NCBI GenBank assembly: GCA_937899415.1
Contig: CALBPI010000054.1
Location: forward strand, 1 to 47,269
Source of the DNA: an uncultured Gammaproteobacteria bacterium
GTDB lineage: Bacteria; Pseudomonadota; Gammaproteobacteria; Steroidobacterales; Woeseiaceae
Length of the DNA: 47,269 nt
Reading direction: 5' to 3'
Part shown: positions 1 to 47,269 of the stretch, piece by piece
Layout of the letters: every line of letters starts with the position of its first letter
How positions within the stretch are numbered: position 1 is the first letter of the stretch
Notes under the pieces: model-generated
Told to the model about the DNA's origin: nothing
The model's input: the letters and a program-made list of their open reading frames with translations, nothing else
The model's database searches: none
Position numbers and translations under genes: made by a program

Positions 1-169
1 GGTCGTAGAGGATCTCGGTGATAGAACCACCAGCGACGACGATGCGAGAAGGATCCTGTGCCCGGGTGCCGCACTCCAACATCGCCGCCTGCGCCGGACG
101 ACTAACGCCAAAAGTCGCTGCGACGAGTCCAATCAAAGCGGGGAGTGTCACGAGCCGTGAGGTCATCAT
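1..169 (-). CDS. hmuT: Haem ABC transporter periplasmic binding protein (HmuT-like), N-terminal part only
   Basis: This gene runs off the left edge; only the first 56 codons are visible. The protein opens with a Sec signal peptide (MMTSRLVTLPALIGLVAA, cleavage probably after the Ala-Gln-Ala-Ala stretch near residue 29). It then reads PSRIVVAGGSITEILYD, which matches the first strand and loop of cluster A substrate-binding proteins of the HmuT/haemin type (consensus RIVSLGGSVTEIVYAL). An AGGAG ribosome binding site lies 8 nt before the ATG; a second ATG follows directly. Upstream lies a perfect Fur box, which fits iron-repressed haem uptake. The rest of the operon (permease, ATPase) would lie to the left and is not visible. 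A cobalamin or siderophore-binding relative is possible, but the GGSITEI sequence favours haem. Confidence 0.72.
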   Translation of the reverse strand, partial: MMTSRLVTLPALIGLVAATFGVSRPAQAAMLECGTRAQDPSRIVVAGGSITEILYD

Positions 170-185
170 TTTGTTCGCTCCTGGA

Positions 186-201
186 GGGGGGAGGGGGGGG
201 G
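186..201. repeat. Guanine homopolymer tract (G6-A-G9)
   Basis: Six G, one A, then nine G sit between the Fur box and the ribosome binding site of the hmuT-like gene. On the hmuT strand this is a C tract in the 5' leader. Runs this long are prone to slippage during replication and to sequencing error. Confidence 0.6.
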
Positions 202-239
202 TTAAAGCGGCTGCGCGAGCCGGCCGGGCCCACCATAAT

Positions 240-260
240 AAATGAGAATGATTCTCATTT
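240..260. promoter_or_regulatory. Fur box (iron-responsive operator)
   Basis: The 21 bases form a perfect 10-1-10 inverted repeat with core AATGAGAATGATTCTCATT. It has the 9-1-9 layout and most bases of the Fur consensus GATAATGATAATCATTATC. It lies about 70 bp upstream of the hmuT-like start and 66 bp upstream of the divergent hydrolase start at 326, so it could repress either or both under iron-replete conditions. Confidence 0.85.
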
Positions 261-325
261 GAATCTGATGCCGTATGATTTGTGGAGAAAACGTTCGTGT
301 CTCATCGCTGTTCAGGAGAAATTTT

Positions 326-1432
326 GTGCGAACCGCGACGATATTTACTTTGGTCTTGGCGCTGACAACAGTCTTCTCGATCGGTTGCGGCGACTCGCCA
401 CCGCCTGAGCCTCCCGGAGGCCCCAGCGTAGGTATGCAGCGCTTCACCTGGGTGGATTCCACCCGGCGTGATTGGACAGACACGGGTCCGCGGCCGGTCA
501 CGTCGACCGTCTGGTACCCAACAGATTCCACTGAGCAAACGCTCATCCAGATTCCAGAGAAGCGCCCAGTATTCCTGCCGGGCTACGCGGCGCGAAACGC
601 ACCGCTCGCCGATTCAATACGGCGCTTGCCCGTTGTTGTGATCTCTCACGGCACGGGCGGCGCAGCACTACAGATGATGTGGCTGGGCCGCGCACTGGCG
701 GCGCAAGGCTATGTCGCCGTCGCCGTTGACCATCACGGCAACACCGCCGCGGAACCCGCCTTCGACGCGCGCGGGTTCCGACTCGTCTGGGAACGCATTG
801 CGGACCTGAGTGTCGCCATCGATCGACTCGCGGCCGATGAGACCTTCGGCCCGCGTGTCGACACAAGCGACGTCAGCGCCATTGGCTTCTCATTGGGCGG
901 ATACACCGTGCTCGGACTTGCGGGCGCGCGCACCGATCTCGACCGCTTGCAGGCGTTTTGCGCGGGGCCCGATGCCGACGGTACCTGCGAGCCGCAGGGC
1001 GAGTACCCGACGGCGGCCGAAGACTTCGCAAAGATGCTGGAAGAAGACCCGTCGCTGGCCGCGAACTTTCAGCGCGCCGCCGCCGACTACGACGACCCAC
1101 GCGTGAGTCACGTCGTCGCTATCGCGCCCGCGATAGGCCAGGCTTTTTCGCCCGAATCCCTGCGCGCGCTCGACGAGCAGTTCCTGTTGTTCGTCGGCAG
1201 TGAAGACCGTGTTGCCCCGGCGCTCACCAACGCCTTGCACCTCGAAGAACACCTCCCCAGTGGGCAACTGCAAGTCATCGAGGGCGCCGGCCACTACGTA
1301 TTCCTGTCACCCTGCACGAAACGCGGCAAGCGTTACGTGCCGGTCTGCGAAGACGCCGACACCATTGACCGCGAGCGTGTTCATGCCGAAGTCGCTGCGT
1401 CCGTGATCGAGTTCCTCGGCCACACGGAATAG
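326..1432 (+). CDS. Lipoprotein alpha/beta hydrolase (PAF-acetylhydrolase / dienelactone hydrolase-like)
   Basis: Predicted outer-membrane or periplasmic lipoprotein esterase of 368 residues. The GTG start at 326 is chosen because AGGAG lies 8 nt upstream; the frame stays open to an ATG at 275 but that start has no ribosome binding site. The N-terminus is a lipoprotein signal ending in the lipobox FSIGC (Cys near residue 21), followed by a Pro-rich linker. Hydrolase signatures are the oxyanion turn VVISHGTGG, the nucleophile elbow GFSLGGYT (catalytic Ser) and a late His in GAGHYVFLSP. The family includes platelet-activating-factor acetylhydrolases and dienelactone hydrolases; the substrate is unknown. 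The gene faces the hmuT-like gene across a Fur box, so iron control is possible but unproven. Confidence 0.8.
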   Translation: MRTATIFTLVLALTTVFSIGCGDSPPPEPPGGPSVGMQRFTWVDSTRRDWTDTGPRPVTSTVWYPTDSTEQTLIQIPEKRPVFLPGYAARNAPLADSIRRLPVVVISHGTGGAALQMMWLGRALAAQGYVAVAVDHHGNTAAEPAFDARGFRLVWERIADLSVAIDRLAADETFGPRVDTSDVSAIGFSLGGYTVLGLAGARTDLDRLQAFCAGPDADGTCEPQGEYPTAAEDFAKMLEEDPSLAANFQRAAADYDDPRVSHVVAIAPAIGQAFSPESLRALDEQFLLFVGSEDRVAPALTNALHLEEHLPSGQLQVIEGAGHYVFLSPCTKRGKRYVPVCEDADTIDRERVHAEVAASVIEFLGHTE

Positions 1433-1478
1433 TCGGCTTACTCTGATAGAGTTCTGCGACCCAACTTGGAGCAACCCC

Positions 1479-1730
1479 ATGCAGGAAGACCCCGATCTGC
1501 CCGACCTGTCCGCCAAAGGCATCGCACGCGATGTCGGCAAGGAACTGGTTTCGGGCACGAAGTCGCTGCTGCTCTGGACCTTCTGGGGTGCTGCGATCGG
1601 CGGCGTCGCCGGCGCGGGCGTGGGGCTGTTCTACTTTGGTACCGAAGGTCTCGCGATACTTGGGCTCGGTGGCCTGGTCGCCGGCGCCATCGTTGGGTTC
1701 GGGGTCCGCTTCTGGGCTGCGACGGTCTGA
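1479..1730 (+). CDS. Small glycine-rich membrane protein
   Basis: 83-residue protein of unknown function. About 27 polar residues are followed by two hydrophobic Gly/Ala-rich stretches (around residues 30-53 and 57-80) with small-xxx-small spacing such as GGVAGAGVG and GGLVAGAIVG, typical of tightly packed helix pairs. GGAG lies 8 nt before the ATG. It follows the hydrolase gene by 46 bp on the same strand and may share its transcript. No family was recognised. Confidence 0.65.
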   Translation: MQEDPDLPDLSAKGIARDVGKELVSGTKSLLLWTFWGAAIGGVAGAGVGLFYFGTEGLAILGLGGLVAGAIVGFGVRFWAATV

Positions 1731-1742
1731 GGTGAGCCCGCG

Positions 1743-2096
1743 CTATTCGTCGACGATGACCGAGAAGCTGCCCATGATCATGCGCTTACCGTCGAACGGC
1801 ATCTGAACACCGTCTTCGGCGAAGGCCGGGTCTTCCATGGCACGCGCCATGCCGTCGTCGCGTGTTTTCTTGTCGGGCCACTCGACCCACGAAAAGACCA
1901 CGGTCTCACCGTCGCCGGCATTCACCGCGCGGAAAAAATCCGTGACCTCGCCGTTCGGTACCTCGTCACCCCAGGACTCCACCACGCGCGTCGCGCCGTA
2001 CTGCTTGAACAACGGCGCGTACTTGGCCGCGAACGCGCGGTAGGCCTCCGCATCATCGGCCTTTACTGGAATGACGTATCCATCTACATAGCTCAT
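1743..2096 (-). CDS. DUF1428 family protein (YbaA-like)
   Basis: 117-residue cytosolic protein of the DUF1428 family, related in fold to dimeric alpha/beta-barrel (ABM) proteins. Family features are the MSYVDGYVIPV opening, WGDEVPNGEVTDFF, VVFSWVEWPDK and the FDGKRMIMGSF end. The start at 2096 is preferred over an ATG five codons earlier because GGGGAGG sits six nt upstream and homologues begin MxYVDG. The biochemical role of the family is not established. The gene converges on the small membrane protein gene, with 12 bp between stops. Confidence 0.88.
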   Translation of the reverse strand: MSYVDGYVIPVKADDAEAYRAFAAKYAPLFKQYGATRVVESWGDEVPNGEVTDFFRAVNAGDGETVVFSWVEWPDKKTRDDGMARAMEDPAFAEDGVQMPFDGKRMIMGSFSVIVDE

Positions 2097-2245
2097 GTCG
2101 CACCTCCCCAAGGTTGGGCGAGCGACGTCGCACGATGCAGCGTGCCCGCAGCATCTCTATTGTAGACAGCTTTTACACATCGATCCCTGAGGATTGGGCG
2201 CCGACCCCAACCCCGCAACGTCGCCGGGCGCGTGCGGGATTGGAC

Positions 2246-4579
2246 TCAGAATCGCACGGTCCCTGTGATTCCCCAGGTCCGGCGTTCCGCCAGAATGCTT
2301 TTGTAGGAAAACACCGGGAACGCGTCGGGCACATTGAAGAACAGCGATGCACGCGCATAGTCTTCGTCGGTCAGGTTGCGGCCCCAGAGTGCGATCGCGT
2401 AACGATCTCCCTCGTAGCCCAACCGCAAGTTCACCAGCGTCCTGTCAGGAATCGCATTCTGATTGATGACGTTCTGCTGTTCCGACTGGTGGCTAATATC
2501 GAGACGGGCGAACCCTTCCCAACCATTGTTGAATACGGTCGAGTACTGGCCGCTCAGATTGAACTGATGTTCTGACGTGCGCTCTAGCTGATTACCCCCG
2601 ATGATCGCCAGACCCTCCGCGTCTCGCGAGCAAATCGACTCGGGAATGCCGCATTCCCGGCGCGCACTGGAGGCGGTTGCGTCATCGTCATAGGTTGGGT
2701 CTGTGAACGCGTAGCCGGCGTTGATCGTGATGTTCTCTGTCAACGCCGCCGCAAGCTGCGCTTCAAAGCCAACGACCTCTGCGCCACTCACGTTCTGGAT
2801 CAGCGCCAGATTCGCTGCGCCGAAAGAGCGAATCTGCAGGTCTTTCCAGTCTACGTAGTAGGCGGCCGCACTGAATTGCACGCGCCCCTGCGCAAAGACG
2901 TTCTTGTAGCCGACCTCCCAAGTCCAGTTTTCCTCTTCGTCGTAGACGGCATCTTCCGGGATTGGCGAGTTGGTGTTGTTGAACCCGCCCGACTTCACAC
3001 CACGCGCAACGCTGCCGTACCAGAGGCTGGAACCGTCCGAACCCGCCGGGTTGAAATTGACGATGAGGCGTGGCGTGACAAACGAGAAATCATCGCTGAC
3101 ACGGCCGGGACCTGGTGCGCCAACGCTCAACGGCAAGTCGCCTTCACGCTCCTCGTCCGTGTAGCGCAACTCCAGCGTCGTGGACCAGTTGTCGGAAAAA
3201 TCGTAGCTGACCTCGCCGAAAATCGCGATGGACTCGAGATCGTAGTCGCTGACCGTCAACACCGTCGATGCCTCCGGGTCATCCTGAATCGGAACCCCAC
3301 CTGCAAGGAATGGGCCTGTCAACGGAGCCAGACCGCTCGCATCGCCGACGATCGACTGAAACAAGCTCTCGGTCAGGTTGGTCTTCGCGTAGAAGCCGCC
3401 CACCATCCACGACAGCGGTCCGTCTGCATTGCTGCGAAACCGGACTTCGAGCGAGGCATCCTCGGTTTCGAATTCGTTGCCGGTAAACGTCGACAGATTG
3501 ATCGTGTCGACGACCTGAAACGTCAAGAAGTTGAAGACCCGGTAGTCTGTGCCGGAAGCGGTGAAGTCGTTGTCACCATTGTCGCGGCTCTCTGAATCCG
3601 AATACGCGGCCAGTGCGCTGATCGTCCCGAAGTCAGTTTCGTACTCTAGGCTGAGGCCACCGAAAATGGAGCGCTTATCGCCGCCCGTCGCTCGAGGATC
3701 GATGTCGACGCTGTCTGCTGAAGGCAGGTCGCCACAAAAGGACGCGTTGACCGGAAGCGTGAAACCGAAGCTGTCGATTCCGGGGGCACAGTTGTTATCT
3801 ATCTGCAGGATCGGTGTGTGGTCGTTCTCTTCGTCCGTGACGAACAGAAACGCATCGACTGCAAGACGATCGGTTGCCTGGCTGGCAAGGGTTGCCGCGA
3901 ACGACGTACGCTCCCACCCCCCCAGGTTCTCGCTGTCGGAGATGTTTCCGATGGTGCCGTCAAAGCTGTCATAGCCTCCCGCCAGTCGGACGGCAGTCCG
4001 ATCACTGAGCGGGATACTAATGGCTCCCTGCAACACCTCGCGCTCGTCGCTGCCCACCGTGGCGGTGACGCTGCCCGACAACTCCTGGCCCGGGTCCCGG
4101 GTGATGTAGTTGATCGAGCCCGCGAAGGAGTTCCGTCCGTAGAGAGCCGATTGCGGGCCCTTGACCACCTCGATGCGCTCGAGGTCGAGCAGTGAAATAT
4201 CGATGCCGGACTTATTGGGCAGAAACACACCATTCAGAAACGTCGATACGTTGTTCTCGATGTTGGTGATATCGGTCTGCGCCATTCCGCGGATCGTGGG
4301 TACGGCGTAGTTGCCGGCCGCGTATGAATTGAAGGTGAGCCCGGGCGTCAGCGCAGCCACATCCTCCAGGGACTGCATTGAGGCCCGCTCAATGACTTCG
4401 GACGAAAATACGGAGATGGACACCGGAGTCTCCAGGACTGACTCTTCGCGCTTTCGCGCCGTGACCACGATTTCCTCGAGCTGCACTTCGTTGCCGTCTT
4501 GCTGCGCAACTGCCGGTGCCGGCAACAATGAACCGAGAATGACTATGCCACCCACAAGGGTGACGTTCAGAGTTTTCAT
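2246..4579 (-). CDS. TonB-dependent outer-membrane receptor
   Basis: 777-residue outer-membrane active transporter. It has a Sec signal (MKTLNVTLVGGIVILGSLLP...), then a TonB box-like segment LEEIVVTARKREE. The plug domain follows (VSISVFSSEVIERA, IRGMAQTDI, GPQSALYGRNSFAGSINYIT), then a beta-barrel ending in the usual aromatic C-terminus (WGITGTVRF). The start at 4579 has AGGGGAG upstream; a start seven codons earlier is less likely. The VVTARKREE plug type is common in receptors of aromatic- or sterol-degrading proteobacteria, but the ligand cannot be inferred. It lies 117 bp downstream of the isocitrate-lyase-superfamily gene on the same strand and may be co-transcribed. Confidence 0.93.
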   Translation of the reverse strand: MKTLNVTLVGGIVILGSLLPAPAVAQQDGNEVQLEEIVVTARKREESVLETPVSISVFSSEVIERASMQSLEDVAALTPGLTFNSYAAGNYAVPTIRGMAQTDITNIENNVSTFLNGVFLPNKSGIDISLLDLERIEVVKGPQSALYGRNSFAGSINYITRDPGQELSGSVTATVGSDEREVLQGAISIPLSDRTAVRLAGGYDSFDGTIGNISDSENLGGWERTSFAATLASQATDRLAVDAFLFVTDEENDHTPILQIDNNCAPGIDSFGFTLPVNASFCGDLPSADSVDIDPRATGGDKRSIFGGLSLEYETDFGTISALAAYSDSESRDNGDNDFTASGTDYRVFNFLTFQVVDTINLSTFTGNEFETEDASLEVRFRSNADGPLSWMVGGFYAKTNLTESLFQSIVGDASGLAPLTGPFLAGGVPIQDDPEASTVLTVSDYDLESIAIFGEVSYDFSDNWSTTLELRYTDEEREGDLPLSVGAPGPGRVSDDFSFVTPRLIVNFNPAGSDGSSLWYGSVARGVKSGGFNNTNSPIPEDAVYDEEENWTWEVGYKNVFAQGRVQFSAAAYYVDWKDLQIRSFGAANLALIQNVSGAEVVGFEAQLAAALTENITINAGYAFTDPTYDDDATASSARRECGIPESICSRDAEGLAIIGGNQLERTSEHQFNLSGQYSTVFNNGWEGFARLDISHQSEQQNVINQNAIPDRTLVNLRLGYEGDRYAIALWGRNLTDEDYARASLFFNVPDAFPVFSYKSILAERRTWGITGTVRF

Positions 4580-4696
4580 GCTTGGGCTCCCCTTATGCAA
4601 CCTACGCCCGCCGTGGGATCAAGCTAGCAGCGGAGGTCGTCGCCACCTATGCCAATTATCGAAAGCTGGTTCGCGGCAACGCGCTAGCGACCGAAT

Positions 4697-5584
4697 CTAC
4701 TTCTCGGTCGAATCATATGCGCCGCGCGCGACCCACTTCGATTCAAAGGCGCGCACCTCGTCGAAGCCCAACAAGTCGCACATGTCCTCAAAGTTAAATC
4801 GAGCCTGTCCGGTGCCGGCCCCCGCGCCCTTGACCTTGAGGTCATGCAGTGCCTGTTCCACGGCAGCCATTGCGCTGAGCGCAGAAATCGCAGGGAATAT
4901 GGCAAGGTCGTATCCGAGGCGCTGCAATGTCGATGCATTGAGCATGGGCGTCGCGCCACCTTCGGCCATATTGGCCATCATCCATGCATCGACCTGCTGA
5001 CAGGCAAGCTGCATCTCAGATTCCGAATCGAGTGCCTCCAGAAATACGATGTCGGCGCCGGCTTCCGCATAAGCCGAACCGCGTTCGAGTGCTTCTTCGA
5101 ACCCGAGACCGGATCGGGCGTCCGTTCGCGCGATAAGGAGCATGTTGTCATCCGTACGGGTATCCAACGCCAAATGGATCTTGTCGACCATGTCTGGCGT
5201 TGGGATGACTCGCCGTGTTCCAACGTGCCCGCATTGTTTCGGGAATTCCTGGTCCTCGATCTGAATGGCCGCAACGCCCGCGCGTTCGAAACCACGGACC
5301 GTGTGGCGCACGTTCAGCAAGCCGCCGTAACCCGTATCCGCGTCTGCGATAACGGGTGACTGCGCGTGCTCGCACACGGCGCTGACCCGATTGAGCATGT
5401 CTGTGTATGTCGCCAACCCCGCGTCGGGGAGACCAAGGTATGACGCCGTTAACCAGTAGCCGGAGGCATATACCGCATCGAAGCCGACGCGGTTCGCCAC
5501 CAAGACGGACATCATGTCGAAGACGCCAGGTGCCACAATCAACTCGCCGCGTTCCAGTTGATGGCGCAAGTTCGGGGTTTGCAT
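4697..5584 (-). CDS. Isocitrate lyase / PEP mutase superfamily enzyme (methylisocitrate lyase or oxaloacetate decarboxylase-like)
   Basis: 295-residue TIM-barrel enzyme that probably cleaves a C-C bond in a 2-hydroxy-dicarboxylate or decarboxylates a 2-oxo-acid. Visible hallmarks are APGVFDMMSVLVA, the Mg-binding DADTGYGG, IEDQEFPKQCGH carrying the catalytic-loop Cys of the lyase branch, and ARTDA. GAGGAAG lies 5-6 nt before the ATG at 5584; an upstream ATG at 5620 lacks this. Length fits PrpB and oxaloacetate decarboxylase (about 290) rather than isocitrate lyase (over 420). No prpC or prpD genes are nearby, so a propionate pathway is not supported. It is followed by the TonB receptor, suggesting import and breakdown of one substrate. 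Confidence 0.85.
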   Translation of the reverse strand: MQTPNLRHQLERGELIVAPGVFDMMSVLVANRVGFDAVYASGYWLTASYLGLPDAGLATYTDMLNRVSAVCEHAQSPVIADADTGYGGLLNVRHTVRGFERAGVAAIQIEDQEFPKQCGHVGTRRVIPTPDMVDKIHLALDTRTDDNMLLIARTDARSGLGFEEALERGSAYAEAGADIVFLEALDSESEMQLACQQVDAWMMANMAEGGATPMLNASTLQRLGYDLAIFPAISALSAMAAVEQALHDLKVKGAGAGTGQARFNFEDMCDLLGFDEVRAFESKWVARGAYDSTEK

Positions 5585-5794
5585 TCGTCTTCCTCGTCCG
5601 GGCAAGCCGCAATACCTCACCCAACACGGTAGCGGCGATTCGTCACAGCAGCGACAGCGGTTGGCGAATGCAGCTATCTCCCCTCGCGCTCAGCCCCGGT
5701 CGCGCGCTTTAACAATCCTGATTTAGCGATATTGGATGGCAGGCGACGGGCTGGGGCGGCACACTTTCAGTCTGCGCTCCGAATGGTTGGATTT

Positions 5795-6733
5795 ATGCGT
5801 CGTGCACATCGATGGGCTGCCATGACAGGAACTGTGATGACCGGTTTGAGCCTTGGCGCGGCGGGAATTGCCGGTGACGCGCCCTGCGCGCCGGTTATTC
5901 ACTCCGTGGCAAGCGCTGACTTCACGATTCAGCACGTCGATGGCCGCGAGGTATCGATCAGCGTCTGGGCGCCCGAACAGCCTGGCCAATATCCAAAGCT
6001 CATCTTTTCTCATGGTGCCTTTTCAGCCCCGGATCGCTATGCCGCGCTGCTCGAACCAATGGCTGCCGCGGGCTTGATTGTCATGGCGCCGCTGCATATC
6101 GACTCTGAAGTGCACGGTCATGACAAGCCGCCCGAGCACGCCGTGACCTGGGCAGCACGCAAAGCAGACTTGATTGTCTTGCTCAATTCTCAGGCGACGC
6201 CACCTGTGCTGGAACCCGGCGTACAGGTTGCGCCGCTCGCGCCCATCGCTGCGGGCCACTCCTACGGTGCGTTTGGCGCGCAGGTCGCCGCTGGCGCGGT
6301 CGCCGTTGGCGATTCACCTTATGACTCTGGCGACGTGGCCGCCGTCATCGCTTTGTCGCCACCAGGACCCCTACCGGGATTCATAGCACCATCCGCCTGG
6401 GACCGAATGGCTGGGCCGCAACTTGTACTGACGGGAACGGCCGACGTACTGCCGGGGTTCCTCGACAACTGGACACTGCATACCGTCTCTCATCGCAAGG
6501 CGCTCGGTAGCGATCAGTGGTTATGGGTCGGCGCAGCGGTTGACCATTATTTCGGCAACCTCATCGGCCGTCTGGATCGTGACGTTGCCGCACAGCAGAC
6601 CCAGTTCGACGACGCGCTGCACACGATCACCCAGTTCCTTGTGCGCTACGCAGCCCTGAAAGCTCCGCATTGCGCCTCGCCTATCGCGGCGCGCGACACA
6701 GCGATAGCAACGCTCACAAATAGAGGTGAGTAA
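5795..6733 (+). CDS. Exported alpha/beta hydrolase (dienelactone hydrolase-like)
   Basis: About 312 residues. An N-terminal signal peptide (MRRAHRWAAMTGTVMTGLSL..., cleavage near the AGIAGDA stretch) is followed by a hydrolase domain. It shows an oxyanion turn (FSHGAFSAP), a nucleophile elbow (GHSYGAFGA) and a C-terminal His in AAVDHYFGN. The substrate is unknown; the layout resembles periplasmic esterases related to dienelactone hydrolase and chlorophyllase. The start is uncertain: in-frame ATGs at 5732, 5783 and 5795 all have weak ribosome binding sites, and 5795 gives the most normal signal peptide. Its end overlaps the start of the next gene by 8 bp, so the two are likely translationally coupled. 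Confidence 0.78.
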   Translation: MRRAHRWAAMTGTVMTGLSLGAAGIAGDAPCAPVIHSVASADFTIQHVDGREVSISVWAPEQPGQYPKLIFSHGAFSAPDRYAALLEPMAAAGLIVMAPLHIDSEVHGHDKPPEHAVTWAARKADLIVLLNSQATPPVLEPGVQVAPLAPIAAGHSYGAFGAQVAAGAVAVGDSPYDSGDVAAVIALSPPGPLPGFIAPSAWDRMAGPQLVLTGTADVLPGFLDNWTLHTVSHRKALGSDQWLWVGAAVDHYFGNLIGRLDRDVAAQQTQFDDALHTITQFLVRYAALKAPHCASPIAARDTAIATLTNRGE

Positions 6734-9182
6734 CGCCGTGGATCCCCGCATGACATTGACCAGCGCCCGCTGCACACTGACATGGCGCATCAGCGTCCTG
6801 ATCGCTACGGTTGCCGTAGCGAATGCTTGCGCCATAAAGCCTCATTCGAAGACGGCAGCACCTGGCGTTGAGAACGACACCATCCTGGAGCGCAATATGG
6901 CAGCAGCCGCTACTCGGCCTGGGCCCACGGACCTGGCCTGGCGACAACCGAAAACCGCCATTGCCGGCAGCACCATGCCTGCGCGTGAGACGACCGCTGA
7001 CACCGCACCGATGTCGGCGGCCCTTCAGGACGGCGCCGATTATTCGGACGCCCTCGGTGGCATCGGCCTCATGGTATCTCGGGCTGGAAAGACGATCGTC
7101 GCGCATTTTCCGGAGAACGTTGACGCCACAACGCACTTCGCGAGCTACTCCATGCACAAGAGCGTACTGGCGCTTGCCGTACTGGCGGCGATCGAAGACG
7201 GCTACATTGCAAACCTGGACGCACCTGTCGGGCGCGACATTGCGGCCTGGTCTGGCGACGCACGCGGTGCGATCACTTACCGGCAACTTCTCAATCATCA
7301 AAGCGGCCTGGAGCACTTTCCTATTTCGAGTGAGCGCGGCCGGGACTTAGCCTACTCCGGACGCGTCACCGAGACGGCGTTGTCGCATCAACTCGTCGAC
7401 CAACCGGGCGGCGCGTTCAACTACAACAATGTCAACAGCCAGATCGCAGGGATCGCGCTGATTGGTGCGCTTTCCGCCAACGACCTCGACTACGCACAGT
7501 ATCTGTCCAAACGACTCTGGAAGCCGCTCGGCAATCACGCAGCGGCACTGTGGATCGAAGCACCCGGGGGCAACCCGCGTTTTTTCTCCGGCCTTGAGGC
7601 CGGACTGGGAGACTGGCTGCGTCTTGGCGAGCTCATTGCAAACGAGGGGCGCTTTGGGGAAACGCAGGTGCTATCCGCGGCGTCGATCGCGGCGCTCATC
7701 ACGCCGGCAACAGGCAATCCGGCCTACGGCCTGCACGTCTGGCTCGGCGACTCGTGGCAGCGCGACCGGCGCTACGGCCCGTCTACGACGGTCACGGTGC
7801 CTCATAAAACACCTTACCTTGCACCCGGGGTCGTCTTTTTCGACGGCTTCGGCGGGCAGCGAGTCTACGTCGTTCCCGAGCACCAGCTTGTCATTGCACG
7901 GGCCGGCGCCGTGCGTCTCGACTACGACGACAGCACGATTGTGAATGCGGTGGTCCGTGGCGAGCTTGACGAACGGGCGGACAACATCATGACAGCTTAT
8001 GCGCGAGGTGACGGCGAGTCGCAGTACCTTGAGCGCTTCGAAATGCTGATGAGCGGCGCCGGCAGCGGCGGCCGCGGCCTGGGCGGCTATGACCCAGTGA
8101 CACCCCTGAAAGGCGTTCAGGAAGTCACACCCTTGCCGAGGGGCGAGGCCTCGGATGACTGGCTCGATGAGGAAACCGCGGACTGGCTAGAGACTCTGGG
8201 AAACGCGTCGAATACGCAGGCCATGCTGGTCTGGCACGACGGTCGAATCGTGTGGGAGCGCTACTACGATGATGTGACACCGGAGAGTCTGGTGATCTCT
8301 CGCTCCCTGTCCAAGCCGCTTTCGGTCATCGCCGTAGCACGGGCAGTCGCGCTCGGCTATCTGCCATCTCTTGACGTCGAGGTTGCTCAGTATCTGAGCG
8401 AATGGCGTGGCAGCGACAAGGGCGCCATCACGATTCGCCAGCTGCTGCAGATGCGCTCCGGGCTGGCCCCGCAGTCATTTGCGCCCAAACCTGATGACAT
8501 CATGAACCGGGCGTACCTCCATCCGTACCACGAAGCGGTCATTCTGTCTGACTACCCGCTCGTCACCGAACCCGGGACGCGATACGACTATTCAAACGCC
8601 AATGGCGAGATTCTCGCCGTCATACTCGAACGGGCCACGGGCCGGCGCTATGAGGACTGGATTGGAGAGGCGGTCCTGCGGCCCCTTGGGGCAACGGGTG
8701 GTCAAGCGTGGTTGAATCGACCCGGGGGTACCTTGCATGCGGGCTGTTGCGCGCTGCTGCCGACCGAGACCTATTTGCGACTGGCACTGTTGTTGCTCAA
8801 CGACGGCGCATGGCAGGGACAACAACTGCTACCGCCAGGCTTCGTGGCAGAGATGACTTCCGCGACGGCGCTGAATCCTCATGTCGGGATGGGTGTGTAC
8901 GTCGCCGGTCCCTACATTGAGTACCGCGGCGCGGCGAACCCCGAGGTGTCATTCGGCAAGACATTGCATACGTCCCCGTATTTGGACAAGGACCTTTACC
9001 TGTTCGACGGCAATGGGAACCAGGTGATCTACATCGTCCCCCGACACGACCTGATCGTCTTGAGAGTGGGTAACAGTCCGTCGCGAGACACGCCCTGGGA
9101 CAACAGCTTGCTCATCAACCGGGTGTTGCAGGCACTGGCGTCGGCGACCGGCGCATCCCTGATAGAACAGCCGCGAAACTAG
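6726..9182 (+). CDS. Lipoprotein with two tandem serine beta-lactamase-like domains
   Basis: 818-residue probable lipoprotein (signal region ending VAVANAC, Cys near residue 35) with two homologous class C beta-lactamase/esterase-type domains. Domain 1 (about 105-400) has SMHK at 142-145 as the S-x-x-K nucleophile motif and YNN at 233-235. Domain 2 (about 485-815) has SLSK at 527-530 and YSN at 622-624. Both have the usual third-motif position replaced by HKT or GKT sequences near their ends. Such domains act as D-amino-acid peptidases, esterases or lactamases; no resistance role is implied. A GTG start at 6726 overlaps the previous gene; GTG at 6738 or ATG at 6750 are alternatives. Single-domain members are about 400 residues, so this is a fusion or internal duplication. 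Confidence 0.85.
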   Translation: MSNAVDPRMTLTSARCTLTWRISVLIATVAVANACAIKPHSKTAAPGVENDTILERNMAAAATRPGPTDLAWRQPKTAIAGSTMPARETTADTAPMSAALQDGADYSDALGGIGLMVSRAGKTIVAHFPENVDATTHFASYSMHKSVLALAVLAAIEDGYIANLDAPVGRDIAAWSGDARGAITYRQLLNHQSGLEHFPISSERGRDLAYSGRVTETALSHQLVDQPGGAFNYNNVNSQIAGIALIGALSANDLDYAQYLSKRLWKPLGNHAAALWIEAPGGNPRFFSGLEAGLGDWLRLGELIANEGRFGETQVLSAASIAALITPATGNPAYGLHVWLGDSWQRDRRYGPSTTVTVPHKTPYLAPGVVFFDGFGGQRVYVVPEHQLVIARAGAVRLDYDDSTIVNAVVRGELDERADNIMTAYARGDGESQYLERFEMLMSGAGSGGRGLGGYDPVTPLKGVQEVTPLPRGEASDDWLDEETADWLETLGNASNTQAMLVWHDGRIVWERYYDDVTPESLVISRSLSKPLSVIAVARAVALGYLPSLDVEVAQYLSEWRGSDKGAITIRQLLQMRSGLAPQSFAPKPDDIMNRAYLHPYHEAVILSDYPLVTEPGTRYDYSNANGEILAVILERATGRRYEDWIGEAVLRPLGATGGQAWLNRPGGTLHAGCCALLPTETYLRLALLLLNDGAWQGQQLLPPGFVAEMTSATALNPHVGMGVYVAGPYIEYRGAANPEVSFGKTLHTSPYLDKDLYLFDGNGNQVIYIVPRHDLIVLRVGNSPSRDTPWDNSLLINRVLQALASATGASLIEQPRN

Positions 9183-10582
9183 GGTCTGACCAGCGCTGCG
9201 GCGGTTTGCCCTGCAAGTCGCCCAAGCGTGGTGGCCGTCAGCAAGCCATTTCCTGCCAAATACCCCCAACTGGATGGGCCAGAGATGCCGCGCGCAGCGC
9301 CGCCGCCAGCGAACAAATTTGGAAACGCGGTGCCATCTGGTCTTTGCACCCGGCCAACACCGTCGACACGCAGCCCGCCTTGCGTGTGAAACAGCGCCCC
9401 CGTCACTTTGACGCCAAAAAACGGGGCGGTCAGCGGAGGCCTGTCGGCGAACACGCGACCAAAGCGATCCACGCTGCCGCTGCGCATTGCCTGAGACACC
9501 TCGTCGAGCGTTTCCATGAGCCCATTCGCGTCAATGCCCAGTTCGCTGGCGAGTCCCACGATCGTGTCCGAGCTGCGAATCGCATTGGCCGCCAGCGCAT
9601 CGCGATAGTCGTCAAACTCTCTCATCAAGGCATCGAGGCGGGCATCAAAGATGGTCCAGGCCACATGATCGGGTTGCGCGACAACGTCGACAGCCTGCTC
9701 CGAATAGCCTCTTGATTCATTGGAGAATCGCTGGCCGTGCACATTGACCTGCACACCGCCTTCCATGATGACCGGCCACAAGATCGGCACACCCCGACCT
9801 GCCGCCAGCCCGCCATGACCCTGGTAAGCACCCAGGTCGTCGATCGCCGCACCGAGCTCATGAGCCCAAATCAGCGCATCGCCTCGGTTGCCAGGGTGGC
9901 CATAGTATTCAGCGTCCGCAATTTCGGGCATGTGTTCGCGGACCATCTGCGCATTGCCGCCAAAACCGCAGCAGGCCAGGATCAGTGCCTGGCAGCCGAC
10001 GGTCTCCGTGCTGCCGTCGGGCCGCTCACAGCAAACCCCAGCGACCCTTCCATCGGCATCCGCAAATAGCGACGTTACGGTTGCCTCGGTCAGGACATCG
10101 CCGTCCACACGCGTGAGCGCGTCGGACAGCGCACCCATCAGCTCGCTGCCCGTGCGGTTCTTTGTGCCATGCATGCGGTGCACGGTGTGACCCGGATACA
10201 GAAAGCTGTCCACCAGAGACAGCTGGACACCTGCCGCCACGAGCCAGTCAATGGTCTCCCCGGATGCTTCCGCAAGCTCGCGAACAATATCCGCGTCTGT
10301 TTGTTGCTTTGCTTTGGCAAGCACATCGCGGGCGAACAGTTGCGCACTGTCGGCCACCCCGGCCGCAGACTGCAGCTGGCTGCCGGCGCCGGGAATCAGC
10401 CCCGTGGACATTCCCGTCGAACCCGATGGTGTGGCATCGCGCTCAATGACCAGCGATGCCGCGCCGCCCTGCTGCGCTGCGATGGCGGCGGTCAGACCAC
10501 AGCCACCGCCGCCTACAATAACCACGTCCACGGCAACGTCGAACGTTGCCGCCTCGGCCGGCAGAACTGTAACCGCTGTCAC
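9179..10582 (-). CDS. FAD-binding fumarate reductase / ketosteroid dehydrogenase-type flavoprotein
   Basis: 467-residue flavoprotein of the FAD_binding_2 family. The N-terminal dinucleotide fold is VDVVIVGGGGCGLTAA. ATPSGSTGMSTGL, the substrate-capping region, HTQGGLRVD and the C-terminal GGGAARGISGPSSWGYLAG FAD contact follow. The family reduces or dehydrogenates C=C bonds in fumarate, urocanate, 3-ketosteroids and similar compounds. GTG at 10582 is chosen because GGAGG lies upstream and the previous gene stops 4 bp earlier; the frame stays open to 10690 inside that gene. It is the last gene of the minus-strand cluster. Its stop overlaps the stop of the beta-lactamase-like gene (shared CTAG at 9179-9182). 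Confidence 0.88.
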   Translation of the reverse strand: MTAVTVLPAEAATFDVAVDVVIVGGGGCGLTAAIAAQQGGAASLVIERDATPSGSTGMSTGLIPGAGSQLQSAAGVADSAQLFARDVLAKAKQQTDADIVRELAEASGETIDWLVAAGVQLSLVDSFLYPGHTVHRMHGTKNRTGSELMGALSDALTRVDGDVLTEATVTSLFADADGRVAGVCCERPDGSTETVGCQALILACCGFGGNAQMVREHMPEIADAEYYGHPGNRGDALIWAHELGAAIDDLGAYQGHGGLAAGRGVPILWPVIMEGGVQVNVHGQRFSNESRGYSEQAVDVVAQPDHVAWTIFDARLDALMREFDDYRDALAANAIRSSDTIVGLASELGIDANGLMETLDEVSQAMRSGSVDRFGRVFADRPPLTAPFFGVKVTGALFHTQGGLRVDGVGRVQRPDGTAFPNLFAGGGAARGISGPSSWGYLAGNGLLTATTLGRLAGQTAAALVRP

Positions 10583-10586
10583 TGCC

Positions 10587-10823
10587 TTAGTCCTCCAGCG
10601 CCGCGCCGAACACGTGCTGCATGAACTCCTCTCGACGCGCATCAAGCATTGCCTGAAAGGCGTCGTCTGGACGGTATCGATCGATCGCATCTGCCAGATC
10701 GATACCGGATTCGGCCAATAGCTTTTCGGTCACAAGCTGTCGATCGGTGAGCACCCACACTTCCTGTGCGAGGGAAACCAGAATGTCGAACGTGACGTCA
10801 GACGGTGGCGTGTTTTGCCCCAT
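10587..10823 (-). CDS. Small helical protein paired with a methyltransferase (copy 1)
   Basis: 78-residue protein, unknown family, predicted almost all alpha-helical and acidic. Its core LAQEVWVLTDRQLVTEKLL, followed by a Gly, is clearly similar to LAMEVSVLRERLATHEVLL in the 91-residue protein at 18529-18804. Shared positions are L-A-x-E-V-x-V-L, an Arg, a Glu and L-L. Both small genes directly follow a class I methyltransferase gene of the same subfamily. A GAGAGAA ribosome binding site precedes the ATG, and the next gene starts 4 bp after the stop. A partner or regulatory subunit of the methyltransferase is a reasonable inference, with no direct evidence. Confidence 0.8.
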   Translation of the reverse strand: MGQNTPPSDVTFDILVSLAQEVWVLTDRQLVTEKLLAESGIDLADAIDRYRPDDAFQAMLDARREEFMQHVFGAALED

Positions 10824-10842
10824 GGCAGTTCTCTCTTCTCGC

Positions 10843-11865
10843 TCAGGGTTTCGCGGCGACCGTCACCCAAGGGTAGTTGGCGCTGCCGACACCATAACTG
10901 CTGGCAGCCTCAAACCCGACTTCCGTGGCTAATGCCGCAAGATCCAGTGACGCCGCATCACACCAGTACGGCTCGCCGGTGCGCCGAGCCAGGTCTGCCT
11001 GGCGCCACTGGGCGAGCGCATCCATGTCCCGGAACGGTCTTACGTCACTCATGAATAACGTGCCACCGGACTCGAGCAGGCGAAACGCCTCGGTAAAAAC
11101 TCGACGTGTGGCAGCGACGGGCAGCTCGTGCAGCAAAATGTATGACGTCACTAGGTCGAAGCTCTCGTCGGGCAATCCCGTTTCCTCAGCGATCCCCTGT
11201 ATAAGTCGCCAGCGCCAGCCACGATCATTGGCAAAGCGCTGCGCCTGCTCGAGCATCGGCACGGAGGGTTCGACGCCCGTGATCTCGGCGTTCGGGTAGT
11301 GTTCGGCGAGCGCCACGGTGAAGTGCCCGGACGACGTGCCGAGCTCCAGAATTCGCAGATAGTCGCGCTCACCGAGTTCACCAAGCACGGCACGGCGTTG
11401 CTTGAAAATACCGCCCGGGAAATTCCTAGCAACATACAGCGGATGAATGAGCTCGCCATGGATGAATCCCTGATGCTCACGGGTCCAACCGCCCGTCGTG
11501 CGGTGAAACGCGACGCCATCCCAGTAGCTCGGTGGTTGAAACCCGGGCCGCGTCTCGATTTGTGTCGCGCCTCGCGCGAGTCGTTCAAATTCCGAGTCGA
11601 GATCGTCCGCGATCTCATCGAACGCATCGCTCGTGATCTGCCCGTGATGCTGTGATGCCCAGTTCATGAGCCGGACCTGAAACCAGCGCGCGGGATGCGC
11701 GCGCAGTGCAGTATCAACGTGGTCCAACCGCGCCGCGAGATCTTCGGGCAGCTCGAGCGCCGCAACCGCGGCATCAACGTGGGGCCTCAACTTTGCCGCA
11801 GTCGCCGACAGCGATGCTGCGAAATCAATGCTGGAGCGGCCGCGCTGACGAAGCTGAAACTGCAA
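10843..11865 (-). CDS. SAM-dependent class I methyltransferase with N-terminal helical extension (copy 1)
   Basis: 340-residue methyltransferase. The Rossmann domain starts near residue 170 with motif I ILELGTSSGHF, then motif II ITGVEPS, a motif IV-like SFDLVTSYILLHEL, and GGTLFMSDV. About 165 residues precede it, mainly helical, with FHRTTGGWTRE near residue 120. GEPYW occurs near residue 294. The same arrangement (HRQPGG, motif I, GEPYW) is found in the 376-residue protein at 18801-19931, so the two are paralogues. The start is TTG at 11865 with GAGG about 10 nt upstream; a later start is possible. The methyl acceptor is unknown. It lies inside the minus-strand catabolic series. Confidence 0.85.
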   Translation of the reverse strand: MQFQLRQRGRSSIDFAASLSATAAKLRPHVDAAVAALELPEDLAARLDHVDTALRAHPARWFQVRLMNWASQHHGQITSDAFDEIADDLDSEFERLARGATQIETRPGFQPPSYWDGVAFHRTTGGWTREHQGFIHGELIHPLYVARNFPGGIFKQRRAVLGELGERDYLRILELGTSSGHFTVALAEHYPNAEITGVEPSVPMLEQAQRFANDRGWRWRLIQGIAEETGLPDESFDLVTSYILLHELPVAATRRVFTEAFRLLESGGTLFMSDVRPFRDMDALAQWRQADLARRTGEPYWCDAASLDLAALATEVGFEAASSYGVGSANYPWVTVAAKP

Positions 11866-11922
11866 GGCTATGGCCTCGCGTGTGCGCGCGTTGGCACGAC
11901 GAATCGACCGCGACGTACCGGG

Positions 11923-13266
11923 TCAGCCACGGGCAAGACGCGCCTCCCGCGCCGACTCAAGTTCTGCGTGGCCGAGCTTGTAGGCCAGCAATAGCGGAAC
12001 CGTGAGCAGACAGAGCGCCGCGGGTACCACCGAAATCCCTAGATGAACGGCTACGATCGCGGATTCTGGCTGTGCGTCAACGGCTGCGCCGCTGACGAAT
12101 CCCCGCGTTTCCAGCAGAACCCCGACGATTAGAGGCCCGAGAGCACCCGCCACTTTTTCGACGGTCGTGAACACGCCGCTCATGATGCCGTTCCTGTCTT
12201 CACCCGACTGTAGCCGGTCGTACTCCATCGTATCCGGCAACAACGCGAGCGCACACACGAGCGTGCCATTGGAGGCGACGCCAATAAACAAGGCACGCGC
12301 ATAGAACGCCACGTCGCCCTCCCCCGGCACCCATAACCACCAGCTCGCGACACCGATGGCGTAGGCCAGGATCGAAAAGAGATAGACGTTACGCTTGCCA
12401 AAACGCGCAATGACCATGCGCCACAGCGGGAGTGACAGCAGCCCGGACAGACTGAAGGTCAATAGATACCACGTGATGTCCGATGTCTCGCGTTGCAAAA
12501 CAAAGCGGAAGAAGTAGGGCGTACAGGCAAGAATCAGCGCGAGCACAGCCAGTTGCAGTAGCTTCACCAGCGTCAGCAGGCGGAAGGGGGCATGCGCAAA
12601 GACGCTACCCAGCTGGCGCCAGGGCGCTGCGCGCTTGGCGGCGGGGTCCGGGGACGTCGCGTCGCGATCGCGCGTCCCAAAGAACGCAATGCCGCCGGCA
12701 ATGATCGCGACCAGCCCCAAACCGATTCCAAGCGCCGAACACCCGCGGGCCCCCTCTCCCCCCATCTCGACGAGCAGGGGCCCGCCTGAAGACCCGATCA
12801 GAACACCAATGATCAGGAATGCAACCCGCGCCGACATGAGTCGGGTCCGGTCGTCGTAGCCCGGCGCAAGCCGAGGCGGCATCGCCAGATAGGGCACCGT
12901 GAAGATGGTGTAGCTCGTCGAGTACAACAACAGGGCGCCCAGGACCATCAAAATCATGGCCGTGCCGTCCAGGCGTGGCAAGTTAAACAGCAGTGCGAAA
13001 CTGAGACCGAGCAGGATCGCGCCCGGCAGCAGGTAAACACGTCGAGACCCGGCCGCGTGGCGCGTTCTGTCGCTGATCGCGCCCATGATCGGGTCCGTCA
13101 CACCGTCATACAGGCGTGCCGCGAACAGCAGCGTCCCGGCAGTCGCAGCGCTCAGACCAAGCGCCGAGGTCATGTAGAACAACCCGAACAACGCCAGGCC
13201 GTTGAACAGCGCACCTGTCCCAAGTGACCCAGCGGCCCAGGCCAGCTCATGTCCGCGCAGCTTCAT
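11923..13266 (-). CDS. MFS transporter, GPH/MelB-type cation symporter
   Basis: 447-residue inner-membrane symporter with about 12 hydrophobic segments. The opening (FNGLALFGLFYMTSALGLS) and the loop DGVTDPIMGAISDRTR are hallmarks of the glycoside-pentoside-hexuronide:cation (MFS_2) group, where the Asp in this loop takes part in cation coupling. Many such genes in catabolic clusters take up carboxylates or sulfonated compounds rather than sugars, so the substrate here is open. It is 22 bp downstream of the PAP/fibrillin-like gene and probably co-transcribed. No strong ribosome binding site is visible before the ATG, so translational coupling is possible. Confidence 0.88.
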   Translation of the reverse strand: MKLRGHELAWAAGSLGTGALFNGLALFGLFYMTSALGLSAATAGTLLFAARLYDGVTDPIMGAISDRTRHAAGSRRVYLLPGAILLGLSFALLFNLPRLDGTAMILMVLGALLLYSTSYTIFTVPYLAMPPRLAPGYDDRTRLMSARVAFLIIGVLIGSSGGPLLVEMGGEGARGCSALGIGLGLVAIIAGGIAFFGTRDRDATSPDPAAKRAAPWRQLGSVFAHAPFRLLTLVKLLQLAVLALILACTPYFFRFVLQRETSDITWYLLTFSLSGLLSLPLWRMVIARFGKRNVYLFSILAYAIGVASWWLWVPGEGDVAFYARALFIGVASNGTLVCALALLPDTMEYDRLQSGEDRNGIMSGVFTTVEKVAGALGPLIVGVLLETRGFVSGAAVDAQPESAIVAVHLGISVVPAALCLLTVPLLLAYKLGHAELESAREARLARG

Positions 13267-13288
13267 CGGACGCTACAACTCAAGATGC

Positions 13289-13945
13289 TCAGAACGACAC
13301 GGGCGGTTGGTCGAGCCGTTCAAGCACGTAAAAGCCGCCGAGCTTGCCGTAGTTGATACGTAGATCGTCATCGACATAGACGATGTCAGAGTGCAGCGAA
13401 GGGGGGCGCAACTCTCGTTCCAGCTCAACGTCTCGCTCCATACCAAAAGCGGTGCGGAGTGCGTCGGCATCCACGTCGTCCGAGACCAGCGCCACCTTGT
13501 AGAAACTCACCGCATAACGTCGCGGGTCGTCGTCATCGGGACCATAGTTGCCGTACATGATCACCTGGGCCGTTGTGTCGCCCGCCTGATTGGTCAGCGT
13601 CACCACGTTGTTGTACGCCTTCGATGTGTCGTCAATCTCCTGAGCCACCTGCTTCACGTGCGCCGGCACGTTGGGGAGTTTGCCAAAGCTCTGCAACATC
13701 AGATTGGTGGTGTGCTGCAGCGGCTGCTCCTGAGAGTGCTTGACACCAAAACTCGCGAAGCGCGATCGCCAGACACCCGCCGACGCCTTTTGATCATTGA
13801 TGGGCTCCGGTACGGGCGTGTATTGCGCGAGCGTGTCGCATAACGCGCGCAGTTGGTCTTTGTCCGCCTCACTTATGAGCACGGTTTCGTCGATCGCGTT
13901 TACGGCATCGAGCACAGCACGCTTCGCAGTCTCTCGTTGTTCCAT
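13289..13945 (-). CDS. PAP/fibrillin-like domain protein
   Basis: 218-residue soluble protein. The C-terminal part reads IVYVDDDLRINYGKLGGFY followed by VLERL, close to the signature end of plastid-lipid-associated proteins (YLDEDLRIxRGxxGxxFVL). An earlier segment (FASFGVKHSQEQPLQHTTN...) fits the start of that lipocalin-like barrel, which binds hydrophobic ligands. The N-terminal 50 residues are helical (AKRAVLDAVNAIDETV), as in plant fibrillins. The ATG at 13945 has GGGAG upstream; the open frame reaches 14134 but that part overlaps the next gene. It sits between the deacetylase-like gene and the symporter gene, so binding of a lipophilic intermediate is a plausible but unproven role. Confidence 0.72.
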   Translation of the reverse strand: MEQRETAKRAVLDAVNAIDETVLISEADKDQLRALCDTLAQYTPVPEPINDQKASAGVWRSRFASFGVKHSQEQPLQHTTNLMLQSFGKLPNVPAHVKQVAQEIDDTSKAYNNVVTLTNQAGDTTAQVIMYGNYGPDDDDPRRYAVSFYKVALVSDDVDADALRTAFGMERDVELERELRPPSLHSDIVYVDDDLRINYGKLGGFYVLERLDQPPVSF

Positions 13946-13961
13946 CGTAGTTCTCCCGGAA

Positions 13962-14879
13962 TTAGGGGGATGCGTCTTCAGCAATGTGTTGCTTGTGCAC
14001 GCCCAGATACCAATCGGCCAGCGCTTCGCGTGTGGGCCACCACACGTGTGGCAGGCTCTTGGCGTACTCGAGAAACTCCCGGATCGCGCGGACCCGGTAG
14101 GCACGGCCCGAGACATGTGGGTGCAGTCCGACATTCATGAGACGCCCATTCGAGGCGCCCTCAGCGTAGAGCACATTGAGCTCCTCGATCAAAATGTCTC
14201 GGAACTCATCGGTCGTGTGGCCGCGTCGCGTCAGAATCGTAAAGTCGTTGATCTCGTTTGAGTAGGGGATCGAAACAAGCGGGCCGGAATCGGTGTCGAT
14301 CATGAATGGTTGGTCGTCATTCATAATGTCGCAATAAAACTTGAATCCATGTTCCGCCAGAATCCCGGGGGTCTCGAGCGTTCCGCGCAGCGATGAAGAG
14401 AGCCACCCCACTGGCTTTCGATCCGCGTGCTTGGTGTACATCTCGACTGACCGACCGATGACGTCTCGCTCGGCTTCAATGTCGCCCACGAAATCTGTCA
14501 GCAACTCGCCCTGCTCGTAGTTGTGCGCCAACAGCTCCCAGCCACGATCGAGGCAGGCCTGGACCATCGCACGCCGTCGCTCGAAGGTAACCGCATTTGT
14601 TGTGCAACTCGCCGCGACGCCCAGCTCATCGAACAACTCGTAGAGTCGCCAAATACCCACGCGCTGGCCGTATTCGCGCCACGTGTAGTTGGGATAATCG
14701 GGCTTATGGCCCGGCAGGATGCTGGGGAGTATGGCCGGGCCGCCCGCGTAATAGGGTTCATCCGTGTCTTTCGTCAGGTCCCAGGTTTCGAGGTTGAACG
14801 TCAGAATCAGGGCGACCTGTTTACCTTCAGGAAACTCGAGCTTGCCGCGCTCGGGAATGGGGACGTAGGGATAGCGCAT
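13962..14879 (-). CDS. Polysaccharide deacetylase-family (NodB fold) hydrolase, PuuE/allantoinase-like
   Basis: 305-residue cytosolic protein with the carbohydrate esterase 4/NodB fold. It resembles PuuE-type amidohydrolases (VALILTFNLETWDL, AGGPAILPSILPG, TWREYGQRVGIWRLYELFDE) more than cell-wall deacetylases. The region where PuuE proteins carry EIxGHGW reads ELLAHNYEQ, and a histidine pair occurs in LHPHVSGRAYR. The usual Asp-His-His metal triad is therefore only partly recognisable. The family hydrolyses C-N bonds in cyclic or linear amides. The ATG at 14879 lies 1 bp after the previous stop with GGAG in the preceding gene, which indicates tight coupling to the arylmalonate-decarboxylase-like gene. 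Confidence 0.82.
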   Translation of the reverse strand: MRYPYVPIPERGKLEFPEGKQVALILTFNLETWDLTKDTDEPYYAGGPAILPSILPGHKPDYPNYTWREYGQRVGIWRLYELFDELGVAASCTTNAVTFERRRAMVQACLDRGWELLAHNYEQGELLTDFVGDIEAERDVIGRSVEMYTKHADRKPVGWLSSSLRGTLETPGILAEHGFKFYCDIMNDDQPFMIDTDSGPLVSIPYSNEINDFTILTRRGHTTDEFRDILIEELNVLYAEGASNGRLMNVGLHPHVSGRAYRVRAIREFLEYAKSLPHVWWPTREALADWYLGVHKQHIAEDASP

Positions 14880-14880
14880 C

Positions 14881-15627
14881 TCAGTGCGACTCCAGCAGCT
14901 GACCGAATCCAGACATTCGGTCCTTGATTCCGTTGGCGCGCAGCGCATGCCAATAGGTCGCCGTGTTGATCGCGATCACCGGCTTGCCAAGCCAATGCTC
15001 GGCGCTGGCTGCCAGGCGCATCATCGACAAATTGGTGCCCACTTGAATCAGTGCGTCAACGTCATCACCGTCAAGCTCGTGCAGCACGGCGCGCAGCGTC
15101 GACTCCGGAACCTGCGCGATGGCGGTCCAACTCGGACAGCGCAAACACACGTCTCGCACCGTCTCAAAGCCGTAGTCCGAGAGATAGCGCTCGACCTCTG
15201 CATTGGCAACAGGAAAATACGGCGACAGAAATGCGATTCTCCGAATGCCACCATAGGCCTGCAACGCCTCTGCCACGGCTTCCGAACCCACCGAGATTCG
15301 AAGTCCTGAAGCAGCCTCGACGTTTTCACGCCAGCGCTTGCCGCCCTCGGCGCCACCATAGAAGGTTACCGCTGACATGCCCATGACGAGGTAATCCGGT
15401 TTGCAGGTCAAAACGCCACGCACTGCATCGAGCGTGTTGTCCGAAATCTCGACCGTTCCCGCCATAAACGTCTCATCGGATATCGCCTGCGCGTCTTCGA
15501 TGACGATACGACTGTAGTGGTTCGTAACACCCTCCGGTCGCAGATCGTCAAAGTCGGGCTGCACGATCGTATTGGTCGATGGACCAAGAACCCCGAATTT
15601 GGCGCGCCAGCCGCGTGCGTCAGTCAT
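14881..15627 (-). CDS. Asp/Glu racemase superfamily protein, arylmalonate decarboxylase/maleate isomerase-like, catalytic Cys absent
   Basis: 248 residues. It aligns by eye along its length with arylmalonate decarboxylase and maleate cis-trans isomerases: FGVLGPSTNTIVQPDF, LVMGMSAVTFYGG and RRIAFLSPYFPVANAEVE. It ends GKPVIAINTATYWHALRANG. Superfamily enzymes use one or two cysteines, at the positions of GMS here and of QVGTNL (consensus SCTNL or SCGG). Here the first site is Gly-Met-Ser and the second is Val-Gly, so both lack Cys. A decarboxylase or isomerase by the known mechanism is unlikely; a changed chemistry or non-catalytic role is possible. It is 8 bp downstream of the FAD monooxygenase gene. 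Confidence 0.82.
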   Translation of the reverse strand: MTDARGWRAKFGVLGPSTNTIVQPDFDDLRPEGVTNHYSRIVIEDAQAISDETFMAGTVEISDNTLDAVRGVLTCKPDYLVMGMSAVTFYGGAEGGKRWRENVEAASGLRISVGSEAVAEALQAYGGIRRIAFLSPYFPVANAEVERYLSDYGFETVRDVCLRCPSWTAIAQVPESTLRAVLHELDGDDVDALIQVGTNLSMMRLAASAEHWLGKPVIAINTATYWHALRANGIKDRMSGFGQLLESH

Positions 15628-15635
15628 GGTGACAC

Positions 15636-16829
15636 CTACCCTATGCTCGCGGCTTCGCGCAGGCTTTCAATCATCGACTGCCTGAGTATGTAGGCACGTC
15701 TGGCGTCTGGGTCCTCGCTGGCGGCTTTCATACGGGCAAACCGTCTGGCGTGGCCCTCTTCTGCACCATGCTCGAGCAATTCCTTGTTCTGCATGGTCTG
15801 GTGCTGGATGAATGAGTTGGTTACCGAGCGTCGTTGCCGGTCGTATTGCTCGAATGAAGGTTCATCGTGCCCGCTTTCGAGGCAGCTCAGTATCCTGTCC
15901 TTGAGATTCCAGACATCGTGAATACCGCTGTTCATGCCGAATCCACCGATGGGGTTATTCAAGTGCGCCGCATCGCCGGCCAGAAATACACGCCCATGGT
16001 TGAATTGGTTCACCACCCGCTGATGCACTCGGTAGATGGTCCGGTGCTCGGTGGCAACGTCGGGATTGCCGATGAGCCGCGAGAAAATGCCATCTCGGGT
16101 CGCGTCCGACAGCAGCTCCTTGTCATCGGTATTTTCGTCGGCGGGTACGAGGACGCGCCAGACGCTGGGTGCGCGCAGCAGGACCAGCCACTCGTTGGGA
16201 TCAGCGACGTAGTTGACCCAGCACAGACCGTCGATGTAGTCGCGAAGGTCCAGCTTCGTCGACACACAGAGGAACTTCTCCGGGTAGGTAAATCCGTCGA
16301 ACTCGGCGCCGAGCCATTTGCGGATGATCGAGTTCCCGCCGTCGCAGGCGATCAGGTAGCGCGCGCGGATCTTCTCTATTTCGTAGGGCGTCTCGAATGC
16401 TGCCGTAACGCCATCATCGTCTTGTTCAAATGCAATCACGCGATGCCGGTAGCGCACCTCAGCATCGGGATGCGATTCGAGTGCGTCGGCCAGCATCCCT
16501 GCCATGACGTGTTGCTCGCACTGAATCCGATAGGGAAACCGGGTCACGTCGGCGAGCTCACTCATATCAAATGCAACGGTCTCGCCCGTCTCACGCTCTC
16601 TGAAATGAAACACGGGCGCCTTGAGCCCGTATTCGATGATGTCCCCGGCGACGCCAAGGTCGTCGAGCATCTCGATCGTGGGCGGATGAAACGTCGATGC
16701 ACGAAGGTCCTGCGCACAACTGTCACCGGCTTCGCAGAGCACAACGTCTGCCCCGCGACGTGCCAGCGCGTACGCAGCAACAGTCCCGACCGGACCGGCT
16801 CCGACAACAATGACATCCGCAGTTCGCAT
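15636..16829 (-). CDS. FAD-dependent aromatic-ring monooxygenase (PheA/MhpA-type)
   Basis: 397-residue class A flavoprotein monooxygenase, expected to hydroxylate an aromatic or related substrate with NAD(P)H and O2. Motifs in order: GxGxxG at the N-terminus (VVGAGPVGTVAAYALARRG), an Arg-containing segment (RASTFHPPTIEMLDDLG), the DG-type motif (YLIACDGGNSIIRKWLG) and the GD motif (VFLAGDAAHLNNPIGGFGMN). The size matches MhpA/UbiH-like enzymes without the extra C-terminal thioredoxin-like domain of phenol hydroxylases. AAGGGA precedes the ATG by 8-9 nt. It is the first gene of the minus-strand series and is divergent from the aldehyde dehydrogenase gene. Confidence 0.9.
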   Translation of the reverse strand: MRTADVIVVGAGPVGTVAAYALARRGADVVLCEAGDSCAQDLRASTFHPPTIEMLDDLGVAGDIIEYGLKAPVFHFRERETGETVAFDMSELADVTRFPYRIQCEQHVMAGMLADALESHPDAEVRYRHRVIAFEQDDDGVTAAFETPYEIEKIRARYLIACDGGNSIIRKWLGAEFDGFTYPEKFLCVSTKLDLRDYIDGLCWVNYVADPNEWLVLLRAPSVWRVLVPADENTDDKELLSDATRDGIFSRLIGNPDVATEHRTIYRVHQRVVNQFNHGRVFLAGDAAHLNNPIGGFGMNSGIHDVWNLKDRILSCLESGHDEPSFEQYDRQRRSVTNSFIQHQTMQNKELLEHGAEEGHARRFARMKAASEDPDARRAYILRQSMIESLREAASIG

Positions 16830-16926
16830 TCATACGTTCCCTTTCGAAGGAACGACGAGTGTAGCGAGCGAGCCGGCATCGCCTTATCCAATTTTGCGAA
16901 GCCACAAATCCACAAATTGAATGGTC

Positions 16927-16957
16927 TGTGACGGTTACTCGAATAGTCTTGGTCACA
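16927..16957. promoter_or_regulatory. Nested palindrome in the divergent promoter region
   Basis: Outer arms TGTGAC and GTCACA and inner arms ACT and AGT share the same centre (16942). The element lies 35 bp before the aldehyde dehydrogenase start and about 100 bp before the monooxygenase start, a usual place for an operator controlling both. The binding protein is unknown; the LysR protein encoded at 20035 is one candidate. The spacing of the outer arms is too wide for a normal CRP site. Confidence 0.4.
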
Positions 16958-16991
16958 TCCCATTTGGCGCCACGCGCCTCAGGACACGCCC

Positions 16992-18521
16992 ATGAAAACG
17001 CCGCTCCGCGTCGCAGACATTGCCCGACGTCACCAACTTAACCTCCCCGACTCCGTACCCGCGTTCATTGACGGAAGAGCGCATGAAAGCGCATCGGCAC
17101 CGTTGACGCGCGACTGCCCTGCGACTGAGGAATCCCTGTACAGCGTGCAGGAATCGGAACCCGAGCTTGTCGCGAAAGCGGTTTCAGCGGCCCGTGATGT
17201 GGCAGACAACGGTGCTTGGCCGCACATGGCGCACAACGATCGGAAGCGTGTGCTTCGCCGCATCATCGACGTCATTGAGACGCACAGCGATGAACTGGCG
17301 GCCATCCAGGCCCTGGAGGTCGGTCTGCCGCTCAGCGGCGTAAAATTTATGCACATGCCAAGAACGATGGAGAACTTCGACTTCTTCATCGAAGTCGCGG
17401 GCACCCTCGGCGGACACAGTTACACGCAGACCGGGCGCTACCAAACCGTCGTCACAAGAGAGGCCGCGGGCGTAGTCGGGCTCATCTCTCCCTGGAACGC
17501 CCCGCTTGTACTCACCTCGATGAAGCTGGCCGCCTCATTGGCTCTCGGCAATGCTTGCGTCATCAAAGCGTCCGAGCACAGTCCCTATTCCGTCTACCGG
17601 TTTGTGGAACTGCTGCATGAGGCGGATCTGCCTTCGGGGCTCATCAATCTCATCAATGGCCGTGGACCGATCACGGGCAGCGCCCTTGTCGCGGACCCCG
17701 GTGTCGATGTGATTGGGTTTGTCGGAGGCACGGCCACGGGCGCCGCCGTCATGTCGCAGGCCGCGACGACCGTCAAGAAGGTCGGACTGGAACTTGGCGG
17801 CAAGTCCGCCAATCTCGTGATGGCGTCAGCGGATCTCGATCAGGCCGTCGACGGTTCGCTGCTCGCGATTCTCGCGGGCAACGGCGAGCAATGCCTTGCG
17901 GGTTCGCGAATTCTGGTGCAGGAGTCGATTGCCGACGCATTTATCGCGCAGTTCACCAAACGTCTGGCCAACATTCGCATTGGTGATCCATTTGCCGACG
18001 ACACAGAACTCGGACCCATGGCGTTTCGGTCACACTATGAAAAGGTGCGCTCCTATGTCGACATTGCAACTTCCGACGGTGCCACACTGCTCACGGGCGG
18101 CCGCGCAGTAGCCGATGCGCCCGCGGGCTACTGGCTCGAACCCACGGCGTTCGAAACGAGAGACAACGCGATTCGCGCATGCCAGGAAGAGATCTTTGGG
18201 CCATTCGTCACCATCCAGCGGGTGCCGGATGCCGACGCCGCGGTCGAGATCGCCAATGATTCACCGTATGGTCTCGTCGCCTATCTGTGGTCTAACGACC
18301 TGCCAGAAGTCACGCGTGTGTCGGCGGCACTCAAGGCCGGAACCGTGTGGGTCAACACGCCGCTGACGCGCGACTTGCGAGCGCCTTTCGGTGGGTTCAA
18401 GCAGTCGGGCGTCGGGCGCGACGGCCTGCACGCCTCCGTCGAGCTTTTGACAGAAGAAAAGGCCGTGATGTACCCAACAGGGCCTCTTCCTCTGCCCAAG
18501 CTGGGGTTGCCGAGCGCCTGA
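16992..18521 (+). CDS. NAD(P)-dependent aldehyde dehydrogenase
   Basis: 509-residue member of the ALDH superfamily, oxidising an aldehyde to the acid (or CoA-free carboxylate) with NAD(P). Recognisable parts are ISPWNAPLVLTSMKLA (cofactor fold), VGFVGGTATGAAV, the general-base Glu in LELGGKSANLV (near residue 267), the nucleophile Cys in GNGEQCLAGSR (near 301) and EEIFGPF. The C-terminus LPLPKLG recalls 2-hydroxymuconate/HpaE-type semialdehyde dehydrogenases, but that is weak evidence for a substrate. It is divergent from the monooxygenase operon and converges with a small gene 7 bp downstream. It probably handles an aldehyde produced by the cluster. Confidence 0.92.
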   Translation: MKTPLRVADIARRHQLNLPDSVPAFIDGRAHESASAPLTRDCPATEESLYSVQESEPELVAKAVSAARDVADNGAWPHMAHNDRKRVLRRIIDVIETHSDELAAIQALEVGLPLSGVKFMHMPRTMENFDFFIEVAGTLGGHSYTQTGRYQTVVTREAAGVVGLISPWNAPLVLTSMKLAASLALGNACVIKASEHSPYSVYRFVELLHEADLPSGLINLINGRGPITGSALVADPGVDVIGFVGGTATGAAVMSQAATTVKKVGLELGGKSANLVMASADLDQAVDGSLLAILAGNGEQCLAGSRILVQESIADAFIAQFTKRLANIRIGDPFADDTELGPMAFRSHYEKVRSYVDIATSDGATLLTGGRAVADAPAGYWLEPTAFETRDNAIRACQEEIFGPFVTIQRVPDADAAVEIANDSPYGLVAYLWSNDLPEVTRVSAALKAGTVWVNTPLTRDLRAPFGGFKQSGVGRDGLHASVELLTEEKAVMYPTGPLPLPKLGLPSA

Positions 18522-18528
18522 TGCGCCC

Positions 18529-18804
18529 CTATCGGAGCTTTTCGACCAATGCGTTGATCAGTGCATTTCGCTCAGCGGCGCGGCGCGCAGACTCATCTCC
18601 GCTCGGCTGAAACGCTTCGACTTGCGAGCGGCTCATAACCCCACCCGCTTCCAGCAACACTTCGTGAGTGGCCAACCGTTCCCGAAGGACACTGACTTCC
18701 ATTGCGAGATGCAATACGACCGCCACGAGCTGATCGGGTGACAGCGCATCCAATTGCTGCGGACGCGCAAGCCGCTCCGGCTGTGCGTCATTGGCCGTCT
18801 TCAT
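18529..18804 (-). CDS. Small helical protein paired with a methyltransferase (copy 2)
   Basis: 91-residue, mostly helical protein of unknown family. The core LAMEVSVLRERLATHEVLL followed by a Gly pair matches the 78-residue protein at 10587-10823. The N-terminal 28 residues are Pro/Gln-rich and extra relative to that copy, and the C-terminus is Arg/Ala/Glu-rich. Its ATG at 18804 overlaps the methyltransferase stop (ATGA), a classic coupling arrangement; a longer open frame upstream lies inside the methyltransferase gene. The constant pairing with a methyltransferase suggests a shared complex or regulation. Confidence 0.82.
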   Translation of the reverse strand: MKTANDAQPERLARPQQLDALSPDQLVAVVLHLAMEVSVLRERLATHEVLLEAGGVMSRSQVEAFQPSGDESARRAAERNALINALVEKLR

Positions 18805-19931
18805 GGCGCAGCGCTCGCGCCGAATACGAGCATATCGCCTTGTCCGAGTGGGTCGTAATCGGCGAATCGCTGATCTTTCGAAAAACCCGCACGGGCCATC
18901 TCGGAATCGATATCGAGCTTGGCAAACCCGTCCCAATACGGCTCGCCATTATTGACGACTTGCCAGTGGTTGGTCTGCTGCTTGGTGAGGCTCGTGCGAT
19001 GGGCCTGATACGGCACATCGACATGCAACATCACACCGCCGGGCGCCAGCAGTCGCCGCGCCTCGGCAAGGATATCGGGCAGGATGTCATCACCGGTTTC
19101 GTGAAACAGAATGTTTGAGACAATCAGATCAAAGCTCGCGTCTTCGAAACCAGTTTGGCGTGCATCCGTCTGTCGAAAGTGTATGGGAAGCCCCTGGTCC
19201 TCGGCCCAAACGTGGCCGAAACGCAAGAACGGTGCTGACAGATCCACACCCCACACTTCTGCATCCGGAAACGTTCGTGCATAGGCCACGGTTTCCGTGC
19301 CGGGTCCGCAGCCCAGATCGAGAACCCGTTTAGGGGCGAGCTCGGGAAACCGGCGCTGGAGTGCAGCGATGATGTAGAACCCCATGCCGGGCTCGCCGGC
19401 GGCAGCGCCCGTCGAAAGCCCTTTGGCGGCGCGGTAAAGCTCAACCGTGCCGAAGTAGCGCAGCCCGGTCAGCAGACCGTGCGTATCTTCCTCGCCAAAG
19501 TAGCCACCAGGCTGCCGGTGAATCTCAACGGACCGAATCGGTTCGGGCAGCTTCAGTTCATCATCCAGCTCGAGACTTCCGAGACGGGAACCGTCTGACA
19601 GCGCCGCATACCGCCGCTCGAGTTCGGGCAGCAAACGCCGGCACGTTTCGTCCACGGTGTCCCACATGAGGTTTTGGGACTCATACACCGCGGCGCCCCA
19701 GAGCTGGTAGAGGTGGGACTCGGAGAACAGGGCATCGACTTCGTCGCGCGTTGCTGGCGCGCGGCCGTGCGCGTCACGAAACTGAGGGTCGATTCGATGC
19801 TCAAACTCGGCCGCGAGTTGCTGCTCGAGCGGACCATTCAGAAAGCCCTTGAGCGCACCCACGAACTGTTGCCGCGCCGCTTCATCGTGAGTGGGACGGT
19901 ACAGGTCTGCAAACTGCGGTGAATCGCTCAT
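18801..19931 (-). CDS. SAM-dependent class I methyltransferase with N-terminal helical extension (copy 2)
   Basis: 376-residue methyltransferase. The N-terminal part of about 195 residues contains EIHRQPGGYFGEED near residue 140. It is followed by motif I VLDLGCGPGTETVAYA (about 202), VWGVDLS, FDLIVSNILFHE, LAPGGVMLHVDV and a late GEPYW near residue 330. It is paralogous to the protein at 10843-11865, sharing the HRxxGG segment and GEPYW site as well as the fold. The acceptor substrate is not evident. The gene is divergent from the LysR gene 103 bp away, which suggests that regulator controls it. The stop overlaps the start of the small partner gene. Confidence 0.85.
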   Translation of the reverse strand: MSDSPQFADLYRPTHDEAARQQFVGALKGFLNGPLEQQLAAEFEHRIDPQFRDAHGRAPATRDEVDALFSESHLYQLWGAAVYESQNLMWDTVDETCRRLLPELERRYAALSDGSRLGSLELDDELKLPEPIRSVEIHRQPGGYFGEEDTHGLLTGLRYFGTVELYRAAKGLSTGAAAGEPGMGFYIIAALQRRFPELAPKRVLDLGCGPGTETVAYARTFPDAEVWGVDLSAPFLRFGHVWAEDQGLPIHFRQTDARQTGFEDASFDLIVSNILFHETGDDILPDILAEARRLLAPGGVMLHVDVPYQAHRTSLTKQQTNHWQVVNNGEPYWDGFAKLDIDSEMARAGFSKDQRFADYDPLGQGDMLVFGASAAP

Positions 19932-19986
19932 TCCGGCACTCCTCGTTTGGCAGGCGGTCCAGTCTATCGTGACTGAAGCACTAGGC

Positions 19987-19992
19987 TATAAT
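19987..19992 (+). promoter_or_regulatory. Probable -10 box of the LysR gene
   Basis: A perfect TATAAT lies 43 bp before the LysR ATG. No good TTGACA-like hexamer is present at 16-18 bp upstream, so activation or autoregulation is possible. Confidence 0.4.
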
Positions 19993-20034
19993 CACATCGC
20001 GAATTGAGATATCCACGAGCGCGATACGTTTCAA

Positions 20035-20925
20035 ATGGACCTTCGACAACTACGATACCTGTTGGTCGTCGCGGAGTCAGGAAGCCTGACTCAGGCATCC
20101 GAACGCATCCCGATTGCGCAGTCCGCGTTAAGCCGACATATCCGTCTTTTGGAGGACGAGCTGGGCGTCAAGCTCCTGATTCGCACCGGGCGCGGTGTTG
20201 AGCTCACCGAACAGGGCGACTTTTTTGTGGGGCGCGTACGCTCGGTTCTCGAGCAACTCGAGGATGCTCGTCGCGGGCTCATCGCCTGGAACGACAATCC
20301 CGCAGGTCTCGTGCGCATCGGCATGCCACCAACCACCACGCTGGTCATGGCAGCTGACATTCTCGAACGACTGAAGCACCGCTACCCCGACATTAGCGTG
20401 CGACTTAGCGAAGGTCTGAGCGCGACGCTCGCAGAATGGCTGGGCAATGATCGCCTTGATCTCGCCGTGGTATTTGATCATTCGGGGAAATCGCCCTTGC
20501 GCGCGGAGCCTATAGCTCGAGAGACTCTGTGTTTCGCGGTGCCTTGTGGCGCAACCTGCCCCGACCCGGTCACCATTGAAGACATGGCGAGCCACCGGCT
20601 CATCGCACCGTTTAGAAAGCAAGGCATTCGTAATCGCATGGCGGCCGCATTCGAGCAGGCCGGATTCGAATTTCGGGCGGCCTACGAACTCGATTCGCTG
20701 CCAGCGATCAAGGCGCTGGTTCGCTCAGGTGCGGGCGCTGCGATTCTGTCGCGCTCCTCGATCAAGAAAGACGTCGTCGCTGGGCGGCTGGAGTCGCGAC
20801 GCATCGATGCGCCTAATTTGATGTTCGATGTTCATGTCGTGATGTCTCGCACCGCCGAACACAGCCGCGCAGCCCAGGCGGCGGGCGAGGTGATTCGTGA
20901 AGTGAGCGCTGAGCACTTCGCATAG
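20035..20925 (+). CDS. LysR-family transcriptional regulator
   Basis: 296 residues, normal for the family. The N-terminal winged helix-turn-helix is complete (MDLRQLRYLLVVAESGSLTQ, then SALSRHIRLLEDELGVKLL). The linker helix and a periplasmic-binding-protein-like effector domain follow (GLVRIGMPPTTTLVMAADIL, LDLAVVFDHS). LysR proteins usually control a divergently oriented gene and respond to a pathway metabolite; here the divergent gene is methyltransferase copy 2. The regulator probably serves at least that module and perhaps the whole cluster from 9179 onward. The ribosome binding site is weak. Confidence 0.92.
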   Translation: MDLRQLRYLLVVAESGSLTQASERIPIAQSALSRHIRLLEDELGVKLLIRTGRGVELTEQGDFFVGRVRSVLEQLEDARRGLIAWNDNPAGLVRIGMPPTTTLVMAADILERLKHRYPDISVRLSEGLSATLAEWLGNDRLDLAVVFDHSGKSPLRAEPIARETLCFAVPCGATCPDPVTIEDMASHRLIAPFRKQGIRNRMAAAFEQAGFEFRAAYELDSLPAIKALVRSGAGAAILSRSSIKKDVVAGRLESRRIDAPNLMFDVHVVMSRTAEHSRAAQAAGEVIREVSAEHFA

Positions 20926-21013
20926 CCAGCCTTTAATGGGTGCATCTCGAATCCCGGTTATGGGCGTCTGCCGGGCAGTAATGAACCCGTGAAGTTGACG
21001 AACCGCCAGACAC

Positions 21014-21994
21014 TCAATAGTCATCATAGAGCGCGTCGCGGTACTGCTCGCAGACGAGTTCAACGTAGTCTCGCCCGGATAGATCCGACGGGGGGCCAAA
21101 CGACAGCGGCGGCAGGCCCGCGGCTTCGCGTTCTTCAAGATAGGCGTCCGCGATTCGCGCTGCGATCTCTTGCGTCGCCTTTGGCTCGGGCATCCGAAAG
21201 ACAGACGTAAGACCCGTATTCAACTCCGGCGCGATGTACCAAACTGCGGCAGAATAAATCCGCTCGGGGAACATGTTGATGCGACGACTCTTGCTCAAGG
21301 ACTCAAACGACTCCTGGCTGATCCAGCCCAGGCTCACGGCGTCCTCACCGAGTTCCCAGTCGATTTGACCGACCATACTCAAGGCCATGAGCCGGCCCGC
21401 CAGCGCCGCGCGATGGAAGCGTTCACGCGCTTCAAGCGCCATAGCCACACGCTCTGGTTCGGTGACCCCACCCTTGCGCCCCGCTGCGCGCGCGAAGCGA
21501 TCAAAGGCGGGGGTACTCACCGTGGCTTTGGAGGGCGTCAGCGTCAGAACGGCGTTTCCGGGGTCTAGGCCCAGGGCCTCGAGCTGCAGACGCCGACCCA
21601 GAACAACCATCGCAGCGGTATCGCCCTGCGCGATCAGATCGCGCAGGCCGGAAGCATCAATGCCGTCATACGACTGCATTGCTTTGCCCAGCACCGTGAT
21701 CGACTGCGTGGTCGTGATCTGTCGCTGAACGTCGTCGCGCCGCAGTAATTGTTCTGGTGTCAGACAATCGCTCGATTCGTCCTCCGTGGGTGTCGACATC
21801 TCCCGTGCTGCGGCTGTGGTGCCCAACTTTGTCGGGGCCGTGTCATCGACTATCGGATCTGCGGCGTTGTCGGCAATCGATGTGGCATCGCTGCCGGGCT
21901 TACGGCCATTGCTGACAACTAAGGCGATACCCACGAGGAGCAGTGCGACCACAACGGCATAGCGAAATTTGCTGACCGAAGCGTGTTCAGGCAT
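21014..21994 (-). CDS. Membrane-anchored protein of unknown function
   Basis: 326 residues. A short cytoplasmic N-terminus and one transmembrane helix (about residues 10-28, YAVVVALLLVGIALVVS) are followed by a Ser/Thr/Asp-rich linker and a mainly helical periplasmic domain. Segments such as DTAAMVVLGRRLQLEALGL and FHRAALAGRLMALSMVG recall Sel1/TPR-like helical repeats, but the match is not strong enough to name. The ATG overlaps the end of the acetyltransferase gene by 8 bp, so the two are translationally coupled. Confidence 0.68.
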   Translation of the reverse strand: MPEHASVSKFRYAVVVALLLVGIALVVSNGRKPGSDATSIADNAADPIVDDTAPTKLGTTAAAREMSTPTEDESSDCLTPEQLLRRDDVQRQITTTQSITVLGKAMQSYDGIDASGLRDLIAQGDTAAMVVLGRRLQLEALGLDPGNAVLTLTPSKATVSTPAFDRFARAAGRKGGVTEPERVAMALEARERFHRAALAGRLMALSMVGQIDWELGEDAVSLGWISQESFESLSKSRRINMFPERIYSAAVWYIAPELNTGLTSVFRMPEPKATQEIAARIADAYLEEREAAGLPPLSFGPPSDLSGRDYVELVCEQYRDALYDDY

Positions 21995-22523
21995 CGGTTT
22001 GATTGTCCCGAACCATACGCACCATCCCCGCAGCCTCGGGATTCACTTTGGGGTGCTCAAGCACCGTGTGCGCCACAGTTTGAAACCCGAGCCGTTCGTA
22101 GAACCCAACCGCTCCGTTTTTCGCCATGCTCTCGAGCCAAATGACGTCGCAGTCCGCCGCGAAGGCCATCACGGCGTTCATCACGCGTCGCCCAACACCG
22201 CGCCCGTGCGAGGACTGGGCGAGATAGATCCGATGCAGGTACACATAGCGCGAGTCAGGCGCGCTCTCGGATGGGCGCTTGTCCGCCACGATTCGGACGA
22301 AGCCGGCTGGCTCATTATCGCAATCCACACGGAACAGCGACGCGCCCGATTCGGAATGCTCGGCCTCAAGCGCCTCGACTGAAAACGTCTCTTCGACGTA
22401 AGCCACGCCACCGTCTCGCCAGAGCGCTGCGTAAGCGCGCGGATACTCCACCCGCATGAACGCCTCGAGCCAGCGCAAATCATCGCAACTCATGGGTACG
22501 AGTTTTATGGCGTTCTCAGGCAT
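21987..22523 (-). CDS. GNAT-family N-acetyltransferase
   Basis: 178-residue acetyl-CoA-dependent acetyltransferase. The core is clear: a substrate-side strand GFVRIVADKRP, then YLHRIYLAQSSHGRGVGRRV with the Q/R-x-x-G-x-G/A acetyl-CoA pyrophosphate loop. After it come WLESMAKNGAVGFYERLGFQ, typical of motif B, and a short C-terminal strand. The acceptor, a small molecule or a protein N-terminus, is not predictable. It is first of a two-gene operon with the membrane-anchored protein. Confidence 0.88.
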   Translation of the reverse strand: MPENAIKLVPMSCDDLRWLEAFMRVEYPRAYAALWRDGGVAYVEETFSVEALEAEHSESGASLFRVDCDNEPAGFVRIVADKRPSESAPDSRYVYLHRIYLAQSSHGRGVGRRVMNAVMAFAADCDVIWLESMAKNGAVGFYERLGFQTVAHTVLEHPKVNPEAAGMVRMVRDNQTDA

Positions 22524-22828
22524 GCACTAAGCCTAGGTGTTGCTACGTGCGACGCCAAGCCAACACGCGGAATGCGTTCGCAGGGAATTCCCCGAGTATT
22601 GCGGCCACACATTGGCAGCCTCCGCCGGACACTGCTAACAGTCTGTTTTGCTTGCAACTTCTTAAGTGAAATAGCGGAACCCGTTCACGTGACTTTCAGT
22701 CTCACTGTGCTATAGCTGACTCAAATCATTTCCCAACCTGCCGCTGCAGAGGGCAGGTCACCAAGACACTGCTCCGGGGGGCGGAGCTCAGAGGAGGCGC
22801 GTTAGCGCAGCACAGCGAGGTCAAAAAG
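22524..22828. other. Intergenic region without a recognisable gene
   Basis: About 305 bp between divergent genes. It contains a short inverted repeat CCTGCC...GGCAGG (22738-22758) and presumably the promoters of both flanking operons. No convincing -35/-10 pair, RNA gene or known operator was found. Confidence 0.5.
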
Positions 22829-23458
22829 ATGGTCGATTCCCAGGGCCGCGAACAGGTCGTGCCCGTGCACAACCTCCGTGATTTCTTCCGCACATCGGTG
22901 GACGACGCCGCTGAGCGACAAGGGGTGGCGATCGAGCCTCAAACCACGCAGTACGTGGTCAACCTCCTCACGCTCTACTCGCGCTCCGAAGCGCTCTACG
23001 ACCACGACGGTGAATGCTACGGCCTGCGCCCGCTCGCGCTCATGCTCGCCGACGCCGCACAGGCCGAGTCGACCGAAGCGCGCAGTCAACACCTGCAGCG
23101 CATCGGCGACGTGGCGCTGTTCATCTCCGGGTTCTTTATCGACAGCCTCGCCGAGCGCGCCGTCGACGTTGACTACTACATCCACATGGGCGGCAACGCT
23201 TATGGCTCGCTGTCGGACGAACTGCGCGGCACCTTCCGCGGCAACGCGTTTTCCGAAATCTACCGCGAGCTGGCCGCCAAGTTTGGCCAAGTCGTGGACG
23301 TGCTGAATGACGTCCGCGATGGGGGCAACACGACACCTGGCGACGTGCAGCGGCTCTACGAGGTCTGGCGCAAGACGGGTAGCCAACGCGCGAAGACGCA
23401 GCTCGAATCGCTGGGCATCACACCGATGGTCGGGGGGCCTGGCCCGAGACGGCACTGA
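22829..23458 (+). CDS. Conserved-looking soluble protein of unknown function
   Basis: 209 residues, no signal peptide and no transmembrane segment. It opens VPVHNLRDFFRTSVDDAAER and contains YVVNLLTLYSRSEALYDHDG, then a hydrophobic helical core (IGDVALFISGFFIDSLAERA) and YYIHMGGNAYGSLSDELRG. It ends in a basic tail. I do not recognise the family, but the sequence looks well constrained rather than random. The stop and the next start share one A (TGATG), so the two genes are translationally coupled and probably act together. Confidence 0.75.
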   Translation: MVDSQGREQVVPVHNLRDFFRTSVDDAAERQGVAIEPQTTQYVVNLLTLYSRSEALYDHDGECYGLRPLALMLADAAQAESTEARSQHLQRIGDVALFISGFFIDSLAERAVDVDYYIHMGGNAYGSLSDELRGTFRGNAFSEIYRELAAKFGQVVDVLNDVRDGGNTTPGDVQRLYEVWRKTGSQRAKTQLESLGITPMVGGPGPRRH

Positions 23459-24105
23459 TGCTCGCCGAGCTTCAGCAGCAGCACTGCGACACTTACGGTG
23501 TCGCCGGCTACCCGGATGTGCGCGACTACCTGATCACCAGTGCCGCCGTCGCAGAGGCGGTCGCTCGTGAGTCGTTGCTGGCGGGCACCCATGAGACGCT
23601 GCTGCTTGCCCAGGATGACGACGGGCTCGCGCTGTCGCTGTTTCTCGACGCGGCATTGCTCGAGCGTCTCGAGGCGACGGACCCGCTGGGCACCCTCAAA
23701 CCGCGCGCACTGGCTGATTTCTGGCAAGTCGTCGAGGGCATCAGTCACTTCAACACGGTGGTGCACCGGGCGCACCACGACCGGCGCGTGAGCCTGCTTG
23801 AACTCGAATTGCAGGCCGAGGTCGATAAGTTCGTGGCGAGCCTGCAGCGTGCGCTGGCGCAGGGCGATACAGCACTGGCGCGCAATATCCACGGCTGGTT
23901 GTTCGGTGCAGTCAGCTTCCACAAAGACCTCGATGGCGACGCGCTGGACCGCTACCGGGCCGCCAATGATTTCGCGGGGCGCTTTTGTGCACGGCTCGCC
24001 GATGCGATGATCCGGGATGTCGACGACGCGCAGGCGGAGCTCCGACGCTTTTTTCGTCTGCCCGCGGCCGACAAGATCAGCCACATCAATACGCGCTGCA
24101 TGTAG
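23458..24105 (+). CDS. Soluble protein of unknown function, coupled to the preceding gene
   Basis: 215 residues. Predicted alpha/beta N-terminal part (RDYLITSAAVAEAVARESL, ETLLLAQDDDGLALSLFLD) and a helical C-terminal part (RALADFWQVVEGISHFNTVV, VDKFVASLQRALAQGD). The middle contains a conserved-looking SHFNTVVHRAHHDRR with several His residues, which could be a metal or active site; this is inference. No family name can be given. Its start overlaps the previous stop, and the exported-protein gene follows 30 bp later. Confidence 0.75.
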   Translation: MLAELQQQHCDTYGVAGYPDVRDYLITSAAVAEAVARESLLAGTHETLLLAQDDDGLALSLFLDAALLERLEATDPLGTLKPRALADFWQVVEGISHFNTVVHRAHHDRRVSLLELELQAEVDKFVASLQRALAQGDTALARNIHGWLFGAVSFHKDLDGDALDRYRAANDFAGRFCARLADAMIRDVDDAQAELRRFFRLPAADKISHINTRCM

Positions 24106-24135
24106 CGGCGCGCCTGCGCTGCAGAAGGGGACATC

Positions 24136-25029
24136 ATGCAACTCAGAGCCTGGATGGGACTGGCGCCGCTTGTACTGGCGCCCGCCCTTGCACTCGCCAG
24201 CGAACCGCTGGAGCTGCCGCTGATCGTGGAGACGGGCCAGCGCATGCAGGTGAACTACGTCCACACCAAGCGTCAAAAGGACACGGCCAACAGTGGCGAC
24301 ATTCGTGGCCAGTTGCACATTATTGATGCCGACTCGGACCCCGACAACCTGCTCGTTGAGTGGCAAACCGACTCGGTCCGGATCAACGGTGTCGAAATTG
24401 ACGCACGATCCCCGCAGGCGGCCGACCTGATGATTGGGCTGCCGATCACGTTCATCGCCGACGCAGACCTGACGCCCAAACGTATTTTTGACCGTGATGA
24501 CCTGATGCGCCGAATCTTTAGCGCCGAGTTTTTCGCAGGCGTAGACAATACCTCGCGTGAAAAGGTGCGTGCGTTCATGGCGGACATGGGCGACGACACG
24601 TTCGCGCAACTGTTGCTCAAGATGCCGGGCTACCTGTCGCTTTGCCAGGGCACCGCGTTTGTGCCGGGTGAGCCCGTCGAATCTGACACGTTTTTTCCAT
24701 CGCCGATCCCCGGCGTCAAGATCGCGGGCGCCGCGCGTTACGTCCTTGAGGTTGCAGATTCCGGTGCCGTGACGGTGCAGTACTCGAGCAGCTACGACCC
24801 TGAGAGCGTCAAGGACTTCCTGCGCGCGGCCATTTCTCAGGGAAGTGTCGAAAACGCACCGTCGGAAGATGAGATTGCCGCAATCAGATTCGAGAAGACC
24901 GACATCGCGAACTGCGACATCGACCGGAACACGGGGTGGGTGCAGCGTATGACCTTCGCCAGCGAGGTCATCGCGCCCGACGGCGAACAAGGCGAGCGCT
25001 ACGACATCGATATCTTTCGCCTCAACTGA
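24136..25029 (+). CDS. Exported protein of unknown function
   Basis: 297-residue periplasmic protein. A Sec signal peptide (MQLRAWMGLAPLVLAPALALASEP, cleavage after ALA) precedes a beta-rich body (MQVNYVHTKRQKDTANSGDI, LLVEWQTDSVRINGVEID). The body resembles proteins of the DUF6263-like type in its pattern of opposing strands, but this was not confirmed. Three Cys residues occur (CQGTAF, NCDID and the signal). The gene is 30 bp after the coupled pair at 22829-24105 and 27 bp before a membrane-protein gene, so the four probably form an operon. Confidence 0.72.
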   Translation: MQLRAWMGLAPLVLAPALALASEPLELPLIVETGQRMQVNYVHTKRQKDTANSGDIRGQLHIIDADSDPDNLLVEWQTDSVRINGVEIDARSPQAADLMIGLPITFIADADLTPKRIFDRDDLMRRIFSAEFFAGVDNTSREKVRAFMADMGDDTFAQLLLKMPGYLSLCQGTAFVPGEPVESDTFFPSPIPGVKIAGAARYVLEVADSGAVTVQYSSSYDPESVKDFLRAAISQGSVENAPSEDEIAAIRFEKTDIANCDIDRNTGWVQRMTFASEVIAPDGEQGERYDIDIFRLN

Positions 25030-25055
25030 AGGTACGGACACCACGGACCGAACGG

Positions 25056-25505
25056 ATGCACAACACCCCCGCAACATTGGACACGATGAGCCCGCGTGCG
25101 CGTTGGGGCCTGGCGCTGTTTTGCGTAGCTCTGGGTACCTACCCGATTCTGTTGGCCACGGGCGTCGTCGAACCCGACCCCGGTCAGCTGCACGCGCCGC
25201 CCTGGGTGGTGGGCATCGCGGGCGGCGTGTTCGTGCTGCTCGGCGTATACCTGCCTTTCTCGGGCTCCAGGGTCAGCAACAACCTGTTCGGCGCGTTGAT
25301 CTGCCTGAGCTTTGCAGCCATGGGCGCCTGGGTTGCGTTGGATTCACCACAGGGCAGCATTGAGGGCGGCATCCCGTTTGCGCCCAGTGCCTTCAATCAA
25401 GCGCTCGGGCGCGGCCTGTTCGGGTTTGGCGCGTTGATTTCGCTGGCCATGGGGCTCTACGCGCTGCGCCTTGCCGCGCGGGCCTTTCGCGAAGAACGGG
25501 ACTGA
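25056..25505 (+). CDS. Small integral membrane protein
   Basis: 149 residues with about four hydrophobic segments (near 15-35, 48-65, 72-92 and 120-142). The start ATG at 25056 follows the exported-protein stop by 26 bp. The loop between segments 3 and 4 carries SPQGSIEGGIPFAP. No known family was recognised. As the last gene of a likely four-gene operon it may anchor or support the exported partner. Confidence 0.7.
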   Translation: MHNTPATLDTMSPRARWGLALFCVALGTYPILLATGVVEPDPGQLHAPPWVVGIAGGVFVLLGVYLPFSGSRVSNNLFGALICLSFAAMGAWVALDSPQGSIEGGIPFAPSAFNQALGRGLFGFGALISLAMGLYALRLAARAFREERD

Positions 25506-25516
25506 GCGCGAGTGTG

Positions 25517-25945
25517 CTAGCCCGCGATGTACTGTCTCAGCTGATCGATGAGAAAGCCCTGCTCACGAATCTTGACGCGAACGAGATCACCGATCGATAA
25601 CACGCCGAGCACGGTTTCTCCATCAAGCACGGGCAAATGACGGGCCTTGATGTCCGTCATGAGCGCCATGCACTCGTCGACGGTGCGGTCAGGTCCCACG
25701 TAGAGGACCTTGGCCGTCATGACTTCGCTGATCGGGGTGTCGCGTGAGGCCTTGCCGGCCAAGATCACTTTGCGCGCATAGTCGCGCTCCGTGAAGATGC
25801 CAACGAGCTTGTCGGCCTCCATGACGAGCAGTGCACCAACGCCCTTGTCGGCGAGCAACTGCAGCGCATCAAGCACCGTGTCACCAGGCGCCACGGCGAA
25901 AACGTCGTGCCCCTTGTCGTCGAGAATATCCCTCGCGGTCGTCAT
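25517..25945 (-). CDS. CBS-domain pair protein
   Basis: 142 residues forming a stand-alone Bateman module: the first CBS motif spans about residues 8-62 (VLDALQLLADKGVGALLVME, GIFTERDYARKVI) and the second about 76-132 (VDECMALMTDIKARHLPVLD, GVLSIGDLVRVKI). Such proteins bind adenine nucleotides and report energy or redox state to partners. GGGGGGAG lies just before the ATG. It converges on the membrane-protein gene with 11 bp between stops. Confidence 0.93.
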   Translation of the reverse strand: MTTARDILDDKGHDVFAVAPGDTVLDALQLLADKGVGALLVMEADKLVGIFTERDYARKVILAGKASRDTPISEVMTAKVLYVGPDRTVDECMALMTDIKARHLPVLDGETVLGVLSIGDLVRVKIREQGFLIDQLRQYIAG

Positions 25946-26097
25946 CCTGCTCCCCCCGTCCGCGTGCCAACAACGTGCGCCGCGCGAGCCGCGGCCGCGT
26001 AGAACTTAAACCTACACGAACGCACGCAGAAATAAACCCGCCCGCGTGGCGACAGGCCCGCGCAGACGCATGCTGCACGGCAGTCGGCGCCCAGGCG

Positions 26098-27024
26098 CTA
26101 TCCCTTACCGAACAAGAACAGCATGGGGTCAGCAAGACGCTCGCGCCAGCTGACCGCGTTGTGATCGGCGCCCTCGTATTCGCGTACGACGAAGTCCTCG
26201 CCCTCAGTGCGCGCCTGCTCAAGCAACCACGTGCGCACACGGTCGTGCGGTGGACCATAGTCCGCGTCCAGCCCCCGCGTGCCGTAATCGAACCAAAGCT
26301 TGGGCCCAGTCGGCACGGTGATTCCCCGCTCGATGTCGCGAACGATGTAGGGCGTGTCGTCGGGCTGACCCTCGATATCGAGCTCGATGTCGTCGTAGTA
26401 GCGCGCGACCATGCGCTCGGAGATGGTGAAGTGCGTCGACACACAGCCACAGCCACCGAATCGATCGGGGTATTCGGTGACCAGGTAATAAGACAGCAGG
26501 CCGCCCATCGAGCTGCCCATGACAAAGGTGTCTGCGGGCCCCGTCAGCGTGCGGTAGTCCGCATTGATTCGAGGCATGAGCTCCTCGGTCAAGAATCGTC
26601 CGTAGCGCGGCGCGCCGTGCCAGGGCGAGTACTCGTAACCGCGTGAGGGGCTGTTGAATGCGCCGACCACGATCATGGGGCGGATCTTGCCCGCGTCGAT
26701 GAGTTGCGTGACGACTTCCGCCACACCCCAGGTCTCGCCGGTGTAGGCGCCGCGCGGGTCGAACAGATTTTGCCCGTCGTGCATGTACAGCACGGGATAG
26801 CGCGCGTCGCCACCTGCGTCGTAGCCGGGTGGCAGCCAAACGGCGACGTGGCGTGCGTGATCCAGGTGCGCCGACTCCACGTCCTTAAGATAGCTCAGCG
26901 TGCCGGGCACGTTGGCACCCGCCGGGTCATCAACGTAAGCGAATGGATTCGCCTGACTGCCGCCGCTGCAGGCGGTCGCGAACACCAGACAGGTGGCGAC
27001 GAGTAGCGTGCGCCGCGACATCAT
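26098..27024 (-). CDS. Lipoprotein esterase (esterase D / Fes-like alpha/beta hydrolase)
   Basis: 308-residue probable lipoprotein of the putative esterase family (PF00756). The signal ends in a lipobox-like VFATACSGG. Motifs are DHARHVAVWLPPGYDAGG, the nucleophile elbow MGSSMGGLLSYYLV (Ser), and the final His in EGADHNAVSWRERL. Relatives hydrolyse ferric enterobactin, S-formylglutathione or acyl sugars; the substrate here is not clear. The ATG at 27024 overlaps the preceding DUF2846 stop (ATGATG/TGA), so the two are coupled; the second ATG at 27021 is an alternative. Confidence 0.85.
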   Translation of the reverse strand: MMSRRTLLVATCLVFATACSGGSQANPFAYVDDPAGANVPGTLSYLKDVESAHLDHARHVAVWLPPGYDAGGDARYPVLYMHDGQNLFDPRGAYTGETWGVAEVVTQLIDAGKIRPMIVVGAFNSPSRGYEYSPWHGAPRYGRFLTEELMPRINADYRTLTGPADTFVMGSSMGGLLSYYLVTEYPDRFGGCGCVSTHFTISERMVARYYDDIELDIEGQPDDTPYIVRDIERGITVPTGPKLWFDYGTRGLDADYGPPHDRVRTWLLEQARTEGEDFVVREYEGADHNAVSWRERLADPMLFLFGKG

Positions 27025-27461
27025 TGCGCAAGCTTGCACGAGCGAACACCGTCCTGACCGGTCTCCTCGTCCATCAGTTTGAGCCTGGCGCCACCCTCAA
27101 GGACACCCAGCTTGATCGCTTGACGTACGTAGTGGTTCTTGCCGGCCTCGGCCTGCAACACTAAATCGTTCTCGCCAAACTCCGACTCGGTGGAAAGCTT
27201 GCGCTCACCCGGTTCAACGAGCGTGTAGAAATAGGTATTGGGCCCCGTCTCTCCGATGACCTCGCCATCAATGTAGACGCTCTTCTTGAGTGCGCCGCCG
27301 AGACGGGAGTTCCTGTAGATATACAGTCCGGCCTTGTCGGCAGGCGGCGGCGAAAACGACTTTGCAGCGGCGTCCTCGGCTTCCGTCGCCATGGGCACGC
27401 TCGCGCAGCCCGACAAAATGACCAGCAACAGTGCCGTCGCTATGAGCTTGATGTTACGCAT
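27021..27461 (-). CDS. DUF2846 lipoprotein
   Basis: 146-residue lipoprotein. The signal peptide ends VILSGCASV with the Cys near residue 19. The body holds the DUF2846 signature: GLYIYRNSRLGGALKKSVYI, then EVIGETGPNTYFYTLVEPGE and LVLQAEAGKNHYVRQAIKLG. The family is periplasmic and of unknown function. The ATG at 27461 is chosen because GGAG lies 6 nt upstream; ATGs at 27464 and 27473 are in frame. Its stop overlaps the esterase start, indicating a two-gene operon. Confidence 0.87.
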   Translation of the reverse strand: MRNIKLIATALLLVILSGCASVPMATEAEDAAAKSFSPPPADKAGLYIYRNSRLGGALKKSVYIDGEVIGETGPNTYFYTLVEPGERKLSTESEFGENDLVLQAEAGKNHYVRQAIKLGVLEGGARLKLMDEETGQDGVRSCKLAQ

Positions 27462-27585
27462 CATGCGCTCCATCGATCATGACCCCCAAACATCGTCCCA
27501 CCCACGGTCCGTCGCGGCAAGCGCTGCTGAACCTCCTGTAGTTGCAGTGCTAGCATGCGACCAGACCCAACGACGGAGACCGCCC

Positions 27586-28572
27586 ATGCGACTCTTGCTT
27601 GCCGCACTCTTGGCATTGTCTTGCGCCACTGCAATCGCCGAGCCCATCGAAATCACCGAATGGACCGTGCCCTACGAAACCTCGCGACCGCGCGACCCAT
27701 TTGCCGTCAGCGCCGGCTCCGTCTGGTTCGTGGGCCAGCGCGCGGGCTACCTCGCGCGACTCGACGTCGCAGAAGGCAGCTTCGAGAAAATCGACCTCAA
27801 GGACGGCTCGGGGCCGCACAACCTCATCGTGCAGTCGAACGGTGACGTCTGGTATGCGGGCAATCGCACGGCACTCATCGGCCGGTACGAACCCGACACG
27901 GGTGCCATCGAAGAGATCCCGATGCCCGACCCCAAGGCGCGCGATCCGCACACGCTGATCTTTGATGCCGACGAGTCGCACATCTTTTTCACGGTGCAGG
28001 GCGGCAACATGATGGGGCGTCTCACACTTGAAGATCGCAAGGTCGACCTTATCGCCTCGCAGTCGACGCGCTCACGCCCCTACGGCATCAAGCTCGCACC
28101 CGACGGCAGCGTGTGGGCAACACTGTTCGGAACGCATAAGCTCGCCCACATCGATCCCGAGACGCTCGAGCTCAAGGAAATCGACCTGCCGCGCGAGAGC
28201 GCGCGCCCGCGCCGGCTCGAAGTACTCGCCGACGGCAGCGTCTGGTACGTCGACTACGCCGACGGCATCCTGGGTCGCTACCTGCCCGAGACGGGCGCGT
28301 TCACGGAGTGGCCCCTGCCGCAGGGCGATAACGCGCGCCCCTACGGCATGGCCTCGGACAGCCAGGGCCGTGTCTGGACCGTCGCCACGGGCGTGCAGCC
28401 GAACGTGTTCCTGGGCTTCGACCCGACCACGGAGACCTTCTTCAGCCAGACCGAAGTGGATTCCGGCGGCGGCACAATCCGCCACATGCACTATCACGAG
28501 CCCACGGGCAGCGTCTGGTTTGGCGCTGATGCCAACACGATTGGCCGTGCTGTCGTTGAGCCCGACCGCTAG
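27586..28572 (+). CDS. Periplasmic Vgb-like beta-propeller protein
   Basis: 328 residues with a Sec signal (MRLLLAALLALSCATAIAEP). The mature protein is made of repeats of about 42-45 residues of the type PYGIKLAPDGSVWATLFGTH, GSVWFVGQRAGYLARLD and GDVWYAGNRTALIGRY, as in virginiamycin B lyase (streptogramin lyase) and related six- or seven-bladed propellers. Most such secreted homologues are not resistance enzymes, and no lyase claim is made. GGAG precedes the ATG by 7 nt. The Reeler-like CxxCH gene starts 3 bp after the stop, so the two probably form a redox or sensing unit. Confidence 0.85.
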   Translation: MRLLLAALLALSCATAIAEPIEITEWTVPYETSRPRDPFAVSAGSVWFVGQRAGYLARLDVAEGSFEKIDLKDGSGPHNLIVQSNGDVWYAGNRTALIGRYEPDTGAIEEIPMPDPKARDPHTLIFDADESHIFFTVQGGNMMGRLTLEDRKVDLIASQSTRSRPYGIKLAPDGSVWATLFGTHKLAHIDPETLELKEIDLPRESARPRRLEVLADGSVWYVDYADGILGRYLPETGAFTEWPLPQGDNARPYGMASDSQGRVWTVATGVQPNVFLGFDPTTETFFSQTEVDSGGGTIRHMHYHEPTGSVWFGADANTIGRAVVEPDR

Positions 28573-28575
28573 GCC

Positions 28576-29145
28576 GTGACGCCGCGCGCTCTGCTTGTCG
28601 GCGCCGCGTTCGGCGCTGGTCTCGCCAGTCTCGCCTGGGCCTACCCAGAAGGTTCGCCCTGGGGCGCGGCCGACCCGGCGGCCGATGAGCATTGCGCCTC
28701 GTGCCACTGGGAGCGTCAGCCGGTCATGGCCTCGCGCGCGCTCGATCTCGACGGCCTGCCCAAGCGCGTCACGGCAGGGCAGGAGTATGTGCTGACGGTG
28801 ACACTGACAGGCACCGACGCCGCGGTGTCGGGATTCCAGCTCATCGCATCGGCCGAGGGACAGCCTGCGGGTCGCTTCAAGAGCGCCGACCGCGATGTTG
28901 AATCGGCTGCGATCGGTGCCCAAATCCGCTCGACGGCGACTCGCCCGACGACGGGCGACATGGCGCGCTGGCGACTGGTGTGGCGCGCGCCCGCAAAGCT
29001 CGATGGCCCGGTCACCTTTCACGCGGCCGCCTCGGCCGCCAACGACGACGGCTCACCGTTCGGCGACCAGATTCACTACCGCGAATTCATGCGCGAGCCG
29101 CTTCAGCGACCCAAAAAAAAGGGGCCGCTAGCCCCGAAGGACTGA
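28576..29145 (+). CDS. Exported Reeler-like protein with one c-type haem motif (CxxCH)
   Basis: 189 residues. A signal peptide ends near AWAYPEG. CASCH at residues 40-44 is the only cytochrome c motif. An immunoglobulin-like domain follows (VTAGQEYVLTVTLTGTDAAV, GFQLIASAEGQPAGRF, WRAPAKLDGPVTFHAAASAA) that matches the Reeler/choice-of-anchor V type. The start is GTG with a weak ribosome binding site (AGGCC), explained by coupling to the propeller gene 3 bp upstream. Its last codons (PKKKGPLAPKD) lie on an intrinsic terminator used by the opposite strand. Probably a periplasmic electron carrier; the partner oxidase is unknown. Confidence 0.78.
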   Translation: MTPRALLVGAAFGAGLASLAWAYPEGSPWGAADPAADEHCASCHWERQPVMASRALDLDGLPKRVTAGQEYVLTVTLTGTDAAVSGFQLIASAEGQPAGRFKSADRDVESAAIGAQIRSTATRPTTGDMARWRLVWRAPAKLDGPVTFHAAASAANDDGSPFGDQIHYREFMREPLQRPKKKGPLAPKD

Positions 29146-29153
29146 GCGGCCCC
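29113..29153 (-). terminator. Intrinsic terminator of the subtilase gene, overlapping the Reeler-like gene
   Basis: On the minus strand a 9-bp stem (GGGGCCGCT and AGCGGCCCC, 29121-29129 with 29145-29153, 15-nt loop) is followed by eight T (29113-29120). It lies 18 bp beyond the subtilase stop. On the plus strand the stem is preceded, not followed, by the run, so it should act on the minus-strand transcript. Confidence 0.82.
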
Positions 29154-29170
29154 AGGAGCGCTCGGTTGAA

Positions 29171-31195
29171 TTAGTCGTCGTTGAGGTCGCCTGCGGCCGT
29201 GACTTCGCCCAGCGCGTTCACACCGGAGACCACGTCACTCCAGAGGTAGCCCTGCGACCAGAGGAAGCCCTGGGCGCCGATACCTTCGTCTGACCAGAGG
29301 AAGCCCAGAGCGCCGATGCCTTGGTCCGACCAGAGGTAGCCGTAGCTGCCGACTTCGTCTGACCAGAGGAAGCCCTGCGACAGCGTTTCGTCCGACCAGA
29401 GAAAGCCGTAGGCACCGATGTCCTGGTCCGACCAGAGGTAGCCATCAGCCCAGATGTTCGCGTTGGACCACTCAGCACCACCCCAGAGCACGCCCGTGTT
29501 TTGCACGGCGATCACATCGGCGTTCGTCGCGCGAACCATCTTCGGTGACAGCACAGCATTTGACGGCACACCCAAGTCGTTCATGGCTGCCTCGACGTTG
29601 AGCACGCCGGCGCCCGATGCAGTCGCGTCAAGCGACAGGCCGCGTGCCGTGCGCATGAGGCGCGCCTTGGCCGTGTCCGGCGTCAGGTTGCTGTGCTTTT
29701 CGTACATCTTGAGCACCGTCGCCGACACCAACGGTGCCGCCATGCTCGTGCCTGACATCTCCAGGTAGTCGTCGTCGCAGCCGCTCTTGTCGCAGGCCAC
29801 GAGGTTCTGGCTCAGAACGCTCTTGAGCGTCGCGCTGCCGGGAATCGTCGATACCACCTTGTTACCAGGTGCGATGAGATCTGGCTTCAAGATGTGATCG
29901 TTGAGCGACGGGCCGCGTGAGGAGTAGCTCGAGACGTAGTCGTCGCTGAGGTCCGCTGTAGCGTTATCGGTCAGCGAGCCGACGGTAATGACCTTGGGCG
30001 AGTTGCCCGGGCTCGTGATCGTGAAGTTGCCGTCGCGACCGTAGTTACCGGCGGCAACGACGACCGTGATGCCCTGGTCCCAAACCGCCTCAACAGCGAG
30101 GACCAGCGGGTCGGTCTCGACCGACTCTTCGACGGCCTTGCCGATCGAGAGGTTGGCAACCTTGACGTCGAAGTACTGGCCGTATTCGGCAAGCCAGGCC
30201 ATAGCGGCGATGGCGTCACTCGTGACACCCATGCCGTTGCTGTCGAGTACGCGCAGCGAGAGCACCTTGGCTTTGGTTGCGAGACCCCGGTGCTTGATGC
30301 CTGTCGAGCCGTCACCGTCGCCAGCGATTGCACCAGCTACGAGCGTGCCGTGGCCATAGTGGTCGGTTTTCGACGAGCTGTTGTACTCGTCGATCTCATC
30401 GAACTCACCGTCCTCGTACTCGATCTCAGGCTGCGGGTACTTGCCGCCCGTGAAGTCGTACTGGCGGACACGATCATCGAGATCATCGTGCTCAACGACA
30501 CCGGAGTCGACGACGGCGACCGTCAGCCGCTTGCCCTGGAACGAATCGTTGTGCGTGCTGGGAACAGGCGCGTTGACGGCCTGCAGGTGCACGGGCATCA
30601 AAGAGCGTGCGTAGTCCAGTTTCGCGTCATAGCTGGCAGACAGCGTATCCGTAGGCACGGCGCTTAGTTTGAGCGACGCAACCGCCGTCGACTGCACGGG
30701 CGCGTCCAGCGACACACGGCGCACGCTGTCACTGATGGCAAGCTCGACGAGCGCGCCGGCCGGTAGTTTCACAGCAAGCAGACCCAGGCGGTCAAAGCGA
30801 CGCACGACCTCGCCACCCATGCGACGCACGCGCTCGTTCTCGAAGAGCTCGGGCGCGTCGTCGTAGCGCACGATGACGGGTACCGAGTCGGCGCCGCCTG
30901 CGCTGGCGTGGGCGGCAACGGTCGGGCTCATCTTGGCAATCGCAACTTCAACCAGGTCGGGTGCATATCCCGTGTCGACGGGCGCGACCACAGCCGCTGT
31001 CTGCACGAAACGAGCGGCGTCGAGTTCCGTGCTCGTAGCGACAGCCGGCTGGTAAGTTGCGGACGGCGCCGACGCAGCATCTGCGACGGGCACCGCCTGG
31101 TTTTCCTTCGCGGTCACCGCCAGTGCGATGACGCCCGCTACGGCTAGCGCAACAGGTGTTCCTTTGGAGAGCCTCGAACGTTTCTGAATGGTCAT
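29171..31195 (-). CDS. Secreted S8 family subtilisin-like protease with C-terminal GxLWSD repeats
   Basis: 674-residue exported serine protease. A signal-anchor-like N-terminus (TPVALAVAGVIALAVTAK) and a propeptide of about 190 residues (inhibitor I9-like, PVIVRYDDAPELFENERV) precede the catalytic domain. The triad is Asp230 in VAVVDSGV, His282 in HYGHGTLVAG and Ser484 in SGTSMAAPLVSA. The C-terminus (about 585-654) has seven G-F/Y-L-W-S units, mostly followed by D and 6-7 residues. AGGA precedes the ATG at 31195. Upstream are two perfect CRP-type sites, and an intrinsic terminator follows the stop. It probably functions in nutrient proteolysis. The repeats may mediate surface attachment or secretion. 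Confidence 0.93.
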   Translation of the reverse strand: MTIQKRSRLSKGTPVALAVAGVIALAVTAKENQAVPVADAASAPSATYQPAVATSTELDAARFVQTAAVVAPVDTGYAPDLVEVAIAKMSPTVAAHASAGGADSVPVIVRYDDAPELFENERVRRMGGEVVRRFDRLGLLAVKLPAGALVELAISDSVRRVSLDAPVQSTAVASLKLSAVPTDTLSASYDAKLDYARSLMPVHLQAVNAPVPSTHNDSFQGKRLTVAVVDSGVVEHDDLDDRVRQYDFTGGKYPQPEIEYEDGEFDEIDEYNSSSKTDHYGHGTLVAGAIAGDGDGSTGIKHRGLATKAKVLSLRVLDSNGMGVTSDAIAAMAWLAEYGQYFDVKVANLSIGKAVEESVETDPLVLAVEAVWDQGITVVVAAGNYGRDGNFTITSPGNSPKVITVGSLTDNATADLSDDYVSSYSSRGPSLNDHILKPDLIAPGNKVVSTIPGSATLKSVLSQNLVACDKSGCDDDYLEMSGTSMAAPLVSATVLKMYEKHSNLTPDTAKARLMRTARGLSLDATASGAGVLNVEAAMNDLGVPSNAVLSPKMVRATNADVIAVQNTGVLWGGAEWSNANIWADGYLWSDQDIGAYGFLWSDETLSQGFLWSDEVGSYGYLWSDQGIGALGFLWSDEGIGAQGFLWSQGYLWSDVVSGVNALGEVTAAGDLNDD
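29234..29443 (-). repeat. Tandem coding repeat (GxLWSD units) in the subtilase gene
   Basis: Seven imperfect units encode G-[F/Y]-L-W-S. The plus strand shows CCAGAGGAAGCC or CCAGAGGTAGCC at most units. The spacing is mostly 10-12 codons, and the last two units are shortened. This is DNA expected to vary in copy number by slippage or recombination. Confidence 0.85.
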
Positions 31196-31322
31196 GTCAG
31201 TGTCCTGGTGTATTCCTCGCGGGCCTGCCGCGGGGAGATCGTCCCTGTATCTCGTTGCAGGGCATTCTTCAGGAGTCGCCAACATGGCGCCGTGTCGGCG
31301 CGCGGGACCAATCAGGATTTTT

Positions 31323-31338
31323 TGTGACCTCCGTCACA
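31323..31338. promoter_or_regulatory. CRP/Vfr-type operator 1
   Basis: TGTGA-N6-TCACA exactly (spacer CCTCCG), the full consensus for the cAMP receptor protein family. It is 128 bp before the subtilase ATG and about 250 bp before the glutathione transferase start. Confidence 0.7.
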
Positions 31339-31477
31339 TAACGTCCGGGTAAAACCACCCGGGCAAACCGGCGAATCGATATGAGTCGCTTGCGCCTACC
31401 CGACCGCATAGCAATAATTCGCTATATTTTTCAGTAATTTGTAACGAAAAAGGCACAGAATCAAAACGGCCGGCGAA

Positions 31478-31493
31478 TGTGATGTTCGTCACA
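31478..31493. promoter_or_regulatory. CRP/Vfr-type operator 2
   Basis: A second exact TGTGA-N6-TCACA (spacer TGTTCG). Its centre is 155 bp from that of operator 1. It is about 96 bp before the glutathione transferase start and about 283 bp before the subtilase start. Confidence 0.7.
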
Positions 31494-31588
31494 ATCCATA
31501 AATGACCCAATTCACAGTCGACTTGCCGCTGACCGCAGGTGCGGCGGTTTCGTGACGCCGTCACGGCGGGTCTCTAGACTGGTTTGTG

Positions 31589-32290
31589 ATGCTGGAGCTT
31601 TACTTCTTTCCGTCGCCCAACGGGCAAAAAGCGCTCATCTGCCTCGAGGAGTTGGGCCTGCCCTACACGCTAACGCCCGTCGACCTGGCCAAGGGCGAGC
31701 AGTTTGATGCGGCATTCCTGGAAATCAGCCCGAACAACAAGATTCCGGCACTCGTCGACCACGATGCCGAGGGCGGCCCGCTGTCGCTGTTCGAGTCCGG
31801 CGCGATTCTTGAGTACCTCGCCGACAAGACAGGCCGGCTGCTGCCCGAGGACACACGCGCACGCTACCTGGCCAAACAATGGCTCTACTGGCAGGTGGGC
31901 GGCTTCGGCCCGATGGCCGGGCAGGCGCACCACTTTCGCGCCTTCGCGCCTGAAGAGGTCCCCTACGCGATCCGCCGTTACACCGATGAGATGAACCGGC
32001 TCTACGGCGTCTTCGACCAACAGCTTGAGGGCCGCGACCACATCGCCGGGGAATACTCCGTCGCCGATATCGCCTGCTGGCCCTGGGTCGTGCCGCACGA
32101 GCGGCAAGGGCAGTCGCTCGAGGACTTCCCCAACGTGAAACGGTGGTTCGAGCACGTGTCGGCGCGACCCGCCGTGCAGCGGGCGCAGGAATTCGGCAAC
32201 GAGCGCCTGCTGACGCCCGAGGAGTACACCGTGTTGCTCAACCAGACGCGCGACACGGCCGCCGCCGTGCAGCGCGACGGCGACACCTGA
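31589..32290 (+). CDS. Glutathione S-transferase (YfcG/YghU, Nu class-like)
   Basis: 233 residues, cytosolic. It is strikingly close to E. coli YfcG in pattern: ELYFFPSPNGQKALICLEEL, FLEISPNNKIPALVDHD, LSLFESGAILEYLADKTG, QWLYWQVGGFGPMAGQAHHF and YSVADIACWPWV. YfcG-type enzymes are glutathione/glutathionyl-dependent disulfide-bond oxidoreductases with little classical transferase activity. ATG at 31589 (GTG at 31586 is alternative) lacks a Shine-Dalgarno sequence, so a leaderless or weakly translated mRNA is possible. The next gene, also of the thioredoxin/GST fold, starts 13 bp after the stop. Confidence 0.9.
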   Translation: MLELYFFPSPNGQKALICLEELGLPYTLTPVDLAKGEQFDAAFLEISPNNKIPALVDHDAEGGPLSLFESGAILEYLADKTGRLLPEDTRARYLAKQWLYWQVGGFGPMAGQAHHFRAFAPEEVPYAIRRYTDEMNRLYGVFDQQLEGRDHIAGEYSVADIACWPWVVPHERQGQSLEDFPNVKRWFEHVSARPAVQRAQEFGNERLLTPEEYTVLLNQTRDTAAAVQRDGDT

Positions 32291-32303
32291 CCAGGAGACC
32301 GTA

Positions 32304-33215
32304 ATGGACGGACTCATACTGCACGCCTATGACGCTTCACCCTTTACCCAGAAGGCACTCAAGATGCTGGCCATCAAAGGTGTGCGCTACGGCTTCGTTG
32401 AAACGCCGATGATCGCACCCAAGCCCGAGCTCGAAGTGTTCACAGGCGGCTACCGCGGCACGCCCGTACTTCAGGACGGCGCTGACATCTATGTCGACAA
32501 CGTGCGCATCGCGGCAGCGCTGGACGCCTATGCAGCGGATCCGCCGCTGACGGGTGACGCCGTCGATGACGCCGCCGCCGTGCTCTGGGGTGAGCAGTTC
32601 TTTGAGGCCGGCCTGCATATGGCCATCGATGCCTTCAGCGAGGATTGGGAGCCCGCATTCACGAAAGACCGCAAGGCCGTCTTCGCGCGACTCGACTTCG
32701 AGACCGTGCGCGAAAAGAGCGACCAGGCCCGCGCGCTGTTGCGCGTGCACGCGACACGTGTCGATCGCCAGCTCTCTGACGGACGAGCCTTTCTGCGCGG
32801 CAAGGCCGTCTCAATGACCGACCTGCACGCCTGGGCCGTGTTCTGGTTCGCGCGCGCCGCGTTCCCCGAGAGTGGGAAGTTACTCGGTGACCTGATGTGG
32901 CTACCCGAATGGGAGGCGCGCGTTGCGGTCCACGGCGAAGGTACGCGCCAGCACAGTGACGCCGACGCGGCGCAGAATCTCGCACGCGCTTGCGAACCCA
33001 CGGCCCCGCTGAGCATCGACACCGAAGACCCACTGGGACTGCACGGTGGACAGGCCGTGACCGTCGCACCGACATTCTCGGACCGCGGCACGAGCCACGG
33101 CACACTGGCCGGTCTCGACGCCGAACAGATCGTCATTGCCGTCACCAATGACACGGTCGGCACGGTGCACGTGCACTTCCCGAGGCTGGGCTACCGCGTC
33201 GAGCGCGCCACTTAG
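32304..33215 (+). CDS. Glutathione S-transferase-fold protein
   Basis: 303 residues. The N-terminal thioredoxin-like domain is recognisable (LILHAYDASPFTQKALKMLA, GYRGTPVLQDGADIYVDNVR with the cis-Pro). A helical C-terminal domain (ALLRVHATRVDRQLSDGRAF, SMTDLHAWAVFWFARAAFP) and an additional beta-rich tail of about 70 residues (VTVAPTFSDRGTSHGTLAGL) follow. The tail is not part of the usual GST fold. AGGAG lies before the ATG. Probably co-transcribed with the YfcG-like gene. Its stop overlaps that of the convergent GNAT gene. Confidence 0.8.
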   Translation: MDGLILHAYDASPFTQKALKMLAIKGVRYGFVETPMIAPKPELEVFTGGYRGTPVLQDGADIYVDNVRIAAALDAYAADPPLTGDAVDDAAAVLWGEQFFEAGLHMAIDAFSEDWEPAFTKDRKAVFARLDFETVREKSDQARALLRVHATRVDRQLSDGRAFLRGKAVSMTDLHAWAVFWFARAAFPESGKLLGDLMWLPEWEARVAVHGEGTRQHSDADAAQNLARACEPTAPLSIDTEDPLGLHGGQAVTVAPTFSDRGTSHGTLAGLDAEQIVIAVTNDTVGTVHVHFPRLGYRVERAT

Positions 33216-33763
33216 AGCGTCTTCACCATCCGGATCACGGTGTTGTCGGCGCCGTTCGCACCCTGGTGGACGTAGGTCTCCACTTCTTCATAGCCGCGCG
33301 CGGCGTAGAGCGGCAGGCCGGGAATCGTCGAGCCCAACTCGATCGTTGAGAAGCCGGCATCGCGCGCCGCCTGCTCGCCCAGATCGAGTAACAAGGTACC
33401 GATACCCCGGCGCGTCCAGTCAGGATGCGTGTACATCGCGCGAATGCGCGCAGGCTCGGTCGCCGGGTCGCTGTAGCTGTCGTCGCGGCCTACCGTGTGA
33501 TTCCCGCCGTAGAGCGTCCGGCGCTTGCCCCAGCCGCCGCAGCCGACCAGCACGGGTGGCTCGTCACGCGACTCAATCAGGAAGTAAGTGCCGTCATCAA
33601 TCAGCGTCTGATCGACGCCCATCGTTTCCTTGGCCGCTTCAATTTCTTCTGCAGAGAGAAAATCGGCCATGTTCACCTCGATCGAGGCGCGCATGAGCGC
33701 GATGATCGCGGGCACGTCATCGTCGCCCGCAATGCGGTGCGTGAAGTCGTCCGCAGCGCTCAA
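33212..33763 (-). CDS. GNAT-family N-acetyltransferase
   Basis: 183-residue acetyltransferase. The core is clear: HRIAGDDDVPAIIALMRASI at the N-terminus, RIRAMYTHPDWTRRGIGTLL with the R-R-G-I-G acetyl-CoA loop, and ELGSTIPGLPLYAARGYEEV. No ATG is available near the N-terminus. A TTG at 33763, 10 bp after the stop of the oxygenase gene, is the best start; an ATG at 33907 would lie inside that gene. It is probably the last gene of the oxygenase transcript. Confidence 0.85.
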   Translation of the reverse strand: MSAADDFTHRIAGDDDVPAIIALMRASIEVNMADFLSAEEIEAAKETMGVDQTLIDDGTYFLIESRDEPPVLVGCGGWGKRRTLYGGNHTVGRDDSYSDPATEPARIRAMYTHPDWTRRGIGTLLLDLGEQAARDAGFSTIELGSTIPGLPLYAARGYEEVETYVHQGANGADNTVIRMVKTL

Positions 33764-33773
33764 GGCTGACCCG

Positions 33774-35135
33774 CTATTTCTTGCCCGTGACGTAGCGCTC
33801 GAGCTCGGCCTCGAAGTGGCGGACACGCTGTTCCTGGTCGCCATACAGCGAGCCCTTGAACGCGCGTGAACGGACACCCTTCTGCACGATGGGCAGCAGC
33901 TCGGCATCCTGGTCGAGGACTTCGCCGAGCTCCGGCAACTTACCCAATGGCACGTGAATCACCTCGGGCCGGGTCTCGCCCGACACGTCAGTGCCCTCAG
34001 GCAAGCCCATCCAGGCAGGTACCTTCCAGTCCGGGTTCTCGACGGGCCGGTAGAGAATCATCGTCTCGTAATAAAAGAGCTCGGGGTCATCCGCATCAGG
34101 AATGAAGCGCATGATGAATACACCTTCGGGGTGCATCCCCATTTGCACGTTGGGGAAGAGCCCCGTGGCCCAGCTGTCGGTGAGCTGGCCGTCCGTGAAA
34201 TGCTCGTAGTGCTCGAGGCCCATCTCCTTGGCGCGCTTGCGCTTGGCCTGTTGCACAGCCTCACGCACCTCGCCCGCGGTGCCGCTGAAGGTGGCTGGGT
34301 CGATACCCACGTCGGCCATCATCGCTGCCTGATACGGGTCGACGGAGTCCTGATCTTCGACGCGGTGCGACTTCGTGCAGATCGGCACGATCATGCGTGA
34401 CGCGCCGTTGGCGTAGAGGTCGTTCTGCGAGAAGTCTTCCATCACGCCCTGCGTCTGCGGGTGCACGTAGGGGAGGTGGTAGGTCTCATAAAAGGCGTCG
34501 ACGCCGAGTTTCCAGTTGGCCTTCCACGCGCTGCGCACGTGGTGCACGACCTTCATCTCGTCGACCTTGTACTGCTCGATGTAGCCCTCGGGCAGACCCA
34601 GGTACTCCTTGAGCGGCGGCGCCTTGCCATCCATGTTGATGAAGATGATGCCGCCCACCGAGTCGCAGGCGGCCTCGGTAAGGCCCGGGCGATGTTCGAT
34701 GAGCTTCGGGTCAAAGGTGTGCTCGTCGGTGATGTGCTCGAGCTTGCCGTCTATGCCGAAGCGCCAGCCGTGAAACGCGCAGGTGAAGCTTGCGGCCGCA
34801 CCGTGCTCGTTCATGCACACACGGTTACCGCGGTGCGGGCAGACATTGTAAAACGCCTTGATCGAGTCGTCTTCCTGGCGAACGATGATGAACTGCTCAC
34901 GGCCGACTTCGAAGGTGAAGTAATCACCGTCGTAGGGGATGTCCGACGTGACGCCCGCCAGCAACCAGACGCGCGGCCAGAGCCGGTCCATTTCGACTTC
35001 CATGAACTCGCGCGAGTAGAACCGCATGGGGTCGTACAACTCACGGCCATTGTCGACATCGGGCTGTTTGGCTTCCAGGGAGTCGGCAGGCGCACCGAGA
35101 TCCATGGGCCACTTGGGCTGGTAACCAACGCTCAT
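33774..35135 (-). CDS. Rieske non-haem iron oxygenase, large (alpha) subunit
   Basis: 453-residue ring-hydroxylating oxygenase alpha subunit. The N-terminal Rieske [2Fe-2S] domain has CPHRG (Cys99, His101) and CAFHGW (Cys119, His122). The catalytic domain has the mononuclear iron region NWKLGVDAFYETYHLPYVHP (His220 and His225). It would activate O2 with electrons from a ferredoxin. The start at 35135 has GGGGGAA upstream; an earlier ATG at 35180 is less likely. A Rieske ferredoxin gene lies immediately upstream, but no reductase gene is present. The substrate is unknown; related enzymes hydroxylate aromatic acids, alkanoates or sterols. Confidence 0.93.
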   Translation of the reverse strand: MSVGYQPKWPMDLGAPADSLEAKQPDVDNGRELYDPMRFYSREFMEVEMDRLWPRVWLLAGVTSDIPYDGDYFTFEVGREQFIIVRQEDDSIKAFYNVCPHRGNRVCMNEHGAAASFTCAFHGWRFGIDGKLEHITDEHTFDPKLIEHRPGLTEAACDSVGGIIFINMDGKAPPLKEYLGLPEGYIEQYKVDEMKVVHHVRSAWKANWKLGVDAFYETYHLPYVHPQTQGVMEDFSQNDLYANGASRMIVPICTKSHRVEDQDSVDPYQAAMMADVGIDPATFSGTAGEVREAVQQAKRKRAKEMGLEHYEHFTDGQLTDSWATGLFPNVQMGMHPEGVFIMRFIPDADDPELFYYETMILYRPVENPDWKVPAWMGLPEGTDVSGETRPEVIHVPLGKLPELGEVLDQDAELLPIVQKGVRSRAFKGSLYGDQEQRVRHFEAELERYVTGKK

Positions 35136-35221
35136 CTGTTTTCCCCCAGGTGCTCGCGGATAGCCCGCCGATACTAGCAACGCGACCCGCGAGAAAACAA
35201 GCAGGGCTGACGGTTTTTTAG

Positions 35222-35542
35222 TCAGTCATTAGACTCGGGCAGCTCGGCGAAGACCTTGCCGTCCTCAAGGGTCGTCGCAAACACGCAGATCGGATCCTTG
35301 GCAGGCGCGCCCAGGGCCTTGCCGTCCCGCATGTCAAAGGGTGCAGCATGCAGCGGGCAGAATATCCGCGGGCCCCGCAGCTTGCCGCCTGTGAGGCGCG
35401 CCTGGGCGTGCGAGCACATATTTTCTATGACATAGAAGGTGCCGGCAGAGTTACAGACGAGCAGCTTGAGCGTGCCCACGCTGACGGGACGGGTCTTGCC
35501 CGCTTGGATAGCGTCTGCGTCGATGATGAACTGTTTGGGCAC
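35222..35542 (-). CDS. Rieske-type [2Fe-2S] ferredoxin
   Basis: 106 residues, a single small Rieske domain with Cys43-x-His45 (MCSHAQARL) and Cys62-x2-His65 (IFCPLHAAPFD). It should transfer electrons to the neighbouring oxygenase. The start is GTG at 35542, preceded by a strong GGAGGAG; the open frame continues upstream to 36016 without that signal. T-rich hairpin-like sequences with similar cores (CAGGGCTGAC and CAGCCCTGAC) flank the gene on both sides. Confidence 0.93.
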   Translation of the reverse strand: MPKQFIIDADAIQAGKTRPVSVGTLKLLVCNSAGTFYVIENMCSHAQARLTGGKLRGPRIFCPLHAAPFDMRDGKALGAPAKDPICVFATTLEDGKVFAELPESND

Positions 35543-35587
35543 TGCGCTCCTCCGTGGCGAGACAGGGATACCATCGCGAATCCCAAA

Positions 35588-35616
35588 AAGAAACAGCCCT
35601 GACTGTTTTTTTTCTT
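35588..35616. terminator. Hairpin with T8 tract between ferredoxin and ABM genes
   Basis: AAACAG-CCCTGA-CTGTTT (35591-35608) with a run of eight T (35606-35613). The stem can extend by three more pairs including one G-T. GC content is low, so termination strength is doubtful. On the plus strand it lies 44 bp before the ABM start and could act as an attenuator. Confidence 0.35.
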
Positions 35617-35659
35617 GGCGCGTCGGTATGCTCGGTGCAGCCGCTCTGGGGGGAATGCC

Positions 35660-35959
35660 ATGGCCATCATCTCGTTTCTTTCCCGGATGAAGATTCATCC
35701 TGAGAAGAAAGACCAGTTCATCGATTGCTGCACGCAGCTCACGGAGAAGGTCCTGGCGCACGAGCCTGAGTGCCTCTACTTCCGCTTCTACAAGCTGCGC
35801 GACGAAGAGAACGGCTATGCCGTCTTCGAGAGCTTCCTGACCGAGGCTGCCGAAGAGGCGCACATGAAGACGCCCTACTTCGAAGCCATCGTGCCCGACC
35901 TCGTCGAGTGCCTCGACGGGCCCTACGTGCGCGAGTACCTCGACCCACTCGATTCCTGA
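35660..35959 (+). CDS. ABM-fold protein (antibiotic biosynthesis monooxygenase family), copy 1
   Basis: 99-residue dimeric alpha/beta-barrel protein. The pattern (ISFLSRMKIHPEKKDQFIDC, ECLYFRFYKLRDEENGYAVF, YFEAIVPDLVE) is that of small ABM proteins, which include quinol or anthrone monooxygenases and many of unknown role. GGGGGGAA precedes the ATG. It is first in the operon, 13 bp before the acyl-CoA synthetase gene, with a second ABM gene after that. The paired arrangement suggests both ABM proteins handle an intermediate of the same acid-activating pathway. Confidence 0.88.
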   Translation: MAIISFLSRMKIHPEKKDQFIDCCTQLTEKVLAHEPECLYFRFYKLRDEENGYAVFESFLTEAAEEAHMKTPYFEAIVPDLVECLDGPYVREYLDPLDS

Positions 35960-35972
35960 GCCGGCCTCAGAC

Positions 35973-37637
35973 ATGTCCGCCAACCTGACCCGCGACAACC
36001 GCATCCGCGTCACCACGCTCGGCGACCTGTTGCTGGCCGCCGCCGACGAACACGCCGACTCCCCGGCGATCGTCTTCCCCGACTTCCGCCAAACCTATGG
36101 CCAACTGGCCGCCGCGGCCATGCGCTGTGCACAGCGCTTTATCGCGCTGGGTGTGAAGCGGGGTGAGCACGTCGGCATTTTATTGCCGACCTGCCATGAG
36201 TTTGCGGAGCTGTTTTTCGGCGTCGCGCTTGCCGGTGGTGTGCCCGTTCCTGTTAACGCGCGCTACCAGGCGCACGAGCTCGCCTACGTCATCGAGAACG
36301 GCGACATCGTATGCCTCGTCACCACCGACAAGATCGCCGAGCAGGTCGACTTTGTAGAGCGCATGACGCGTGGCTTGCCCGAGATCGCCGACGCGACCGA
36401 TGGTGCAAACCTGTCGCTGAAGGCCGCGCCCAAGCTGCGCAGCCTCGCGTTACTCGGCGAGAGCACACCGCCTGGCTTCCTGCCGCAGGAGCAGTTCCTG
36501 GCGCTGGCCGACACCGTCAGCGAAGACGCCGTGCACGAGCGCCGCATGAAAGTCAGCGTGCGCGACCCGGGCCTCATGCTCTACACCTCTGGCACAACGG
36601 CCAACCCCAAGGGCGCCGTGATCAGTCACGAAGCTATGGTGCGCAACTCGATTGCTCTCGGCCGCCAGCGCTACCAGCTCACGGCCGAGGATCGATTCTG
36701 GTCACCGCTGCCGACATTCCACATCGCGGCCATCCTGCCCATCGTCGCCTCGTTCGACGTCGGCGCCGCGTATCTGACCATGTCGCACTTCGATGCGGGC
36801 GTTGCGCTCAAGATGCTCGAGGAAGAGCGCGCGTCGGTCACCTACCCCTGTTTCATCACGATCATGTCCGACCTCATCAATCATCCAGACTTTGAAAAGA
36901 CCGATCTCTCGGCCGTGCGCTTGATGAATTCGAACTTCGCTGTGCAGCCACCGGGCATTGCCGAGGCCATGCAAAAGGCCATGCCCAACACGATCCAAGT
37001 CGGCACCTTCGGCATGACCGAGACTGCGGGCACGGTCTGCACCAGTGAACTCGATGCACCGCTCGACCGCCGCATCTCGCGGCTCGGCACGCCGCTACCC
37101 GGCATGGAGGTCCGCATTGTCGACGCCGACACGGGCGAGGACCTGCCCAATGGTGAGCGTGGCGAGATCCTCGTGCGCGGCTACAGCCTGTTCGAGTACT
37201 ACTACAAGGACCCGGAGAAGACGGCCGAAGCGCTCGACAGCAACGGCTGGTACCACACGGGCGACGTGGGCTCGCTCGACGACGACGGCTCGATCATGTT
37301 CTACGGCCGCACCAAGGACATGCTCAAGGTCGGCGGCGAGAACGTTGCCGCCGCCGAGATCGAAAGCTTCCTGGCACGCCACGACGCCGTGAAGATGGCG
37401 CAGGTTGTCAGTGTGCCCGACGCACGTCTTGGCGAAGTCGCCGCGGCCTTCATTGAGCTCATGCCCGGCGCCAGCGTCGAAGGCCAGGAGCTCATGGACT
37501 TCTGCAAGGGCGAGATCGCAAGCTTCAAGGTGCCGCGCTACGTGCGCTTCGTCACCGAGTGGCCCATGTCCACGAGCAAGATCCAAAAATTCAAACTCAA
37601 AGACCAGCTCACCCGAGAACTGGAGGCCGCATCATGA
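35973..37637 (+). CDS. Acyl-CoA synthetase (AMP-forming)
   Basis: 554-residue adenylate-forming ligase. It has the P-loop motif LYTSGTTANPKGAV (near residue 205), the adenine-binding FGMTETAG, GWYHTGDVGSLDDDG and the C-terminal GRTKDMLKVGGENVAAAEIE hinge. It activates a carboxylic acid to the acyl-CoA; fatty acid, bile acid or aromatic acid substrates are all possible. Its last 107 codons (from about 37315) are duplicated at 41895-42217. The stop overlaps the next ATG (ATGA). The oxygenase and ferredoxin genes are divergent, suggesting oxygenation and CoA activation of related compounds. Confidence 0.93.
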   Translation: MSANLTRDNRIRVTTLGDLLLAAADEHADSPAIVFPDFRQTYGQLAAAAMRCAQRFIALGVKRGEHVGILLPTCHEFAELFFGVALAGGVPVPVNARYQAHELAYVIENGDIVCLVTTDKIAEQVDFVERMTRGLPEIADATDGANLSLKAAPKLRSLALLGESTPPGFLPQEQFLALADTVSEDAVHERRMKVSVRDPGLMLYTSGTTANPKGAVISHEAMVRNSIALGRQRYQLTAEDRFWSPLPTFHIAAILPIVASFDVGAAYLTMSHFDAGVALKMLEEERASVTYPCFITIMSDLINHPDFEKTDLSAVRLMNSNFAVQPPGIAEAMQKAMPNTIQVGTFGMTETAGTVCTSELDAPLDRRISRLGTPLPGMEVRIVDADTGEDLPNGERGEILVRGYSLFEYYYKDPEKTAEALDSNGWYHTGDVGSLDDDGSIMFYGRTKDMLKVGGENVAAAEIESFLARHDAVKMAQVVSVPDARLGEVAAAFIELMPGASVEGQELMDFCKGEIASFKVPRYVRFVTEWPMSTSKIQKFKLKDQLTRELEAAS

Positions 37638-37927
37638 TGTCTTTCGTCGCCACCCTGAACGTGAAAGCCGACCGCGTTGCAGAATTCGAAGCACTGCAAA
37701 CCAAGCTCACGAACCTGGCCTACGAACACGAGCCCGATCTCGTGTCCTACCACGTGCTCAAGCAACAGGAAGCCGACAACGTCTACGTTGTCTACGGCGC
37801 GTTCAAGGACAAGGCCGCGTTTGACCATCACATGGGTATCGACTTCCATGACGAGCTGGTCCCGCCCATTCTTGATTGTGTTGAGGGCGAGATGGATTTG
37901 AAGCTGTTTGACGGTGTGGCGCCTTAG
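37315..37927 (+). repeat. 613-bp direct repeat, left copy
   Basis: It matches 41895-42507 with 41 mismatches by my count (about 93% identity). The central 217 bp (37521-37737) are identical, and nearly all differences are synonymous and confined to the two ends. It contains the end of the synthetase gene and the whole ABM copy 2 gene. The low-GC toxin island lies between the copies. Confidence 0.93.
37634..37927 (+). CDS. ABM-fold protein, copy 2a
   Basis: 97 residues, ABM/dimeric alpha-beta barrel family (MSFVATLNVKADRVAEFEAL, DLVSYHVLKQQEADNVYVVY, GIDFHDELVPPILD). It is only distantly similar to the first ABM protein at 35660. It overlaps the synthetase stop by 4 bp, so translation is coupled. 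It is nearly identical to the protein at 42214-42507: one visible difference, Asp in KDKAAFD versus Asn. The stop is directly followed by the stop of the convergent SUKH gene. Confidence 0.9.
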   Translation: MMSFVATLNVKADRVAEFEALQTKLTNLAYEHEPDLVSYHVLKQQEADNVYVVYGAFKDKAAFDHHMGIDFHDELVPPILDCVEGEMDLKLFDGVAP

Positions 37928-38500
37928 TCAACCAAGCTCCCATATCTTTTTGTGCGCTTTGTACCAATCAAATTCAGGATCAAGCTCCAAATGCTCCGCC
38001 CTGGTGGTCGGGTAGTCCGCCCCCGTGACCGCACAGGTCAGCTCGATGCGTGTGAATGCATACAGACTTGACGCAACAACGTACTCAATTTTTGCGTCGA
38101 TATGCGGCGACTCTACAAAGAAGACCGGACGCGTAAGTCCACCAAAGTCCGACCCTATTGGGTAGCAATAGAAGTTCCCACACTCATCACTCGCAATCGG
38201 AATCCATTTTTTTGCCAATAGCAGTGGAGCGCGGTCCAAGACGTCCATCGACGACAGCGTCGATATCACCCCGCGAGATCGAACTAGGCAAAGCAGTGGA
38301 TCCGGGGTCAGTATCGGTCCCGCCGTCATATGCAGCCATGGTCGAAGCTCGTAGAGCTCGGAAGCCCCAAGCTCCTCGGCGAGCTCATCGATCTCGGCAA
38401 CGCGAGCCGGCTGAGGAATTTGAATCCCCACCCCGGTACGTGCTTCGTGCATCAGATCCAGCAGCTCCAGGAATTGCTCCCTATTGTCATAGTCCGCCAC
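37928..38500 (-). CDS. SUKH (SMI1/KNR4)-type immunity protein
   Basis: 190 residues. WIPIASDECGNFYCYPIGSD is the characteristic strand pair of SUKH domains (I-A-x-D-x-G-N-x-Y). The N-terminal IDELAEELGASELYELRPWL and the Trp-rich tail (FDWYKAHKKIWELG) also fit. SUKH proteins bind and neutralise cognate polymorphic toxins in the cytoplasm. The gene starts 24 bp after the RHS toxin gene on the same strand, the standard toxin-then-immunity order. Its stop directly abuts the end of the ABM gene and of the 613-bp repeat. GC is visibly lower than in the flanking synthetase gene. Confidence 0.8.
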   Translation of the reverse strand: MADYDNREQFLELLDLMHEARTGVGIQIPQPARVAEIDELAEELGASELYELRPWLHMTAGPILTPDPLLCLVRSRGVISTLSSMDVLDRAPLLLAKKWIPIASDECGNFYCYPIGSDFGGLTRPVFFVESPHIDAKIEYVVASSLYAFTRIELTCAVTGADYPTTRAEHLELDPEFDWYKAHKKIWELG

Positions 38501-38524
38501 TATCTTTCTCCGAGATCGCGAAAA

Positions 38525-39631
38525 CTAAGGATCTGAAACGGTTCGCATGTGATTGCCATATTTTTGATCGATTGACTCAGCAAACTTTGCGATCTTCTCG
38601 GGAGTAACGTTCCGAGTAGTCCTCTTGAATTTTGCCCAGTCTGTAGTGATATCTTCATGAACCCGCCTGGGGACACCTCTCAAATTCGACAGCCTGTTTG
38701 GATAGCTATCCGGGAACATATGAGACCATTCCAACGGTATTCTATGATGGACATCCAGCCCCGCGCTGGATGCCCTTGACCCAGTCTGTTTCGCCCATAT
38801 CGTCCTTCCTTGTTTCCTGAGTGCTTTGGTCTGACTGTCGCTAAGCTTCTCGCCTTGGCGCAAGGATTCCATTGTGCGCCCAGCAACCTTGCCAGTCTTG
38901 AGCATGACAGTCAGTGACGCCAAGGTTACTTTCGCAACACCACCGCCTGCAAAGTTCACCGGATCAGCAGGGTTGACTGCTTCAAGCAACGCGGCGGCCG
39001 CATCCGCCGCTTCGGCGCCACCCCTGTTGAGTTCCGCAGCGTAATTTCGGAAGTTTTGAGTGCCCATGATCTCGTCGTACTCGCTGCGGCTCATGGTTCC
39101 TACAGGTACGCTTTGTTCGGAGCCCGAATCAAAGGCGGTGTTGGCAACCGTAGAGCCGAGCGCACTAATCCTCGAACTCCCTCCTTTGCTCTCGTCCTCT
39201 CTCGCGGCAGCCAATTGGTCCTTTAGGAAGCTCAAGCTCGACTGCTGGACAACACTACTGTTATTAAGCGCCCCCCCATACACCGACGTATCCGGCGCCG
39301 TATCCTTGGGCAACATGCCAGAGCGTCTTACACGCGATTGAACTCGGTTTTCTATCAAGCCTTTGGAGTCGACGAGGTACCCGGTGGGATCGGTCGCACT
39401 TAACGGGTTGTTGAGGATATAGCTGTAGCCATTGAGGCTTTGACTGTGCTCGGGAAACTGGATAAAGGGATCTACGCTTAAGAATCTACCTAGCGTTGGA
39501 TCGTACGCGCGACCGTTCATGTGAATGAGATCGGTTCCGGTCAGGTGCTCGTGCCCCGTGAACCCACGCGTAGTCGAAGCGAAATTGCCGTTCCAGGAGT
39601 GCGGAAACGGTGTCAGGTCTATTTCCACCAT
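38525..39631 (-). CDS. Orphan RHS C-terminal toxin (HNH-like nuclease tip)
   Basis: About 368 residues from the ATG at 39631; the frame is open to 39742. The N-terminal part is the end of an RHS core: RGFTGHEHLTGTDLIHMNGR, YDPTLGRFLSVDPF and YSYILNNPLSATDPTGY. A variable linker and a C-terminal domain with DVHHRIPLEWSHMFP and PNRLSNLRGV follow, resembling HHR/HNH-type nuclease toxins. A complete RHS protein has over 1,000 residues of YD repeats before this point, and they are absent here. The first codons (VEIDLTPF) are a translated copy of the TAGACCTGACACC repeat, so the start was created by repeat insertion. The start has no clear ribosome binding site, so it may be silent until recombined. 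Confidence 0.78.
   Translation of the reverse strand: MVEIDLTPFPHSWNGNFASTTRGFTGHEHLTGTDLIHMNGRAYDPTLGRFLSVDPFIQFPEHSQSLNGYSYILNNPLSATDPTGYLVDSKGLIENRVQSRVRRSGMLPKDTAPDTSVYGGALNNSSVVQQSSLSFLKDQLAAAREDESKGGSSRISALGSTVANTAFDSGSEQSVPVGTMSRSEYDEIMGTQNFRNYAAELNRGGAEAADAAAALLEAVNPADPVNFAGGGVAKVTLASLTVMLKTGKVAGRTMESLRQGEKLSDSQTKALRKQGRTIWAKQTGSRASSAGLDVHHRIPLEWSHMFPDSYPNRLSNLRGVPRRVHEDITTDWAKFKRTTRNVTPEKIAKFAESIDQKYGNHMRTVSDP
39609..39626 (-). repeat. TAGACCTGACACC repeat, copy 1 (inverted)
   Basis: Reverse-strand copy of the 13-bp core with its GGAAA flank. It encodes the first residues of the orphan RHS toxin frame (EIDLT). Five further copies, all on the plus strand, lie at 40466-40979. Confidence 0.75.
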
Positions 39632-39653
39632 ACTGTCAGCGACGGGCGCGCCT

Positions 39654-40349
39654 CTAGCACTTACTCTTCCTAGGCCGACCTGGCGCCTTGGATGACACCT
39701 CGCGTCCCGTGCGTTCCTCGATTGTGATTCTGAATGCCTCATCTCCCGTCACCTGGTTACGCTGCAGTGCTCGACGAATCAACGACGCATCATCGTCGCT
39801 GATCCCGGATTGAACAAGCGCTCGATACTCGCTGCTTCGCGATGCCGAGGACTTGCCAAGTGATAGAAAGACAGGATGCCGATCGAGCCATACGTCACTA
39901 GCTAGCCCCGCATTCTGTCTATAGCTCGACCAACGATAGTCTTCTGGAGCTGAGACCATTCGGGCCTTAACAGGGTTGAGTTCAATGTAGCGATAGCACG
40001 CCATCAGATATGCTTCGCTATCGATGAGGCTGGATTTGAACCGGCCCTCCCAAAGCGTGCCGCTTCGTCGTTCTTTTGTGTTTAGAAATCGTGTTTGGCG
40101 GCCCGCAAGTATTCGCATGAACGCCGATACGTCATCTACCCTCCCTGTCGGCATGAGAAGAAGATGTACGTGATTCGTCATCAGGCAATATGCGAACACC
40201 TCGATATCGAGAATCCCGCGCGCTTCACGGATGTTCTGCAGGTAGTAGCAGTAGTCTTTCTCACAGAGAAATACAGGGGATCTATCGTGTCCGCGTTGGA
40301 CAATGTGTAGCGGAACATCCTTCAGGAAGAGCCTGGGGTAACGCGGCAT
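39654..40349 (-). CDS. REP-associated tyrosine transposase (Y1_Tnp, TnpA_REP-like)
   Basis: 231 residues from ATG 40349 (an ATG two codons earlier is possible; the related fragment at 40622 begins MPRYP). The single-strand DNA transposase signature is present: the HuH motif MTNHVHLLLM and the region RYIELNPVKARM with the catalytic Tyr candidate. PRYPRLFLKDVPLHIVQRG is the family N-terminus and the tail is basic (GRPRKSKC). Such proteins mobilise or process REP/BIME palindromes rather than their own gene. It overlaps the upstream extension of the RHS frame and ends 22 bp from its ATG, so transposition may have brought these pieces together. Confidence 0.88.
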   Translation of the reverse strand: MPRYPRLFLKDVPLHIVQRGHDRSPVFLCEKDYCYYLQNIREARGILDIEVFAYCLMTNHVHLLLMPTGRVDDVSAFMRILAGRQTRFLNTKERRSGTLWEGRFKSSLIDSEAYLMACYRYIELNPVKARMVSAPEDYRWSSYRQNAGLASDVWLDRHPVFLSLGKSSASRSSEYRALVQSGISDDDASLIRRALQRNQVTGDEAFRITIEERTGREVSSKAPGRPRKSKC

Positions 40350-40402
40350 GGCCATCGGCAGCGGGGGCTGGGATCAGGCATTGTGTCGCCGGGTTATTGG
40401 TC

Positions 40403-40491
40403 GTGCCTCAACTAAATGCTCGCTTTTTGCTCTCAATCTGCGCTAGCGGTCGAGTGAAAATCTGCGGAAATAGACCTGACGCCTATTTTAT
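40403..40491 (+). repeat. 89-bp direct repeat, copy A (includes one TAGACCTGAC core)
   Basis: Matches 40848-40936 at 445-bp offset with 4 mismatches by eye. Begins GTGCCTCAACTAAATG and ends CTATTTTAT. Contains a variant core (TAGACCTGACGCC, 40471-40483). Confidence 0.82.
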
Positions 40492-40622
40492 TAGACCTGA
40501 CACCTTTTCCTCCGCGCATACTGGTTGTCCTGCTCGCAGAGAAAGACGGGCGATAGGTCGTGCCCACGCTGAACGATGTGTAGGGGAACGCCTCTGATGA
40601 AGAGCCTGGGGTAACGGGGCAT
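40491..40622 (-). pseudogene. 5' remnant of a second REP-associated transposase
   Basis: Translates as MPRYPRLFIRGVPLHIVQRG and ends within VFLCEQDNQYARRKR, nearly the same as the first 37 residues of the full transposase. It then runs into TAGACCTGACACC repeats. It lacks the HuH and Tyr motifs, so it is inactive. Its divergence from the neighbouring copy indicates separate origin rather than very recent duplication. Confidence 0.8.
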
Positions 40623-40847
40623 TGGCGTCGGCGGCGAAGTCGGGACGTTGCATTGTCTCGCCAACGCTCTGGGTCTGTTTCCTCCAAAAGCCCGTCTTTC
40701 AATCCTTATCTGCACCGGCGGTCATGTACCACGCTGGAAAATGGCCCTGTCATCTTTTCTCCAAGCCCAGGTCAAACACCACGCAATTACAATTCATCAT
40801 GATTGATCTCGTGGCAAATAGACCTGACACCTTTTCACCTTTTCATG

Positions 40848-40936
40848 GTGCCTCAACTAAATGTTCGCTTTTTGCTCTCAATCTGCGCTAGCGGTCGAGT
40901 GAGATTCTGCGGAAATAGACCTGACACCTATTTTAT
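40848..40936 (+). repeat. 89-bp direct repeat, copy B (includes one TAGACCTGACACC core)
   Basis: Second copy of the unit at 40403-40491. Its core is at 40916-40928. Further isolated cores lie at 40492-40504, 40819-40831 and 40967-40979, often followed by TTTT or TATTTT. These may be recognition sites of the Y1 transposase. Confidence 0.82.
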
Positions 40937-41052
40937 CTCTTTTCCACACAACGCCTGCTGCGCAAGTAGACCTGACACCTTTTCTCAGTCTCCGCCGCCG
41001 CCAAGCAAAACGCCTGGAGTCTCTTGGTCAGCAGAGGGTTTCAAACACGTGA

Positions 41053-41544
41053 CTAGTGATCCGACTGCGCTGCCGGAAGAATTGCGCAATGCTTGCCGAC
41101 CTCTTCCAGCGCAAAAGCGAGCATGTCGTCAGCAAAGTGCTCAAAGTCTGCCTCGTTATTGAAACACCAGATCTTTCTAACCGTGGTCCAGTTGCGGACT
41201 GCGGTTGCGGACCCGTCTTCCGATAGCTCCAATATCAAGATGATTTGCTCGGCATCCGCCAAGTACGCCGCACTCGAAACGATTATGTCGAAGACTGCAT
41301 TTGCTGGACCCTCGTACTCGTTCGTTACGCCTTGAATACCAGAGACCGTGATCCGAACAAATTCGCCTAGCATCACGCTAGTCTCCGGCCATTCCTCGTA
41401 GGGAATCGGCTTCACCGAGTCGAGATTGGCAATGACCATTGCGCGATTGGGAGCTTCGTTCAGTCGGTCCGAGGCAAGAGCACAAGTTGATAGAAAGACT
41501 GACACAAGCATCGTTGCGAGGAGCCCATAGCGCAGATATCTCAT
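41053..41544 (-). CDS. Exported probable immunity protein
   Basis: 163 residues. A signal peptide (MRYLRYGLLATMLVSVFLST, cleavage near ALASD) precedes a compact alpha/beta body of unknown family (AVFDIIVSSAAYLADAEQII, WCFNNEADFEHFADDMLAFA). The ATG shares one base with the stop of the preceding toxin fragment (TGATG). This matches the order and coupling of polymorphic toxin immunity genes. A periplasmic location would suggest that the toxin acts in the periplasm. Function is inferred from position only. Confidence 0.62.
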   Translation of the reverse strand: MRYLRYGLLATMLVSVFLSTCALASDRLNEAPNRAMVIANLDSVKPIPYEEWPETSVMLGEFVRITVSGIQGVTNEYEGPANAVFDIIVSSAAYLADAEQIILILELSEDGSATAVRNWTTVRKIWCFNNEADFEHFADDMLAFALEEVGKHCAILPAAQSDH

Positions 41545-41894
41545 CAGAATGCCTCCCAAGTCGTTGGCTCACGTCCTTGCACTTCTCTATACACGTTTTG
41601 CCCATTCTGCCTACCCATCTCGTAGTCCGTTCTACCATTCGCAGTAATGGCGAAATTGGGAATCCCATATGCCATGGGAACACCAATATCGCCCGGCCCA
41701 GGCTCCTGGGCAACACCCGCAAACTGGTTCTTGTCGTGAACATGAATTATTGCGACGGCATTCTTTGCAATTGGGTCCACGCCACCCCCACCTTGCCCCC
41801 CTTTTCCAACGCCGCTGACATATAGCTCACCATCCTCCCGCCTACTTAACGCGATAACATATTCGCCATCATAGTTACTATTCGCTCTGGCAAG
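41544..41894 (-). pseudogene. Truncated toxin tip, JAB/DUF4329-like (RHS-associated type)
   Basis: Open in frame from the repeat junction (about 41894) to 41544, 116 residues. The sequence SNYDGEYVIALSRREDGELY, a GGQGGGG linker, AVAIIHVHDK and PGDIGVPMAYGIPNFAIT fits the JAB-like fold of DUF4329/RHS tips (HxH ... S/P-x-x-D). The first His-x-His and the Asp are both present. There is no start or delivery part, because the 5' end is cut exactly where the 613-bp repeat begins. Any expression would need a start inside (GTG near 41780). The following gene is the probable immunity gene. Confidence 0.62.
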
Positions 41895-42217
41895 AGGACA
41901 TGCTCAAGGTCGGCGGCGAGAACGTGGCCGCCGCAGAGATCGAGAGCTTCCTCGCGCGGCATGATGCGGTGAAGATGGCGCAGGTCGTTGGTGTGCCCGA
42001 TACGCGTCTCGGCGAGGTCGCGGCCGCCTTCATCGAGCTCATGCCGGGCGCTAGCGTCGAAGGCCAGGAGCTCATGGACTTCTGCAAGGGCGAGATCGCG
42101 AGCTTCAAGGTGCCGCGCTACGTGCGCTTCGTCACCGAGTGGCCCATGTCCACGAGCAAGATCCAAAAATTCAAACTCAAAGACCAGCTCACCCGAGAAC
42201 TGGAGGCCGCATCATGA
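41895..42217 (+). pseudogene. Acyl-CoA synthetase 3' fragment (duplicate)
   Basis: Encodes the last 107 residues of the synthetase at 35973-37637 (MLKVGGENVAAAEIESF onward) with two visible changes: Ser to Gly and Ala to Thr in VVSVPDARL versus VVGVPDTRL. It lacks the ATP-binding and substrate domains, so it cannot be active. An ATG at 41900 could allow translation of the C-terminal subdomain. Its stop overlaps the ABM copy start as in the parent. Confidence 0.88.
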
Positions 42218-42507
42218 TGTCTTTCGTCGCCACCCTGAACGTGAAAGCCGACCGCGTTGCAGAATTCGAAGCACTGCAAACCAAGCTCACGAACCTGGCC
42301 TACGAACACGAGCCCGACCTCGTGTCCTACCACGTGCTCAAGCAGCAGGAAGCAGACAACGTTTATGTCGTCTACGGCGCATTCAAGAACAAGGCCGCGT
42401 TTGATCACCACATGGGCATCGATTTTCATGACGAGCTGGTGCCGCCCATTCTCGATTGTGTTGAGGGTGAGATGGATTTGAAGTTGTTTGACGGCGTGGC
42501 GCCTTAG
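42214..42507 (+). CDS. ABM-fold protein, copy 2b (duplicate)
   Basis: 97 residues, intact duplicate of the protein at 37634-37927. One residue differs (Asn for Asp in KNKAAFD). Because the third-position changes are many and the protein change is single, selection appears to maintain it. It now heads the path to the metallopeptidase gene, 2 bp downstream, which probably was the original neighbour of the ABM gene before the island arrived. Confidence 0.88.
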   Translation: MMSFVATLNVKADRVAEFEALQTKLTNLAYEHEPDLVSYHVLKQQEADNVYVVYGAFKNKAAFDHHMGIDFHDELVPPILDCVEGEMDLKLFDGVAP

Positions 42508-42509
42508 CT

Positions 42510-43214
42510 TTGCGCCGTATCGCGTGCGCACTGATCGCGGGCTGGAGTTGCGCGGGCGCACTGTACGCCGCTGACGATGCGTTTGAGTTTGTACTCAACG
42601 ACGGCCTGACGCCCCAGCATACTGCGCACCTGCGCAAGGCGCTCGACGATAACTACGACCGCATACTCTCAAGCCTGGGCCTAACATCGATCCCCACGGT
42701 AACTGTCCGGATCTGGCGCGACGAAGAGGCCTACCAATCCGCAATGGAGCAATCACTCGGGTCCCGGGCGCCGGGATCTCGCGGTTACGCGTTTGGCCAA
42801 CGTGAACTTCGCTTGCTCTATCACACACGACTTTCAGCGCAACGCGAAGCAGTGCACGAGTTTGCCCACGTCGCGTCACTCAACATCAATCCCGACTTGG
42901 GCAACAACCCACGCTGGCTCTGGGAAGCCGTGGCGATCTACCTCGCTGGTGAATACGTGGACCCCGCCAGGAGCGGGTTCTTCGATGACGGTGCCTGCCC
43001 GACGCTTGAGCAGCTGAACGCCCCCTTTGATCGGGGCGGCACCATCTACGCCACCGGATACCTGCTGGTCGATTTCATTGAAAAGCGCTGGGGCTTTGCG
43101 AAGGTCGTCGATCTCATTCGCTCGAACGGTGATCTTCAGGAGACGCTGGGTGTGAGCAGCGCCGAATTCGAGCAAGCGTGGTGTGAGTCTGTTCAAGAGG
43201 CGCTGGGGCGTTAG
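42510..43214 (+). CDS. Exported gluzincin metallopeptidase (peptidase MA-like)
   Basis: 234 residues with a Sec signal (IACALIAGWSCAGALYAADD). Zinc motif His116-Glu117-x-x-His120 in AVHEFAHVASLNI, with a downstream Glu139 in WLWEAVAIYLAGEYV as likely third ligand. This matches peptidase MA-like (DUF2268/collagenase-type) domains. A short folded C-terminus (YATGYLLVDFIEKRWGFAKV) is normal for the group. The start is TTG at 42510, 2 bp after the ABM stop; no clear ribosome binding site, so coupling is probable. Likely a periplasmic protease of unknown substrate. Confidence 0.8.
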   Translation: MRRIACALIAGWSCAGALYAADDAFEFVLNDGLTPQHTAHLRKALDDNYDRILSSLGLTSIPTVTVRIWRDEEAYQSAMEQSLGSRAPGSRGYAFGQRELRLLYHTRLSAQREAVHEFAHVASLNINPDLGNNPRWLWEAVAIYLAGEYVDPARSGFFDDGACPTLEQLNAPFDRGGTIYATGYLLVDFIEKRWGFAKVVDLIRSNGDLQETLGVSSAEFEQAWCESVQEALGR

Positions 43215-43366
43215 CGCTATCGCATCGCGACTCCCGTATCCTGCGTCACAGCAGTGAGGCAAACTTCCCGAGCTTCCGTGTAACCAATTCCCGATCTTGG
43301 CGCTATAAGCACAGGAAACCACTTGTTGTGTCGCGGCCGAGTGCCGCTCGTGCCAGGTACCCCCCG

Positions 43367-44326
43367 ATGCGTATAGCCAAGACCCTCACCTCAACCGTCA
43401 AGCTGATGCCAGCCACTGCCTGCTTGCTGCTCGCGCTCTGGAGCTGCTCCGGCGCACTCTCGGCCACCAAGAGCGACGCCAAAGAAATGAGCACCTGCCC
43501 CGCTTGCCCCGAGGTGGTGCAGATCGAAGGCGGCACGTTTCTACTCGGCTCGCCCGTCGACGAATCCGGCCATGTCGAGGACGAAGGCCCTCAGCAACGC
43601 ATCACCGTCGCACCGTTTGCCGTATCGCGATTCGAGATCACCATCGCCCAGTACGCAGCCTTCGTTGGCGCGACGGGTTACGACGCCGACGCACGCTGCC
43701 TCGTCATGGGCGAGAACGGCTCCTGGAACTATGACCCGGAGGCGTCCTGGCGTAACCCCGGCTTTGAACAGGACAGCAACCATCCCGTGGTCTGCGTAAA
43801 CTGGAATGATGTGAACGCCTACATCACCTGGCTCAACAACCAATCGCCCGATCGCCAATTCCGATTGCTGTCAGAAAGCGAGTGGGAATACGCGGCGCGC
43901 AGTGGTTCTACGACGCCGTACTGGTGGGGCGATGTAGAGGACGACTTCTGCCAGCACACCAACGGTGCCGATGTCACAGCACGCGCGGCATACCCTGGTT
44001 GGCCGCGAACCGGCAATTGCGATGACGGTTTCCTGTACACCGCGCCAGTCGGGCATTTCGGAAGCCCGAACGGCTTCGGCGTCGAAGACATGGTCGGCAA
44101 CGTCTGGGAGTGGGTCGCTGATTGCTATGTCGACAACTACAGCAGGCATCCCAAGGACGGCAAGCCCGTCATATGCGAGGACTGCGACAAGGGCGTGTTT
44201 CGCGGTGGCGCCTGGGGCGACCACGGGTCGTTCTATCTGCGGACGGCCTACCGCGGCGCCTGGGACCGATCGATGTCGTTTTCGAACATTGGCTTTCGCG
44301 TGGCGGTATCGAGGGATAGCAACTAG
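43367..44326 (+). CDS. Lipoprotein/exported SUMF1-FGE fold protein without catalytic Cys pair
   Basis: 319 residues. A signal peptide (MRIAKTLTSTVKLMPATACL, LALWSCSG) with a lipobox-like SCSG precedes a C-type lectin-like FGE-sulfatase domain. Typical parts are VQIEGGTFLLGSPVDESGH, VSRFEITIAQYAAFV, RLLSESEWEYAARSG, GVEDMVGNVWEWVADCY and VFRGGAWGDHGSFYLRTAYR. In true formylglycine-generating enzymes the last segment carries two Cys; here none is present there, so sulfatase activation is unlikely. No sulfatase gene is nearby. Role unknown. Confidence 0.88.
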   Translation: MRIAKTLTSTVKLMPATACLLLALWSCSGALSATKSDAKEMSTCPACPEVVQIEGGTFLLGSPVDESGHVEDEGPQQRITVAPFAVSRFEITIAQYAAFVGATGYDADARCLVMGENGSWNYDPEASWRNPGFEQDSNHPVVCVNWNDVNAYITWLNNQSPDRQFRLLSESEWEYAARSGSTTPYWWGDVEDDFCQHTNGADVTARAAYPGWPRTGNCDDGFLYTAPVGHFGSPNGFGVEDMVGNVWEWVADCYVDNYSRHPKDGKPVICEDCDKGVFRGGAWGDHGSFYLRTAYRGAWDRSMSFSNIGFRVAVSRDSN

Positions 44327-44344
44327 CGAAGGGCCACCGTCTTT

Positions 44345-44380
44345 GTGAGTCCGCGAAGCGAGCGCGGCAATCTGTCAACC
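44345..44380. repeat. Partial copy of the 46565 MITE-like repeat
   Basis: GAGTCCGCGAAGCGAGCGCG resembles GAGCCCGCAAAGCGGGCGCG of the palindrome near 46575. The right half is not recognisable, so it is a fragment. It lies just after the FGE-fold gene. Confidence 0.5.
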
Positions 44381-44577
44381 AGCGCACCGTTTCTCACCGA
44401 ACGCAGTGGCCGTTGGAATGGGTTGTTCATGCGCGCTTCGTGCACCATCCCGGCAGCGCGCGCACCGAAACCGGGCGATGTTCCGGACAACTGAGTCATA
44501 ACCCGTTGATTTCCGCCTGTCATCACTTGGCATAGCTCTTGAATTAGCAACTTGATGCACTGGGTGGGTACAACGGG

Positions 44578-45417
44578 GTGACTACGGCGGCATGGTTCGA
44601 CCTGCTGCCATTGTTCGCCGCACTAATGGCAGCGGGTGCTATCGCGGGACTGTCCGCGGGTCTGTTTGGTGTCGGTGGTGGCTTTGTCGTCGTGCCCGCA
44701 CTGCTTGTCGCCTTTGGTGCCGCACTCGAGGGCGGCGCCAGCGGCCTCTACGTCGCTGTCGGCACATCGCTAGCCACCATCATCGTGACTTCCGTCCGCG
44801 CCGTGCAGGCGCACGACAAGCGCGGCTCCGTGGACTTCAGCATCCTCAAGACATGGGCACCGTGGGTGTTCATTGGCGTGCTCGGCGGTCTCGCGGTAAC
44901 TGCAGTTGTCGAGACGCAAACACTGATAATGACCTTTGCCGTTGGCGTTTTGCTCTACGCGTTTTACTTCCTGCGGCCCAAGTTCGTCGTTGTAAAGGAG
45001 CAGTACTTCGCGTTGCCCACAGGCGCCGGCCGCGCCGTGCTGGCATCCGGCCTTGGCGGTTTCTCGGCACTGCTCGGCATCGGCGGCGGCACGCCATTCG
45101 TCGTGACGATGGTGGTTTGTGGTCGACCCGTGCACCAGGCCGTTGGCACCGCGGCCGGTGTGGGTTTTCTCATTGCAGTGCCTGGCACGATCGGTTTCGC
45201 TCTGATGGGCATCGGGCAGGCTGACCTGCCGCCGGGTTCGATTGGCTACGTCAATCTGCCGGCATTCGCGGCCATCGCTATCGTCTCCCTATTTACCGCA
45301 CCACTGGGGGCCAGGCTGGCCCACAGCCTTAATGAACTGCATCTGCGCCGAGCGTTCGGGGTTTACCTGCTGCTCGTTTCCGGCCTGATGCTGAGCAAGT
45401 ACTTCTCGGTGTCCTGA
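44578..45417 (+). CDS. TauE/SafE-family membrane permease
   Basis: 279 residues with about eight transmembrane helices and the repeated glycine-rich segments of the family: GLSAGLFGVGGGFVVVPALL in the first half and GGFSALLGIGGGTPFVVTMV in the second. These proteins export sulfite, sulfoacetate or related anions, but the group is broad. The start is a GTG at 44578 with a weak ribosome binding site. The Tat-exported aminotransferase gene starts 31 bp after the stop. No taurine or sulfonate genes are in sight. Confidence 0.88.
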   Translation: MTTAAWFDLLPLFAALMAAGAIAGLSAGLFGVGGGFVVVPALLVAFGAALEGGASGLYVAVGTSLATIIVTSVRAVQAHDKRGSVDFSILKTWAPWVFIGVLGGLAVTAVVETQTLIMTFAVGVLLYAFYFLRPKFVVVKEQYFALPTGAGRAVLASGLGGFSALLGIGGGTPFVVTMVVCGRPVHQAVGTAAGVGFLIAVPGTIGFALMGIGQADLPPGSIGYVNLPAFAAIAIVSLFTAPLGARLAHSLNELHLRRAFGVYLLLVSGLMLSKYFSVS

Positions 45418-45448
45418 CGACACCAGCGCACTGACTCGGGGGTCTCTC

Positions 45449-46564
45449 ATGCTGTCCAGACGCAACTTCCTCGGCGGGTCCGCCGCCGCACTGTCACTCA
45501 TCGCATCGCCACCCGCATTGGCTCGCGTGCTCTACGGTCCTGCGGATGGGGTCGCCAAGCTCAATGCCAACGAAAACCCCTACGGGCCGAGCCCCATGGC
45601 CATCAAGGCGATGACCGAGGCGGTTCGGAAAGGCGCCTATTACGTCGGTCCTTCTGTAACAACGTTGCTGTCGATGCTCTCCGAGCGATTCGATATCCCT
45701 GTCGAGCAGATCTCGTTGAGCTCGGGGTCCAGTGGCGCGCTCAGCAGTCTGGCAAGCGCCAAGCTCAAGGAAGGCAACGTTCTTGGGCCCGACTTGTTCT
45801 GGGACACGACCACACGCTTCGCGATGCGTCAGGGCGGCGAGCTCAAACGCACCGCGAAGACAGCGGACCTGGGAATCGACCTCGACGCTTTGTATGCGTC
45901 GATCACGCCCGATATCGCCATGGTGCAGATCTGCAACCCCAACAATCCGACTGGCATGTTGCTAGACGCCGATGCGCTGCGCGCGTTCTGCATCAAGGCC
46001 AGCAAGAAATGCACGGTGCTCGTCGACGAGGCCTACAACGAAATCACGGATGACCCGCAAGGCAACTCCATGATCGATCTCGTGCGCGCCGGTCACGACG
46101 TCGTGGTCGCGCGCACCTTCTCCAAGATCTACGGAATGGCCGGGATGCGTGTCGGCTACATGATGGCCACACCTGAGACGACCGAAAAAATGCGTCGCTT
46201 CAGCGACGGCAACTACAACCTGAATCAGGCCGGCGTGGCGGGCGCGATTGCGAGTCTTGAAGATGAAGCGTTCGTCACCTACTCGCGAGGCAAGATCGTT
46301 GAAGCGCGCGAAATGATTATGGCTGCCGCGACCAAGAACGGCCTGCAGGTGGCACCGTCAGCAACGAGCTTTGTATTTGTCGATCTGGGAGGCACCAACG
46401 CCGAAGTGTTCCGCCAAAAAATGGCAGCGCAGCGCGTTCTCATCCGGGGCATTTATCAGGACTACACAAGCTGGTCTCGCGTCAGCGCGGGAAGACTCGA
46501 GGACGTGGAGCGGTATGTGGCCGCGCTGCCGTTGGTTCTGGAGTCCATTTCGAATAACGCATAG
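45449..46564 (+). CDS. Tat-exported PLP-dependent aminotransferase (class I/II fold)
   Basis: 371 residues. It begins MLSRRNFLGGSAAALSLIAS, a twin-arginine signal (S-R-R-N-F-L), cleaved near ALA. The rest is a complete fold-type I aminotransferase like histidinol-phosphate aminotransferase: LNANENPYGPSP, ICNPNNPTGML, VLVDEAYNEI and the Schiff-base Lys in RTFSKIYGMAGMRVGY. A Tat signal implies folding with its cofactor before export, so it should act in the periplasm. Substrate unknown. It follows the TauE/SafE gene and may share its transcript. Confidence 0.88.
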   Translation: MLSRRNFLGGSAAALSLIASPPALARVLYGPADGVAKLNANENPYGPSPMAIKAMTEAVRKGAYYVGPSVTTLLSMLSERFDIPVEQISLSSGSSGALSSLASAKLKEGNVLGPDLFWDTTTRFAMRQGGELKRTAKTADLGIDLDALYASITPDIAMVQICNPNNPTGMLLDADALRAFCIKASKKCTVLVDEAYNEITDDPQGNSMIDLVRAGHDVVVARTFSKIYGMAGMRVGYMMATPETTEKMRRFSDGNYNLNQAGVAGAIASLEDEAFVTYSRGKIVEAREMIMAAATKNGLQVAPSATSFVFVDLGGTNAEVFRQKMAAQRVLIRGIYQDYTSWSRVSAGRLEDVERYVAALPLVLESISNNA

Positions 46565-46660
46565 CCGTCATTGCGAGCCCGCAAAGCGGGCGCGGCAAAC
46601 TCCGAACGCTGTCGCATGGCCGATGAGATCGCCGCGTCGCTGCGCGACTCGCGATGACGG
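46565..46660. repeat. MITE-like palindromic element (96 bp)
   Basis: Imperfect palindrome with termini CCGTCATTGCGAG and CTCGCGATGACGG (12 of 13 paired). It starts directly after the aminotransferase stop. The sequence pattern GTCATTGCGAG...CTCGCxATGAC is found widely in proteobacterial intergenic regions. It could form a stem and act as transcript end or mRNA stabiliser. Confidence 0.7.
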
Positions 46661-46693
46661 GACAGCACACTTACGCGACCGGTAATAACAGAG

Positions 46694-47092
46694 CTAATCC
46701 GCTATCGGCGGGTTCTGTCTTGCCAGCAAGTCGAATCGCCGACTGAGCTTCCAAACCTCGATGTCGTTGCAGCCCTTCTCGGAAATGACTGCGTCGACTT
46801 TGACCCGCGCCTCCGATTCAACCTCGACCAACGCGGCTCCGGCCTCAGCCTCGGTGACCGTCTCGAGCAGCGCGTCGAGGGCGCGTTCCCGAGCATAAGC
46901 CACGTTGCGCTCGAAGCGCTTCGCGTTCTCGGACTTATCCATGCCACAAACGCTGACCGCGTGTTCGGCACCCACATGCTGGCCGTAGATGAAGTCACGT
47001 TCCAAGCGGTAACTGTTCTTGGACACGGCCCAGACTTCGAATCCGACGTAGGCGGCGACGAACAGTAGAAAAGCGAAAGTCCCTGGTTTCAT
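46694..47092 (-). CDS. Membrane-anchored protein of unknown function
   Basis: 132 residues. One N-terminal hydrophobic helix (TFAFLLFVAAYVGFEVWAV) and a periplasmic, mostly helical domain with two Cys (VCGMDKSE and KGCNDIEVW), possibly a disulfide. The middle (ALDALLETVTEAEAGAALVE) is rich in Glu/Ala. No family was recognised. It converges on the aminotransferase gene across the MITE-like element. Confidence 0.7.
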   Translation of the reverse strand: MKPGTFAFLLFVAAYVGFEVWAVSKNSYRLERDFIYGQHVGAEHAVSVCGMDKSENAKRFERNVAYARERALDALLETVTEAEAGAALVEVESEARVKVDAVISEKGCNDIEVWKLSRRFDLLARQNPPIAD

Positions 47093-47139
47093 GACGTGGC
47101 CTGCTTCGAGGTGTCTTGGAGTTCGCCACCATTATCGAC

Positions 47140-47269
47140 GAGCCTCGGCCGCAAGACACCCCGAAGAAAAGCGCGGCGCCCGGGAGGGCGGGGCCGGGGC
47201 CGGGCGAGGGCGGAACGACAGGGAGGAGAAGGAGCGGGAGCCGCGGGGGGAGACCCGGGGGAGCAGCGG
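47140..47269. other. Low-complexity purine/G-rich window end, probable assembly artefact
   Basis: From about 47140 the sequence degenerates to runs such as GGGAGGGCGGGGCCGGGGCC and GACAGGGAGGAGAAGGAGCG. Codon structure is absent and composition differs from the rest. It looks like erroneous read sequence at a contig end and was not annotated. Confidence 0.55.

Follow-up and report, generated by a model that had tools for sequence, protein, structure and literature searches.

The PF00891-type O-methyltransferases, among them plant COMT, DnrK, MmcR, ASMT and RdmB, belong to the described systems nearest to the enzymes considered here. In alfalfa COMT the catalytic residues are His269, Glu297 and Glu329. 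We know of no separate small partner gene in the PF00891 family. Trm112 is an example of a small protein that has no catalytic role itself but accompanies class I methyltransferases; it is needed for the solubility of its partners, stimulates their SAM binding, and carries the zinc-knuckle cysteine motifs CX3-4C and CX2C, these cysteines being absent from metazoan Trm112 (PMC5372719).

In the window, i.e., the whole stretch of 47,269 nucleotides analyzed here, two genes for class I SAM-dependent methyltransferases (MTs) with an N-terminal extension are each accompanied by a gene for a small protein (Table 1). We regard it as rather probable that each pair constitutes a heteromeric, i.e., two-component, small-molecule O-methyltransferase, which would serve as one cassette in catabolic-looking gene clusters.

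Two Related Gene Pairs in the Window

Coordinates and reading frames of both pairs were as given in a preliminary description of this DNA, as was the ATGA overlap in the second copy. The HRxxGG and GEPYW segments reported there were located at residues 121-126 and 297-301 of MT-A and at residues 138-143 and 329-333 of MT-B, respectively; their family-wide forms are HxxPGxY and N-x-EP. The proposed homology of the two pairs was borne out as well. MT-A and MT-B align with 31% over 263 aa (E 9e-23, pairwise alignment) and are matched by the MT family HMM with E-values of 5e-66 and 4e-115, both being seeds of this HMM. The pairwise alignment of small-A and small-B is weak (E 0.002); searched against their own genome, the family profile A6, of which both are seeds, recovers them with E-values of 1.1e-20 and 3.3e-25. 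A third pair is present on another contig of the same genome. Copy A had been said to end in a flavoprotein gene. The two are indeed adjacent, but the flavoprotein gene continues the run that contains small-A rather than being an end point, since its start is most likely the GTG at 10582, 4 nt past the small-A stop.

Table 1. Features of the window and, in the last two rows, the third gene pair of the same genome.
Feature	Position	Strand	Remarks
TonB-dependent receptor	2246-4600	-	neighbor cluster; same neighborhood as the pairs
PEP mutase / isocitrate lyase-like	4697-5584	-	neighbor cluster; family name by reading of the sequence
FAD flavoprotein (flavocytochrome c / fumarate-reductase-like)	9179-10582	-	Pfam FAD_binding_2 6.8e-48; NCBIfam flavo_cyto_c 5.4e-67, under that model's cut-off; next after small-A
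small-A, predicted helical partner	10587-10823	-	78 aa; match to family profile A6; no Pfam or NCBIfam match
MT-A, class I SAM-dependent methyltransferase with N-terminal extension	10843-11865	-	340 aa, TTG start; Pfam Methyltransf_25 3e-20; putative catalytic positions His246, Asp274, Glu298
MFS_2 / GPH-type transporter	11923-13266	-	Pfam MFS_2 3.9e-79; upstream of MT-A
PAP_fibrillin-like protein	13289-13945	-	Pfam 1.4e-8; gene call
PuuE / NodB-like amidohydrolase ("PuuE-like" cluster)	13962-14879	-	NCBIfam uraD_N-term-dom 8.6e-38, under cut-off; no Pfam match
Asp/Glu racemase / maleate isomerase-like (Amdase, EutA)	14881-15627	-	Pfam Amdase 4.8e-18; NCBIfam EutA 9.8e-19, under cut-off
FAD monooxygenase (PF01494)	15636-16829	-	Pfam 3.4e-62
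Aldehyde dehydrogenase	16992-18521	+	ALDH neighbor cluster; family name by reading of the sequence
small-B, predicted helical partner	18529-18804	-	91 aa; ATGA overlap with MT-B; match to family profile A6
MT-B, class I SAM-dependent methyltransferase with N-terminal extension	18801-19931	-	376 aa; Pfam Methyltransf_25 8.3e-23; putative catalytic positions His277, Asp305, Glu330
LysR-type regulator	20035-20925	+	divergent from MT-B; named by reading of the sequence
Small gene of third pair	1015-1365	-	other contig (C37, L002)
MT of third pair	1378-2607	-	other contig (C37, L002)

Linkage of the Methyltransferase and the Small Gene

A small gene was present at 65 of the 80 loci holding MT relatives, with one of the remaining 15 loci being broken off at a contig end. 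For 27 non-redundant MTs, no small gene was found in the adjoining 1.5 kb, or in as much of it as the examined stretch covered. Such MTs indicate that the MT fold does not depend on the small protein, which counts against the heteromeric reading. Starting from the small protein, an MT was located within approximately 1.5 kb at 79 of 81 loci found by profile searches; these searches favor linked small genes, since the profile seeds are mostly MT-adjacent members. Among 65 further small genes, 56 have an MT within 700 nt and five have none in the stretch examined. Altogether 159 unique pairs were collected, 158 of them encoded on the same strand (147 MT-first, 11 not), with a median domain gap of 15 nt. 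Record titles place the pair in Proteobacteria, Cyanobacteria, Binatia and Myxococcota. Some genomes contain 17-19 small genes; in genome G1043, 15 of 17 adjoin an MT, one small/MT pair being divergent, and two are without MT. Small genes lacking an MT and the divergent pair likewise weigh against the heteromeric reading. The 15 paralogous pairs of one genome show co-divergence of small protein and MT (r 0.576, reached in 0 of 10000 permutations). No MT-small fusion was noticed among the loci examined, and an apparent natural fusion at L027 was rejected as two overlapping frames.

The preliminary description had suggested that the small protein is an obligate partner and had named small homologs occurring mostly without an MT as the observation speaking against this; the counts above run the other way. 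A conserved module is supported by linkage, co-divergence and the covariation described below, whereas "obligate" is too strong, because there are MTs that lack the small gene, which in a few cases in turn adjoins other enzymes. MT and small protein form a large bacterial family, usually paired and apparently undescribed: no description of the pair was found in Pfam, NCBIfam (searched with the two window copies), PDB or the open-licence literature searched. TomTYG65 is named in PMC10653915.

Small Genes Next to Other Enzymes

Small genes without MT directly adjoin a VOC-like gene together with an isochorismatase (L250/L266, L261/L268), an FAD monooxygenase (L173, L241/L265), an SDR (L258) or an M24-type gene (L020, L203). 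The names VOC, SDR and M24 were assigned by reading of the sequences, and a representative of the VOC-like genes had no Pfam match. These neighbors, and the two small genes behind one MT at L065, L068, L071, L072 and L081, would be expected if the small protein were an adaptor or docking subunit that holds a metabolon together in catabolic clusters, mostly with MT but also with the enzymes just named. We consider this reading rather unlikely, as most small genes adjoin an MT and the top covariation, computed for MT-small pairs, is with the MT. In addition, the "orphan" small gene of Novosphingobium ES2-1 is preceded by a 59-aa stretch resembling the MT C-terminus, which implies that some orphans may result from decay. 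A wider form, to which we likewise give little credence, would see a hitherto unknown general docking subunit of bacterial catabolic clusters (mainly for MT, also for VOC-like proteins, flavin monooxygenases and SDRs) forming substrate-specific assemblies; lineages with at least 15 MT/small copies would then use them interchangeably as a toolkit, and paralogous pairs would be kept insulated by a pairing specificity that depends on which side carries the acidic residue.

Fold and Catalytic Positions of the Methyltransferase

With the PF00891 model, MT-B scored 16.9 bits against a cut-off of 22.3 and MT-A gave no match; the Pfam search yielded nothing on the N-terminal extension. Comparison of the MTs with PF00891 proteins by hhalign gave a probability of 97% (E 1.2e-10) and aligned the His of the MT, and the acid that follows it by 28 residues, to those of PF00891 itself. 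We take these to be catalytic positions by analogy with COMT. His-Glu and the Glu of the EP motif are invariant in 207 of 207 MT rows, and the acid 28 residues after the His is Glu in 46 of the 54 rows of A7 and Asp in both window copies. A fold search with the model of the C37 pair returned class I O-methyltransferases, the best being 2r3s_A (Z 16.9, rmsd 2.8 over 205 residues), along with RdmB (1qzz; Z 15.8, rmsd 3.2 over 208) and TamK (7pg7; Z 15.6, rmsd 3.6 over 207). The extension is helical in the predicted model, and some DnrK-type fold alignments reach into this N-terminal part, where PF00891 proteins have their dimerisation domain.

The presence of RdmB and TamK among the fold matches would fit an MT-fold subunit that no longer methylates and uses SAM as cofactor for another step, e.g., hydroxylation or decarboxylation (compare the PDB annotation of both proteins). 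Methyltransferases are moreover unusual in catabolic clusters, and a general step of activation or removal would fit the high copy number. Nevertheless, the MTs retain the His and the acid seen in true O-methyltransferases, and RdmB and TamK share the same wide fold with many true methyltransferases, with which they are tied in Z. Loss of methylation therefore appears improbable, and O-methylation remains the activity that we would assign to the pair.

Predicted Structure of the Small Protein

The model of a small-protein homolog alone (L096, mean pLDDT 88.8) contains helices at 16-49, 54-59 and 64-109 and just two isolated bridge residues. A near-invariant Arg of the family corresponds to Arg43 of small-B. 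The family had no convincing match in Pfam or PDB, and NCBIfam none for small-A and small-B; in PHROGs, small-C and the L041 small protein had no match, and small-B had two (E 0.029-0.091). Searches for fold relatives gave nothing usable (the top Foldseek hit had E 1.8, the top VIA-align hit Z 5.0 with an rmsd of 7.7 over 83 residues), which is no proof of a new fold. Kinship with nitrile hydratase was considered and dropped: the match to the alpha subunit 4ob1_A went from E 0.11 with eight small sequences to 0.45 with 47, and NHase_beta_N appeared with E 0.1 in one of eight and one of 47 members. Other Pfam matches of single small proteins were scattered over 29 families (best E 0.0031, one of 47 members) and are attributed to chance.

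Covariation Between the Two Proteins

The strongest MT-small column pair reached a z of 11.1, compared to maxima of 5.6-7.0 in three controls with swapped neighbors and of 5.3-5.7 in three that were fully shuffled, and 36 inter-protein pairs exceeded a z of 5, versus 3-9 and 2-4 in these controls, respectively. Its mutual information (0.332 vs. a null of 0.182, sd 0.031) was attained in none of 2000 swaps. The site corresponds to Ala19 of MT-B and Glu42 of small-B, beside Arg43. Where the MT has Glu, the small partner is non-acidic in 18 of 18 cases; where it has Ala or Ser, the partner is acidic in 165 of 181. This acidic residue switching sides suggests that the helical extension of the MT contacts helix 1 of the small protein. 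A tethered read-through model of the pair had a pTM of 0.76, a score that does not settle the position of the small part.

The covarying change comprises only about five events on the tree and gives three independent pairs with support (sign test median p 0.25, with 0.05 out of reach), which weighs against the two-component reading. So few independent changes, and the fact that correlated trees arise from operon linkage alone, would also agree with mere co-inheritance in an operon of a small protein having an independent job as regulator, chaperone or substrate binder. This is decidedly unlikely in our view, given the variable gene order, the occurrence of the pair under record titles of the four groups named above and the coupling above the neighbor-swapped controls.

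In the two-component enzyme that we favor, the large subunit would belong to the class I SAM-dependent enzymes; it would use a His base of the O-methyltransferase type and carry a long N-terminal extension, predicted to be helical. The small subunit, predicted to consist of two long helices with no obvious globular core, would dock with helix 1 on the start of this extension and would probably stabilize it or position it over the active site; the small subunit may also affect activity.

Genes Around the Pairs

The genes neighboring the pairs look metabolic. In one genome (G1043), cluster-family genes made up 46 of 234 genes at 14 MT/small loci and eight of 207 in 15 control stretches. By appearance, the MT/small gene clusters look like small-molecule catabolism, in which the pair might work as a single cassette in modular clusters combining TonB import, flavin oxidation, amide or imide hydrolysis and hydratase/lyase steps. 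Multiplication of the cassette to 17-19 small genes in some genomes would presumably serve different substrates. From the PuuE-like, isochorismatase, LeuC/D and PEP mutase neighbors and general chemistry, a route via imidase, half-amidase, alkyl-maleate hydratase and lyase for pyrrole- or imide-type compounds may be guessed.

Comparison With Known Systems

With CpaM, BioC and other NCBIfam methyltransferase equivalogs, the MTs have the SAM-binding core in common (CpaM 1.2e-14 for MT-A, BioC 5.5e-16 for MT-B), but the scores of 54.3 and 59.1 bits are far under the curated cut-offs of 180 and 184.95, and it is the catalytic domain that is matched rather than the N-terminal extension. To the PF00891 type they are linked by the class I SAM fold (DnrK, 5eeh_A: Z 16.8, rmsd 3.0 over 213), by the His and the acid at the putative catalytic positions and, in the predicted model, by a helical N-terminal part ahead of the catalytic domain; they differ in staying under the Pfam cut-off, in an extension without Pfam match and in the separate small partner gene.

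What stands out is an MT family with its own small partner that spans, by record titles, four or more phyla, with more than 15 copies in single genomes and a small protein without Pfam model or NCBIfam match. Should the complex be real, it might explain failed expression of such MTs alone, and it would flag many catabolic-looking clusters, whose substrates are perhaps cyclic imides or N-heterocycles. It would also be a bacterial parallel to Trm112 in small-molecule metabolism. Trm112 is likewise small, has no catalytic role itself and accompanies class I methyltransferases (Trm9, Trm11, Bud23, Mtq2), the pairing here being seen in linkage and covariation. Trm112 possesses a zinc-knuckle and a beta-sheet, whereas the small protein is predicted to be helical and is cysteine-free in 136 of 159 sequences; and Trm112 serves several partners in translation, while most copies of the small gene adjoin an MT of one family in metabolic clusters.

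Gene pairs and their distribution

The pairing of a class I SAM-dependent methyltransferase (MT) carrying an N-terminal extension with a small helical protein is real, widespread and multi-copy, and the small protein is without a database family. The two window pairs of the preliminary description (see table) were confirmed, MT-A and MT-B being homologous in pairwise alignment (31% over 263 aa, E = 9e-23). Small-A and small-B were barely alignable pairwise (E = 0.002) and yielded no convincing Pfam or NCBIfam match. The genome has a third pair, on contig C37 (L002). A genome-wide search with a 47-member small-protein profile returned the small genes of these three pairs and one weak match (E = 0.3).

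Coordinates of the genes and repeats discussed in the text
Feature	Location	Strand	Remarks
MT-A	window 10843-11865	minus	followed by small-A, then flavoprotein gene
small-A	window 10587-10823	minus	between MT-A and flavoprotein gene
MT-B	window 18801-19931	minus	followed by small-B
small-B	window 18529-18804	minus	ATGA overlap with MT-B
Serine-hydrolase-like protein	window 6726-9182		beside the cluster; 818 aa, seemingly two tandem beta-lactamase-like domains
300-nt repeats	window 37315-37614; 41895-42194		92% identity
97-aa genes	window 37634-37927; 42214-42507		one after each repeat
190-aa ORF	window 37928-38500		follows RHS-like gene; could be its immunity partner
RHS-repeat-like gene	window 38525-39742		G+C-poor stretch; possible nuclease end
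REP-associated-transposase-like gene	window 39654-40355		G+C-poor stretch
HEGxWDGxYRxxD family	L057:984-1445; L022:8446-8970; inside L023:6930-7979		members from three loci
Possible MT remnant and small gene	L105:14807-15357		Novosphingobium sp. ES2-1, plasmid p1

Five MT queries against the genome collection found at least 561 relatives, the best 80 of which were retained for locus analysis. Using an eight-protein small profile against six-frame ORFs (E ≤ 0.01), a small gene was detected in 65 of these 80 loci, almost always immediately downstream of its MT; the record of one positive locus, L087, is identical to that of profile seed L019. Among the 15 loci with no such match are L038, in which the MT reaches the contig end, and L061, L062, L069 and L074, in which an MFS-type gene lies next to the MT instead. 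According to record titles, small-gene hosts include Gamma- and Alphaproteobacteria (among them Erythrobacter, Novosphingobium, Sphingomonas, Pseudomonas and Stutzerimonas) and, outside Proteobacteria, Cyanobacteria, Binatia and one Myxococcota MAG. With the window's own genome counted, the family is sparse in broad sampling, both at class level (7/185 genomes, two of them weak and only part of the candidates scored) and at phylum level (4/398). It is common in certain groups, namely the window's order (65/196), the order of G458 (64/299) and the family of G461 (16/147). On plasmids of Novosphingobium, Sphingobium and Sphingomonas, the MT occurs in 8 records and the small protein in 9.

Profile searches with thresholds of E 1e-5 (small) and 1e-30 (MT) gave 17 small and 16 MT matches in G1043, a genome on one 3.1-Mb contig; G987 (19 and 30) and G1026 (19 and 22) are fragmented, and split genes may inflate their numbers. 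The alphaproteobacterial loci L068, L071, L072 and L081 contain MT-MT tandems without a small gene as well as an MT with two small genes behind it. These paralogue strings also hold a FAD monooxygenase, MmgE/PrpD and an MT with one small gene.

Linkage seen from the small gene

Among the best matches of the 47-member profile, which favours linkage as it was seeded mostly with MT-adjacent members, an MT of the same family lies within ~1.5 kb in 79 of 81 loci, at least five of whose small proteins are profile seeds or share a record with one (L109, L112, L114, L115, L140). The remaining two are both close to contig ends, but L173 is possibly a genuine orphan: no MT is present on the 7.8-kb contig of L265, which is closely related to it. 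For a further 65 small genes, on 60 stretches picked from the remaining matches, some of which (L209, L260, L264) duplicate records already in the named set, an MT was present within 700 nt in 56 cases and within 1.3 kb in four, with none in the examined stretch for five. Of the 17 small genes of G1043, 15 adjoin an MT, one of them divergently. Some orphan small genes adjoin a VOC-like gene plus an isochorismatase, others an FAD monooxygenase, an SDR or an M24-type gene, several of these names being derived from reading the sequence. In plasmid p1 of Novosphingobium sp. ES2-1, a 59-aa ORF resembling the MT C-terminus (by eye, against L083) directly precedes an intact small gene, which perhaps reflects MT loss.

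The preliminary description had proposed an obligate partnership, to be abandoned if small-protein homologues mostly occurred without the MT. They mostly occur with it and the pairing is widespread, but given the MTs without a small gene and the orphan small genes, "usual" fits better than "obligate".

Co-divergence and covariation

The 15 pairs of G1043 co-diverge (r = 0.576, reached in none of 10,000 permutations), and the cassette therefore duplicates as a unit. Mean-field DCA with an 8-letter alphabet on 207 non-redundant pairs (Neff 130 at 80%) revealed one inter-protein column pair far exceeding all others, with z = 11.1 compared to maxima of 5.6-7.0 when partners were swapped among similar MTs and 5.3-5.7 in full shuffles (three runs each). 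Pairs above z = 5 numbered 36 in the real data, 3-9 after neighbour swapping and 2-4 after full shuffling. The MT site is the second Ala of HDEAAR (MT-B Ala19), and the small-protein site is an acidic residue in helix 1 (small-B Glu42, small-A Asp27) beside a near-invariant Arg (203/207 rows). Where the MT carries Ala or Ser (181 rows), the partner is Asp or Glu in 165; where it carries Glu (18 rows), the partner is Gln, Ala or Met. The mutual information of this pair was above all 2000 neighbour swaps. On a FastTree phylogeny of the joined alignment minus the two columns, the MT state changes five times; of the three independent pairs with support, each is either concordant or neutral, a number too small to reach significance. 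The alignment of MT-A, the most divergent copy, is unreliable at this position. Several MT-only copies in the alphaproteobacterial strings seem to have Asn here (HDExNR) rather than Ala.

Gene neighbourhood and possible pathway

Neighbour clusters counted among 103 loci included TonB receptors and SDRs (25 each), FAD-linked oxidases (18), MFS and FAD monooxygenases (17 each), ALDHs (16), isochorismatase-like amidases (15), OYE-type reductases (14), CaiB (13), HapK (11), PuuE-like and MmgE/PrpD (10 each), HyuA (9) and HyuB (8); there are further clusters, and names come from a Pfam/NCBIfam scan of one member for nine clusters and otherwise from plasmid annotations or sequence reading. The closest NCBIfam models of the OYE-type cluster (mycofactocin OYE 2, BaiCD, bilirubin reductase) were all below cut-off. 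A family of ~150-175 aa (HEGxWDGxYRxxD) co-occurs with the pair in 15 of the 103 loci; its representative matched neither Pfam at E ≤ 0.001 nor NCBIfam at E ≤ 1e-20.

In G1043, with families annotated from other genomes only, cluster-family genes made up 46 of 234 genes around 14 MT/small loci (32 of the 234 being the MT and small genes themselves) versus 8 of 207 in 15 control stretches at hand-picked round-number positions. At least one such gene was present in 14/14 loci versus 5/15 controls; the stretch L204, with a small gene and no MT, was excluded from the 14. The neighbours in the window (TonB, PEP mutase, PuuE-like, Asp/Glu racemase-like, FAD monooxygenase, ALDH) are largely common to L269-L271 and to L108 (pSA1 of Novosphingobium resinovorum). 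This neighbourhood looks catabolic; as a guess, its substrate would be a cyclic N-containing compound or one that yields an alkylated dicarboxylate.

Elsewhere in the window, the 300-nt repeats, corresponding to the end of an AMP-ligase-like gene, bracket a G+C-poor stretch (~0.53-0.55) of roughly 4 kb, and the 97-aa genes have a common N-terminal sequence. The names of the RHS-, REP- and hydrolase-like genes and the 190-aa ORF's role in the table are sequence readings.

Predicted structures and comparison with known methyltransferases

Modelling covered the C37 pair and the L096 small-protein homologue. The AlphaFold2 model of the C37 pair, made as one chain across the stop between the two genes and with an alignment of 53 relatives (mean pLDDT 87.5, pTM 0.76), shows a class I methyltransferase fold at residues ~145 to 410 and mostly long helices at residues 29-126. 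The fold matched 2r3s_A (Z 16.9, rmsd 2.8 over 205), DnrK 5eeh_A (Z 16.8, 3.0 over 213) and RdmB 1qzz (Z 15.8, 3.2 over 208). The L096 small protein alone (mean pLDDT 88.8, pTM 0.67) was modelled as three helices with no convincing PDB match. The most economical mechanism would be a heteromeric small-molecule O-methyltransferase whose helical small partner would dock on the N-terminal extension of the MT.

The MT family falls below the curated cut-off of PF00891. When its profile was compared with that of six PF00891 proteins taken from related genomes (L287-L292; probability 97%, E = 1.2e-10), the His of its LHE motif aligned with the HD-motif His of those proteins, and the acid 28 residues further on aligned with theirs. 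All 207 rows keep the MT His-Glu and the EP-motif Glu. The corresponding residues in alfalfa COMT are the catalytic His base and the Glu residues that partner it, and from this match to the COMT catalytic set O-methylation is predicted for the MT family.
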